DNA from: Cavenderia fasciculata
Lineage: Eukaryota > Evosea > Eumycetozoa > Acytosteliales > Cavenderiaceae
Assembly: GCF_000203815.1 (NCBI RefSeq)
Contig: NW_004457703.1
Location: 372,001 to 436,000 of the forward strand
Direction of reading: 5' to 3'
Length of the DNA: 64,000 nucleotides
A program made the position numbers and the translations under genes. Below are positions 1-64,000 of the stretch, in pieces; position 1 is the stretch's first letter; each line of letters begins with the position of its first letter. The notes under the pieces are model-generated. The model searched no databases. It saw only the letters and a list, made by a program, of their open reading frames with translations, and was not told the DNA's origin.

Positions 1-58
1 GAAGTTCCACTTCCTCTTTATATTTTGAAGTTCTGTTTGGCAGAGACACAAATATTAT

Positions 59-418
59 CTATATTCCGCCATGTATGGTTTGTTTGAGAGACATGATGAT
101 AAAGGATAAGGAAAAGGATAATTTGATCGAAAATTCTCGGGATGATTTCGGAATATAGAAGTTTACAAAGAAATGGGTCAAAACTCTTCTTTGAGAGATC
201 ACAATGGTATCGGGTATTATGTCCTCGATCTTAACAACCTGCCTACATTCTTTTTTGATTGGGAAAACACAATACTTATCTATTATACCGTACGGATACT
301 TTTCTCTAATAACCATCTTTTTGATTCCGGAAACCAGATAAAAATATCCTATACTGCTGCAAAGCAAATGATTGTCACGGAAAATAACAAGAGCAATGAC
401 GAAACCACTCACATTCAC
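59..418 (-). CDS. Possible coding fragment, unknown protein
   Basis: An open frame of about 119 codons on the minus strand, opening with GTG rather than ATG, so if real it is an exon or part of a longer gene rather than a complete ORF. The predicted protein mixes hydrophobic and basic residues and matches no family I recognise. Base composition is less AT-rich than typical dictyostelid spacer, which mildly favours coding. A 104-codon frame on the other strand (173-487) overlaps it, so the coding strand is uncertain. The sequence leading into it (420-490, minus) also reads as polar, Lys/Asn-rich residues and could be an upstream exon. Confidence 0.2.
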   Translation of the reverse strand: MNVSGFVIALVIFRDNHLLCSSIGYFYLVSGIKKMVIREKYPYGIIDKYCVFPIKKECRQVVKIEDIIPDTIVISQRRVLTHFFVNFYIPKSSREFSIKLSFSLSFIIMSLKQTIHGGI

Positions 419-524
419 TTTTCAATGGAATTGTTTTTGTTTGATTTTTTACAACGATACTTTTTTCGGTCAACACCAACCTCCTAGATAGGCAAAGAAA
501 AAGGGGGGGTGATGTAATTAGAGA

Positions 525-685
525 GGGTTGAGGATAAAAAAAAAAAAAAATCTATTTTTCAATTTTTTTAATTTTTTTCTCCTTCTCTCTCTTGAAGTTT
601 TTCATCATCTACAAGTACGGGTTCAATCGAGCATTGCAATTCAATACTCAAACATTAATCATTAATATTTTATATATATAGAAAA
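525..685 (+). promoter_or_regulatory. Promoter and 5' leader of the cathepsin D gene
   Basis: The 160 bases before the start codon contain a poly(A) run (about 536-550), a T-rich stretch (about 551-590) and a TATA-like alternating run at about 668-680 just before the ATG. Homopolymer A/T tracts and AT-rich leaders are usual in dictyostelid promoters. No specific factor site can be assigned. Confidence 0.4.
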
Positions 686-2104
686 ATGAGATTCATTTCT
701 GCCATTGCCATGTTTTTGGCCTTCATCGTGGTTGCACAAGCTTACGTGTAAGAACGAACCAAAACAAATAGATAATAATAATAGATAGACATATGACATG
801 TGACATTTGATGATCATATGAAAAATATAGATATACGATCGATTAGTTTTGGATATATCTATATCATATATATATCTTATCATATATCACACACACAACA
901 CAGTCAGTCAATATATATCTAGATTCAATAATTCTTATGATGACTAATATTTATCTTTTTATTTATTTTTTTTAATTTACTATTCCTTTTTCTTTTTAGT
1001 GTACCACTTGGATTTAATAAGGTAACTCGTCAAGCCTTGAGAAGAATTCCACAAAACCTCCAAAAGAAGTATATGTTGGCTGCCGCTGGTACCACCATTC
1101 CACTTTCTGATTTTGAGGATGCTCAATACTATGGTGCCATCACCATTGGTACTCCAGGTCAACCATTCAAGGTTGTATTCGATACTGGTTCATCCAACCT
1201 TTGGATCCCATCCAAGAAGTGCCCAATCACTGTCATTGCCTGTGACTTGCACAACAAGTACGACTCTACCAAGTCATCATCCTTTGTCCAAAACGGAACC
1301 GATTTCTCCATCCAATACGGATCTGGAGCCATGTCTGGTTTTGTCTCTGAAGACACTGTCCAAGTTGGTTCATTGTCTGTCAAGAACCAATTGTTTGCCG
1401 AAGCCACCGCCGAACCAGGTATTGCCTTTGACTTTGCCAAGTTTGACGGTATCCTCGGTCTTGCTTTCCAATCCATCTCTGTCAACAACATCCCACCCGT
1501 CTTCTACAACATGATGGATCAAGGTCTCGTTGCCCAACCACTCTTTGCTTTCTGGTTGTCCAAGACTGCCTCACCAACCAACGGTGGTGAACTCTCTTTC
1601 GGTTCAATCGATAACTCCAAGTTTACCGGTGCCATCACCTACGTCCCACTCACCAACCGTACCTACTGGGAATTCTCCATGGACGACGTCCAATATGATG
1701 GAAACTCTCTCGGATACTGTGGCAAGACTGGTTGTCGTGCCATCGCCGATTCCGGTACCTCTCTCCTCGCCGGTCCAACTGAACAAATCGAAGCCATCAA
1801 CACCAAGTTGGGTGCCGTCTCTGTCAATGGTGAAGCCATCTTCCCATCATGCAATGTCATCTCTTCACTCCCAGACGTCCAAATCGTCCTCGCCGGTACC
1901 ACCTTTGTTTTGACCCCAACCGACTACATCCTCCAAATCACTGAATTCGGTAAGACTACCTGTCTCTCTGGCTTTATGGGTATTGATATCCCAGCTCCAA
2001 TTGGTCCACTCTATATTTTAGGTGACGTTTTCATTTCCACCTATTATACAATCTTTGACTTCGGCAATTCACGTGTCGGCTTTGCACAAGCCGTCCAAGC
2101 CTAA
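686..2104 (+). CDS. ctsD: Cathepsin D-like aspartic protease (peptidase family A1)
   Basis: Two exons, 686-747 and 1000-2104, with a 252-base AT-rich GT-AG intron; the spliced frame encodes 388 residues, close to the usual length of cathepsin D. Exon 1 encodes a signal peptide (residues 1 to about 19, hydrophobic core ending VVAQA), followed by a short basic propeptide rich in Arg/Lys. Both catalytic aspartates are present: VFDTGSSNLW (Asp about 82) and AIADSGTSLL (Asp about 271). The flap Tyr is in SIQYGSGAMSG (about 127). NGT and NRT are possible N-glycosylation sites. Family A1 enzymes of this type are lysosomal or phagosomal endopeptidases active at acid pH, so a role in digesting engulfed bacteria is expected. 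Codons are strongly biased to C-ending forms, unlike the neighbouring giant genes, as is common for highly expressed dictyostelid genes. The symbol follows the Dictyostelium orthologue; orthology is inferred. Confidence 0.95.
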
Positions 2105-2207
2105 GGATTGAGTGATTAATCAATAGCACTGTTCAATAAACTAATAAATCATTAGATATAACATAACAATCAATCAAATATTACTTGTATTTGTATAAAT
2201 ATTTATC

Positions 2208-2305
2208 TCTTTGACTTTGGCAATTCACGTGTCGGCTTTGCACAAGCCGTCCAAGCCTACGGATTGAGTGATTGATCAATAGCACTGTTCAATAAACTAA
2301 TAAAT
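2208..2305 (+). repeat. Partial tandem duplicate of the ctsD 3' end
   Basis: About 98 bases repeat 2052-2149, the last coding bases plus the start of the ctsD 3' untranslated region, at an offset of 156 bases. Differences are few: a synonymous-type change near the start, the stop codon TAA reading TAC, and one change in the tail. The copy has no upstream exon, so it is a fragment downstream of the intact gene, not a second gene. Confidence 0.9.
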
Positions 2306-2414
2306 TTTCTCTCTTCAACAAATAATTATTTGTATCTCTATACTTTTTTTTATCTATCTATCTATCTTTTGTCATTTATAATTCAAGTAGATCTACTTAT
2401 AGTACCAGCATAGC

Positions 2415-3040
2415 AAAGGAATACCTTGGTGGCTTGGCCCCAGGTCGAGGGGTCAAGTTCCTCTTAACAACTGGGTACACCACCTACGTCCAATCTTTCA
2501 CATCAGTTCAAACCACATACAAACACTCCAATCTCAACAACAACAACCACGATTACAACAACAACAATACTTGAATCCGTCCCGTGCTGGTTAGATAGGA
2601 CACTGTGAATCTGTAACCCTTGGTACACATGGGTATCGCATCGCTCAACACGCCAAAGAAAATGGAATCACCACTGACATTGACGTCATTGCTCTCCCCG
2701 CTACCAACTGTGAACAATGTATGCTCAAGGACCGTGTCATTGCCTTGTTTGTTGAGAACCAACCAAAGACCGTCCCAGCTCGTCAATGCGATGTTTGTAG
2801 TTTAGTCCGCTCCATCAAACGCCCTTTCTCCAATGGTTGTTCTGAAATTAAATGTCCACCAATGCGACCAATTGTTTCAGTCTGGCCAAGCCATCATGGA
2901 GAAGCATATAGTCACTCCCGGTGTGACATGTTCTCATGAACAACAAATGATGATGGGTCACGTTTATCATCACCGAGACAGCCCAGCTCCCAATTCTCAA
3001 CCATCAAGATCTTTTCATGGTACAGTGCAAAGTCAGGCCT
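2415..3040 (+). pseudogene. Decayed protein-coding fragment of unknown family
   Basis: This stretch has the C-ending codon bias of expressed genes but no single open frame. Three blocks read as protein-like in different frames: about 2425-2573 (ending in an Asn-rich run), about 2600-2840 (Cys-containing, including the short string NCEQCMLKDR) and about 2835-3040 (including HQCDQLFQSG and a Met/His-rich tail). I do not recognise the parent family. A multi-exon gene is a less likely alternative because no convincing GT-AG introns separate the blocks. Confidence 0.4.
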
Positions 3041-3456
3041 GACTTACTCTTATCTTTGTTTTTCGTATGTTTTGTTGTACGATTGTTGATGGGATGGGAG
3101 ACTACGGTGGTGGCCTTTACATTAATGAAGCCTAGGTTCACTTGAATATTAACGATTTCAACATAGAGAGTTGGTGGTGAACTTGAATCAGGAAGTGATG
3201 TATCGGTGTCATCATCTTCAGTATCAGTATGAATAATTGGACCATTTGGATACACAAGATCAAGGATATCTTGTATCTCTTTGGACGATGGTACATAGTC
3301 GGCTTGTGGAGTAGTGACACACGATTGGTACACATATCTGTGTGAACGATTGGACTGTTTGGATGTACACAAATGGCGAGGAGTATCTTGGTTTGGAGGA
3401 ACACCTAGAATGGCTCGGGTATACCAAATTCGACCAGTATGTATTGGCAATAACAA
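3004..3456 (-). CDS. Open reading frame of unknown function, probably a relic
   Basis: An open frame of about 150 codons with a Thr/Ser/Asp-rich middle (DTEDDDTDTS) and a basic tail. It contains two imperfect copies of a short segment, around 3236-3290 and 3340-3390, so part of it arose by internal duplication. No domain is recognised. It overlaps the end of the decayed plus-strand fragment. It starts with a non-ATG codon and has no visible upstream exon, so it is more likely a gene fragment than a working gene. Confidence 0.2.
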   Translation of the reverse strand: MLLPIHTGRIWYTRAILGVPPNQDTPRHLCTSKQSNRSHRYVYQSCVTTPQADYVPSSKEIQDILDLVYPNGPIIHTDTEDDDTDTSLPDSSSPPTLYVEIVNIQVNLGFINVKATTVVSHPINNRTTKHTKNKDKSKSGLTLHCTMKRS

Positions 3457-3931
3457 ATTATAAAATTACAAGTATAAAAAAATAGATGACTAATACTATT
3501 TCCAATGTTAAATAATTATTTATAGAGATTTAATAGTTGGTATGGTATAGTCTCTTAAGCGGCCAATTTATCAAATATTGTGTATTCCCAAAAATCAATA
3601 GACATTGCATCGCACCAATTTTTGGTGTCTCTATATAAAACTTGTAGATGTACCTTTATAAAATAAGCATACATTATTACAAAGGTTCGGATGTTTTTGG
3701 AAAAGAATAGTTGTTGGGTATTATTTTGATCATCATCAAAATACTATTCAACCATTCTTTTTTTTTCCAAAAATATCCGAACTTATGCATGTCAAATTTG
3801 AAACAGGAATACTCATCATCATGATATCATGGTCTGCCAAGACTCTAGCTAAAAACTTATCAGTCCATCAAAAAATAAATCAATAGGTAGACTTTTTTTC
3901 AATCAAATATTATTTATTATTTTTTTTCTTT
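3457..3931. other. AT-rich spacer at the left edge of the giant-gene array
   Basis: About 475 bases with no supported gene. It lies between the decayed fragments and the stop codon of A1 and contains the long imperfect palindrome listed separately. Similarity of A1 to its sister genes stops close to 3941, so this spacer sits just outside the repeated unit. Confidence 0.6.
3685..3782. repeat. Long imperfect palindrome (hairpin, about 98 bases)
   Basis: The arms begin GTTCGGAT and end ATCCGAAC and pair almost throughout, meeting at about 3732 around TGATCATCA with almost no loop. The right arm has a slightly longer T run. No coding potential is seen. A foldback or MITE-type relic or an extruding hairpin are both possible; no clear target-site duplication is visible. 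Confidence 0.75.
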
Positions 3932-6900
3932 TTAATTTGACTTTTGACTAATAGATACCAAATTATTGTCACCCAATACTACCAAACATTGATCGGGGAA
4001 TGAATAGGTTGTTACTCTATTGGCACATGCTTTGTTCAATGTACACCAACCAAAATCAGATAATCTAAAACTACCAATATCCAAATATAATTTACTATTT
4101 TCATTTGAATTTAAATAACCATAACAATTTCCTAAAAAAAAAAAAAAAGAGAATATTAATAAATGATTTGACGATTTCTTTTTTTTTTTAATATTTGTTT
4201 TTTTATATTTGTTTCTCTTTTACCTTTTTGATAAAGTGGAATATCTCTATTAAATCTATTTTGATAGAGGGTAAATTCTGGTATTGGAGTATAGTATTGA
4301 GAAGGAATATTGATGAATTTAAGTTTCTCTGTCATATATTGATGGGATCGAAGAGAAAAGAAACCTCTTTGGTCAGAGGTTGTAGATGATACACCAATTG
4401 AAACGGCGACACCCAAGACTCCAACTTCATTTTGATCCATTATATTATTACGATTGAGATCAATGAAAACTTGACCTTGAATGAGATCTTGTAATAGTGG
4501 TGAAAATGAATGGTCAGTAAAAATGGTCCAAGAGAAAGCAGTAGTCTTTGTTTGAGTTTCAAAAGAGACGCTGACAGATGGCCTAAGACCCCAGTATGCA
4601 AGAGTGGTGGTGACGGTAGATAGTTGGCTAGTGTCTTGATCGTTAAAACATTGAGGCGTTGTTCCAGACAAGAGTAGAATATTACCAATACATTGTGTTT
4701 GAGACAAGAGGACCTTGTTTGGATGTGTTGGTGGTTCACGATAATATTTAATATATCCTGCAATTGCATCATAAACCATATAGACGAGACCATTGGTTAG
4801 GAACTGACCATTTCTGAGAGCTTGTCCTGCTACCATGTACGACCCAGGTAACATGGAATATTGTACCTTGGTTCCATCTTGGGAATATCTCGCCCAAACA
4901 ACATGACCGTTTGCATTTAGCATGAGAATCTGCCAAAAGAAACCTTGAGCGTAGCCAGTGGGAGCAACCAAGAAGTAGCGACCTCCAAGTCCAGATGTAT
5001 AGGTACACCATCCTTTTACACCTGCACTATCGACCGAGCATAAATCACCATCAGCATAGAAAACAAGTTTTGTTTGCACAGTCGGTAAATAAGTGACTTG
5101 TGTCCATTCTTGATTGTCATTTCGATCTTTAAGGACTACACCATAATTTGGATGAACAAAGAGTGTATAGAAATCATTACCAATCGTTTGAGTAACCAAT
5201 AATTGGTTTCTAGTTGGGTCGAGACAATCCAAATAACCAAGTCCTGATCCAAGTGGTCCATAGATTGCAAATTCTGTTATTGAAGCTCTAAGTCTTGCCC
5301 ATAATACTCTTCCCAATTGATCTTGTATCATTGCTCCATCGGGGTGGGTTGAGAAATATCTCATTGTTATACCTTCAAGGATGGTTTTAGTACTACTGGA
5401 TCCTCCCAAACCAGATGCAACAAGAGAGGTACTTGAAAGGGTAAGAGTTTTTAGGTTCGAGACAGAGTAACTTTCAATAACAGTTGTGGTTGCAGAGTCT
5501 ACAGATTCTATAAGGACTCCATATGTTTTGGGGATTGATTGCGACGTTTGTTTCAAAACAACATTGGTAAATCGATTGTACATTGTGATAGAGGTTAAAC
5601 GTTCATTTAGTTGCAATGTGTTGGGACCATTATTGGCATCGAGATAGGTACCTGGTATGGTTGGGACAGGATATCTAACTGGATAGGTAATGGTATAGGT
5701 GGTGTACAATTGAATGTTTCCAGGTTGCAATTTGACGACCAATTGTCTGTCAGATGCAGGCACCGTTGGGAATAAACAAATGAGAACTTCTGAACACTTG
5801 AGTTGTACTCCTTCCAAATGTAGTGACAATGATCTAGAGGATTGGAATGGATTGGCAGGTAAACGAACATAACCACCTTCAGTGGGAACAATGGTATTGA
5901 ATATATTCTTGTGGGCAACCTCTATACTGTAAATATCAGTATTTGTAGGGATTGTGAATACATTATTATTGGTTGTTCCAATGAACGGTCCAACCATAGA
6001 CGAATCACTCTTGAATATCAATACTACCACATCTGGTGAAAAGGTAATGATTTTTCTTGCACGATTATTATTCCAAGATAGTCTTGTTAAAATGTCATTT
6101 TTGTAAACACCCATTGGCAGTGTAAGAACGGTATTTTGGACATCATACAATTCTACCATATATCCAATCACTGTCGGTTTGGTTGTGATTCCAATTTGAA
6201 TGGCAGTTGATAGAGGATTGAATGAATCAATCTTGATATTGTTTGTAATTGCATATTGATGTGATGACTGGGGTGGAGCAACAATCGATATTGTTGTCAA
6301 TTGACCAGGATTTTTTGGAATTAAAATAGCAGTTGTTGAAGAAACAAGAGTTTCTAGTGAGATATCTTTACCTTGGAAAGAATAAGAGGTTCGAACCAAC
6401 ATTGGATAAACGAGTGGTGGATATAATCCATTAGAGCCTGCTCCAATAAAAAGATCTTCATAAAGATCAACCCTAATGTTGAAACCTTCTATAATAGAAA
6501 TAGTATTGTCATTGTTATTAGCTCGTATACAACTTGGAGGCATTGATACCGATGTGATTGGGTATTGACAAGTTTGACCTTCTAAACACCATCCAGCATA
6601 ATTTGAAAGGTTTATTATTCCTTCAACAAATTCAATTTGATTCGTTCCTGAAATTAAATATCCATTACATTTTAAATCTAAAAATAAATAAAAGAGTTAA
6701 TAAATATCATATTTATATTTTCTTTTCATTTTCTCTTACTGATTTTAGTCAATGGAACATTAATTGTAAAAGAGGTAAAATCAAATGATGGAGAATCTTG
6801 TTGATAAAATGAAATAATTGATTGTGGGGGAAAAGATTCACTTGTTGGACCAAAAACTTGAAGAGCCTTGATTTGATTAAAACTTTTTGTTTGCATTGTG

Positions 6901-9900
6901 TAACCAGTAGATGTACTGAAAGTAAAAGACGATGGTACATTGTAAATTTCTAATCGAACTCCTGGGATAATTTTTTCACCAATTTCATAGATTCCATTAA
7001 GATTGGTATCATGGAAAACCAAACCAGATACAGTCACCGTGGTAAGTGAAACTGGGTAGGAATTTAAAAGCCAGTCGTTGGTTTTGATGAAAATTCTTGC
7101 GTTTGGTGAGATTTCTCCTAATCTTTGAAGACCACAATACCAAGTACGACCACTAATTGTAATTAGTTGGCATGGGAACGAATCAATCTTTTCATTTACA
7201 GAAATGTAAAGTGGAGCTGAACCAAAAATATCAGGTAATGAAAATGTTTGTCCATATGGGGCAAGTACTATTCCTTGTAGGATTCCAAGTGGAGATACTG
7301 AAACAGTAGTAATGGGAGCTGCTGGGGACAAGGTAATGTCGGTTGCTTGGGTATAGGAATAGGTAACTCCTTGGTGAACGATATGAACTATAGTGTTGGG
7401 AGTAGGAACTACCCTTGTTATAGTGGTCATAGCAAGTGGGAATACACCAATTGGCAAGTTAACAGCTCCATTATTAGTGGTATCTAGTCGAGTAGAGCGA
7501 GGATATTGGTCTTTGTTGTAGTAAGCTATATTGATATCTTTTCGTTGATCGACCATCGACATTGTATTAAATTCAACATCCATTGTACTGTAGATACTTG
7601 TAAACCTGGGATTAGAGTAGGTAACCTGACCAAAGGTGATAGTGCAGACACTTTTAGGACAATAAAAAGTACAAACAGAACTACTGCAATCTTGCAAGTG
7701 TGTGGTTATTCCGTCACTTATAGTTGTCTTTGAAAGTGCACCTCTAATATTTGGTTCATTCGCATCCAATACTAAATTTAAATTTAAATCTTCATACAAA
7801 ACTATATTAATAATATTTGCTAAACAAAATTATAAAAAAAAAATATAACATTAATAATCTTAATGATCCTTTCTTTTTTTGGTCTTGTTCAATATTAAAT
7901 ATACATACTGTAAAGATAAATTTGACCTGTAGTACTTGATATGTAAATGGATGATGACCAAGGAATATTAAAAGAATAGGATACCTGACATTCTGTTGTA
8001 AAACACCAACCAAACCATCCAACATTTATATTGTTTTGAATATTTAAAGTTTCTTGATTATAGGTGACCGTTCCAGCGATTCCAACTTTTGTATACCCAC
8101 CAAAATCTACAGTTTTAATCCCGCTGTTGGCAATTAAAGAGATTGAGAATGTATCTCTAGGGAATATGATACTTGATGAAGTAGCCTTGATTTTATAGTC
8201 TCCAAGTGGAATTTCTGAAAACATATATTCAGATGTGTCAGTGACTACTGATTGAGTAAATTGACCATCTGTTGATGTCAATGTAATTGTAACTTGTGCA
8301 TTGGTGGTTTGGTCACCTTGTGAATGGATATTATTATGATCCATGTCGAGGTAGATACGTCCAACAATTGATACATCAAAATCGAACCTGCTCGATAATT
8401 GTCCGTTGATAATGACAGCAACACCCAAGGCAGATGAGACGTATGGAGAGGTACAAACAACAGTGTAGGAATCTTGGAATTCAGCCCTTACCTGATAGCT
8501 CTGTAAAGAGGTATATAAAATGACTGATGAAGAACTTGCCTCAATTCCAGGTGGAATAAAGTTGTACCCTTTGATTGATAATTGGTTTCCTGAAAACTTT
8601 ATAGCACTGGCAATTGATGGTGGTAAATAAGAAGCCAATAAAGGGTTGGAGTTCCAAGGTGTCATTGTTTTTCCATTGATTGTTCCACTTAGTTGAATAT
8701 CTTTACCAACACCAGCTGGAATGGTACATTCCATGAGAAGGTTAAATGGTTGACATTGCATCGACTCTGCAAAGTAGATAGAATCGATATCATAAATAGA
8801 TGATCCCAATGAATTACCTTCTATTCTCATTACTTGGCCACCAGAGGTATTGAATAGTTTTGGTGTGACGAAATCAACATAGGGAATATCGTATGTTACT
8901 GGCATCGTAGCTGTTTGACCACCAACATTAACGACAATCTGGCTACTTCCACTACCTTTTGGTACGATAAAGGTAATCACTTCTGGTGAGTAGTCGAGAA
9001 CTTGGCACTTTTGTTTGTTGATTGTAACATGTGGACCAATGTCACTGTTTTTCAATCCAAAATACTTTCCATACAAATAAATGGTTTGACCAACATGAAC
9101 AGTGGTCGATGGACTGACTGAATGAATAATGGGTGGTCTAAAGGTAACCAATGATGTATCAATATTGGCTTTGTTTAGATTGGTTGTATACAAAGAGTTG
9201 GTGGATTGTTGGATTGAAACGGTTCTATCAACACCAAAATCATTGGAAGCTGGTAGACAAATGATAAGATCATTTTGGATTGAAACAATTGAACAATCAC
9301 TCTTTCCAATCTTTATATTTAAATTGAGAGCATTATTACCAAAATTGTTACCTGATATGGTCATAAAGTTTGATGTTAATGTTGGGCTTTGAATTTCATT
9401 TATGATTGGTTGATTATAGTTGAAATGGAATCGAGAGAGGATTCCAATAGATGATGAAACAGTTGAAACGATATGATTGTTTCCAATACCAGGTGGAACG
9501 ATACATTTTAACATGGTCGTTGAAATAAATAGAGTTGATTGGCAAATAGTCTTTCCAATTTTAACTTTAGAGTTTGAACTAAAATGAATACCTCCAATGT
9601 CAATACTATAACCACCTACAGTAGATCCACTCAATGGTGTAACTGATGTGATAATATCTGTGGATTGACGACAAATACCACTTGACAAGTCAAAATTTGG
9701 TAATTCAAAATTGGTTCTTGTATTCTTTTGCAGGTCACAGAGCTTGTTGTTGAGAGTTGCAACTAAAAATCCTTCATCACCACCGTTTTCCATTTGTGGA
9801 ACAAAATACAATTCAAAATCTTTCCCATATTTCTTTACCAATGTTGATGGATGTGATCTAAATGAAACAAGTAACGTTGTGATTTGGACAATCGTTGATA

Positions 9901-12900
9901 ATGATGCTATAAATTTGATACCAGATTGTGATGTACGAATATCAATATCAACACCATGTTGATTTGAATTGATATTGTCTAGCATTTCAATAGCTCCAAG
10001 TGTTTGTGTATTTGAAAGAATGTCTACAAATAGAGTTTGAACACCTTGATTTTTATCTTGAATGTTGATCCATTTATCAAGAGCACCCTTTAGATCCGAG
10101 TAATAGGTGCTTTGTACCGATCCAGATCCATACAATTCTCTAGTGATACTGTCAACGTCATAGTTGTTTGGATAGTTTTCTGATAAAACTTCCAATATGT
10201 GAGAGATTGACAAAGAGGAAGACGAAGATGAGGAAGAGGATACAAAGGTACGAGAATTTGGAAAACTTGGAGGTCTTGATAAAATACCAGCATTTGGATC
10301 GGGTGCAGGTTGCAATAATTGTAATGTTTCAAATAAAGGTCTCTCACTCTTTAGAATATTCTCTTGTTTGGCATAAAACTTTTCAAAAGTATCAATTCCT
10401 TCATCTTGAATTTTTATACTTGATAGGGCCTTTAGAATCCAATCAAAAGAAAGATTCGGATTGGGATTTACGGGAGGGACTGGCATTAGGATTTTCCAAA
10501 ATGCAGATGCAATCTTTAGATAATCATCAGTTCTTTAAAAAAAACAATGATTAGTTATCATTATTATTATTATATTATTAGTTTTTTTTTTAACTTTACG
10601 ATCGTAAATTTTCCAAATCTTGACTTTGTGCTAAAAGAAAGCACGGGTTGAAACTGGTAACTGGGGGTACAAGTGCTAGAGCTTGGTTATGTAAATACCT
10701 TGTCAAGGCCAAAAGAATACCATTGATAAATGTTTTTTGAGAGTCTGTTGATTGTGATCCAGTATTGATTGATTTAAAAATGTCAAGTACTTGTGATTGT
10801 TCTTGGATGGTTCTATTATGGTAGTAGGCAAGTAATAATAGATAGGTTTGTTCTTCTTGACAAATGGGAGTTCCACCATTCAAAACAATCACTCTATTTT
10901 GAGTATCATAATGCGATATAGTGTTGGGTTGTGGTTGTTCGATGATATATTTGACTTTGGTCATACTTGGTAGTTGAGGGGCAAGTTTGGTGAATTGTTG
11001 TTGAATCAACCAACTGTAATAGATTCTTTGGTAATCATCAATACCAGAAATAGGGTACACATAGATAGGGGGACTGGATTGGGGACTGGATTGGGTTGGT
11101 GAATGGGTGATTCGGTTCGTTCGATAGTGTGATAATTGGTGACAATTATGGTTGGGAGGGTTAGGGTTACACACTGAAGCAACTGAATCGTCATTTGCAT
11201 AGTATTCGACTTTAAGTTCCTTTTTGGCTACAAGTTCCTCTGGCGGTGTAAAAAAGGGTGGTAGGATATTGGAGATTTGAGAAAAGGGAGTCTCTGCACC
11301 TGGAACACCAAATCCCCTGGGTGAAATAGTAGTACGGAGGGCATTGTATCTAATTTTTTTTGATCCATAGAAACTGTGAGTTTCGTAGGGGATCAGTTTG
11401 TAGTCTTGGAATACTCTTGGCGCTGGGGCTGGTTGGATGACTTTGTATGATACTGATTCATAAAGTGCGACGGTCACTGGGTTTTGAAAGTTGGGAGTTG
11501 GGTTCAGAAAGGTGAGAGAGGTGTCCAATTGAATAGACAATAGAACACTTGATGCTCTTTCTACATCTTCACTTCGAGTGTGAGAAATTCCATACTCTAT
11601 CATTGTATTTGACCTGGTATCAATAGGTGCAACTAGTTTATACCTAGTTACAGCTCTGTGAAATTGATCTACCAAAGTTGGAGATTGAAAACAAAATGCT
11701 CCACCACCTCTTCCAGGCTAAAAATAAAATAAAAAAATAATATTAATAAAATCGGTTGTTCAAATTATTATTTTTTGTTACTTTAATTACCTGAGAATAT
11801 TCTCTATTACTATCACCGACACAAAACCAGTCTCCAGTGGTACCACCTCTAGATGTGGGTAAAAAAGTGTAGGCAATCTTGGAGTGGTCAGCAGTGTCGA
11901 TATTCTCCCGTATACCTGGATAAATAATTTTTGAACTAACATTTATAAGATAGGGCGATGGGATCAAAGCGTGAGAATTTCTGAAAGTTTGAACAAAGAG
12001 TTGCGTACCAAGAGTACGAGCAGCATACTCCCATGTATCCACACCACCAAATGGATAGCAATAACGATATTTCCAAGTGCTTGTAGATCCTATAGAATTG
12101 TCGCATTCCTGGGGTTTAGCAGTATAAAATGTCAAGAAAAGATGATTATTTGCTGCGCTCTGGTGCAGATATTCAGTTGGGTAGTGAATTGCATTCTTTG
12201 GAAACCTTTGTGTGACGTTGCCTCTAAATGCTAAAACGTCATAAGGATGGACTGGTGGGAGTGGGGTAGTGGATAAATTGCTTGTCATTGCAGTTTTAGC
12301 AAAATATGTTCCACCTACTACCGGAAAGTTGTTTATACAATTGGGACCCATTGACAAGGCAATACAATTCTTTGAGAAAAAGAGGTAAATTAGTCATTAA
12401 AAAAAAAAACGAATTTGACATATAAAGTTTACTACAATTCTTACTTCTATATTTGTTGCACCAGCTCCATCTATATTCAACATTTTGGTAGATTGAGATT
12501 GTGGAACTTTGATTTTGTAGATGTTTGCATTGTTGATGATAATATAATCTGCAACTGTGTCGAGTTCAGCCAATCCAATAAAAGGACGACAAAAATAATG
12601 TTGTTTTTTATGTTTTTCTCCTAAAAACGCTGGTTTTTTGTCTGGAAAATCATGCTCAGTATAATCCTCTGGTGGAAAAGCTGGATTAGAGTGCCTAAAA
12701 AAAAAGAAAGATTAATTAACCGTTAATATTAAAATTATTCCATTTGAAAGATTAATTGTCATTAAAAACTTAAACTAACTTACAAGACATGAACTCCATG
12801 TATTTGATTACTATGTTCTTGCCACTAGCAGAAAATAAATAAATTGTGTGGTTAATAGTTCAAAGTCGTCCCGGTTTAATATATTCTATTTATCTCTCTC

Positions 12901-15767
12901 TGTCTCTCTCTCTTACAATTACAAATCCTTTGGTATGACCATAAGGATCACTAACTTGTCTTGCATCTTTTTTGACTCCATTTTCCGGATCTACAATAAA
13001 AAAACACATATATTAATATTGTTGTGTTTTGATATTTTTAAACAAATAAATATTAATAGTTACCGAATTTCCCTATTTGGTCGTTGTAAAATATATATTT
13101 TGAACTAACATGCTTGGATTGTTCAAGTGTCTTGTACAGAGAATTATGTTTGATATCGGTATGAGTATTCAATGGAAAAAAATGTCTTAGATTCTGGTCC
13201 TCTTCGTCGGCATAAAAATAATCGTCTTTTGTTGTTGCCAATCTATAGTTGAACCACCATTTCTTTGGCAAATAGTCATAGTGTTGGGGATCAATCGATG
13301 AACCGATAGATTGACCCAAACAAGAGACTATATGGGTGATGTAGGAGATATCAGATTGAATGACACCATCAATTGTAATTTGATGGGATTGACCGACGGG
13401 GTTTGGTTGAAGACCGGGAGGTTTGCCACAAATGATATCGGTAGTGCCTAAACGGGTGCATGTTTTGAGTTGTTTTCCACCAATAGTAACTGATGATAGG
13501 GATTGGGCTGTAAATCCAGTACCTCTAATTGTGATGTCTGATCTATCAGTAATCTGTGATAATCTTGGTTTGATCTCTGTTGCCACAGGTCCAACGATAG
13601 TAATACCGGCGCCGGTAGAAAGATCGAATTTGAATTCTATTTTTCCATCAACAATCAAAAGTATTGTCTTTGCATTGGTAGATGAAACATATTGGGAGCA
13701 CACGACCAGAGTACTTGAAGAAGCTGTGCATAGTCCAAGATCAATATCATCCAACATAAACTTTGTTGTGTAACTTGGTCCAAGATCTAAATTAATTCCT
13801 TGCATTTCAAATCCACTTCTTTTATATTCAATTTGGGTAATTTCTGGTACTATAAAAAATAAAATAAAAATAAAAAGAAATAAATAAATATTATCTTTTT
13901 TGAAACTACAATATTGTACTTACCTGTATATCTATAAATTTGATTTAAAAGTGGATAGTCATGATTATCAATTCTAATTGTACAAGAAGCATCTTGATAT
14001 TTAGTGATTGATGGGATTGTGTCTAAAGAGTAAGATGGAACATCAAACTCGAAAGTATTTAATTGATTTGGTAATACATTTCCTTTGACCACAATAGTAT
14101 CACGTGCAGGGGTAACAAGTACAAGCTCAACTTTAAATGCTTGGAATGTTTCTCCAACATTGGTTTTCAAATCAATTTTAACTTTGTTTGAATTTAAAAT
14201 AAATGATTGAAATGGTGTAGTTGGGTCAATTGTTATAACTGGGTCTATAGAAAAAAAACAATAAAAAAAACAATAAATATTTTGATTTACATTGGTAATA
14301 TGTATCTATCTCATCTATCTATCTAATCTACTTACTTTTAAATTGAAATTGACCAACATCAATTGTAGGTCCATTTCTACCAACTCTCAATTTAATTTGA
14401 CAGGATGCTCCAGCCGTAAAACCAGCTGAAGAGACATCAAAAGATAAAACATTGGAGATGACCCTTAAATATGGTGGAGAATATGTAGCCGATCCACCTG
14501 TTACTTTGATAACGGAAAATCGAGGTATAATACCAGTAAATCCTATTCTCATGGTGGTAGTAACTGGAACATTATTACTATCATAAAGAGCAAAAGATGG
14601 TACCGATAGAATACGCAAATTTTCAATTTCTATAAATGATTAAAAAAATAGAGTAAATATAAATTAATAATTTAAATAATAATCTGAATAATAATTTACC
14701 AAAAGCATTTAGTAATTGAATAATTTGTTTTCCAATAGTTAATAAAAGAGTGGCAGATGGTTTTGCAGCAGGGAATTGAGTAGTCATACATGTAATATCC
14801 GTTGAAATGGGAGTTGGGGGTTGAAGATTACATACGACTCCATCAATGGTTAACATAGTAGGTTGGTCAAAAAAGGTACCAGTGATGGTGACATACTCTG
14901 AACCAGTAATGATCAACTTTCTTGGTAGAGTAGTTGCAATTTGTGAAGCTAAAAAAAAAAAAAGAAAAAAAAGTATAAATAATAAATAAATAAATCAAGT
15001 GATTGATATTACATACAATAAGTGAGAAAAGTAAATGGTACTGATATTCTAGATGTTGACGTTCCATATTTATATTCAAGTGATAGTTGAACAGAGGTAC
15101 CTGGAGTAATGTTGGGAATGATTGGAAGTGTACAAGTAACCAAGCCATTATTTGACAACACTGGGTTTCCACAATCATATTGATTACCAGCTTGACCGTC
15201 AATAAAAACAATTTGTAACAAGTTATTAATTGGTGAATTGGTATTAACATTGGCAGTAAAAGTTATTAATTGAGTTTGACCAGAATAACCTTGGGTTGGA
15301 TTCATACTCGTTAGGATTAAATCTATAGAAAAAAATAAAAATTATTAATTAATTAATAATCTTTGAATATTTGAAATATATATTTATATTTATATATTTA
15401 CCTTGAACATAAATAGAAGAGATAGAATAGGTATAATCGGGAGAAGAGGACAAGAGAAGATTGGGTTGGTTTGTGGATTCGAAAAGGGGTTGATATTTGA
15501 TTCTAGCTTCTAGAGTTGTTGGGGTATTGGGTGTTGATGCCAAAGTGCATGTAATTGAGGTATCTGTAATGTCTATGGTGGGATTTAGAACAGTACAAGG
15601 TATCTCATGCATTCTATTAAAGTACATAAAGGACACTTCTATGACATTACTAAAACTAGAGATGGGAATGAGACCATCACCATAAATATCAATCACCACA
15701 TCTTGTAAACCAGTTAAAAGGTATGATGTTGAGAATCCTGAAATATATGGAGACTCTAAAAAAAAAA

Positions 15768-15807
<40 letters not shown>

Positions 15808-16201
15808 AAATAAAATAAATAAACATACTTTTAATCAAAATTTCTACTGGAGTATAGTTTTCTACAACAATCCAGTATCTAAGAGTTGTGCTGGATGGAG
15901 TAGGACGATTAGATCTAGTAAAACTAAAGACATGAATCATATTATCACTTGAACTGCGTTCTTGGGTCATTGGATCATCTACATTTGAGCCACTTGTACG
16001 AAGGAAAACAGCGGGTTTTGCGACAGCAGTGTTCAACGTGATCTTGACCACACCATCTCCATAGAATTCTAGTGGTTCGATATTGAATGATTCTACTTTG
16101 AGAACTAAAGTGGATAGTAGCAATAGACAAGATAATAGAATCATAACAAAGAAATGATCTTTGCCATAATAATAATAATCTTTTTTTCGCTTTCTCTCCA
16201 T
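3932..16201 (-). CDS. A1: giant secreted TIG/DNase II protein, C-terminally shortened copy
   Basis: Sixteen exons: 15829-16201, 15402-15755, 15017-15322, 14700-14948, 14336-14629, 13924-14244, 13064-13849, 12917-12990, 12784-12824, 12445-12694, 11791-12369, 10600-11717, 7909-10532, 6740-7819, 4224-6677, 3932-4131. All introns are GT-AG and phases close, giving 3700 residues. Order: signal peptide or anchor (core at about 20-34), TIG/IPT domains in exons 2-7, DNase II (about 809-1240), a middle domain of unknown function, further TIG domains (about 1870-2260), an SdrD/Cna-B-like module with loop YLDMDHNN, two more in exon 14, then Gly-Trp-Cys modules and a bulb-lectin-like region, another SdrD-like module, and a short last exon. 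That last exon matches A2 and A3 for about 60 residues through VSISQK and then ends at once, so about 800 C-terminal residues are missing. No C-terminal membrane span is seen; the product should be secreted. Family and splicing are well supported; function beyond the DNase II fold is inference. Confidence 0.85.
11625..13322 (-). other. DNase II domain of A1 (spread over exons 7-12)
   Basis: About 430 residues align by eye from end to end with animal DNase II: a start at CLGQSI, WWFNYRL, the YADEEDQNL region, YIFYND, GHTKGFVIW, HGVHVLHSNPAFPP, YFCRPF, TWEYAARTLGTQL, ADHSK, FCVGDSNR and GRGGGAFC. Members of this family have a phospholipase D-like active site made from two His-x-Lys motifs. Here these are His913/Lys915 and His1178/Lys1180, both intact. 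Two very small exons (74 and 41 bases) encode the first motif loop and the strand after it. Predicted activity is acid, metal-independent cleavage of double-stranded DNA; activity is inferred from motif conservation. Confidence 0.88.
15766..15822. repeat. AAAT microsatellite in A1 intron 1
   Basis: A run of roughly a dozen AAAT units with one or two interruptions lies inside the first intron of A1 next to its donor site. A2 and A3 have a short version only, so it expanded in this copy. Confidence 0.9.
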
Positions 16202-16754
16202 AATTTATCTCTCTCTGTATATAAATATAATAGATAGAGTGATGATTTAAATGTTAACAAAAGATAAGATAGAAGTGAGAGGTAGAGAGCAAACTTGTTC
16301 ATTTCGTCGTTAGTGTTGTTGGTTGTTGTGGTGATCTCTCCACTAGGCTACCCTGTGCATATGACATACCTATCATAGGTTCAGGTTCATGCTGAAAAAA
16401 ACACCATCAGAAAGTTCATCGTCTTGCAAGATAAAAACGAACGAAACCAAACCGTGCCCGCAGATTTAAATGGTAAATCGCATCACATGACCAGGTACTA
16501 TCGTGTTGTTTTGCCTAACATAGGCTAATCTGGGGGCCTATCCATCTTATGTTCATCGAATCGCTCGTCAAAGAGACCTCCACTCCTCCCAATGTAAACC
16601 ACGGTATAGATAATGAAGAGGTCAAGCCTGATAGCTTTGCAATGAAACGAAATGAATGCCCTCATCATACAACTATATCCTCTCTTGAAAATAGACAGAT
16701 AGAGATAGAAATAGAGATACATTGTACAAGTTGCTTATTTTTTAACTTCAAACT
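16202..16754. promoter_or_regulatory. Shared bidirectional promoter of A1 and B1
   Basis: Only 553 bases separate the divergent start codons of A1 and B1. Blocks in it recur between A2 and B2 and, in part, after A3: one around CACCATCAGAAAGT (about 16401-16414), and a block of about 80 bases at about 16515-16600 nearly identical to 39900-39985. These blocks are richer in GC than usual dictyostelid spacer, and their conservation beside drifting AT-rich DNA suggests regulatory function. Co-regulation of the pair is inference. Confidence 0.6.
16520..16541. promoter_or_regulatory. Inverted repeat ATAGGC-N10-GCCTAT, A1/B1 promoter
   Basis: Perfect 6-base arms with a 10-base spacer lie in the most conserved block of the shared promoter. 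The same element is at 39905-39926 in the A2/B2 promoter. Dyad symmetry and conservation suggest a dimeric factor site; no factor is identified. Confidence 0.45.
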
Positions 16755-19700
16755 ATGAAAATCATCAGCAGCTTCACACTTTTATTATTATCGGTGTGTT
16801 TGCTTGCTTTTTTATCAGAGACTCTCGCACAACGTATGTTCAGTGAACTTCACCCACCCACTCACAATCATTATTTTTACTTTGCTTATTTATTTACTTT
16901 ACTTTATTTATTTAATTTTATTTATTTATATGTATAATCATTAGATTGTTATAAAGATGCAAATAATGTTAGAAATTGGTGGGTAGTTAGAAAACTACCA
17001 GGTAGTAATCATTATATCTACTTTGATGATACAGGTGCTATTGAAGGTGGTTCAGTGTACAGTGAAAGATTATCCTTTCTAGTATCTAGATTAGGTGATC
17101 AAGGTACTGAATACTTTGCATTTAATAATAAACCTTATTACAATGACTTTGTTGTTCAAGATGATACTCCTCCAAGTTATGGAGAGATTGCTCCACAAGT
17201 CGTAAAACAACTAATTCAGAGGACTGAATCGCTCAAATCCCTTTCCAAGGGTATCGTATCGTACAGTACATCAAGTAGATCAGGTTACTATTTAAAGCAT
17301 TCGTTACAAGGATTCCCAGTGCCTATTAGACCAACTACAGAATCACCATCATCGTCAGCATCGGTCAAGACACCACTCACACATCCAAATGAATGGTTAC
17401 CAACAGACTTTGTAACCGATCCCAAGGAGATAGATACTACTAGTCTTTCGTACGGACACATCTTTATCTGTCAATCGTTTGATAATATCGATACAAGTCA
17501 AATTGCTAAAGCATTGGATGCAGCCGATCCATACATTTATGCTACCAACATTGTAGATAGTGCCTCTAGATCGTTGCTTTCACCTTTATTTATCGAAAAT
17601 AGAGTACCTGCAAGCACGTCCACTTCATCTGACGGTAGAATTAAATCATCTTCAAGTATTACATCTCTTTGGCAATCAACAGCTTCAACTTTAAGTTTAA
17701 GTTTAACTTTACCTTTAAAATATGTATGTAATCATTCATTTCATTTCATTTGTTTATTTGTTTTTTAATATATTATTTTTTTTTATTTATTTTCTTTTTG
17801 ATTTTAGAAAATGAATGGAATTAAAAATATTATTGAAGTAAAGATTCCAAATAGATTTTCTGAGGTGTTTGGTATTCCAGTTGGTTCATCACAATTCTCA
17901 TCAAATCGAGAGATGAATAGTATTGCATTCTCGGATTCCAATATTTTGGAAAGTAGTACACTTTGTGTTGGTGATTTTGGTTATGCAACCACTCAACCAG
18001 GTACCATTGTATGTATTGCACAAGTTCCAGCCACATTCTCAAGTTTATGCGTATGTGTACAAACAAGTTTGTTGTTTCGGCTGATGGCCAAGAACAGGTG
18101 GTTACATCACACACCACATTCAACGGGCCTTTGTTGATTGACACGAGCCGTGTTGAGAATACTAAACCAACACCACCAAGTTACACAATACAATACTACC
18201 AATCATTGTCGAGTGTTGGCAATCTCTTGCCACATACTGCCTACTCTCATCTTCCAACTGACATGCTGTCTGTTGGTTGTAATAGACAGTGTCTCAATAG
18301 TTTTATGGAAGGTATGACGCAGAGTACTGATGAAAATGGGTTTATTGAATACTCTGAATCACGTCCTCAAACAATCCAAGTTCACCTCACTTCAACAATG
18401 GCAGGTTCGGTCCCAGTCGCAGTCGTCACACAAGACCAATCCCATAAGATCATTCCATTTAACCAGTACAGGGGTGGTCTCTTCCCAAGCCAAGATACTG
18501 ATAACAATATTGTACTTGTCTATCGTACACTCCAAATGCTTGCCGATATTGTCGACCAACAAATCATTCGAGAAGGATCAATCACTACTCTGGATGACTT
18601 GTCAGTTGTCTTGTCTATTGACCAATCCTCCTCTAAAAATGTTGGTATACTCAACGGTCTAACCAACACACCAATCAACCTTGACTCTCCATGCGTGGAA
18701 GAGGTATTACGTGCATTCTCCAATGCACTCATCAAATCAGCATCCAACAATCAACTATACGATCTTGGATCTGCAACACTATTCCCTACACCATCCACCA
18801 TGCATTCGGAATCATCAAATAATTACGTCGCATTTTATCGTGGTCTTGTTAATGCCATGTCGGTTACTCTTGGTCAACTTGTATTCCCCACCTCATCACA
18901 GTTGTTAGATAGTTGTACTGGTATGCCTGTTGATATTGAAAACTATCATAACGACCGTGAAGTATCACCATCCAAAGGAATCTACAACGAGGGTTGGGTA
19001 ACTGCCTATCTCTATGATTTGATCGATTTTAATGATGACTCTGACCAAAGTACTCTTCCAACGACCCAACAACACCGTCGTGCCCTTTTCGATGCCAATT
19101 CCGATCATCCAGTACCACTCTATGCCATCGTCGAAGCTATCCAAAAGGTTGTACAAGTTTCAACTCAACCAAGTGTCCTTGACTTTACCAATTCATTGGT
19201 CGCCGTCCTAGATGCCAGAAAACTTGGACAAGAGATTGAATCTATTGATACTATCATGCAGTACAATAACATGTTTTATGTATGTCCTTTTGTTGCCAAT
19301 GGTCCTCCCTTGCCAAATGACAGAGACCCAACATTACAAGAATTCTTTATGTCCAAGTTGGTTGGTGATGCCGATATTCATGCATTACCATTGCAACAAA
19401 TAGAAACTATCCTTTCATTGTGGGCACAAGACGACAACACACCAATCATGAAAAATCAAGCTCTTCAATATCTTTATTCGAGTGCGTTTAAAGCAATGAT
19501 TGGTGATAGTAAGCTCGTAAATATCTTGAAACCTTTTGACCCATCAATGTGTCAATTTGGTTCGTTGGATCGTCCCATCACACCACTTGGTATTCAACTC
19601 CTAACCAAGTATTTGGGAATGGTGAGAGATATTAGAGTCATCTCTGAACGACATCTTGGTGGTGTATTAACGGTTCGAACCTACAAAGATATTTCAGTTG

Positions 19701-22700
19701 TCTTGTTTAAAGATAAAATATGCTCGTTTACGGTAACCAACAACATTCATCAGGCCATCAATCAATGTCCATGCGGCCCATTGGTCGAATCAATTACACC
19801 TCTTAGTGGTCCATTAACTCGAATCACTCAATTAACTATAACTGGTCGTAGTTTGGAGAATTCCTACTTTAAAGTAGCAGAGGTTGATTGCATATCAAAA
19901 TCAAGTTCAATCGATCCTGGTCTAGAAACATTGATTTGCGAGTTTCCAACATTTGCCGGTACTCACACCATAACCTACGGTAGAAACGGTGGAGCTAATC
20001 TTAATTATAACCCAGAGACTACGTTTTCATTCACTGTCGATTCACCTAAAATCAATCGTATTACACCCAATTCAAACGTCCCAACAAATTATGCCATGAT
20101 AACTATTTATGGAATCAACTTTTTCCCACCACCTTTAACGGGTGATGTAATCAATCGTGATGGTATCCAATTATTTATCAATGAAGATGAATTCCTAATT
20201 GAGAGAATGGATCATTTCGAATCAGAAAATATAATTTATTTTAAAACTAATAATGTTGGTACAACAAAGTATGTAAAAAAAACAAACAAAATGAATATTT
20301 AATTAAATTATTAATTTTTTATTTTCCTTTTTTAGTTTAATTTCAATTATGGTTAAAGGAAAAGAATCAAATATGATAAATATTAGAATGTCAGCACCTA
20401 CAATTTCATCAATTAATATTTTACCATTGACAAGTTTACGTACCAATCCTGTAAATATTAAAACACCCATTACTGTCACAGGAACAAACTTTGGTCTAAA
20501 TGAAGAAGAAATCACTGCATTTGTTGGTCCAAATAAATGTGATAGTATAGAGGTTATAGATCATAACTCGTTCATTTGTAATGCACCAACTGGAAGAGGT
20601 ATGGGTCACAAAGTAAAGGTTCGAATCGGTGACCAAGAGGTGACTTTTGCCTCTAAAACACTCGATTACGCCCAACCTTCAATCTACCAAGTTATCGTCA
20701 ATGGAACCTATCCAACTGGACCAACCAAATTTTTCTGGATTGTCGGAACTGATTTTGGTACAACTCAGTCAGATGAATCTGAAACCAATGTTTATTTGAA
20801 GCATCAAGATCCAAAACTCAACCAACTTCATACTCAATCAGCTTATTGCAAAAATGCGCAAGAGTTGTGTCAAGATCTCCCTTTTATTTATTATAATTCT
20901 TTTAGTAGAGAACCTCAAGACGGCGAGGAGGAGGTTTGGGTACCATCGAAAGATATCGTACAAGCCAACAAAGATGAACCAAATTTGGAATGTCTCATTT
21001 GTTATTTTGGAAGTGCAGTTGGAGCTGGATGGGAGATTGAAAGTGTCGAGTTTGATGGAAGAAAATCAGTTTTTAATCAATCTGCAAAAACATTGGGACT
21101 CCTCCAAGAACTCAAATATTCTCTTCCATTGGTCGACGAGGTACAATTAAAAGACGATGTCTTGTTGCCAACGAGAGGTGGTACAAGAATCAGTCTCATT
21201 TCCGAAGAGGGTGTATTCCCGCCAAACGAAATGCTCAACACCGACACCGACCCAGATACCGGTTCCCCTACTCCAACACAACGTTTTGAAATTGACTCTA
21301 CCTATAGTAATATTAAAATTGGTGATTTTCAAGTCGATTATAATAACATTGATTGGATAGACTCTAAAACTATTGACGCAACTTTACCACCTGGATATGG
21401 TATCAATTTAATTATTAGATTATATGTTGGTAAACAATATGCAGGGAGTAAAATATTTAGTTATGATCGTATGTAGATAGATAGATAAAAGGATAAAAAA
21501 AAAAACATATTTATTTATTATATTAATTTAATTATTTTTTTTATTTAGCACCTGAATTAATAGAAAAATATTATAAAGGACCAAATATTGGAGGAAATAG
21601 AATTATTATTTTAGGAAATAATTTCTTACCCAATCAATTTTCTTCACAGTTTTCAACACCAACCCCAACAATGACAGTAAAAATCAATTCAAAGCCATGT
21701 CTTTCGGTTGAATGGATCGATTATGACAATGTACGTTGTGTGGTACCTCCTGGAGAGGGATCGGGATTGCATATTAATGTGGTTGTTGGTGGACAAGAAA
21801 CTAGAATTGTCAACGATTATTACTCTTATTATCGCAACGAACCAGAACCTCCAAGCATCTGGACCACGATTTTCATCACAGTTACAGTGACCACAACCGT
21901 CTCTGTTACTGGTGGGCATAGATTCTTGACCTACGGAGGTAACGCTGCTAATTATAACGGTTACCAACGAATAGAACAAGAAGATTTGAATAATGGTGAA
22001 AGGAGATGGATTGAACTAACGAGATTTGGATTTGAACGTCACGCTTCTGACTTGTTGCTCACCACACTTGCCGCCGATGGACCACCTGAACCTGGAACTA
22101 TCGTTCTCAGCTTTGTCATTCCACCTGGTGGTGGTCGAGTTGGGCACAGATACGTTGATGGTCTATTCCGTAGTCCCCTCAACACATTGGTCTCTTATAA
22201 ACCACCCGTCCTGACCAACGCCAATTTCATGCAATTGGGGTACCTCTTACGACTACAAGGTTCCGACTTGGGTCTTCCTCAATTCCGGGTAGACATTTCC
22301 ATTGAAATTGGTACTACCAAGTGTTCTCTTCACAGCATTTCAAGTGATGCAACCACCGCTACGTGTTACAATTACAAGACCATTTGTAAAAAAGATTTGA
22401 CGATTACCATCACCTACATGAGACAAACATCCAACACATTCCCTATGCCAAACAACCCAAGTTGTTCCTCTAACCAAGTTGATATTCCCAGACCAAAACT
22501 CCCAACACTTGTACTGATCGCCATGATCAGTGCTGCCGCCGCTGCTGGTGCTGCATGTTTTATTTTTGCACCCCAATGTTTTGCCGCAGCCACTGGTATT
22601 TCAGGTTTGACAAAGTTAACATCAACAGCCTTTTCCATTCTTTTTGGTGTCTTTACAGTTTCACAATTAACTACTCTCAATTTACTCAAGGTCCTCACAC

Positions 22701-24734
22701 AAGAAGAGTTTATTGTTAATAGGTCAAAGGTAAAAGTTGTAGTTACAAGTGAAAAAGTCGTTAAAACTTATTATTCTGGTGATACCATTCCAGCCCTCTC
22801 TGATCCATTTGCCTCTATTGAAATTTATGATTTAGGTATGAAACAAAATAGAAAAAATAATAATTATTTAGAATATAAAATATATAAATATTAATATTTT
22901 AAATTTATTTTTTATAGGATTATTTTCAACGGTACCATTAATACCACAAGAAGGTATGCCAATTTATTTGGAATCAATTTATTATACAGTTCCACAATAT
23001 TATTTAGATGGAATGGAAATGACATGTTCAAATGTTGAAGATATTACAACTACTCCATCGACAGTGATGACTCAATGTTTGGTACCACCATATGTTGGAG
23101 GAGACCTTACCAAAGAGGTTGTAGTAAAATTGGGTGGAGTTGCAATGGCAGAGACCTATTCAATTACCTATGAAGGAGAATCAAGACCTCTACCCTATGT
23201 TGATTATTTCAAAGGAAGAGTTTATTATGATCAAAACAACAACAATATTTTCAACTCTGCTATTGATCGTCCAGCTGAAAAGATTATTATTCAAATCAAA
23301 CAAGATTCAACAGTGGTAGCTCAAACAATGACCAATATGGATGGTTATTATTCATTCCCCAATGTCGATGTTACTTCCATGACACCCAAACCAACTCTCT
23401 ATGTATTGCCAAGCCAACAACAAACAGAACACCATGTAACCCAACCTCGTCCATTTATCATCCCAAGAAACAACCTCCGAGTAAGGGCAACTTTTTCAGG
23501 AACCGATATAGCTTTACTTGTAGAGTTACAAGATTATGGGTGTCAAGGAACTACAACTACACCACCATCAGACGGCATTGCACCAAACGAGAATGTTGAA
23601 TTACAATACGGTCTTTACCAATATACTTATGGTACTGATGGTTTGATTCATCCAGAAATGACATTTGGTTCGCAATTCCAACATTGCACGATGACATTAT
23701 TTGATAATTATTTCTTAATTGGTTATAGTATGTAGTATAAAAACAAAATAGATAAATAGATATATATTAATATTATTTTTATTTTTTAGAACATAGATAT
23801 GATTATCAATTTTATTTTGATGCAAACTCAAATGGTAAGATGGATACATTTGAAACAGAATTAGAGTATTATATTCCAGGAGCATTAATCAAAGCAATAT
23901 CATCAAATCAACCATTTGAGAGAGATATAGAGGTTGACAAGGCCACAAGAAAGATGTGGGTTGATTTTGCAGCAACTGACAATCAGTTATACTTTTCCAA
24001 CAACAATATGCCCAACTACACCATTGCTCTCAATGGATACGGTTTATTCATCTCAAATCCAACAGTTCCGACTCTTTTAACCATCCCAATGTTTATGGAA
24101 AAAACACTTGTTTCCATGTTTGGCAAAAAAAGTAATGGATTAGTTACAGACTTTACTCTATCATTGCCATTTGGTAGATTCACATCTACCTACTTTGACA
24201 ATATGAGACCAATATTTTCATTTAATCAAGCCGTCATAGCACTTGATTCAAATGGACCCATTATTGTTAATGTTTTTAAAGAAAGTGATGGTTCCTTGGT
24301 TCGATCTTATCCAACAGAGGCATCAGGTATTCAAGAATTTACGATTCCTTTGGTTGGTCATACTATTGAAGTTATTGATAAATGTATGTATAGAAATATG
24401 CAAACTTTAGTTTATTTAAAAAAAATAAAATAAAAACTAACCTTTTAAATTTATTTTAGCAATATTTGATAATGCGGTATTTGCACCAGTTCAAGGAGTG
24501 TTCAGACTTGAAATTATAGATAGATTCAATATACATACATATGTCAGATATAAAATGGATGATCATGATTTACAATGCCAACGATTAGCCAATGCACTAA
24601 CCGAATGCTACGGTTTGATTGAAGAGTTTCGAGATGTTGCCATCACGAAATCAATAATAGTTCAACTAGGCAGTAGCGTTCGTTTCTCACATGAATATTT
24701 ATTTTTGGTCCCTCCTAATCCAAAGTTAAATTAA
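16755..24734 (+). CDS. B1: giant secreted DNase II-like (catalytic motifs lost)/TIG protein, with one apparent frameshift
   Basis: Eight exons: 16755-16833, 16945-17723, 17808-20268, 20336-21468, 21549-22835, 22918-23727, 23790-24383, 24460-24734. Signal peptide MKIISSFTLLLLSVCLLAF is followed by a DNase II-like domain without the catalytic His residues, a middle domain containing YNEGWVTAYLYDLID, TIG domains (ESITPLSGP, NRITPNSN and others), an internal hydrophobic hairpin in exon 5, an SdrD-like module (VYYDQNNNNIF) in exon 6, a Ca-type loop FDANSNGKMD in exon 7 and a short last exon. Relative to B2 one A is missing at about 18033 (GCCACATT against GCCAACATT), which shifts the frame inside exon 3; every other exon phase agrees with B2. 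Either B1 is newly disabled after about residue 360 or the base was lost in sequencing or assembly. Without the shift the gene would be about 2472 residues. Confidence 0.82.
16947..18080 (+). other. DNase II-like pseudoenzyme domain of B1
   Basis: The fold is recognised from NNVRNWWVVRKLPG, YIYFDD, YFAFNNKPYYND, SKGIVSYS, YYLKHSLQGFPVP, YGHIFICQSF and LCVGDFG, in the order of DNase II. The first His-x-Lys motif reads Leu-Ser-Lys (SLSKG where active members have GHTKG). The region expected to hold the second has no His at all (NSIAFSDSNILES). The RGGG motif before the last Cys is also lost. DNA binding might persist; cleavage by the known mechanism should not. The frameshift near 18033 falls at the end of this domain. 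Confidence 0.75.
22500..22690 (+). other. Internal hydrophobic hairpin of B1
   Basis: Exon 5 encodes two adjacent hydrophobic stretches (TLVLIAMISAAAAAGAACF and a second around AFSILFGVFTVSQL) separated by a short Cys/Pro-containing turn, followed by ordinary soluble sequence. They are long enough for two membrane spans, which would leave both flanks on the same side. B2 has them at 45892-46075 with different residues but the same hydrophobicity. Confidence 0.55.
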
Positions 24735-24859
24735 AAAATAAAAACAAAAGTATATAGAATAGATGAAAGCGATTGTCAAAAATAATCAATCAAAAATTCA
24801 TGTTACTAATTAATTATTATTATTATTTTATTTATTATTATTATTTTTGTTTTTGTTTT
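24735..24859. other. Very short convergent spacer between B1 and A2
   Basis: Only 125 AT-rich bases lie between the stop codons of the converging genes B1 and A2. 3' untranslated regions must be very short or overlap as antisense. Part of this sequence (about 24765-24859) recurs before the A3 stop codon (about 48840-48948), so it belongs to the repeated unit. Confidence 0.7.
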
Positions 24860-27800
24860 TTAACAAGAATCACACCAAGAAAGTTCTAAATTATTATTTG
24901 GATCAAAGGTTGAACGACACTTTTGTTGATTAGAGTATGATGGATAAAGGTCTGTCACTGGGAAAGCACATGAATCTTGATAACACCAACCAAAGAGTGA
25001 AAGGTCGACAGTTCCCATTTGAATCTGCATTGTTTCTCCTCCCTCTGATCCGAGTTGTAGAGAACAACGAGTATCTGAGCTTTTTGAAAAGGCAAAGAAC
25101 ATCTTGTTAAAATCAGATACCGATGGGACTGGGAATGATGATATTGGCATTACAATATTTGAAGGGATATTGGAAAATACAAATCTTGATGCTTGGGGTT
25201 GAGAATATATATCAAACAAGAACTCTCCCAATTCGTTGGTCACAGTTTGTTGACCGAGATAGGTAACAGTGATACCAGACAAACCAACATATTGTTGTGC
25301 ACTTTGGACAATCACAACCTTTCCACCAATGGTTGTTTTTCTCTTGGCCAAACGTTCTTGAGGATAGACTTCTGCTGTTTGTCCTTGTAGAATGGTTACA
25401 GGGGACATGTCGTCGTAGGTACTGCCAAATTTGTATGCTGCTTGTATACCATACAACTTGGCAGTTGTTGGTACGAGAGAAGGTAGAGATTGGGTATTTC
25501 CACTTACAAGTGACGTTCCTGACAAGTAACAACCATCATGACCAGATTGAATACTTAAAAGGGTAGTAGACGCCCCTACAGAAGACGAGCCCCATTCACC
25601 AATGTAATATTTGACAAGCGATTGTTGTGATGATTGCTTTTTAAAAAGTATTAATGAGTAGCCATTGGATAGGATCTCGCCTGGTCGAAGGATTTGTCCT
25701 GGAACAAGATAACTTCCAGGCAAGAAGAATTGAGTGACCGAGGGGGCCATTGCATAACGACCCCAAATGATGTTTCCATACATATCGGTAAACAAAAGAG
25801 CCCACTCCAAACCGCTAAAAGTACCCTTGGGTGCTAAAAACAAGTATCGACCACGGAGTATAGGATTAATGTTGGATGGGAAAGATGGCAATGCACACTT
25901 GGGTGTAACAATAGAACCTTTTAGACAAAGATTATTTGGTGTGATTTCTAAAGCAACCGATGAGTCAGAAAAGATCGTTGAAGTTTCATAGGACCATACC
26001 TCTTGATTTAGCGACTCGACTGACAATCTCAGCCTCGTGGGCAGCCCTGAACTTGTGAGTTTTAGAAATTGGAAGCCGTTGCTAATAAAATTGCCTGTTT
26101 TTAGGGTGGGATTGGATTGGACATCGAGATAGGTAATACCGGTTGCCAAAAATGATGTTGTATAGAGATTAAAAGAGTATGGTCTTGTGTATGCCCATGT
26201 AAAGTTGCTTGTAGGCAGTCCAGTGGAATGATAAAAGATGCCTTGTGGATAAAGTGACAATACCTTGTTATTACTATTGGTGGCTGGTCTATTAAATTGA
26301 CCACACTGTAATTGCAAACCGGTACCCTTTAAACAAAGGCCAGTGTTGGTGACGACAGCGGTGTATGGCGCAATTAAGCTGTCTGGTAAAATAGTAGAGG
26401 AATTTAGAATATTTCCAGCACCGTCAAAGATTGATACTACCAACTTGTCGGTCACGGAAATCTCAGAATAACCAACTCGACTATCAACTGCTGATCTGAG
26501 TGTAGCAAGTGGTCCAATTGATTGACCTTGTTCTAGATAAACAGTGGGAGGACTTGGTGTTGGGTCATTATATGTGATGGTAAAGGTTCTATTGAGAATG
26601 ACATTGTTTACTTGGATAAACAATAATTGATTTCCGATACCCACAGGTGGAACAAAACATAATAATCGTTCACTACAAGCGATAGATGTTGAGAAATTTC
26701 CAATGTAGAGTGATTTATAAACACCCAATGGGAATGGATCGGTAAATTGATAATATTCTCCTTCTGTCTTGGTTGATATAGAGAACAACGTGTCGGGTGG
26801 TGCAATTTGAATTTGGGAGATTCCAAGTTTGGTAGGAATTGGAATAGAGGTACCATTTCTACTTGTGAGTGTAATAGGTTGTCCTGATGTTCCAAATAGG
26901 TACACTTGCATTTGAGTGTTGGATGTAGTAAAAGAGATGGGTCGGTTTATCCATCCCAACATTCCAATAAATGTGTTGGTGTAGTGACCAGGTGGAAGGA
27001 TCAGCTCTGCAGATTGGTTTACATGTCCAAAGGTAACAAGATTTGTCAGATCTTGATTTCTGCTGGTCTTGATCATTGGAACATTAAAAATAACATTATT
27101 TGTTAAATTGGCAACCAAATTAATGTTATTCAAAAGTGACATGGTTTCAGGATTCGTCGTGACTTGTATTCTAATACCTTGTGAACTACCCCAAACATAG
27201 GAATTGGTGTTTACGTTTGGAGTCAATTCGAGAGGTGATGAAAATCCAGCGACATATATTTGTACCTTTGAAGATAACAAATTGGGATTATAGGCAGACA
27301 GTGGAAGGTTGCCAGTTGGTGATGATATCGATTCAATGTAGAGATTGATTATAAATGTCTTTTGACTAATTGATACAAAGTTATTTTCACTAAACATAAC
27401 CAAACATTGGTCTGGAAATGAATAGGTTGTAATTCTATTGGCACATGCTTTGTTCAATGTACACCAACCAAAATCAGATAATCTAAAAGTACCAACATCC
27501 AAATATAATTTACTATTATCATTTGAATTTAAATAACCATAACAATTTCCTAAAGAACAAATAAATAAAAGAATATTAATAAATGATTTCTTTTCTTTCA
27601 TTTTTATATTTGTTTCTCTTTTACCTTTTTGATAAAGTGGAATATCTCTATTAAATCTAATTTGGTAGAGAGTCAATTCTGGAATTGGAGTATAGTATTG
27701 AGAAGGAATATTGATGAATTTAAGTTTCTCTGTCATCGATTGATGAGAACGAAGAGAAAAGAAACCTTTGGCGTCAGAGGTTGTAGATGATACACCAATC

Positions 27801-30800
27801 GAAACGGTGACACCCAAGAGTCCAACTTCATTTTGATCCATTATATTATTACGATTGAGATCAATGAAAACTTGACCTTGAATGAGATCTTGTAATAGTG
27901 GTGAGAATGAATGGTCAATAAAAGTGACATACGAAAAAGTGGCTATCTTTGATCGCGTTTCCAAAATGACACTGGATGTAGATGGTCTAAGACCCCAGTA
28001 TGAAAGAGTGGTTGTGATGGTAGATAGTTGAGTTGAGTCTTGATCGTTAAAACATTGAGGCGTTGTTCCAGACAAGAGTAGAATATTACCAATGCATTGC
28101 ACTTGAGACAAGAGGACCTTGTTTGGATGTCCTGGTGGTTCCCGGTAATATTTAATATATCCTGCAATTGCATCATAGACCATATAGACGAGACCATTGG
28201 TTAGGAACTGACCATTTCTGAGAGCTTGTCCTGCTACCATGTATGACCCAGGTAGCATTGAAAAACTTGAAGAGGGTCCATCATGTCTTGCCCAAACAAC
28301 ATGTCCGTTTGCATTTAGCATGAGAATCATCCAGTTGTATCCTTGAACATATCCAGTGGGAGCAACCAAGAAATAGCGACCTCCAAGTCCAGCGGTATAG
28401 GTACACCATTTTTTTACACCTGCACTATCGACTAAACATAGATCACCATCCGCATAGAAAACAAGTTTTTGTGCAGTAGGTGAATACGCGTATTGTTCCC
28501 ATACTTGATTGCGATTTTGATCTTTAAGGGTGAAACCATAGTTTTGTTGAACATAGATTGAATAGTAACCATTTCCAATAGTTTGAGTATCACTTAGAGT
28601 ATTTCTAGTTGGGTCGAGACAATCCAAATAACCAAGTCCTGATCCAAGAGGTCCATACATTGAATATTCTGTGATGGAAGCTCTAAACCTTGCCCATAAT
28701 ACTCTTCCCAATTCATCTTGAACCATTGCACCATCAGGATGAGTTGAGAAATATCTCATTGCCACACCTTCGATAAAGATGATTTTAGATGACCTAACCC
28801 AGTTTATAGAGAAAGAGGTGTTTGTCATGGTTACGTTAATTGGGTAAATTACGTTCGAGACAGAGTAACTATCAATAACAGTGGCAGTTTGATTTTCAAC
28901 TGATTCTATTGTAAAGGTTCGTGTTTTCATTAAAACATTTGTATATCGATAGTTGTCAATTGAAATAGAGCTTAACGTGCCAACATTGCTAAAGGTCATT
29001 GACAGTGTTTTGTTTGGACCAAAAGAATCGAGATAGGTTCCTGGTGCGGTGGGGACTGGATATCTAACTGGATAGGTAATGATATAGGTGGTGTACAATT
29101 GAATGTTTCCAGGTTGCAATTTGACGACCAATTGTCTGTCAGATGCAGGCAACGTTGGGAATAAACAAATGAGAACTTCTGAACACTTGAGTTGTACTCC
29201 TTCCAAATGTAGTGACAATGATCTAGAGGATTGGAATGGATTGGCAGGTAAACGAACATAACCACCTTCAGTTGGAACAATGGTATTGAATATATTCTTG
29301 TGGGCTACCTCTATACTGTAAATATCAGTATTTGTAGGGATTGTGAATACATTATTATTGGTTGTTCCAATGAATGGTCCAACCATAGACGAATCACTCT
29401 TGAATATCAATACTATCACATCTGGTGAAAAGGTAATGATTTTTCTTGCACGATTATTATTCCAAGATAGTCTTGTTAAAATGTCATTTTTGTAAACACC
29501 CATTGGCAGTGTAAGAACGGTATTTTGGACATCATACAATTCTACCATATATCCAATCACTGTCGGTTTGGTTGTGATTCCAATTTGAATGGCAGTTGAT
29601 GGAGGATTGGACGAATCAATCTTGATATGATTCATAATGGCATATTGATGCGATGATTGGGGTGGGGCAACAATCGATAATGTTGAAAGTTGACCAGGAA
29701 TATTGGGGACCGTAATGATTGCAATTGAAGAAGTAAGAGTTTCTAGTGAGATACTTCTGCCTTGATAAACAAACGACGTTCGAACCAACATTGGATAAGC
29801 GAGTGGTTGGAATACTCCAAAGGGCAGGCCTGTTCTAATAAAAAGATCGTCATACAGGTCGACTGTGATGTTGATACCTTCTATAATAGTAATAGTATTG
29901 TCACTATTATTCAATCGAATGCAATTAGGGGGCATTGATACCGATGTGATTGGGTATTGACAAGTTTGACCTTCTAAACACCATCCAGCATAATTTGAAA
30001 GGTTTATTATTCCTTCAACAAATTCAATTTGATTCGTGCCGGAAATTAAATATCCATTACATTTTAAATCTAAATAGTAGTAAAATAAATAAATAAAATA
30101 AAGAGTTAATAATTAATAAATGATCATTTAAATCTTTTCTTTTCTTTCTATTCTTACTGAGTTTTCTCAATGGAACATTGATAGAGGTATAAGAAGTAAA
30201 ATCCAATGAGGGAGAATCTCCTTGTGGATAGAATGCGACGGTTGATTGAGCGGGGTATTGAATTGTTGGACCAAAAACGTGAACTTTAAAAGCTTTGATT
30301 TGATTAAAACTATTTGTTTGCATTCTGTACCCAGTTAAAGTACTGATGGTATAGGACGATGGTACATTAAAAATTTCTAAATGAACTCCTGAAATGATTT
30401 TCTCACCAATTTCATAGATTCCATTAAGATTGGTATCGTGGAAAACCACACCCGATACATTAATCTTGGTAAGTGAAACTGGGTAGGGATTTAAAAGCCA
30501 GTCGTTGGTTTTGATGAATATTCTTGCCTTTGGTGAGATTGGTCCTAATCTTGGGATATTACAAACCCAATAACGGAGCTTTCCTAATAAATCTATTAGT
30601 TGGCATGCATACGAATTAATCTTTTCATTAACAGAAATGTATGGTGGAGTTGAACCAACAATATCAGGTATCGTTAAAGATTGTCCATAGGGGCTGAGTA
30701 CTACTCCTTGTAGGATTCCAAGTGGAGCTATTGTAATAGTAATGGGAGCTGGAGACAAATTGATGATGGTTGCTTGGGTATATGAATAGGTAATTGCTTG

Positions 30801-33800
30801 GTGCAAGATAGTAACAAGAGTGTTGGTGCCAATAGGAACAATCTTTGTTATGGGTGAGGTCATTTCAAGTGAGTAAGTACCAATTGGCAAGTTAACAACT
30901 CCATTACTCGTGGTCTCTATTTGAGTAGAGTGAGGATATTGTGATTTGTTGTAGTAAGCAATATAGATATCTTTTTGTTGGTTGACCACCGACATGGTAT
31001 TAAATTCAACAATAATGCTGCCATAGATATTAGTGTAGGTTGGAGAGGCCGACCCAGGTTTAATAGTGCAAACACTTTTAGCACAATTAAAATAACAAAC
31101 AGAACCACTACAATATCGTGCCGTATTTCCATCATAAACAATTGACGCCTGTGCACCTAAAATATTAGGTTCATTAACATCCAATCGTAAATTTAAATTT
31201 TTATCTTCATACAAATAGATACGAATAGTATTTGCTATAAATTAAAAAATAGTATAAACAGTTAGTTTCATGCGATTAATCCTTCAATAATTCTGTTTAA
31301 TTTTTGAGATACATACTGTAAAGATAAACTTGACCTGTAGTACTTGATATTAAAACAGTAGATCCATATGGAATACTGTAAGAATAGTTTAATTGACATT
31401 CCGTTGTAAAACACCAACCATACACTCCAACATTAATATTGGATTGAATATTTAAAGTTTCTTGATTGTAGGTGACCGTTCCAACGGTCAGAAGCTTTTG
31501 GAACCCACCAAAATTAAAGATATTAATACCACTGTTACTTTTTAAAGAGACCGAGAATGTATCTCTAGGGAATAATTTAGTGGATGTAAAAGCCTTGATT
31601 TTATAGTCTCCAGGTGGAATTCCAGCAAACATATACTCTGATGTTGTAGTGATTAATGATTGAGTAAATTGACCATCGGTTGATGTCAATGTAACTGTTA
31701 CTTGTGCACTGATGTTCAGGTCACCTTGTGAAAGCATATTATTATTATCTTGGTCGAGGTAGATACGTCCAACAATTGATACATCAAAATTGAACTTGTC
31801 AGATTCTTGTTCTTTGATAATGACAACGACACCTGTGGCCGATGCGACAAATGGAGAGGTACAAGTAACAATGTCGTTGGGTTTGAATACAGGAAGCTGA
31901 CATAATTGACTCTGCAAGTTAGAATATAAAACGACTGATGCACTTGTACCAATTAAACTTCCAACAAAGTTGTAACCTTTGATTGATAATTGGTTTCCTG
32001 TTAATTTAACAGCGCTGACTATAGATGGTGGTAAATAAGAAGCCAATATAGGTTTGGTGTTCCAAGGTGTCATTGTTTTTCCATTGATTGTTCCAGTGAG
32101 TGGAATATCTTTGCCAACACCAGCTGGAATGGTACATTCCATGAGGAGGTTAAATGGTTGACATTGTATTGGCTGTTGTAAGTAAAAGTTGATAGAGTCG
32201 ATATCATAAATAGATGATCCCAATGAATCACCTTGTATTCTCATTACTTGGCCACCAGAGGTATTGAATAGTTTTGGTGTGACGAAATCAACATAGGGAA
32301 TATCGTATGTTACTGGCATCGTAGCTGTTTGACCACCAACATTAACGACAATCTGGCTACTTCCACTACCTTTTGGTACGATAAAGGTAATCACTTCTGG
32401 TGAGTAGTCGAGAACTTGACACTTTTGTTTGTTGATTGTAACGTGTGGACCAAAATCACTGTTTTTCAATCCAAAATACTTTCCATACAAATAAATGGTT
32501 TCACCAACATGAACAGTGGTCGATGGACTGACTGAATGAATAATGGGTGGTCTAAAAGAGACCAATGATGTATCAATATTGGCTTTGTTTAGATTGGTGG
32601 TAGAGGTATACAAAGAGTTGGAGTTGGAGTTGGTGGATTGGATGGAAACGGTTCTATCAATACCAAAATCATTAGAGATTGACCGACAAATGACACGATC
32701 ATTTTGAATTGAAACAATGTCACAATCACTATCTCCAACCTTTACATTAATATTGAGAGCATTATTACCAAAATAGTTACCTGTTATGGTAATGAGATTT
32801 GATACTAATGTTGGGCTTTGAATACCGATTATTGTTGGTTGGAAATAGTTGAAATGGAATCGAGTGAGTCCAATCAGACCAGAGGATGAAGATGAAACAG
32901 TTGAAACGATATGGTTGTTTCCAATACCAGGTGGAACGATACATTGTAACATGGTCGTTGAAATGAATAGTGTTGATTGACAAATAGTTGATCCAATTTT
33001 AACTTTAGAGTTTGAATTAAAATGAATACCTCCTACGTTTATACTATAACCACCTACAGTAGATCCACTCAATGGCGTAACTGATGTGATAATATCTGTG
33101 GCTTGACGACAAATACCACTTGACAAGTCAAAATTTGGTAATTCAAAATTGATCTTTGTATTCTTTTGAATGTCACAGAGCTTGTTGTTAAGAGTTGAAA
33201 CCAAAAATCCTTCATCACCTCCGTTTTCCACTTCTGGAACAAAATATAATTCAAAATCTTTACCATATTTCTTTACCAATGTTGATGGATGTGATCTAAA
33301 TGAAACAAGTAACGTTGTGATTTGAACAATCGTTGATAATGATGCTATAAATTTGATACCAGATTGTGATGTACGAATATCAATATCAACACCATGTTGA
33401 TTTGAATTGATATTGTCAAGCATTTCGATAGCTCCAAGTGTTTGTGTATTTGAAAGAATGTCTACAAATAGAGTTTGAACACCTTGGTTTTTATCTTGAA
33501 TGTTGATCCATTGATCGAGAGCACCATTGAGATCCGAGTAATAAGTGCTTTGTACCGATCCAGATCCAACCAATTCTCTAGTGATACTGTCAACGTCATA
33601 GTTGTTTGGATAGTTTTCTGATAAAACTTTCAAGAGGTGAGCAATTGATGAACTGGTGGGGGAGGAAGAGGAGGATGAGGATAAAATGCGAGCATTTCCA
33701 GCAATTGGATTTGGTGCAGGTTGCAATAAACCTAATGTTCCAAATAAATCTCTATAACTCTTTAGAATATTCTCTTGTTTGGCATAAAACTTTTCAAAAT

Positions 33801-36800
33801 TATCAATTCCTTCATCTTGAACTCTTATAGTTGTTAGAGTTTTGAGAATCGAGTCAAAAGAAAGCAGCAATTGATTATCATTTAAAATTGTCCAAAATGC
33901 AGATGCCATCTTTAGATAATCATCAGATCTTTTGAAATGAATAAAAAAAAGGTTAATTAATTAGTCAATTATTTAAATTTGTTATCAACTTTTTTGATTG
34001 ACTTACAATTGACCTATATTTGCCAAGTCTTTACTTTGTGCTAAAACAAAACATGGGTTGAAACTGGTTACTGTGGATCCAACAGCTTGATTATGTAAAT
34101 ACCTTGTCAACGACAAAAGAATACCATTGACAAATGTTTTCTGAGAGTTTTGTTGTAGATTTCCATAAAGGCCATTTAATTGGGAAGGTTCTTGAATGGT
34201 TCTATTATGATAGTATGCAAGTAATAATAGATAGGTTTGTTCTTCTTGACAAATGTCGGTGTTTCCAACAACATTCAAAACAATCCCTCTATTTTGAGTA
34301 TCATAATGCGATATAGTGTTGGGTTGTGGTTGTTCGATGATATACTTGACTTTGGTCATACTTGGTAATTGCGATTGTACAAGTGAATTGAATTTTTGTT
34401 GAATTAACCAAGTGTGATGGATTCTTTGGTAATCAACAATATCAGAAATAGCGTACACATAGAGAGGGTGGGCATCAGGTGCTGAATGTGCGATTCGATT
34501 GGTTCGATAGTGCGATAATTGATAACAATCATGGTTGGGAGGGTTAGAGTTACATACTGAAGCAACCAAATCGTCATTTGCATAGTATTCGACTTTAAGC
34601 GCTTGTTTGGCTACAAGTTCTTCTGGCGGTGTAAAAAAGGGTGGTAGGATTGACAAGTTATCGGAAATTTGAGAGAAAGGAGTCTCTGCACCTGGAACAC
34701 CAAACCCTCTAGGTGAAATAGTAGTACGGAAGGCATTGTATGTAATTCTTTTTGTTCCGTGGAAATGGTGAGTTTCGTAAGGCGTCAGTTTGTATTCATC
34801 GAAATATCTTGGTGCTGGGGCTGGTTGGGTGACTTTATTTGAGACTGATTCATAAAGTACGACGGTCACTGGGTTTTGAAAGTTGGGAACAGTGTTTAAT
34901 TGAATATCCAATTCAACATTTGTTGATCTTACTACATGTTCATTTTCAGAGTGAGAAACTCCATACTCTATCAGCCTATTTGGAGCGGGATCAATAGGTG
35001 CAACTAGTTTATACTTGGTTACAGCTCTGTGAAATTGATCTACCAAAGTTGGAGCTTGGAAACAAAATGCTCCACCACCTCTTCCAGGCTAAATAATATA
35101 ATTATTAATCATTTAAAATAAAATAATTGTGTTAAAACTAATATTATGACTTTTTTTTTGATTTAATAATTACCTGAGCAAAAGCTCTGTTACTATCACC
35201 GACACAAAACCAGTCTCCAGTGTTACCACCTCTGGACGAAGGGAGAAAAGTGTAGGCAATCTTGGCATGGTCAGCGGAGTCTTTATGCTCTTCCATGTTG
35301 GGATAGACAATTTTTTGATAAACATTGACAATATATGGCGATGGGATCAAAGCTGAACCTTGTCTGAAAGTTTGAACAAATAGTTGTGTACCAAGAGTAC
35401 GAGCAGCATACTCCCACGTGTCGACACCACCAAATGGATAGCAATAACGATATTTCCAAGGGCTTGTAGATCCTTGGGTTTTATCGCATTGCTTGGGGTC
35501 ATCGGTATAAAATGTCAAAAAATGATCAATATTATTTTGGATCCTTGCTCTACTCTGGTGCAGATATTGAGTTGGGTAGTACGTTGGATTATCTGGGAAA
35601 TTTTTTGTGGGGTACCCAGTATTTTCTAAAACTGGATAAAGATTGGGTTGTGGGATGAGTGGGTTCTCGGATAATATTCGGGACATTGATGTTTTAGCAA
35701 AATACTTTCCGCCACCTGGTACGTCAAAGTTGGACAAACAAGTTGTAATCGTATCAGGATCACAATTCTATGAAAATAGGAAATTTGAATAAATTAAAAA
35801 GATATCCTGAGGCTTTGACGATCACATCGGATACTTACATTCAGATATGTTGGACCAGCGGTTTTGATATTAATCATTTTGGTAGATAGAGACTGAGCAC
35901 TAATCGAGTCCATATAGATGTTTGCATTGTTGATGATAATATAATCTGCAACTTTGTCCAGTTCAGCCAATCCAGCAAAAGGACGACAAAAATAATGTTG
36001 TCTTTTGGTTGATGATCCTAAAAACGCTGGTTTTTGGGGTGGCAGATTAAAATAATCAAGTGTTGGAAAAAGGGGAGTAGAGTGCCTAAGAAAGATTTAC
36101 GGAAAGATTAATTGGTTAATTATTTCTTTGCAACTGCTTGTAAATTAAAAATTGACTTACAAGACATGAACTCCATATACTTGATTATTATGTTCTTCCC
36201 ACTAGTCATAGTAGTAGTGGATTTTTTTTTTAAATAAATAATTGGATATGTAGGTTAATATTTTTTTGTATCTAACAGAATCTTCTTTGGTTAGAATATT
36301 TCTATTTATCTCTTACAATTACGAATCCTTTGGTATGGCCTTGTGTCTCACCTGAAGGTTTTTTATCATCTTGTGCTCCATTGGTTTGTCCTATAATTAA
36401 AAAAAATTAATATTTTGAAAACAATATTTTTTTTAAAGTATAAATATTTACTGAATTTTCCTACTCCATCATTGTAAAATATATAATTTGCTCCTGTATT
36501 CTTGGATTGTTCAAGTGTCTTGTACAGAGAATTATGTTCGATATCGGTATGAGTATTTAATGGAGAGAAAGATCTTAGATTCTGGTCGTCAGCATCAGCA
36601 TACAAATAATCGTCAGGGCGGGGACCATTTAGTAATCTAGGTATCAATCTATAATTGAACCACCATTTCTTTGGAAAATAGTCAAAGTGTTGACCATCAA
36701 TCGATGAACTGATAGATTGACCCAAACAAGAGACGACATGGACCATATAAGGAATATCAGATTGAACGACACCATCGATTGTAATTTGATGGAATGGAAC

Positions 36801-39540
36801 GATGTCAGTGTTTGGTTGAAGACCAAGAGGTCTGCCACAAATGATATCGGCGGTGCCGGGGGAAGGGACGCATCCAGGTGCTGGGATTCCACCAACTGTA
36901 ACCAAGGATTGCGCTGTAAATCCAGTACCTCTAATTGTGATGGGTAATGCATTGGAAAGTTTTGATAATCGTGGTTTGATCTCTGTTGCCACAGGTCCGA
37001 CGATAGTAATACCGGCGCCGGTAGAAAGATCGAATTTGAATTCTGTCTTTTCATTCACAATCAAACGTATTGTCTTTGCTTGGGTAGATGAACCGTATCC
37101 GGTACAAACGACCTTGGTATTTGAAGAAGGTGCGCATTGTCCAAGAACAATATCATCCAACATAAACTTTGTTGTGAAACCTTGACTAATTAGATCCAAA
37201 TTATCCCCTTTCATTTCAAATCCAGTACTTTTAAACTCGACTTGAGTTATTTTTGGGACTATAAACAGTAAATAAATAAATGTTAGTAACTATATAGCAA
37301 TCTCTACTATTACAATATTGTACGTACCTTTATATCTATAAATTTGGGTGGGAATTGTATACTCATGTTTATCAATTCTGATTGTACATGTAGCATCAAG
37401 AGCTGAAGTGATTGTTGTGTCTAAAGAGTAAGATGGAACATTAAACTCAACAATATTATCAGGTAATACATTTCCTTTGGCGATAATAGTATCACCTGCA
37501 GGGGTAACAAGTACAAGCTCAACTGCAAACCCTACGAATGTTTCTTCATCAATGGTTTTCAAATTAATTTTTGCCTTGTTTGATTTGAAAATTAAAGATT
37601 GAAATGTATTTTGGTCAACTGTAATGATTGGTTCTATAAAAATAATTTTAATATTAATATTTAATATATATATATCCATCTATCTACTTACTTTTAAATT
37701 GAAAAGGACCAAGGTGAATTGTCGGTCCATTTGTACCAAGTATCATTGCAATTTGACAGGATGCTCCAGCCGTAAAACCAGCTGAAGAGACGTCAAAGGA
37801 TAAAACATTGGAGATGACCCTAATAGTTGATGGGATAAATTGACTGGTTCCACAAATTACACTGACAGCAGTACCATCAGGTATAACACCGGTAAATCCT
37901 ATTCTCATGGTAGTAGTAACTGGGACAGTATTACTATCATAAAGAGCAAAAGATGGTACCGACATAATATGCAATCTTCCAATTTCTATAAATATAATAT
38001 AAAAAATAATAAAAATAATAATAATAATAAGTAAAAGTATTGTCTATTTAAAATTATTATTATTATAATTTACCAAAAGCATTTTGTAGTTGAATAATTT
38101 CGTTTCCAATGGTCAATGAAAGAGTGGCAGATGGGTTTTCAGCATTGAATTGACTCGTCAAGCAGGTAATAGAAGCCAATGTTGTTGGTTGTTGAATAAC
38201 ACATTCAATTCCATCAATGGTTAACAGAGTAGGGTGGCCAAAAAAGGTACCAGTGATTGTGACATACTCTGAACCAGAAATGATCAGCTTTCTTGATAGA
38301 ATATTTCCAATTTGTGAAGCTATTGAAAAAAATATCAATAAATAAAAAGTATAAATCAATGCCCAGATATACATATACATACCACTCGAAGTGAAATAAG
38401 TAAATGGTACTGGCACTCTATTTGCTAAAGTTCCATAGCTAACATCGGGTCTTAGTTCTAGATAAGAACCTGGAGCAATGTTGGGAATGATTGGAAGTGT
38501 ACAAGTGACCAAGCCATTTAAAAGATTTGCGCCTTGACATACGATTGAAAATTGACCACCAACTTGAACAAAAACAACTTGCAAGTTATCAATTGGTCTA
38601 TTGATATTAACATTGGCAGTAAAAGTTATTGCTTGAGCTTGACCGGAATAACCTCGGATTGGATTCATTCCCGTTAATATTAGATAATCTAATTAAATTA
38701 AATTTAAATTAATAATAATTAATAATTAATATACTCACTCCAACATATTCAATATAAATATAAATATAATATAAATACCATTAACATATATAGAAGTGAT
38801 AGACACAATGTAATCGGCTGGAGGATTGTAAAGGGATTGGTATTTGATTTTAGCGAGAAGAGTTGTTGGGGTATTGGGTGTTGATGCCAACGTGCATCTA
38901 ATGGTTGTATCTGCAATGGGATATTGAACAATACAAGGTATATCCTGTATTTGATCTGCTACAAAGAACACTTCTATGACATCACTAAAACTAGCGATGG
39001 GAATGAGATTTTCACCATAAATATCAATCTCCACATTTTGTAAATCAGTTAAAAGGTGTGATGTTGAGAATCCTATAATTTTTGAAGACTCTTTTAAAAA
39101 AAAAAAAGGTCAGCATTTAATTTTTCTTTCTTTAAATAAATAAATAACATACGTGCAAAATAGACCTGGACCGGGTTATAGTTGTCTACAACAATCTGGT
39201 ATGTAAGAACGACACCGCGTGGAGGAGGATTTCTTTGGGTGGATTGATCAAAACTAAAGACATGAATCAAATCACTTATACTGTATTCAAACTCCATTTG
39301 GACATCGTAAGTGATTGCATCACTTCTTCGTAAGACAACAGAGAGTTGGGAAGGATCTGCAACAACATTGTCCAGAGTGATCCAAACCACATCACCTCCA
39401 TAGAATATTGTTGGTTCGACATTGAATGATTCTACTTTGAGAACTAAAGTGGATAGTAGCAATAGACAAGATAATAGAATCATAACAAAGAAATGATCTT
39501 TGCCATAATAATAAGAATCTTTTTTTCGCTTTCTCTCCAT
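24860..39540 (-). CDS. A2: giant secreted TIG/DNase II/SdrD-like/lectin-like protein, full-length
   Basis: Sixteen exons: 39153-39540, 38779-39090, 38383-38688, 38074-38319, 37692-37985, 37328-37633, 36452-37258, 36317-36390, 36161-36201, 35839-36085, 35174-35767, 34007-35088, 31317-33928, 30158-31234, 27625-30069, 24860-27549. Phases close over 4506 residues. Layout: signal peptide (about 1-40), TIG exons 2-7 (130-790), DNase II (about 795-1236), middle domain (to about 1850), TIG cluster (about 1860-2270), SdrD-like modules with loops YLDQDNNN, YEDKNLNLRLD, FHDTNLNG and FIDLNRNN, Gly-Trp-Cys modules, and two bulb-lectin-like regions, the last in exon 16, which ends with a further SdrD-like module and the tail SWCDSC. 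No C-terminal membrane span or GPI-type tail is seen, so it is probably secreted. Architecture recalls dictyostelid adhesion proteins and colossins but with an inserted nuclease. The last intron (27550-27624) is 75 bases with no stop in frame. Confidence 0.88.
27550..27624 (-). other. Stop-free 75-base intron in A2
   Basis: GT-AG boundaries and homology with introns of A1 (4132-4223, 92 bases) and A3 (51621-51705, 85 bases) mark it as an intron, but its length is a multiple of three and it lacks a stop codon. Retention would insert a Lys-rich then hydrophobic 25-residue segment. Confidence 0.8.
34996..36728 (-). other. DNase II domain of A2
   Basis: Same order of motifs as in A1, starting CLGQSIS and ending at GRGGGAFC plus the following helix. 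Catalytic motifs are GHTKG (His905/Lys907) and ADHAK (His1174/Lys1176), both intact. CVGDSNR is conserved. The most variable part is between Y(F)CRPF and the TWEYAARTLGTQL block. Confidence 0.88.
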
Positions 39541-40170
39541 ACTTTCTCTCTCTCTATAAATATAAATATAAATGTTGAAAGAAATAGATAGATAGATAGA
39601 TAGATAGATAAATAATTATTATTGAAGAGGTATTATTTTGTTAATGTTTACAAAAAGAGAGAGGAAACGAGCGAAGTGAGGAGGAGGCCAATAGAACAAG
39701 AGTGTCAAAGCAAACTCGTGTGTGTTAATATCTGTTGTTTATGTTGCGATCCACCGTCACTCTGTACTGGGTCTGCACGCTGATACATGTATGTCATATT
39801 ATAGGTAGGTGGTCTGGTCGTAAAAAATGCCATCAGAAAGTCCATCTTCGCAAGGCAATAAAAACGAGGGAAACCATGGCAGATTTATTCGTAAATTGCT
39901 TAACATAGGCTAATCTAGGGGCCTATCCATCTTATGTTCATCGAATCACTCGTCAAAGAGACCTCCACTCCTCCCAATGTAAACCAAATGAAATGAATGC
40001 CTCTCCTAGTTTGTGTAGTTCTACATTTAATAGAGCTATAACTTAATGAGAGAAGATAGACAGATAGATATACATTCTTATTTATATTTATAATAATAAT
40101 AATAATAAATTAGACAAGTATTGACCGCTGACCAAGCAAGCAAGCAATTGCTTATTTTTAACTTCTCAGT
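39541..40170. promoter_or_regulatory. Shared bidirectional promoter of A2 and B2
   Basis: 630 bases between divergent start codons. It contains a GATA-type microsatellite (about 39584-39610), a segment matching the A3 upstream region almost base for base (about 39640-39900 against 63650-63950), and an 80-base block shared with the A1/B1 promoter (39900-39985). The A1/B1 version lacks the microsatellite. Shared blocks in all three copies support regulatory importance. Confidence 0.6.
39905..39926. promoter_or_regulatory. Inverted repeat ATAGGC-N10-GCCTAT, A2/B2 promoter
   Basis: Second copy of the element at 16520-16541, with perfect arms again and the same 10-base spacing. The flanking 60 bases to the right are also nearly unchanged. 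Confidence 0.45.
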
Positions 40171-43100
40171 ATGAAAATCATCAGCAGCTCCACACTTTTA
40201 TTATTATTGGTGTGTTTGCTTGCTTTTTTATCAGCTACTCCGAAAACGCTCGCACAAAGTATGTTCGTGAACTTCACCACCACCTTACACACAAACCTTC
40301 ATCATTATATATTTTGCTTATTTATTTACTTTATTTAATTTGTATTTGTATAATCATTAGATTGTTATAAAGACCCAAATAATGTTAGAAATTGGTGGGT
40401 AGTTAGAAAACTACCAGGTAGTAATCATTACATCTACTTTGATGATACAGGTGCCATTGAAGGTGGTTCAGAGTATCGTGACAGATTAAGTTTACTCGTA
40501 TCGAGATTAGGTGAACAAGGTACTGAATACTTTGCATTTAATAATAAACCTTATTACAATGACTTTGAGGAGGAGACAACAACCAAACCACCAAGCTACG
40601 GAGAGGTTGCACCAACAGTCATTAAACAACTAATTCAGAGGACTGAATCGCTCAAATCCCTTTCCAAGGGTATCGTATCGTACAGTACATCAAGTAGATC
40701 AGGTTACTATTTAAAGCATTCGTTACAAGGATTCCCAGTACCTATTAGACCATCTACTACAGAATCACCATCAGCGTCATCATCTGTCAAGACACCACTC
40801 ACACATCCAAATGAATGGTTACCAACAGACTTTGTAACCGATCCAAAGGAGATAGATACTACTAGTCTTTCGTACGGACACATCTTTATCTGTCAATCGT
40901 TTGATAATATCGATACAAGTCAAATTGCTAAAGCATTGGATGCAGCCGATCCATACATTTATGCTACCAACATTGTAGATAGTGCCTCTAGATCGTTGCT
41001 TTCACCTTTATTTATCGAAAATAGAGTACCTGCAAGCACGTCCACTTCGTCTGACGGTAGAATTAAATCATCTTCAAGTATTACATCTCTTTGGCAATCA
41101 ACAGCTTCAACTTTAAGTTTAAGTTTAACTTTACCTTTAAAATATGTATGTAATATAATCATAATATATATATAATGAATCATTATATTAATATTTGTCT
41201 ATCTTTTATTTAGAAAATGAATGGAGTTAAAAATATTATTGAAGTAAAGATTCCAAATAGATTTTCAGAGGTGTTTGGTATTCCAGTTGGTTCATCACAA
41301 TTCTCATCAAATCTAGAGATGAATAGTATTGCATTCTCGGATTCCAATATTTTGGAAAGTGGTACACTTTGTGTTGGTGATTTTGGTTATGCAACCACTC
41401 AACCAGGTACCATTGTATGTATTGCACAAGTTCCAGCCAACATTCTCAAGTTTATGCGTATGTGTACAAACAAGTTTGTTGTTTCGGTTGATGGTCAAGA
41501 ACAGGTGGTTACATCACACACCACATTCAACGGACCTTTGTTGATTGACACGAGTTTTGTGGAAGGTGGTGGCAAGCCAATACCACCAAGTTATACAACA
41601 CAATACTACCAAGCATTATCGAGTGCTGGTAATCTATTGCCACATACTGCCTACTCTCATCTTCCAACTGACATGCTGTCTGTTGGTTGTAATAGACAGT
41701 GTCTCAATAGTTTTATGGAAGGTTTGACTCAAAGTACTGACAAGAATGGGTTCATTACCTACTCTGAATCACGTTCTCAAACCATCCAAGTTTACCTCAC
41801 CTCAACAATGCCAGGTTCTGTAGCAGTCTCTGTCGTCGGACTAGACCAATCTCAAAAGATTATTCCATTTACCCAGTTGAAAGGTGCTCTCTTCCCAAGC
41901 CAAGATACTGATAACAATATTGTCCTTGTCTATCGTACACTCCAAATGCTTGCAGATATTGTCGACAAACGAATCATTCAAGAAGGATCACTCTTGATTG
42001 ACGACTTGTCATTTATCTTGTCCATTGCACCTAATAATATCGGTCTTGTCAACGGTCTCGCCAACACACCAATCAACCTTGCCTCTCCATGCATGGAAGA
42101 GGTATTACGTGCATTCTCCAATGCACTCATCAAATCAGTATCCAACAATCAACTATACGATGTCTCTGCATTGTTATTCCCAACCCCATCCACCATTCAT
42201 TCAGAATCATCAAGTTATTTTGTTGCCTTCTATCGTGGTCTTGTAAATGCCATGTCCGTGACACTTGGTCAACTTGCATTCCCCAACACTCTACAACACA
42301 ACCATCTTTTAGATAGTTGTACTGGCTTGCCTGTTGATATTGAAAACTATCGTAACGATCGTGAAGTATCACCAACCAAAGGAATCTACAACGAGGGTTG
42401 GGTAACTGCCTATCTCTATGATTTGATCGACTCTAATGATGATTCTGACCAAAGTGCTCTTCCAACGACCCAACAACACCGTCGTGCCCTTTTTGATGAT
42501 AATTCCGATCACCCAGTACCACTCTATGCCATCGTCGAATCTATCCAAAAGGTTGTACAAGTTTCAACTCAACCAAGTGTCCTTGACTTTACCAATTCAT
42601 TGGTCTCCGTCCTAGGATCCAGAAAGCTGGTTCGGGAGTTGTATTCAATTGATACTATCATGCAATACAATAACATCTTTTATGTGTGTCCTGTGACCCC
42701 TGGTCCAGCCCCTCCCCTTCCAAGTGACAGAGACCCAACATTACAAGAATTCTTTATGTCCAAGTTGGTTGGTGATGCCGATATTCATTCATTACCATTG
42801 CAACAAATAGAAACCATCCTTTCATTGTGGGCACAAGACGACAACACACCAATCATGAAAAATCAAGCTCTTCAATATCTTTATTCGAGTGCGTTTAAAA
42901 ATATGGTTGGTGATCCAAAACTAACCAACATCCTCAAACCTTTTGATGCATCAATGTGTCAATTTGGTTCGTTGGATCGTCCCATCACACCACTTGGTAT
43001 TCAACTTTTAACAAAGTATTTGGGAATGGTGAGAGATATTGGAGTCATCGCTGAACAACATCTTGGTGGTGTTTTAACAGTTCGAACCTACAAGGATATT

Positions 43101-46100
43101 TCAGTTGTCTTGTTTAAAGATAAAATATGCTCGTTTACGGTAACCAACAATATTCACCAAGCAGTCAATCAATGTCCATGTACCCCAATGGTCAAATCAA
43201 TTACACCTCTTAGTGGTCCATTAACTCGAGTCACTCAATTAACTATAACTGGTCGTAATTTGGATAATGCCTACTTTAAAGTAGCAGAGGTTGATTGCAT
43301 GTCAAATTCAGGTTCAATCGATCCTGGTCTAGAAACATTGATTTGCGAGTTTCCAACATTTGCCGGTACCCACACCATAACCTATGGTAGAGAAGGTGGA
43401 GCTTCTCTTAATTGGATCTCAGTGACTACATTTTCATTCACAGTCGATGCACCTCAAATCAATCGTATTACACCCAATTCAAACGTCCCAACAAATAATG
43501 CAATGGTAGCTATTTACGGAACCAACTTTTTCCCACCTCCTTTAACGGGTGATGTAATCAATCGTGATGGTATTCAATTATTTATCAATCATGTAGAATT
43601 CCCTATAGAGACAACAGATCATGTCGGATCAGAAAACATTATTTATTTTAAAACAAATAATGTTGGTACAAAAAAGTATGTAAAAAAAAAAGAATTATCT
43701 TTAACTGTTCTATTATAGTTAACTTTTTTTTTTTTAGTCTAGTTTCAATTAAGATCAGAGGAAAAGAATCAAATATGATAAATATTAGAATGTCAACACC
43801 TACAGTTTCTTCAATTAATATTTTCCCATTGACAAGTTTACGTACCAACTCTGAAAATATTCAAACACCAGTTACCGTCACAGGAACAAACTTTGGTCTA
43901 AATGAAGAAGAAATCACTGCATTTGTTGGTCCAAATGAATGTGATAGTATAGAGGTCATAACCCAAAACTCGTTTATTTGTAATGCACCAACTGGAAGAG
44001 GTATGGGTCACCGAGTAAAGGTTCAAATCGGTGACCAAGTGGCGCTCTCTTCTCAAACACTCAATTACGCCAAACCTTCAATCTACCAAGTTATCGTCAA
44101 TGGAACCTATCCAACTGGTCCAACCAAATTTTTCTGGATTGTCGGAACTGATTTTGGTACAACTCAATCAGATAGAACTGATATCCATGTTTATTTCAAG
44201 CATCAAGATACAAAACTCAAAGAACTTCACACCAAACCAGCAGATTGCAAAAATGCACTGGAGTTATGCCAAGATTTCCCTTTTATTTATTATAAGTCTT
44301 TTAGTCGAAAACCTCAAGACGGTGAGGAGGAGGTTTGGGTACCATCCAAAGATATCGAACAAGCCAACAAAAATGAACCAAATTTGGAATGTCTCATTTG
44401 TTATTTTGGAAGTGCAGTTGGAGCTGGATGGGAGATTGAAAGTGTCGAGTTTGATGGAAGAAAATCAGTTTTTAATCAATCTGCAAAAACATTGGGTTAC
44501 CTCAAAGAACTCAAATATTCTCTTCCAGTGGTCGACGAGGTGAAAGCAGAGAATGGCTTGCCAACAAATGGAGGTGAAACATTCCGTCTCCTTTCCGATG
44601 AAGGTGTATTCCCTCCAAACGAAATGCTCAACACTGAAATCGACCAAGACACCGGTGTCCCTACTCCAACACAACGTTTTGAAATTGACTCTACCTATAG
44701 TAACATGACAATTGGTAGTTTTAAAGTCGATTTTGATCATATTAATTGGATAGACTCTAAAACAATCGAAGCAACTTTACCACCTGGATATGGTGCCAAT
44801 TTACTTATTAAATTATATGTTGGTAAACAATATGCAGAGAGTAGAAAAATTAGTTATGATCGTATGTATATATTTGAAAATATTTTATTTGTTTATTTAT
44901 TAATTATCATTTTTTATTTATTTTTAGCACCTAGATTATTAGAAGGATTATTTGGAGGACCTGAAGAAGGAGGAAATGTAATTGATATTTTGGGATACAA
45001 TTTCCTACCCTATCAATTTGTTCATCAATTTCAAACACCAATCCCATCAATGACAGTAAAAATCAATGCAAAGCAATGTCGTTCGGTTTTATGGGTCAAC
45101 CATAACCGTGTTTTATGTGAGGTACCTCCTGGAGTAGGAAAACAATTGCATATTGATGTGGTCGTTGGTGGACAAGAAACTAGAATTGTCAACGATTATT
45201 ACTCTTATTATCGCAACGAACCAGAACCTCCAAGCATCTGGACCACGATTTTCATCACAGTTACAGTGACCACAACCGTCTCTGTTACTGGTGGGCATAG
45301 ATTCTTGACCTACGGAGGTAACGCTGCTAATTATAACGGTTACCAACGAATAGAACAAGAAGATTTGAATAATGGTGAAAGGAGATGGATTGAACTAACG
45401 AGATTTGGATTTGAACGTCACGCTTCTGACTTGTTGCTCACCACACTTGCCGCCGATGGACCACCTGAACCTGGAACTATCGTTCTCAGCTTTGTCATTC
45501 CACCAGGTGGTGGTCGAGTTGGGCACAGATACGTTGATGGTCTATTCCGTAGTCCCCTCAACACATTAGTCTCTTACAAATCACCCGTCCTGACCAACGT
45601 CAATTTCATGCAATTGGGGTACCTCTTACGACTACAAGGTTCAGACTTGGGTCTTCCTCAATTCCGCGGTGATATTTCCATTCAAGTTGGTACTACCAAG
45701 TGTGCTCTTCGTAGCATTTCAACGGATGCTGCAACGGCCACATGTTACAATTTCAAGACGATTTGTACGAAAAATCAACCAGATCTGGTTGTTACAATCA
45801 CCTTTAAGAGACAAACATCCAACTTTTACACTTTACCACCCAATCCAAGTTGTTCCGACGACCAAGTTGATAATCCAAGACCATCTGTCCCAACACTTGT
45901 TATCGTCGCCGTCATCGCCGTTCCCCTTCTTATCGGTGCTGCATGTATTATTTTTGCACCTGAATGCCTTGCCTTTGCCCTTACGATTTCAGGTTTGACA
46001 AAGGGAACATCAACAGCCTTTACCATCATTTATGGTGTCTTTACCGTATCACAATTAACAAATGTTATTAATGTACTCACTATCCTAACAAGAGAAGAGT

Positions 46101-48181
46101 TTATTGTTAACGGACCAAATGTAAAAGTTGTAGTTAAAAGTGGAACAGTCGTTAAAACTTATTATTCTGGTGAAACAATTCCAGCCCTCTCAGATCCATT
46201 TGCAGTTATTGAAATTTATGATTTAGGTAAATAGAAAAAACTATAATAATTATTTAGAATATATTATATTAATTAATTTTTTATATTGTAATAATATTAT
46301 TATTTATTTATTTTATTTTATTTTATTTTATTTTAGGATTATTTTCAACAGTACCATTAATACCACAAGAAGGTGTGCCAATTTATTTGGAATCAATTTA
46401 TTATACAGTTCCACAATATTATTTAGATGGAATGGAAATGACATGTTCAAATGTTGAAGATATTACAACTACTCCTTCAACAGTGATGACTCAATGTTTG
46501 GTACCACCATATGTTGGAGGAGACCTTACCAAAGAGGTTGTAGTAAAATTGGGTGGAATTGCAATTTCAGAGACCTATTCAATTACCTATGAAGGAGAAC
46601 CAAAACCTCTCCCCTATGTCGATTATTTCAAAGGAAGAGTTTATTATGATCAAAACAACAACAATATTTTCAACTCTGTCTTTGATCGCCCAGCTGAAAA
46701 GATTATTATTCAAATCAAACAAGGTTCAACAGTGGTAGCTCAAACAATGACCAATATGGATGGTTATTATGCATTCCCCAGTGTCGATGTTACTTCGATG
46801 ACACCCAAACCAACTCTCTATGTGTTACCAAGCCAACAACAACCAGAACACCATGTAACCCAACCACTTTCGTTTATCATCCCAAGAAACAACCTCCGAG
46901 TAAAAGCAACTTTTTCAGGAACTGATATAGCTTTACTCGTCGAGTTACAAGATTATGGGTGTCAAGGAACTACAACTACACCACCATCAAACAACATTGC
47001 ACCAAACGAGAATGTCGAATTACAATATGGCCTTTATCAATATACTTATGGTACTGATGGATTGATTCATCCAGGTATGACATTTTGGCCATCATTCCAA
47101 TCGTATTGTATGATGACATTATTTGAAAATTATTTCTTAATTGGTTATAGTATGTAGTAGTAGAAACAAAAAACAAAATAGATATAAATTTATATTAACT
47201 ATTTTTATTTCCTTTTTATTTTACTTTTTTTTTAGAACATAGATATGATTATCAATTTTATTTTGATATAAATTCAAATGGTAAGATGGACCCATCAGAA
47301 ATTGGATTGGAGTATTATATGCCTAGAGCATTGATTAAAGCAATATCAAATCAACCAAAATTATTAAAGAGAGATATAGTGGTTGATAGGGCCACAAGAA
47401 AGACATGGGTTGATTTTGCAGCCCACACTGATCTATATTTCTACAACGATATGCCATCGGAAATCACAAACTACACCATTGCTCTCAATGGATACGGTTT
47501 GTCCATCCCAAATCCAACAGTCGCCACTCGTTTAACAGTAAACGTCCCAATGTTTATCGAAAAAACACTTGTTACAATGTTTGGCAAAAGTAATGGATTA
47601 GTTACAGACTTTTCTCTATCATTGCCATTTGGTTTATTCAAAACTACCTACTTTGACAATATGAGACCATTATTTGCATTTAATCAAGCTGTCATTAAAC
47701 TTGATTCAGATGGTGATATTCTTGTTAAAGTTTTTAAAGATCTCGATGGTTCCTTGGTTGGATCTTATCCAACAGGTTCATCATCAGGTATTCAAGAATA
47801 TACAATTCCTTTGGTTGGTCATAATATTGAGGTTATTGATAAATGTATGTATTAAAGAAATATAGTACAAAATTTACAACAAGAATCTTTACTTATTTAT
47901 TCTTTTTTTTTTTAGCAATTTTTACCAAAGTACAAAGAGTTCAAGGATTATTAACAATTGAAATTACAGATAGATTCAATATATTTAGAAATGTCAGATA
48001 TATTATGGATGGTGATGAATTGGAATGCCAACGATTCGTAGATGCACCAACCATTTGCCACCGTGAAATTTTTGGTGATGAAGATGTTGTCATCATGACA
48101 TCAATATCAATTATTCTGGATGGTAATCATTTATCACAACCCTATTTCTTTACAATTATGCCTTCTGATCCAACAAGTTAA
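40171..48181 (+). CDS. B2: giant secreted DNase II-like (catalytic motifs lost)/TIG protein, intact
   Basis: Eight exons: 40171-40258, 40361-41145, 41214-43675, 43738-44861, 44928-46226, 46337-47149, 47236-47844, 47916-48181. Phases close over 2481 residues. Signal peptide with Leu-rich core (residues 1 to about 28), DNase II-like domain (31 to about 385), a middle domain with YNEGWVTAYLYDLID and a Cys-containing end, TIG domains from about 920 onward, hydrophobic hairpin in exon 5, SdrD-like module in exon 6 (VYYDQNNNNIF), Ca-type loop FDINSNGKMD in exon 7 and a final Cys-containing exon. Intron 4 (44862-44927, 66 bases) has no in-frame stop, so an ORF finder reads through it. Transcribed away from A2 and toward A3. 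This is the reference copy for judging B1. Confidence 0.88.
40363..41490 (+). other. DNase II-like pseudoenzyme domain of B2
   Basis: Same fold markers as B1. Leu130-Ser131-Lys132 stands where the first catalytic His-x-Lys should be, and no His is present around residues 326-340 where the second belongs. CVGD is kept but the following NR and the RGGG motif are not. Because both B copies share these losses, loss of the catalytic motifs predates the duplication and is not recent damage. Confidence 0.78.
44862..44927 (+). other. Stop-free 66-base intron in B2
   Basis: Donor GTATGT and acceptor TTTTTAG match the B1 intron at 21469-21548 (80 bases). In B2 the length is a multiple of three with no stop, and retention would add 22 mostly hydrophobic residues between two TIG-type domains. 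Confidence 0.8.
45892..46075 (+). other. Internal hydrophobic hairpin of B2
   Basis: Two hydrophobic stretches (TLVIVAVIAVPLLIGAACI and one around AFTIIYGVFTVSQL) lie in the middle of an otherwise soluble, secreted-type protein. Position corresponds to B1 22500-22690. Sequence differs from B1 while hydrophobic character is kept, which points to function. Confidence 0.55.
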
Positions 48182-48948
48182 AAAAAAAAAGTAACAATAA
48201 ACAAATTCAATTTTTTTTTTTTCCAAAGGTAATTGTTATGGATAATGATAATCGTAAATTATATTGGACGTTGGTACACATAGATTAACTGATTTTGATG
48301 ATGCCAATAAATAAGTAAAAATTATTAATATAGATTGTTTTAATTGTTTTTTTTTTTGTGAGTCATTTCTTTATTGTCTTATTTTTTTGATCTAAAAATC
48401 TCTCTATTGTCGGTTTTCATTCAACAAATTGGTAACAACAACAAGTATTAGTAGTGAAAATGTTGAACAATAATCAATGAAATAGATAGCACAGATAGAT
48501 AGATAGGTTAATAATAATAAAACGAATTGTTTGTTGGATGGGTATAATGTATATTCCTCCCTTAAAAAAAAAACAAATAATTATTTATTTATTTATTATT
48601 ATTCATCAATAATATCCCAATTACCAAAAAGGATATTGTTGATTTATTTCATCTCTTTTTTGATTAGTTTTGGAATCCATTTATCTCAAATATATAACAT
48701 ATATTAGATGATTGTATTAGTATAATATAATATAATAGTATTTCTATTCAACAAGGTATTTGTGATATACTTTGATATTAAAATCATTTGAATATAGATG
48801 AGTACAGAGTACCACACAGAGAATGAAATAAAGGTTTTTAGAATGGATGACAGCTATTCTAGATTGTGAAAAAAATCAATCAAAAAATTCATGTTACTAA
48901 ATTAATTATTATTATTTTATTTATTATTATTATTTTTGTTTTTGTTTT
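48182..48948. other. Convergent AT-rich spacer between B2 and A3
   Basis: 767 bases with no supported gene. Homopolymer and short simple repeats dominate. The last 110 bases match the spacer before the A2 stop codon; the extra 640 bases are absent between B1 and A2, so this is an insertion here or a deletion there. Confidence 0.65.
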
Positions 48949-51900
48949 TTAACAAGAATCACACCAAGAAAGTTCTAAATTATTATTTGGAGTAAAGGTG
49001 GAACGACACTTTTGTTGATTAGAGTATGATGGATAAAGGTCTGTCACTGGGAAAGCACATGAATCTTGATAACACCAACCAAAGAGTGAAAGGTCGACAG
49101 TTCCCATTTGAATCTGCATTGTTTCTCCTCCCTCTGATTCGAGTTGCAGAGAACAACGAGTATCTGAGCTCTTTGAAAAGGCAAAGAACATCTTGTTAAA
49201 ATCAGATACCGATGGGACTGGGAATGATGATATTGGCATTACAATATTTGAAGGGATATTGGAAAATACAAATCTTGATGCTTGGGGTTGAGAATATATA
49301 TCAAACAAGAACTCTCCCAATTCGTTGGTCACAGTTTGTTGACCGAGATAGGTAACAGTGATACCAGACAAACCGACATATTGTTGTGCACTTTGGACAA
49401 TCACAACCTTTCCACCAATAGTTATTTTTCGCTTGGCCAAACGTTCTTGAGGATGGACTTGTGATGTTGGTGCTTGTAGAATGATTTCAGGGTTCATTTC
49501 GTAAGTACTGCCAAATTTGTATGCTGCTTGTATACCATACAACTTGGCAGTTGTTGGTACGAGAGAAGGTAGAGATTGGGTATTTCCACTTACAAGTGAC
49601 GTTCCTGACAAGTAACAACCATCATGACCAGATGGAATAGTTAGCAGGTTGGAAGTCCCACCTACAGCGGTGGAGCCCCATTCACCCATGTAATATTTGA
49701 CGAGTTGTGATGATGGCTTTGTAAAAAGTATTAATGTGTAGCCATTGGATAGGATCTCGCCTGGTCGAAGGATTTGTCCTGGAACAAGATAGCTTCCAGG
49801 CAAGAAGAATTGAGTGACCGAGAGGGCCATTGCATAACGACCCCAAATGATGTTTCCATACAAATCGGTAAACAAAAGAGCCCACTCCAAACCGCTAAAA
49901 GTACCCTTGGGTGCTAAAAACAAGTATCGACCACGGAGCATAGGATTAATGTTGGATGGGAAAGTTGGCAATGCACACTTGGTGACAATACCTTGCATAC
50001 AAAGATTATTTGGTGTGATTTCTAACACAACGCCAGAGGCAGGAAAGATCGTTGAAGTTTCATAGGACCATACCTCTTGATTTAGCGACTCGACGGTCAA
50101 TTTCACTACGGTGCCTGAACCTGTGAGTTTGAGGAATTGGAAGCCGTTGCTAATAAAATTGCCTGCTTTGAGGGTGGGATTGGATTGGACATCGAGATAG
50201 GTAATACCAGTTGACATGTACGATGTTGCATAGAGATTAAACGAGTATGGTCTTGTGTATGCCCATGTAAAGTTGCTTGTAGGCAGTCCATTGGAATGAT
50301 AAAAGATGCCTTGTGGATAAAGTGACAATACCTTGCTATTACTATTGGTGGCTGGTCTATTAAATTGACCACACTGTAATTGCACACCGGTACCCTTTAA
50401 ACAAATGCCAGTGTTGGTGACAACAGCAGTATAGGGTGCAATTAAGCTGACAGGTAAAATAGTAGAGGAATTTAGAATATTTCCAGCACCATCATAGATT
50501 GATACTACCAACTTGTCGGTCACAGAAATCTCGGAATAACCAATTTGACTGTCAACTGATGATCTGAGTGTAGCAAGTGGTCCAATTGATTGACCTTGTT
50601 CTAGATAAACAGTGGGAGGACTTGGTGTTGGGTCATTATATGTGATGGTAAAGGTTCTATTGAGAATGACATTGTTTACTTGGATAAACAATAATTGATT
50701 TCCGATACCCACAGGTGGAATATAACATAATAATTGTTCACTACAAGCGATAGATGTTGAGAAATTGCCAACGTAGAGTGATTTATAAACACCCAATGGG
50801 AATGGATCGGTAAATTGATAATAGCCTCCTGTCATCTTGGTTGTCATAGAGAACGACGTGTCGGGTGGTGCAATTTGAATTTGGGAGATGCCAAGATTGG
50901 TAGGAATTGGAATAGAGGTACCATTTCTACTTGTGAGTGTAATAGGTTGTCCTGATGTTCCAAATAGGTACACTTGCATTTCAGTGTTGGATGTAGTAAA
51001 GGAGATGGGTCGGTTTATCCATCCCAACATTCCAATAAATGTGTTGGTATAGTGACCAGGTGGAAGGATCAGCTCTGCAGATTGGTTTACATGTCCAAAG
51101 ATAGCAAGATTTGTCAGATCTTGATTTCTGCTGGTCTTGATCATTGGAACATTAAAAATAACATTATTTGTTAAATTGGCAACCAAATGAATGTTATTCA
51201 AAAGTGACATGGTTCCAGGATTCGTCGTGACTTGTATTCTAATACCTTGTGAACTACCCCAAACATAGGAATTGGTGTTTACGTTTGGAGTCAATTCTAT
51301 AGGTGATGAAATGCCAGCGACATATATTTGTACTTTTGAAGATAACAAATTGGGATTATAGGCAGACAGTGGAAGGTTGCCAGTTGGTGATGATATCGAT
51401 TCAATGTAGAGATTGATTGTAAATGTCTTTTGACTAATTGATACAAAATTATTATTGTCACCAAACATAACCAAACATTGGTCTGGGAATGAATAGGTTT
51501 GCATTCTATTGGCACATGCTTTGTTCAATGTACACCAACCAAAATCACTTAATCTAAAAGTACCAACATCCAAATATAATTTACTATTTTCACTTGAATT
51601 TAAGTATCCATAACAATTTCCTAAAAAAATAAAATATTAATAAAAAAAAAGAGATATTAATAAATGATTTCTTTTCTTTCATTTTTATATTTGTTTCTCT
51701 TTTACCTTTTTGATAAAGTGGAATATCTCTATTAAATCTAATTTGGTAGAGAGTCAATTCTGGTATTGGAGTATAGTATTGAGAAGGAATATTGATGAAT
51801 TTAAGTTTCTCTGTAGTGGATTGATGGGATCGAAGAGAAAAGAAACCTCCCAAGTCTGTGGTGGTTGATGATACACCAATCGAAACGGCGACACCCAAGA

Positions 51901-54900
51901 GTCCAACTTCATTTTGATCCATTATATTATTACGATTGAGATCAATGAAAACTTGACCTTGAATGAGATCTTGTAAAATTGGTGAGAATGAATGGTCAAT
52001 AAAAGTGGCAGATGAGGAGAATGCTGTCTTTAATCGAGTTTCAAAATTGATGGAGGGACCTGGTTTTATACCCCAGTATGCAAGAGTGGTGGTGACGGTA
52101 GATAGTTGACTTGGGTCTTGATCGTTAAAACATTGAGGTGTTGTTCCTGAAAGTAGTAGAATATTACCAATACATTGTGTTTGAGACAAGGGAATCTTGT
52201 TTGGATGTCCTGGTGGTTCACGATGATATTTAATATATCCTGCTGTTGCATCATAAACCATATAGACGAGACCATTGGTTAGGAACTGACCATTTCTGAG
52301 GGCTTGTCCTGCAACCATATATGACCCAGGTAACATGTAAACACTTGTGGATCCATCATGTCTTGCCCAAACAACATGTCCGTTTGCATTTAGCATGAAA
52401 ATCATCCAGTTGTGTCCTTGAACATATCCATAGGGAGCAACCAAGAAATAGCGACCTCCAAGTCCAGCGGTATAGGTACACCATCCTTTTACACCTGCAC
52501 TATTGACAGAGCATAGATCACCATCAGCATAGAAAACAAGTTTGGTTTGCACAGTAGGTAAAAAGGTGGTTCCTGTCCACATTTGATTACCAATTCCATC
52601 TTTAAGGGTGAAACCATAGTTTTGTTGAACATAGATTGAATAGTAACCATTTCCAATAGTTTGAGTATTACTTAGAGTATTTCTAGTTGGGTCGAGACAA
52701 TCCAAATAACCAAGTCCTGATCCAAGAGGTCCATACATTGAATATTCTGTGATGGAAGCTCTAAACCTTGCCCATAATACTCTTCCCAATTCATCTTGAA
52801 CCATTGCACCATCAGGATGAGTTGAGAAATATCTCATTGCTACACCTTCGATAAAGGTGATTTTAGATGACGAACCCCAGTTTACAGAGAAAGAGGTGTT
52901 TGTCATGGTTACGGTAATTGGGTAACTTAAGCTCGAGATTGCAAAGCTATTAATAACAGTGGCCGTTTGATTTTCAACTGATTCTATTATCAAGGCTTGT
53001 GATCTCAATAAAACATTTGTATATCGATAGTTGTCAATTGAAATAGAGCTTAACCTGGCATTACTGCCAAAGGTTATTGGCAGTGTTTTGTTTGGACCAT
53101 AAGAATCGAGATAGGTTGATGGTACGGTGGGAACTGAGTATCTAACTGGATAGGTAATGGTATAGGTGGTGTACAATTGAATGTTTCCAGGTTGCAATTT
53201 GACGACCAATTGTCTGTCAGATGCAGGCAACGTTGGGAATAAACAAAAGAGACTTTCGGAACACTTGAGTTGTACTCCTTCCATATGTAGTGACAATGAT
53301 CGTGATTGGAATGGATTGGCAGGCAATTGAACAAGACCACCTTCAGTTGGAACGATGGTATTGAATATAGTCTTGTGGGCCACCTCGATAACGGAAATGT
53401 AAGTGTTGACAGGGATGGTGAAGACATTGTTGGTTGACCCAGGAGGGAAACTGAACGGACCAATCAAAGTCATGTCATTCTTGAATATCAATACTACCAC
53501 ATCGGGTGATGAAATAATCAATTTTCTTGCACGAATACTGTTCCAAGATAGTCTTGTTAAAACGTCGTCATAAACACCCATTGGAAGTGTAAGCGAGGTG
53601 TTTAGGACATCATACAATACGACATATGCATCCAGATTGGATTTGGTGGCGACTCCAATTTCTATGGGGTAAATTGGATAGATTGGATTAACCTTGATAT
53701 CATTCATAATGGAATATTGGTGTGATGACTGGGGTGGAGCAACAATCGATAATGTTGTCAATTGACCAGGCACACTAGAGACTGGAACGATTGCCATTGA
53801 AGAAGAAAGTTTTTCGACTGTGATCTCTCTGCCTTGATAAACAAACGACGTTCGAACCAACATTGGATAAGCGAGTGGTTGGAATACTCCAAAGGGCAGG
53901 CCTGTTCTAATAAAAACATCGTCATAAAGGTCGACTCTGATGTTGATACCTTCTATAATAGTAATAGTATTGTCACTATTATTTAATCGTATGCAATTAG
54001 AGGGCATTGATACCGATGTGATTGGGTATTGACAAGTTTGACCTTCTAAACACCATCCAGCATAATTTGAAAGGTTAATTGTTCCCTCAAAAAATTCAAT
54101 TTGATTCGTTCCTGAAATTAAATATCCATTACATTTTACATCTAAATAGTAGTAAAAAAAATAAAATAAATAAAGAGTTTATAAATAAATAAATATCATA
54201 TTTAAATCTTTTCTTTTCTTTTAACTTACTGATTTTTCTTATTGGAACATTGATAGAGGTATAAGAAGTAAAATCCTTTGAGGGAGAATCTCCTAGTGGG
54301 TAGAATGCTACCGATGTTTGAGTGGGGTATTCGGCAGTTGGTCCAAAAGCGTTAATAGCCTTCATGTAATTAAAACTATTTGTTTGCATTGTGTAACCAG
54401 TAGAAGTACTGAAAGTAAAAGACGAAGATACATTGTAAATTTCTAATCGAACTCCAGGAATAATTTTTTCACCAATTTCATAGATTCCATTAAGATTGGT
54501 ATCATGGAATACCAAACCAGATACAGTAACAGTGGTAAGGGAAACTGGGTAGGAATTTAAAAGCCAGTCGTTGGTTTTGACGTATATTCTTGCATTTGGT
54601 GAGATTGGTCGTAATCTTGGGATCGTGCAAGTCCAGTAACGGAACACTCCTAATAAATCTGTTGGTTGGCATGCAAAAGACTCGATCTTATCATTTACAG
54701 AAATGTATGGTGTAATTGAATTGGGAATATCAGTTAGCACTATAGATTGTCCATAGGGGCTGAGTACTATTCCTTGTAGGATTCCAAGTGGAGATACTGA
54801 GACAGTAATGGTGGGAGATGGGGACAAGTTGATGATGGTTGTTTGGGTATATGAATAGGTAACTCCTTGGTGCAAGATAGTAACAAGAGTGTTGGATGTT

Positions 54901-57900
54901 GGAATAACCCTTGTCATGGGTGAAGCCATAGCAAGTGAGAATGTACCAAGTGGAAGGGTAACGACTCCATTACTCGTGGTCTCTATTTGAGTAGAGCGAG
55001 GATATTGTGCTTTGCCAAAGTATGCAACATAGATATCTTTTTGTTGATCGACCAAGGACATTGTATTAAATTCAACAACAATGCTGCCATAGATACTTGT
55101 GTAGATTTGAGAGGCGCCAGGCGTGACAGTGCAAACACCTTTAGTACAGTAAACAGTACAAACAGAACCGCTACCACTACAAGTTTGTATAGTTGGTCCG
55201 TCAGCAACAGTTGACTGTAAACCCGCCATTAAAGGTTCAGTAGCTTGATCAAATACTAAATTTAAATTTTTATCTTCATACAAATAAATACGAATAGTAT
55301 TTGCTATAAATTAATTTAAAAATATTCGTTAATAATCAATAGTTTTCACAATGATTTACTTTCTTTCTTTTAATTTTAGGATACATACTGTAAAGATAAA
55401 CTTGACCTGTAGTAGTTGATATGTAAACGGTAGATCCCGATGGAATATTGTAAGAATAGGAGGTCTGACATTCTGTTGTATAACACCAACCATACACTCC
55501 AACATTCATATTGTTTTGAATATTTAAAGTTTCTTGATTGTAGGTGACCGTTCCAACGGTTCCAACCTTTGTATAGCCACCAAAATCCAAAGTTCTTGTA
55601 CCGCTGCCGGCAATTAAAGAGACTGCGAATGTATCTCGAGGGAATAAGATACCTGGTGAAGTAGCCTTGATTTTATAGTCTCCAGGTGGAATTCCAGCAA
55701 ACATATACTCTGACGTTGTGGTGATCAATGATTGAGTAAATTGACCATCGGTTGATGTCAATGTAACTACAACTTGTGCATCGATGTTTTGGTCACCCTG
55801 TGAAAGCATATTATTATTATCTCGGTCGAGGTAGACACGTCCAACAATTGATACATCAAAATTGAACTTGTCAGATTCTTGTCCTTGGATAATGACAACG
55901 ACACCTGTGGCCGATGCGACAAATGGAGAGGTACAAGTAACAATGTCGTTGGGTTTGAATACAGGAAGCTGACATAATTGACTCTGCAAATTAGTATATA
56001 AAACGACCGATGCACTTGTACCAATTAAACTTCCAACAAAGTTGCAACCTTTGATTGATAATTGGTTTCCTGTTAATTTAGCAGCACTGGCGATAGATGG
56101 TGGTAAATAAGAAGCCAATATAGGTTTGGTGTTCCAAGGTATCATTGTTTTTCCATTGATTGTTCCAGTTAGTGGAATATCTTTACCAACACCAGCTGGA
56201 ATGGTACATTCCATGAGAAGGTTAAATGGTTGACATTGTATTGGTTGTTGTAAGTAAAAGTTGATAGAGTCGATGTCATAAATAGACGATCCCAATGAAT
56301 CACCTTGTATTCTCATTACTTGACCACCAGAGGTATTGAATAGTTTTGGTGTGACGAAATCAACATAGGGAATATCGTATGTTACTGGCATCGTAGCTGT
56401 TTGACCACCAACATTGACGACAATCTGGCTACTTCCACTACCTTTTGGTACGATAAAGGTAATCACTTCTGGTGAGTAGTCGAGAACTTGACACTTTTGT
56501 TTGTTGATTGTAACGTGTGGACCAAAATCACTGTTTTTCAATCCAAAATACTTTCCATACAAATAAATGGTTTCACCAACATGAACAGTGGTCGATGGAC
56601 TGACTGAATGAATAATGGGTGGTCTAAAAGAGACCAATGATGTATCAATATTGGCTTTGTTTAGATTGGTTGTATACAAAGAGTTGGAGTTGGAGTTGGG
56701 GTTGGTTGATTGGATTGAAACAGTTCTATCAATACCAAAATCATTAGATGTTGGTTTACATATGATACGATCATTTTGGATTGAAACAATGTCACAATCA
56801 CTGTCTCCAACCTTTACATTAATATAGAGAGCATTATTACCAAAATAATTACCTGTTATGGTAATGAGATTTGATACTAATGTTGGGCTTTGAATACCGA
56901 TTATTGTTGGTTGGAAATAGTTGAAATGGAATCGAGTGAGTCCAATCAGACCAGAGGATGAAGATGAACCAGTTGAAACGATATGGTTGTTTCCAATACC
57001 ATGTGGAACAATACATTGTAACATGGTCGTTGAAATGAATAGCGTTGATTCACAAATAGTCTTTCCAATTTTAACTTTAGAGTTTGAACTAAAATGAATA
57101 CCTCCTACGTTGATACTAAAACCACCAACAGTAGATCCACTCAATGGTGTAACTGATGTGATAATATCTGTGGCTTGACGACAGATACCATTTGACAAGT
57201 CAGGAGTTGACAATTCAAAATTGGTTCTTGTATTCTTTTGTAGGTCACAAAGTTTGTTGTTGAGGGTTGCAACTAAAAATCCTTCATCACCATTTTCCAC
57301 TGGAACAAAATATAATTCAAAATCGTTACCATATCTCTTGATCAATGTTGATGGATGTGATCTAAATGAAACAAGTAACGTAGTGATTTGAACAATCGTT
57401 GATAATGTTGCTATAAATTTGATACCAGATTGTGAAGTACGAATATCAATATCAACACCATGTTGGTTTGAATTAATCTTGTCAAGCATTTCAATAGCTC
57501 CAAGTGTTTGTGTATTTGATAGAATATCGATGAATAGAGTTTGTACTCCTTGGTTTTTATCTTGAATGTTGATCCATTGATCGAGAGCACCCTTTAGATC
57601 CGAATAATAAGTGCTTTGAACTGGTCCAGATCCATACAATTCTCGAGTGATACTGTCAACGTCATAGTTGTTTGGATAGTTTTCTGATAAAACTTTCAAG
57701 AGGTGAGCAATTGATGAACTGGCGGGGGAAAAGGAGGATGAGGATGATAAAATGCGAGCAGTACCAGCAATTGGATTTGGTGCAGGTGGTAATAACTCTA
57801 ATGTTCTAAATAAACCTATATAATTCTTTAGAATATTCTCTTGTTTGGCATAAAACTTTTCAAAATTATCAATTCCTTCATCTTGAACTCTTATAGTTGT

Positions 57901-60900
57901 TAGAGTTTTTAGAACCGAGCCAAAAGTCATCAATGATGGGTTAGCATTTAAAATTGCCCAAAATGCAGATGCCATCTTTAAATAATCATCAGGTCCTCTA
58001 AAAATGAATAAAAAAAAAAGGTTAAGATTATTAATTTGTTTTAAACTTGACTATTTTGACTTACAATTGTAAATTTGCCAAGTTGTGAGTTTGAGCTAAA
58101 ACAAAGCATTGGTCGAAACTGGTTACTGTGGATCCAACAGCTTGATTATGTAAATACCTTGTCAAAGCCAAAAGAATACCATTGACAAATGTTTTCTGAG
58201 AGTTATGTTGTAGATTTCCATAAATGCCAGTTACTAGTTGGGAAGGTTCCTGAATGGTTCTATTATGATAGTAGGCAAGTAATAATAGATAGGTTTGTTC
58301 TTCTTGACAAATGGCGTTTCCAGCAACATTCAAAACAATCACTCTATTTTGAGTATCATAATTGGATATGGTATTTAGTTGAGGTTGTTTGATGATATAC
58401 TTGACTTTGGTCATATTTGGTAGTTGCGATTGTACAAGTGAATTGAATTTTTGTTGAATCAACCAAGTGTGATGGATTCTTTGGTAATCAACAATATCAG
58501 AAATAAGGTACTGTGCGCGAGGAGGGCGGAATGCTGAAGATGCGATTAGATCGGTTCGATAGTGTGATAATTGGTGACAATGATGGTTGGGAGGGTTGGG
58601 GTTACACACCGAAGCAACTAAATCGTCATTTGCATAGTATTTGACTTTAAGTGCTTGTTCGGCTACAAGTTCCTCTGGCGGTGTAAAAACGTTTGTTCCT
58701 ATCGGTAGGATATCGGCAATTTGAGAGAATGGAGTCTCTGACGTTGCGGGTGCAACATCAGTACGGATTGCATTGTATCTAATTCTTTTTGTTCCAATGA
58801 AACTGAGAACATCGAAAGGCAACAGTTTGTACTCTTGGAATACTGGTGGAATGGCTTGATACGAGACTGATTCATAAAGTTCGACGGTCACTGGGTTTTG
58901 AAAGCCGAGAACAGTGTTTAATTGAATAGACAATGCAGTACTTCTTGATCTTACTACATGTTCATTTTCAGTGTGAGAAACTCCATACTCGACCATTGTA
59001 TTTGGTGGTGGCGCGGGATTAATAGGTGCAACTGATTTATAACCAATTATAGCGCTGTGGAACTGATCTACCAAAGTTGGAGCTTGTAAACAAAATACTC
59101 CACCACCTCTTCCAACCTAATAATAAAATAAAATAATATTAGAATTAACTCGTATATTTAAACTTTTTTTTGAATTTAATTAATAATTACCTGAGCAAAA
59201 GCTCTATTACTATCACCGACACAAAACCAGTCTCCAGTGGTACCACCTCTGGATGTGGGTCGAAAAGTGTATGCAATCTTGGCGTGGTCAGCGGAATCTT
59301 TGTGTTTTTTTGTGTCTGGATGGATAATTTTTTCATAAACATTTACAAGATAGGGCGATGGGATCAAAGCTGGCCCTTTTCTGAAAGTTTGAACAAAGAG
59401 TTGTGAGCCAAGAGTACGAGCAGCATACTCCCATGTGTCCACGCCAGTAATTGGATAGCAATACCGATTTTCCCAAGGGAGCGTAGGTGGTTGGGTTGGT
59501 GCGACACATTTTTCGTGTTTATTGGTATAAAATGTCAAGAAACGTTGATTGTTTCCTATTTGCTGGTGCAGATATTGAGTTGGATAGTAACTTGGTTTGG
59601 TTGGAGCATTATGTGTGGGTACCCCAGCATTTGGTAAAATGGGGAAACCACCAGCTGGTAGGAGTGGGTTCAAGGGCATAGTATCTTTCATTGAAGTTTT
59701 GGCAAAATACTTTCCATCACCTGATGCATCATAGCTTTTTAAGCAAGTGGGTCCCATGACATCGGGATCACAATTCTTTTTGGAAAGGGGGAGTAATTAG
59801 TAATTACTCTAAATGACAGTAATGTCCGTGTACGATACTTACATTCATAAATGTTGTACCATCTCCTGCATGTATGGATTTCATTTTGTCAGATATAGTC
59901 CCAGGAACATGTTTCTTGTACATGAATGCATTGTTGATGATAATATAATCTCCAACTTTGTCGAGCTCATCCAATCCAACAAAAGAACGACAAAAATAAT
60001 GTTGCTTGAATGTTGTCTTTCCTATATACCTAAGTCTGTCGGGTGTGAAAACAGGGTCAAAATAATCATTTGGTGGAAAAGCTGGGTTCGAGTGCCTAAA
60101 TGAAAGATATTTTAGATTGTTAATAATAATTCATTGAAAAACATAGTGCCTACTATTAATAACCTACAAGACATGAACTCCATATACTTGACTATTATGT
60201 TCTTGCCACTAGAATTTTTCAAAAAAAGGGGATAAAAATTGTGTTAACGTATGTATGTATCTGTTGGATATTAATTACTAATTATCTTACAATTACAAAC
60301 CCTTTGGTATGACCGTAAGGATGACTGCCACCTCCTTCATCGTCTTTTATTCCAGTAGCTGGATCTACAATAGATGAAAAAATGATTTAATAAATGAATC
60401 AATAAATATTTGTTCATTAAATGATATTTACTGAAAATCCCTGTTTGGTCGTTGTAAAATATATGATTTGAACTTGAATGTCTGGATTGCCCAAGTGTCA
60501 TATACAGAGAATTATGTTTGATACCAGTATGAGTATTCAATGGGGTAAAAGATCTTAGATTCTGGTCCCCTTCATCGGCATAAAGATAATCGTCATTTGT
60601 TGTTGCCAATCTATAGTTGAACCACCATTTCTTTGGCAAATAATCATAGTGTTGTCCGGGATCAATCGATGAACTGATAGATTGACCCAAACAAGAGACT
60701 ACATGGACCATATAAGAAATATCCGATTGAACGACACCATCAATTTTAATTTCATGGAATGGAGTGGCGTCATCGTTTGGTTCAAGACCAAGAGGTTTGG
60801 GACAAATGATATTGGTAGTGCCTACATGGGAGTTGCAACCAGCAACTTGTAATCCACCAACTGTAACCAAGGATTGTGCTGTAAATCCAGTACCTTTAAT

Positions 60901-63554
60901 TGTGATGGATGATCTATCGGAAAAATGTGATAATCTTGGTTTGATCTCTGTTGCCACAGGTCCAACGATAGTAATACCGGCGCCGGTAGAAAGATCGAAT
61001 TTGAATTCTGTCTTTTCATTCACAATCAAACGTATCGTCTTTGCTTGGGTAGATGAACCGTATCCGGTACAAACGACCAGAGTATTTGAAGAAGGTGCGC
61101 ATTGTCCAAGAACAATATCATCCAACATAAACTTTGTTGTGAAACCTTGGCCAATAAGATTCAAATCATCCCCTTTTATTTCAAATCCAGTACTTTTAAA
61201 CTCGACTTGAGTAATTTTAGGTACTAAATAAAATTAAAATAAAAATAAATGTTAGTTACTATATATATAAAGCAATCTACTAATATTGTAAGTACCTGTA
61301 TATCTATAATTTTGGGTGGGAATTGTATAGTCATGTTTATCAATTCTGATTGTTTTACATGTAGCTTCAAGAGCTGAAGTGATTGTTGTGTCTAAAGAGT
61401 AAGATGGAACATTAAACTCAACAATATTATCAGGTAATACATTTCCTTTGGCGACAATAGTATCACCTGCAGGGATAACAAGTAAAAGGTCAACTGCAAA
61501 CCCTACGAATGTTTCTCCATCAACATTGGTTTTCAAATTAATTTTAGCCTTGTTTGATTTGAAAATAAAAGATTGAAATGTATTTTGGTCAACTGTAATG
61601 ATTGGTTCTGTAGAAAAAAAAAAAAAAAAAAATTAATATTAATATTAATATTTAATATTTATATATCTATCTATCTATGTCTATCTACTTACTTTTAAAT
61701 GTAAAAAGACCAAGATCATTTGTAGGTCCATTTGTACCAAGTATCATTGCAATTTGACAGGACGCTCCATCGGTAAAACCAGCTGAAGAGACTTCAAATG
61801 ATAAAATATTGGAGATGACCCTAATAGTTGATGGAGTAAATTGACTGGCTCCACAAATTACTCTGACAGAGGTACCATCAGGTATAACACCGGTAAATCC
61901 TATTCTCATGGTGGTAGTAACTGGGACAGTATTACTATCATAAAGAGCAAAAGATGGTACCGACATAATATGCAATCTTGCAATTTCTATAAATTAATAT
62001 AAAAAAAATAAGTAAAAGTATCTATATTAAAATTATTATTATTATAATTTACCAAAAGCATTTTGTAATTGAATAACTTCGTTTCCAATAGTTAATGAAA
62101 GAGTGGCAGATGGGTTTTCAGCATTGAATTGACCCGTCAAACATGTAATAGTAGTCCATGTTGTTGGTTGTTGAATAGTACACACAACTCCATCAATGGT
62201 TAACAGAGTAGGGTGGTCAAAAAAGGTACCAGTGATTGTGACATACTCTGAACCAGAAATGATCAGCTTTCTTGATAGAATATTTCCAATTTGTGAAGCT
62301 AAAATAAAGAAGAGAAAGAGTATAAATAAATATTAAATAAATATTAAATAAATATTAAATAAATATTAAATAAATATTAAATAAATAATAAATAAATACC
62401 ACTAGAAGTGACATAAGTAAATGGTGCTGGCGCTCTATTTAAAGTTCCATAGCTAACATCGGGTCTTAGTTCTAGATAAGAACCTGGAGCAATGTTGGGA
62501 ATGATTGGAAGTGTACAAGTGACCAAGCCATTTAAAAGATTTGCGCCTTGACATACGATTGAAAATTGACCACCAACTTGAACAAAAACAACTTGCAAGT
62601 TATCAATTGGTCTATTGATATTAACATTGGCAGTAAAAGTTATTGCTTGAGCTTGACCGGAATAACCTCGGATTGGATTCATTCCCGTTAATATTAGATA
62701 ATCTAATTAAATTAAATTTAAATTAATAATAATTAATAATTAATATACTCACTCCAACATATTCAATATAAATATAAATATAATATAAATACCATTAACA
62801 TATATAGAAGTGATAGACACAATGTAATCGGCTGGAGGATTGTAAAGGGATTGGTATTTGATTTTAGCGAGAAGAGTTGTTGGGGTATTGGGTGTTGATG
62901 CCAACGTGCATCTAATGGTTGTATCTGCAATGGGATATTGAACAATACAAGGTATATCCTGTATTTGATCTGCTACAAAGAACACTTCTATGACATCACT
63001 AAAACTAGCGATGGGAATGAGATTTTCACCATAAATATCAATCTCCACATTTTGTAAATCAGTTAAAAGGTGTGATGTTGAGAATCCTATAATTTTTGAA
63101 GACTCTTTTAAAAAAAAAAAAGGTCAGCATTTAATTTTTCTTTCTTTAAATAAATAAATAACATACGTGCAAAATAGACCTGGACCGGGTTATAGTTGTC
63201 TACAACAATCTGGTATGTAAGAACGACACCGCGTGGAGGAGGATTTCTTTGGGTAGATTGATCAAAACTAAAGACATGAATCAAATCACTGATACTGCGT
63301 TCAAACTCCATTTGGACATCGTAAGTGATTGCATCACTTCTTCGTAAGACAACAGAGAGTTGGGAAGGATCTGCAACAACATTGTCCAGAGTGATCCAAA
63401 CCACATCACCTCCATAGAATATTGTTGGTTCGACATTGAATGATTCTACTGTGAGAACTAAAGTGGATAGTAGCAATAGACAAGATAATAGAATCATAAC
63501 AAAGAAATGATCTTTGCCATAATAATAAGAATCTTTTTTTCGCTTTCTCTCCAT
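48949..63554 (-). CDS. A3: giant secreted TIG/DNase II/SdrD-like/lectin-like protein, full-length
   Basis: Sixteen exons: 63167-63554, 62793-63104, 62400-62702, 62053-62298, 61693-61986, 61296-61607, 60432-61223, 60291-60364, 60168-60208, 59843-60095, 59191-59775, 58065-59116, 55389-57997, 54230-55303, 51706-54141, 48949-51620. Phases close over 4480 residues. Same architecture as A2, ending SWCDSC. Exons 1-3 and their introns are almost identical to A2, while DNase II exons 9-12 differ more. Exon 14 is closer to A1 in places (for example SLTTVTVSGLVFHDTN), so the gene is a mosaic. Start codon and signal peptide (MERKRKKDSYYYGKD then a Leu-rich core) match the other A genes. Confidence 0.88.
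59024..60693 (-). other. DNase II domain of A3
   Basis: Complete motif series with GHTKG (His901/Lys903) and ADHAK (His1169/Lys1171). CVGDSNR is kept, and GRGGGVFC closes the domain. The donor after the 41-base exon is GTAGGT rather than GTAAGT, a slightly weaker site. Confidence 0.88.
62323..62397. repeat. 11-base tandem repeat in A3 intron 3
   Basis: Five complete copies and a partial copy of TAAATAAATAT fill most of the third intron of A3. The equivalent A2 intron lacks the array, so it expanded after the recent exchange between these genes. Confidence 0.9.
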
Positions 63555-64000
63555 AATTTATCTCTTTCTCTCTCTCTCTATCAATATATAAATATAAATG
63601 TTGAAAGAAATAGATAGATAGATAGATAGATAAATAATTATTATTGAAGAGGTTTTTTGTTAATGTTTACAAAAAGAGAGAGGAAACGAGTGAAGTGAGG
63701 AGGAGGCCAATAGAACAAGAGTTCAAAGCAAACTTGTGTGTGTTAATATCTGTCATTTAACGCATTTGTTGTTTATGTTGCGATCCACCCGTCACTCTGT
63801 ACTCGGTCTGCATGCTTGCATATGACATACATGTATCATATTATAGGTAGGTGGTCTGGTCGTAAAAAACACCATCAGAAAGTCCATCTTTGCAAGGCAA
63901 AAAAACGAGTGGAACCCCAAACCGTGCACGCAGATTTATTCGTAAATCGCACCACATGACTCCCTTTTCATGGCCACGATATACCCAGTATGTAGCCTAC
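63555..64000. promoter_or_regulatory. Upstream region of A3, left part of a third A/B promoter
   Basis: Closely matches 39541-39900, including the GATA-type microsatellite (about 63609-63632) and the CACCATCAGAAAGTCC block near 63870. By comparison with the A2/B2 promoter, the inverted-repeat block and the start codon of a third B gene should lie within a few hundred bases past the window edge. Confidence 0.6.

Follow-up and report, generated by a model that had tools for sequence, protein, structure and literature searches.

DNase II, a two-half acid DNase of the phospholipase D type, is usually found on its own as a lysosomal or secreted enzyme. Like the array described here, the DNase II-like family of Trichinella is expanded; most of its members lack the catalytic motif and one member is active, and the available part of that report mentions no TIG scaffold or divergent gene pairs, in which the family differs from the array (PMC4148230). 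Solved structures of the enzyme family (5i3e/5unb) are labelled "Putative deoxyribonuclease-2".

Two further systems, both from Dictyostelium, resemble the locus in other respects. The Tiger genes tgrB1/tgrC1 share with it TIG domains, divergent pairs, local expansion and truncated members (PMC12324515, PMC3188802); according to the accessible text, tgrB and tgrC are paired, diverging genes with a common promoter, present in one to nine pairs per genome, and tgrB is shortened in 13 of 25 loci (PMC12324515). The Tiger proteins are transmembrane, and the excerpted sources mention no nuclease domain in them (PMC12324515, PMC3188802). Like the proteins described below, Colossin A is large and structural and has repeat domains of bacterial type, although it is reported, in the portion consulted, to consist of hundreds of Cna_B repeats (PMC3188802), whereas the array has a few SdrD_B matches below cut-off.

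The window analyzed here, a stretch of 64,000 nucleotides, encodes three giant proteins (A1 to A3), each with a DNase II domain, and two genes (B1 and B2) facing the first two of them. The tandem, divergent TIG pairs resemble the Dictyostelium tgrB/tgrC allorecognition locus in layout, as far as that locus is described in the available text (PMC12324515); the likeness consists of TIG repeats and layout. Among the matches listed in a literature search, no earlier description of a DNase II on a TIG scaffold was found.

Gene Models and Organization of the Array

Coordinates are positions within the window, and splice sites were predicted by our own script, which favors open frames. The A genes are on the minus strand, each with 16 exons: A1 (3932..16201; 3675 codons including the stop), A2 (24860..39540; 4501 codons including the stop), and A3 (48949..63554; 4464 codons including the stop), close to the 3700-4506 residues given in the first-pass annotation. 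A1 is shorter than the other two because its repeat homology to both stops at 3938, leaving a short C-terminus. B1 (16755..24734, plus strand) faces A1; its product has a hydrophobic leader, and its DNase II-like stretch lacks the catalytic motifs. B2 (40171..48181, plus strand; 2464 codons including the stop) faces A2 and has TIG domains in three exons. The first-pass annotation had passed over these divergent genes.

The A genes are spaced 23.3 and 24.0 kb apart. The start codons of A1 and B1 lie on opposite strands 554 bases apart and those of A2 and B2 631 bases apart; A1/B1 and A2/B2 are divergent pairs in tandem, and by extrapolation A3 would be half of such a pair too. The reading frame of B1 is broken relative to B2 near 18050; given this break and the missing C-terminus of A1, some of the array may be in decay. 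A2 and A3 form a mosaic, with a dS of 0-0.02 over the first 300 alignment columns versus 0.41 in the nuclease.

Three separate splice-model runs gave an identical 16-exon structure in A1, A2, and A3. Lengths are equal modulo 3 among the paralogues for all 16 exons and in only eight of 30 intron comparisons, a test that is not fully independent, as the splice script itself requires an open frame. That three genes share one 16-exon open frame suggests that the DNase II domain is translated. A hydrophobic leader begins all five gene models. Past the leader, hydropathy analysis found no segment above 2.0 in the A proteins and one in each B protein (2.41 at residue 1768 of B1; 3.07 at residue 1810 of B2).

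The DNase II Domain

The first-pass annotation had proposed a complete DNase II with both HxK motifs in all three A proteins, at 11625-13322 in A1, and named an HMM search of the family as a check. The spliced A1 model agrees within about 20 bases, placing the domain at 11634..13340 (minus strand; residues 803-1237) by PF03265 (3e-38), a bacterial DNase II profile, and the exon model; it is carried by exons 7-12 (13849-13064, 12990-12917, 12824-12784, 12694-12445, 12369-11791, and 11717-10600, minus strand). Equivalent domains are found in A2 (35005..36746, minus strand; residues 783-1227; PF03265 5e-35) and A3 (59033..60711, minus strand; residues 789-1227; PF03265 2e-38), with 68% (A2) and 63% (A3) of their residues in common with A1. 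PF03265 matches each of the three proteins in two stretches, far above the Pfam cut-off.

Fifteen bacterial DNase II ORFs were combined into a profile, which matches A1 at 1e-19, A2 at 7e-21, and A3 at 9e-17 (E-values for a search of only four proteins). In each A protein these matches form two separate stretches, one for each half of the enzyme, which hold GHTKG and DH[S/A]K. None of 200 shuffled whole proteins was matched by this profile, and on that count a chance motif match was ruled out. A profile including A sequences ("A4") matches the solved DNase II entries at 4e-129, but bacterial sequences make up six of its nine rows; A1 alone matches them at 1e-4 over 32 residues. By homology to 5i3e, the A domain may adopt a pseudodimer fold that brings both HxK motifs together in a single site.

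The bacterial relatives are scaffold-free ORFs, 263-413 codons long (one, L002, runs off its contig); they came from the second of two scans of genome contigs, which confirmed 15 of 40 candidates, the first having confirmed none of 73. On viral contigs, none of 45 candidate stretches from the A alignment and none of 33 from the 32-residue core was confirmed. In contrast to the bacterial enzymes, the A domain occupies about residues 800-1237 in proteins of some 3700-4500, and its halves are separated by an insert of about 115 residues that those enzymes lack and that could disturb the DNase II fold.

Catalytic Residues

The catalytic triad of DNase II is given, in the accessible text, as H, K, and H or N in each half (PMC9208542). 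In A1 the first HxK motif, GHTKG, is encoded at 12926..12940 and the second, DHSK, at 11878..11889 (both minus strand); the H and K columns of the first and the D, H, and K columns of the second are invariant in nine aligned sequences. GHTKG is present in all three A proteins, and the second motif reads DHAK in A2 and A3.

The third catalytic residue we take to be the histidine of LHS in the first half and the asparagine of GDxN in the second. With the third residues so placed, the three A proteins retain the full set of six catalytic positions (H, K, H and H, K, N), as does each of the eight aligned bacterial sequences. Eight of the 15 bacterial sequences were used for this table of positions, six for the nine-row alignment, and all 15 for the profile; B1 was omitted from the table owing to the frame break within its stretch, and its two pieces were examined separately. 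The A domain thus shares with the DNase II family both halves, both HxK motifs, the presumed third residues, and a CVGDxNR..RGGG block, and judged from these features it is probably complete and active.

Scaffold Modules

A row of TIG domains had been placed ahead of the nuclease in the first-pass annotation, and the present analysis moves it: the clear TIG matches follow the nuclease, in exon 13 (2e-33 in A1, 1e-26 in A2, and 3e-26 in A3; A2 exon 13, 31318..33927, minus strand). In A2, three of the six exons before or at the nuclease start (exons 2-7) match TIG, with E-values of 0.027, 0.0035, and 0.16, all under the Pfam cut-off, and exon 1 has no Pfam matches. Of the proposed SdrD-like and bulb-lectin-like modules, the recurrence stands and firm family membership does not: SdrD_B is matched in nine exons, below cut-off in every one (3e-5 in A2 exon 13), and bulb lectin is absent among the Pfam matches, the lectin-like similarity being weak and to solved lectins. 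A2 exon 15 (27626..30067, minus strand) contains both a weak lectin-like stretch (about exon residues 490-580) and an SdrD-like stretch. The earlier proposal of a nuclease displayed on an adhesive scaffold would fit the leader, the TIG matches, and these weak, recurrent parts.

B2 likewise has TIG matches in three exons (5e-8, 2e-16, and 1e-9). When profiles were compared, A exon 13 gave no match to B exon 3, and whole A gave nothing above 14% probability with whole B besides a one-column match. With composition correction switched off, a blastp comparison of A2 with B2 picked up four weak stretches (E-values 5e-6 to 4e-4), of which the first and third keep the same order in the two proteins. 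Common descent of the two scaffolds is therefore only suggested. AlphaFold models of A exon 13 (three paralogues; pLDDT 28) and B exon 3 (two paralogues; pLDDT 27) had confidence too low to inform.

The DNase II-Like Stretch of the B Genes

The B2 stretch (40361..41490, plus strand; end point approximate) directly follows the leader. Its first half is firm (PF03265 5e-17, profile positions 1-187 of 326), and exon 2 of B1 alone matches PF03265 at 1e-13. The second half has no Pfam match and scores about 0 when searched, filters off, with a profile combining A and bacterial sequences, and the bacterial DNase II profile did not report B2. A complete two-half DNase II in the B genes was accordingly dropped as a firm statement, since the second half matches only weakly.

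HxK is absent from residues 30-400 of B2 and from both pieces of B1; the residues aligned to it read LxK and MxS, and a four-sequence alignment reads differently, again without HxK. B is a probable pseudo-enzyme partner of A, judged from its sequence. With divergent genes carrying this motif-less stretch, the picture is no longer that of a single odd enzyme but of pairs of enzyme and probable pseudo-enzyme arrayed in tandem.

Selection on the Nuclease

Values of dN/dS were estimated over the three A pairs with bootstrap ranges. For the whole nuclease domain they are 0.76, 0.95, and 0.58, and for the first half 0.80, 0.85, and 0.54, two of the three ranges including 1 in each case. The second half has values of 0.44 and 0.40 in two pairs, with ranges below 1, and of 0.64 (0.38-1.10) in A1-A3. 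In the insert, dN/dS is 0.77-1.44 and every range includes 1. Constraint on the A nuclease is modest. The B1-B2 value for the exon with the DNase II-like stretch is 0.36 (0.18-0.65).

Discussion

On balance, and with moderate confidence, we favor the reading that A1 to A3 are acid nucleases held on secreted adhesive scaffolds, in divergent pairs with B; from the features described above we infer secretion, catalysis, substrate, and A-B contact. Each giant secreted protein would carry a complete DNase II within an adhesive rod whose modules are Ig-like, SdrD-like, and lectin-like, and the rod would keep the enzyme at a surface, whether the cell's own matrix, prey bacteria, or a biofilm. The two HxK motifs would form a single metal-independent active site that cuts DNA, predicted to work best after the material has arrived in an acid environment, for example a food vacuole. 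The B product, which starts with a stretch lacking catalytic motifs, would probably be a binding or anchoring partner of A.

An unlikely alternative that nevertheless carries real weight is that the A domain has merely inherited the fold and motifs of DNase II and now binds DNA or a partner, catalyzing little or nothing, the proteins being primarily adhesins or matrix components. A non-catalytic role seems present in the same locus, given the B1 and B2 stretch without HxK and its dN/dS of 0.36; the high dN/dS and large insert of the A domain point the same way, and so does Trichinella, in which, according to the available text, the motif is missing from most of 125 DNase II-like genes (PMC4148230). 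Against it, none of the six catalytic positions has been lost in the three A proteins despite their divergence, an argument that is weak alone (n = 3) and is strengthened by invariance over six bacterial sequences. That the domain owes its setting to the gene models, with a TIG-like protein, a DNase II, and a scaffold as separate genes joined by the splice predictor, is very improbable, and we count it among the rejected readings. The splice sites do come from a script that prefers open frames, but three separate runs converged on one structure, in A2 a single open frame of exon 7 takes in a TIG-like stretch as well as the beginning of the DNase II match, and exon 12 passes in one frame from the last part of the domain to scaffold sequence.

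The layout raises a different reading, which we consider doubtful: the array may be a recognition locus like tgrB/tgrC, whose TIG pairs diversify by duplication and exchange, the nuclease having been recruited as a variable surface or effector. The tandem divergent pairs, the A2-A3 mosaic in dS, the dN/dS of the insert, and the single hydrophobic segment past the leader in B1 and B2 and not in A are consistent with this. However, the bootstrap ranges of the insert all include 1, no firm homology links the A and B scaffolds by profile comparison, and A lacks a clear transmembrane segment, whereas Tiger proteins, in the text available, are transmembrane (PMC3188802). More speculatively, and at a probability we consider low, the pairs could combine an extracellular nuclease with a membrane-bound pseudo-nuclease, each on its own TIG scaffold, in a diversifying recognition system; the pseudo-nuclease would recognize, anchor, or restrain its matching nuclease, and DNA degradation would be kept in check except against non-self cells, traps, or prey.

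If the nuclease of A1 to A3 is built into a giant adhesive protein as read here, a DNA-cutting enzyme would have been turned into a tethered extracellular tool, and the locus would offer a concrete, testable pair of enzyme and probable pseudo-enzyme in an allorecognition-like layout.

The DNase II Domain of the A Proteins

The DNase II domain of the giant A proteins, encoded by three paralogous minus-strand genes (A1, A2, and A3), is real as judged from its sequence. The first-pass annotation had proposed such a domain with two motifs in each paralogue, and a search against the family bore this out in all three: PF03265 (DNase II) matches A1 at 3e-38, A2 at 5e-35, and A3 at 2e-38, in two stretches apiece. 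A profile of 15 bacterial DNase II ORFs also matches each protein in two separate stretches, with GHTKG and DH[S/A]K, the catalytic HxK motifs of the two halves; when 200 shuffled proteins (50 from each of A1, A2, A3, and the neighboring B2) were searched with the same profile, none was reported.

Each half of a DNase II is described as holding a catalytic triad of H, K, and H/N (PMC9208542). When six bacterial proteins are aligned with the three A domains, 34 columns show no variation; these include (A1-segment numbering) G110, H111, K113, G114, H132, and S133, and further D375, H376, K378, C397, D400, N402, and R403. We take the third catalytic residues to be the histidine of LHS and the asparagine of GDxN; with this assumed placement, all six catalytic positions are kept in 3/3 A paralogues and in the eight of eight bacterial sequences aligned.

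Gene Models

The window has the character of eukaryotic DNA, with short, AT-rich introns, and its combination of TIG, SdrD-like, and DNase II modules would point to a dictyostelid or another amoebozoan. Spliced genes were predicted by a purpose-written script trained on the long open frames of the window, giving 16 exons each for A1 (16201-3932), A2 (39540-24860), and A3 (63554-48949) on the minus strand, and models for B1 (16755-24734) and B2 (40171-48181) on the plus strand; exon borders outside the nuclease region are approximate. The exon 13/14 intron is modelled at 137, 82, and 133 bases in A1, A2, and A3, so the longer introns of A1 and A3 have probably absorbed missed residues.

Across A1-A3, all 16 exons agree in length modulo 3, also in nuclease exons 10 and 11, where the lengths differ by 3-15 bases; intron lengths are equal modulo 3 in just 8 of 30 comparisons. 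Because the script requires an open frame, this exon agreement is support rather than independent proof. In A2 exon 7, a single open frame carries both a weak TIG-like stretch and the beginning of the DNase II match, exon 12 spans the domain end into the scaffold (the protein outside the nuclease), and skipping exons 8-11 of A1, which sum to 944 bases, would lose the reading frame. These models suggest that the domain is probably translated within the giant A protein. Toward the N-terminus, exons 2-6 (e.g., window 39072-37328) each carry one module of 246-354 bases with phase-1 introns on both sides, as expected of exon shuffling.

Scaffold Modules

The scaffold proposed in the first-pass annotation stands in part. 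A row of TIG domains had been placed ahead of the nuclease; in exons 2-7 of A2, three of six have a TIG match, all below cut-off (0.027, 0.0035, and 0.16), and the other three have none. Clear TIG domains lie instead downstream, in exon 13 (A2 1e-26, A1 2e-33, A3 3e-26). All three A proteins show SdrD_B matches in exons 13, 14, and 15; these never rise above cut-off, and in exon 15 they are outscored by MetallophosN, itself below its cut-off.

The suggested bulb-lectin-like module finds consistent but weak matches in exon 15. Against solved structures (E up to 1), eight of the nine matches to A2 exon 15 are to lectins or to neoculin and curculin, sweet proteins related to them, with lectin-type matches at residues 489-582 (E 0.05-0.6); a three-paralogue profile of the exon gives nine lectin-type matches of ten (best 0.009). 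In NCBIfam, a lectin-like bacteriocin family matches at 2e-4, far below its cut-off. A2 exon 16 has no lectin-type match to solved structures.

Divergent B Genes

The earlier picture had missed B1 and B2, two opposite-strand genes upstream of A1 and A2, respectively, with start codons 554 and 631 bases from those of their A neighbors. Both open with a hydrophobic leader followed directly by a DNase II-like stretch (leader and stretch together at window 16755-18050 in B1 and 40171-41490 in B2); PF03265 matches B2 at 5e-17 and B1 exon 2 alone at 1e-13. The firm B2 match is limited to profile positions 1-187 of 326, the first half of the domain. Against the A and bacterial profile, the second half in B2 has a score of about 0 even with filters off, although the part that aligns is the second-motif region and the CVGD block. 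The claim that B holds a DNase II complete in both halves is weakened accordingly. A motif search found no HxK in B2 residues 30-400 or in either B1 piece; the residues aligned at the HxK sites read LxK and MxS, and a separate four-sequence alignment, which positions B2 otherwise, again gives no HxK. On the assumed placement, B2 keeps two of six catalytic positions. The odds of our preferred reading, an acid nuclease on a secreted adhesive scaffold, are unchanged, because it rests on the A proteins and on the absence of motifs in B.

Two translations and the B1 DNA show that the B1 frame breaks relative to B2 near 18050, at the end of the DNase II-like stretch, through recent loss or sequencing error; long open frames continue beyond the break. 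The B1-B2 dN/dS in the DNase II-like exon is 0.36 (0.18-0.65), so the exon seems to be retained for a non-cutting role. Downstream, three exons of B2 encode TIG domains; B2 also has an SdrD-like stretch that stays below cut-off and a single strong hydrophobic segment at residue 1810.

Selection and the Tandem Array

Simple pairwise counts, made without a tree, give dN/dS (A1-A2, A1-A3, and A2-A3 in order) of 0.76, 0.95, and 0.58 for the whole nuclease; 0.80, 0.85, and 0.54 for its first half; 1.01, 1.44, and 0.77 for the insert of about 115 residues between halves; and 0.44, 0.64, and 0.40 for the second half. The N-terminal part gives 0.81, 0.96, and 0.71, and exon 13 gives 0.54, 0.49, and 0.34. 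For the A2-A3 pair, bootstrap ranges stay under 1 in the whole domain and in each of the two halves, and the A1-A2 range does so in the second half; those of the insert include 1 in all three pairs. The higher values in the nuclease than in exon 13 indicate weaker constraint on the nuclease; fast change can mean either weak constraint or diversifying selection.

Self-comparison of the window reveals tandem copies of an A gene with its B gene, the A starts being spaced 23.3 and 24.0 kb. A1 ceases to be homologous to A2 and A3 at 3938, the point of its stop; it lacks about 800 residues, and this position is the left edge of the array. At the other end, A3 has upstream DNA matching the A2 equivalent up to 63914, which leads us to expect a third B gene outside the window. 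Over alignment columns 1-300, A2 and A3 are near-identical (dS 0 to 0.02), but they have a dS of 0.41 in the nuclease, a mosaic pattern suggestive of gene conversion or of exchange among the copies. Each B gene lies tail to tail with the next A gene (24734-24860 and 48181-48949; gaps of 125 and 767 bases in the models), and an aspartyl protease gene adjoins the array (window 1037-2104; PF00026, 3e-110).

Proposed Reading: A Nuclease on an Adhesive Scaffold

The 15 bacterial ORFs (263-413 codons; one, L002, ends at a contig end) differ from the A proteins in being free of scaffold; they were retrieved through one conserved core, which may miss bacterial proteins of other build. Among the matches listed by full-text literature searches (DNase II, TIG, Dictyostelium), no title or abstract opening mentions a DNase II-TIG fusion, and some relative may well have been annotated without being discussed. 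An earlier paper mentions DNase II sequences from D. fasciculatum (no signal peptide) and from D. discoideum (PMC4148230).

The A proteins are probably secreted, having a hydrophobic leader and no later segment above 2.0 in hydropathy. The scaffold would keep the protein on matrix, prey, or biofilm surfaces, where the two-motif site would cleave DNA. B probably serves as a partner for binding or anchoring, its contact with A being putative. DNase II enzymes are described as metal-independent and active at acid pH (PMC4148230), from which we infer that full activity would be likelier in an acid food vacuole than in neutral surroundings. Sentinel cells of D. discoideum are described as releasing DNA traps on meeting bacteria (PMC5758549), and such traps may be another substrate of the A proteins.
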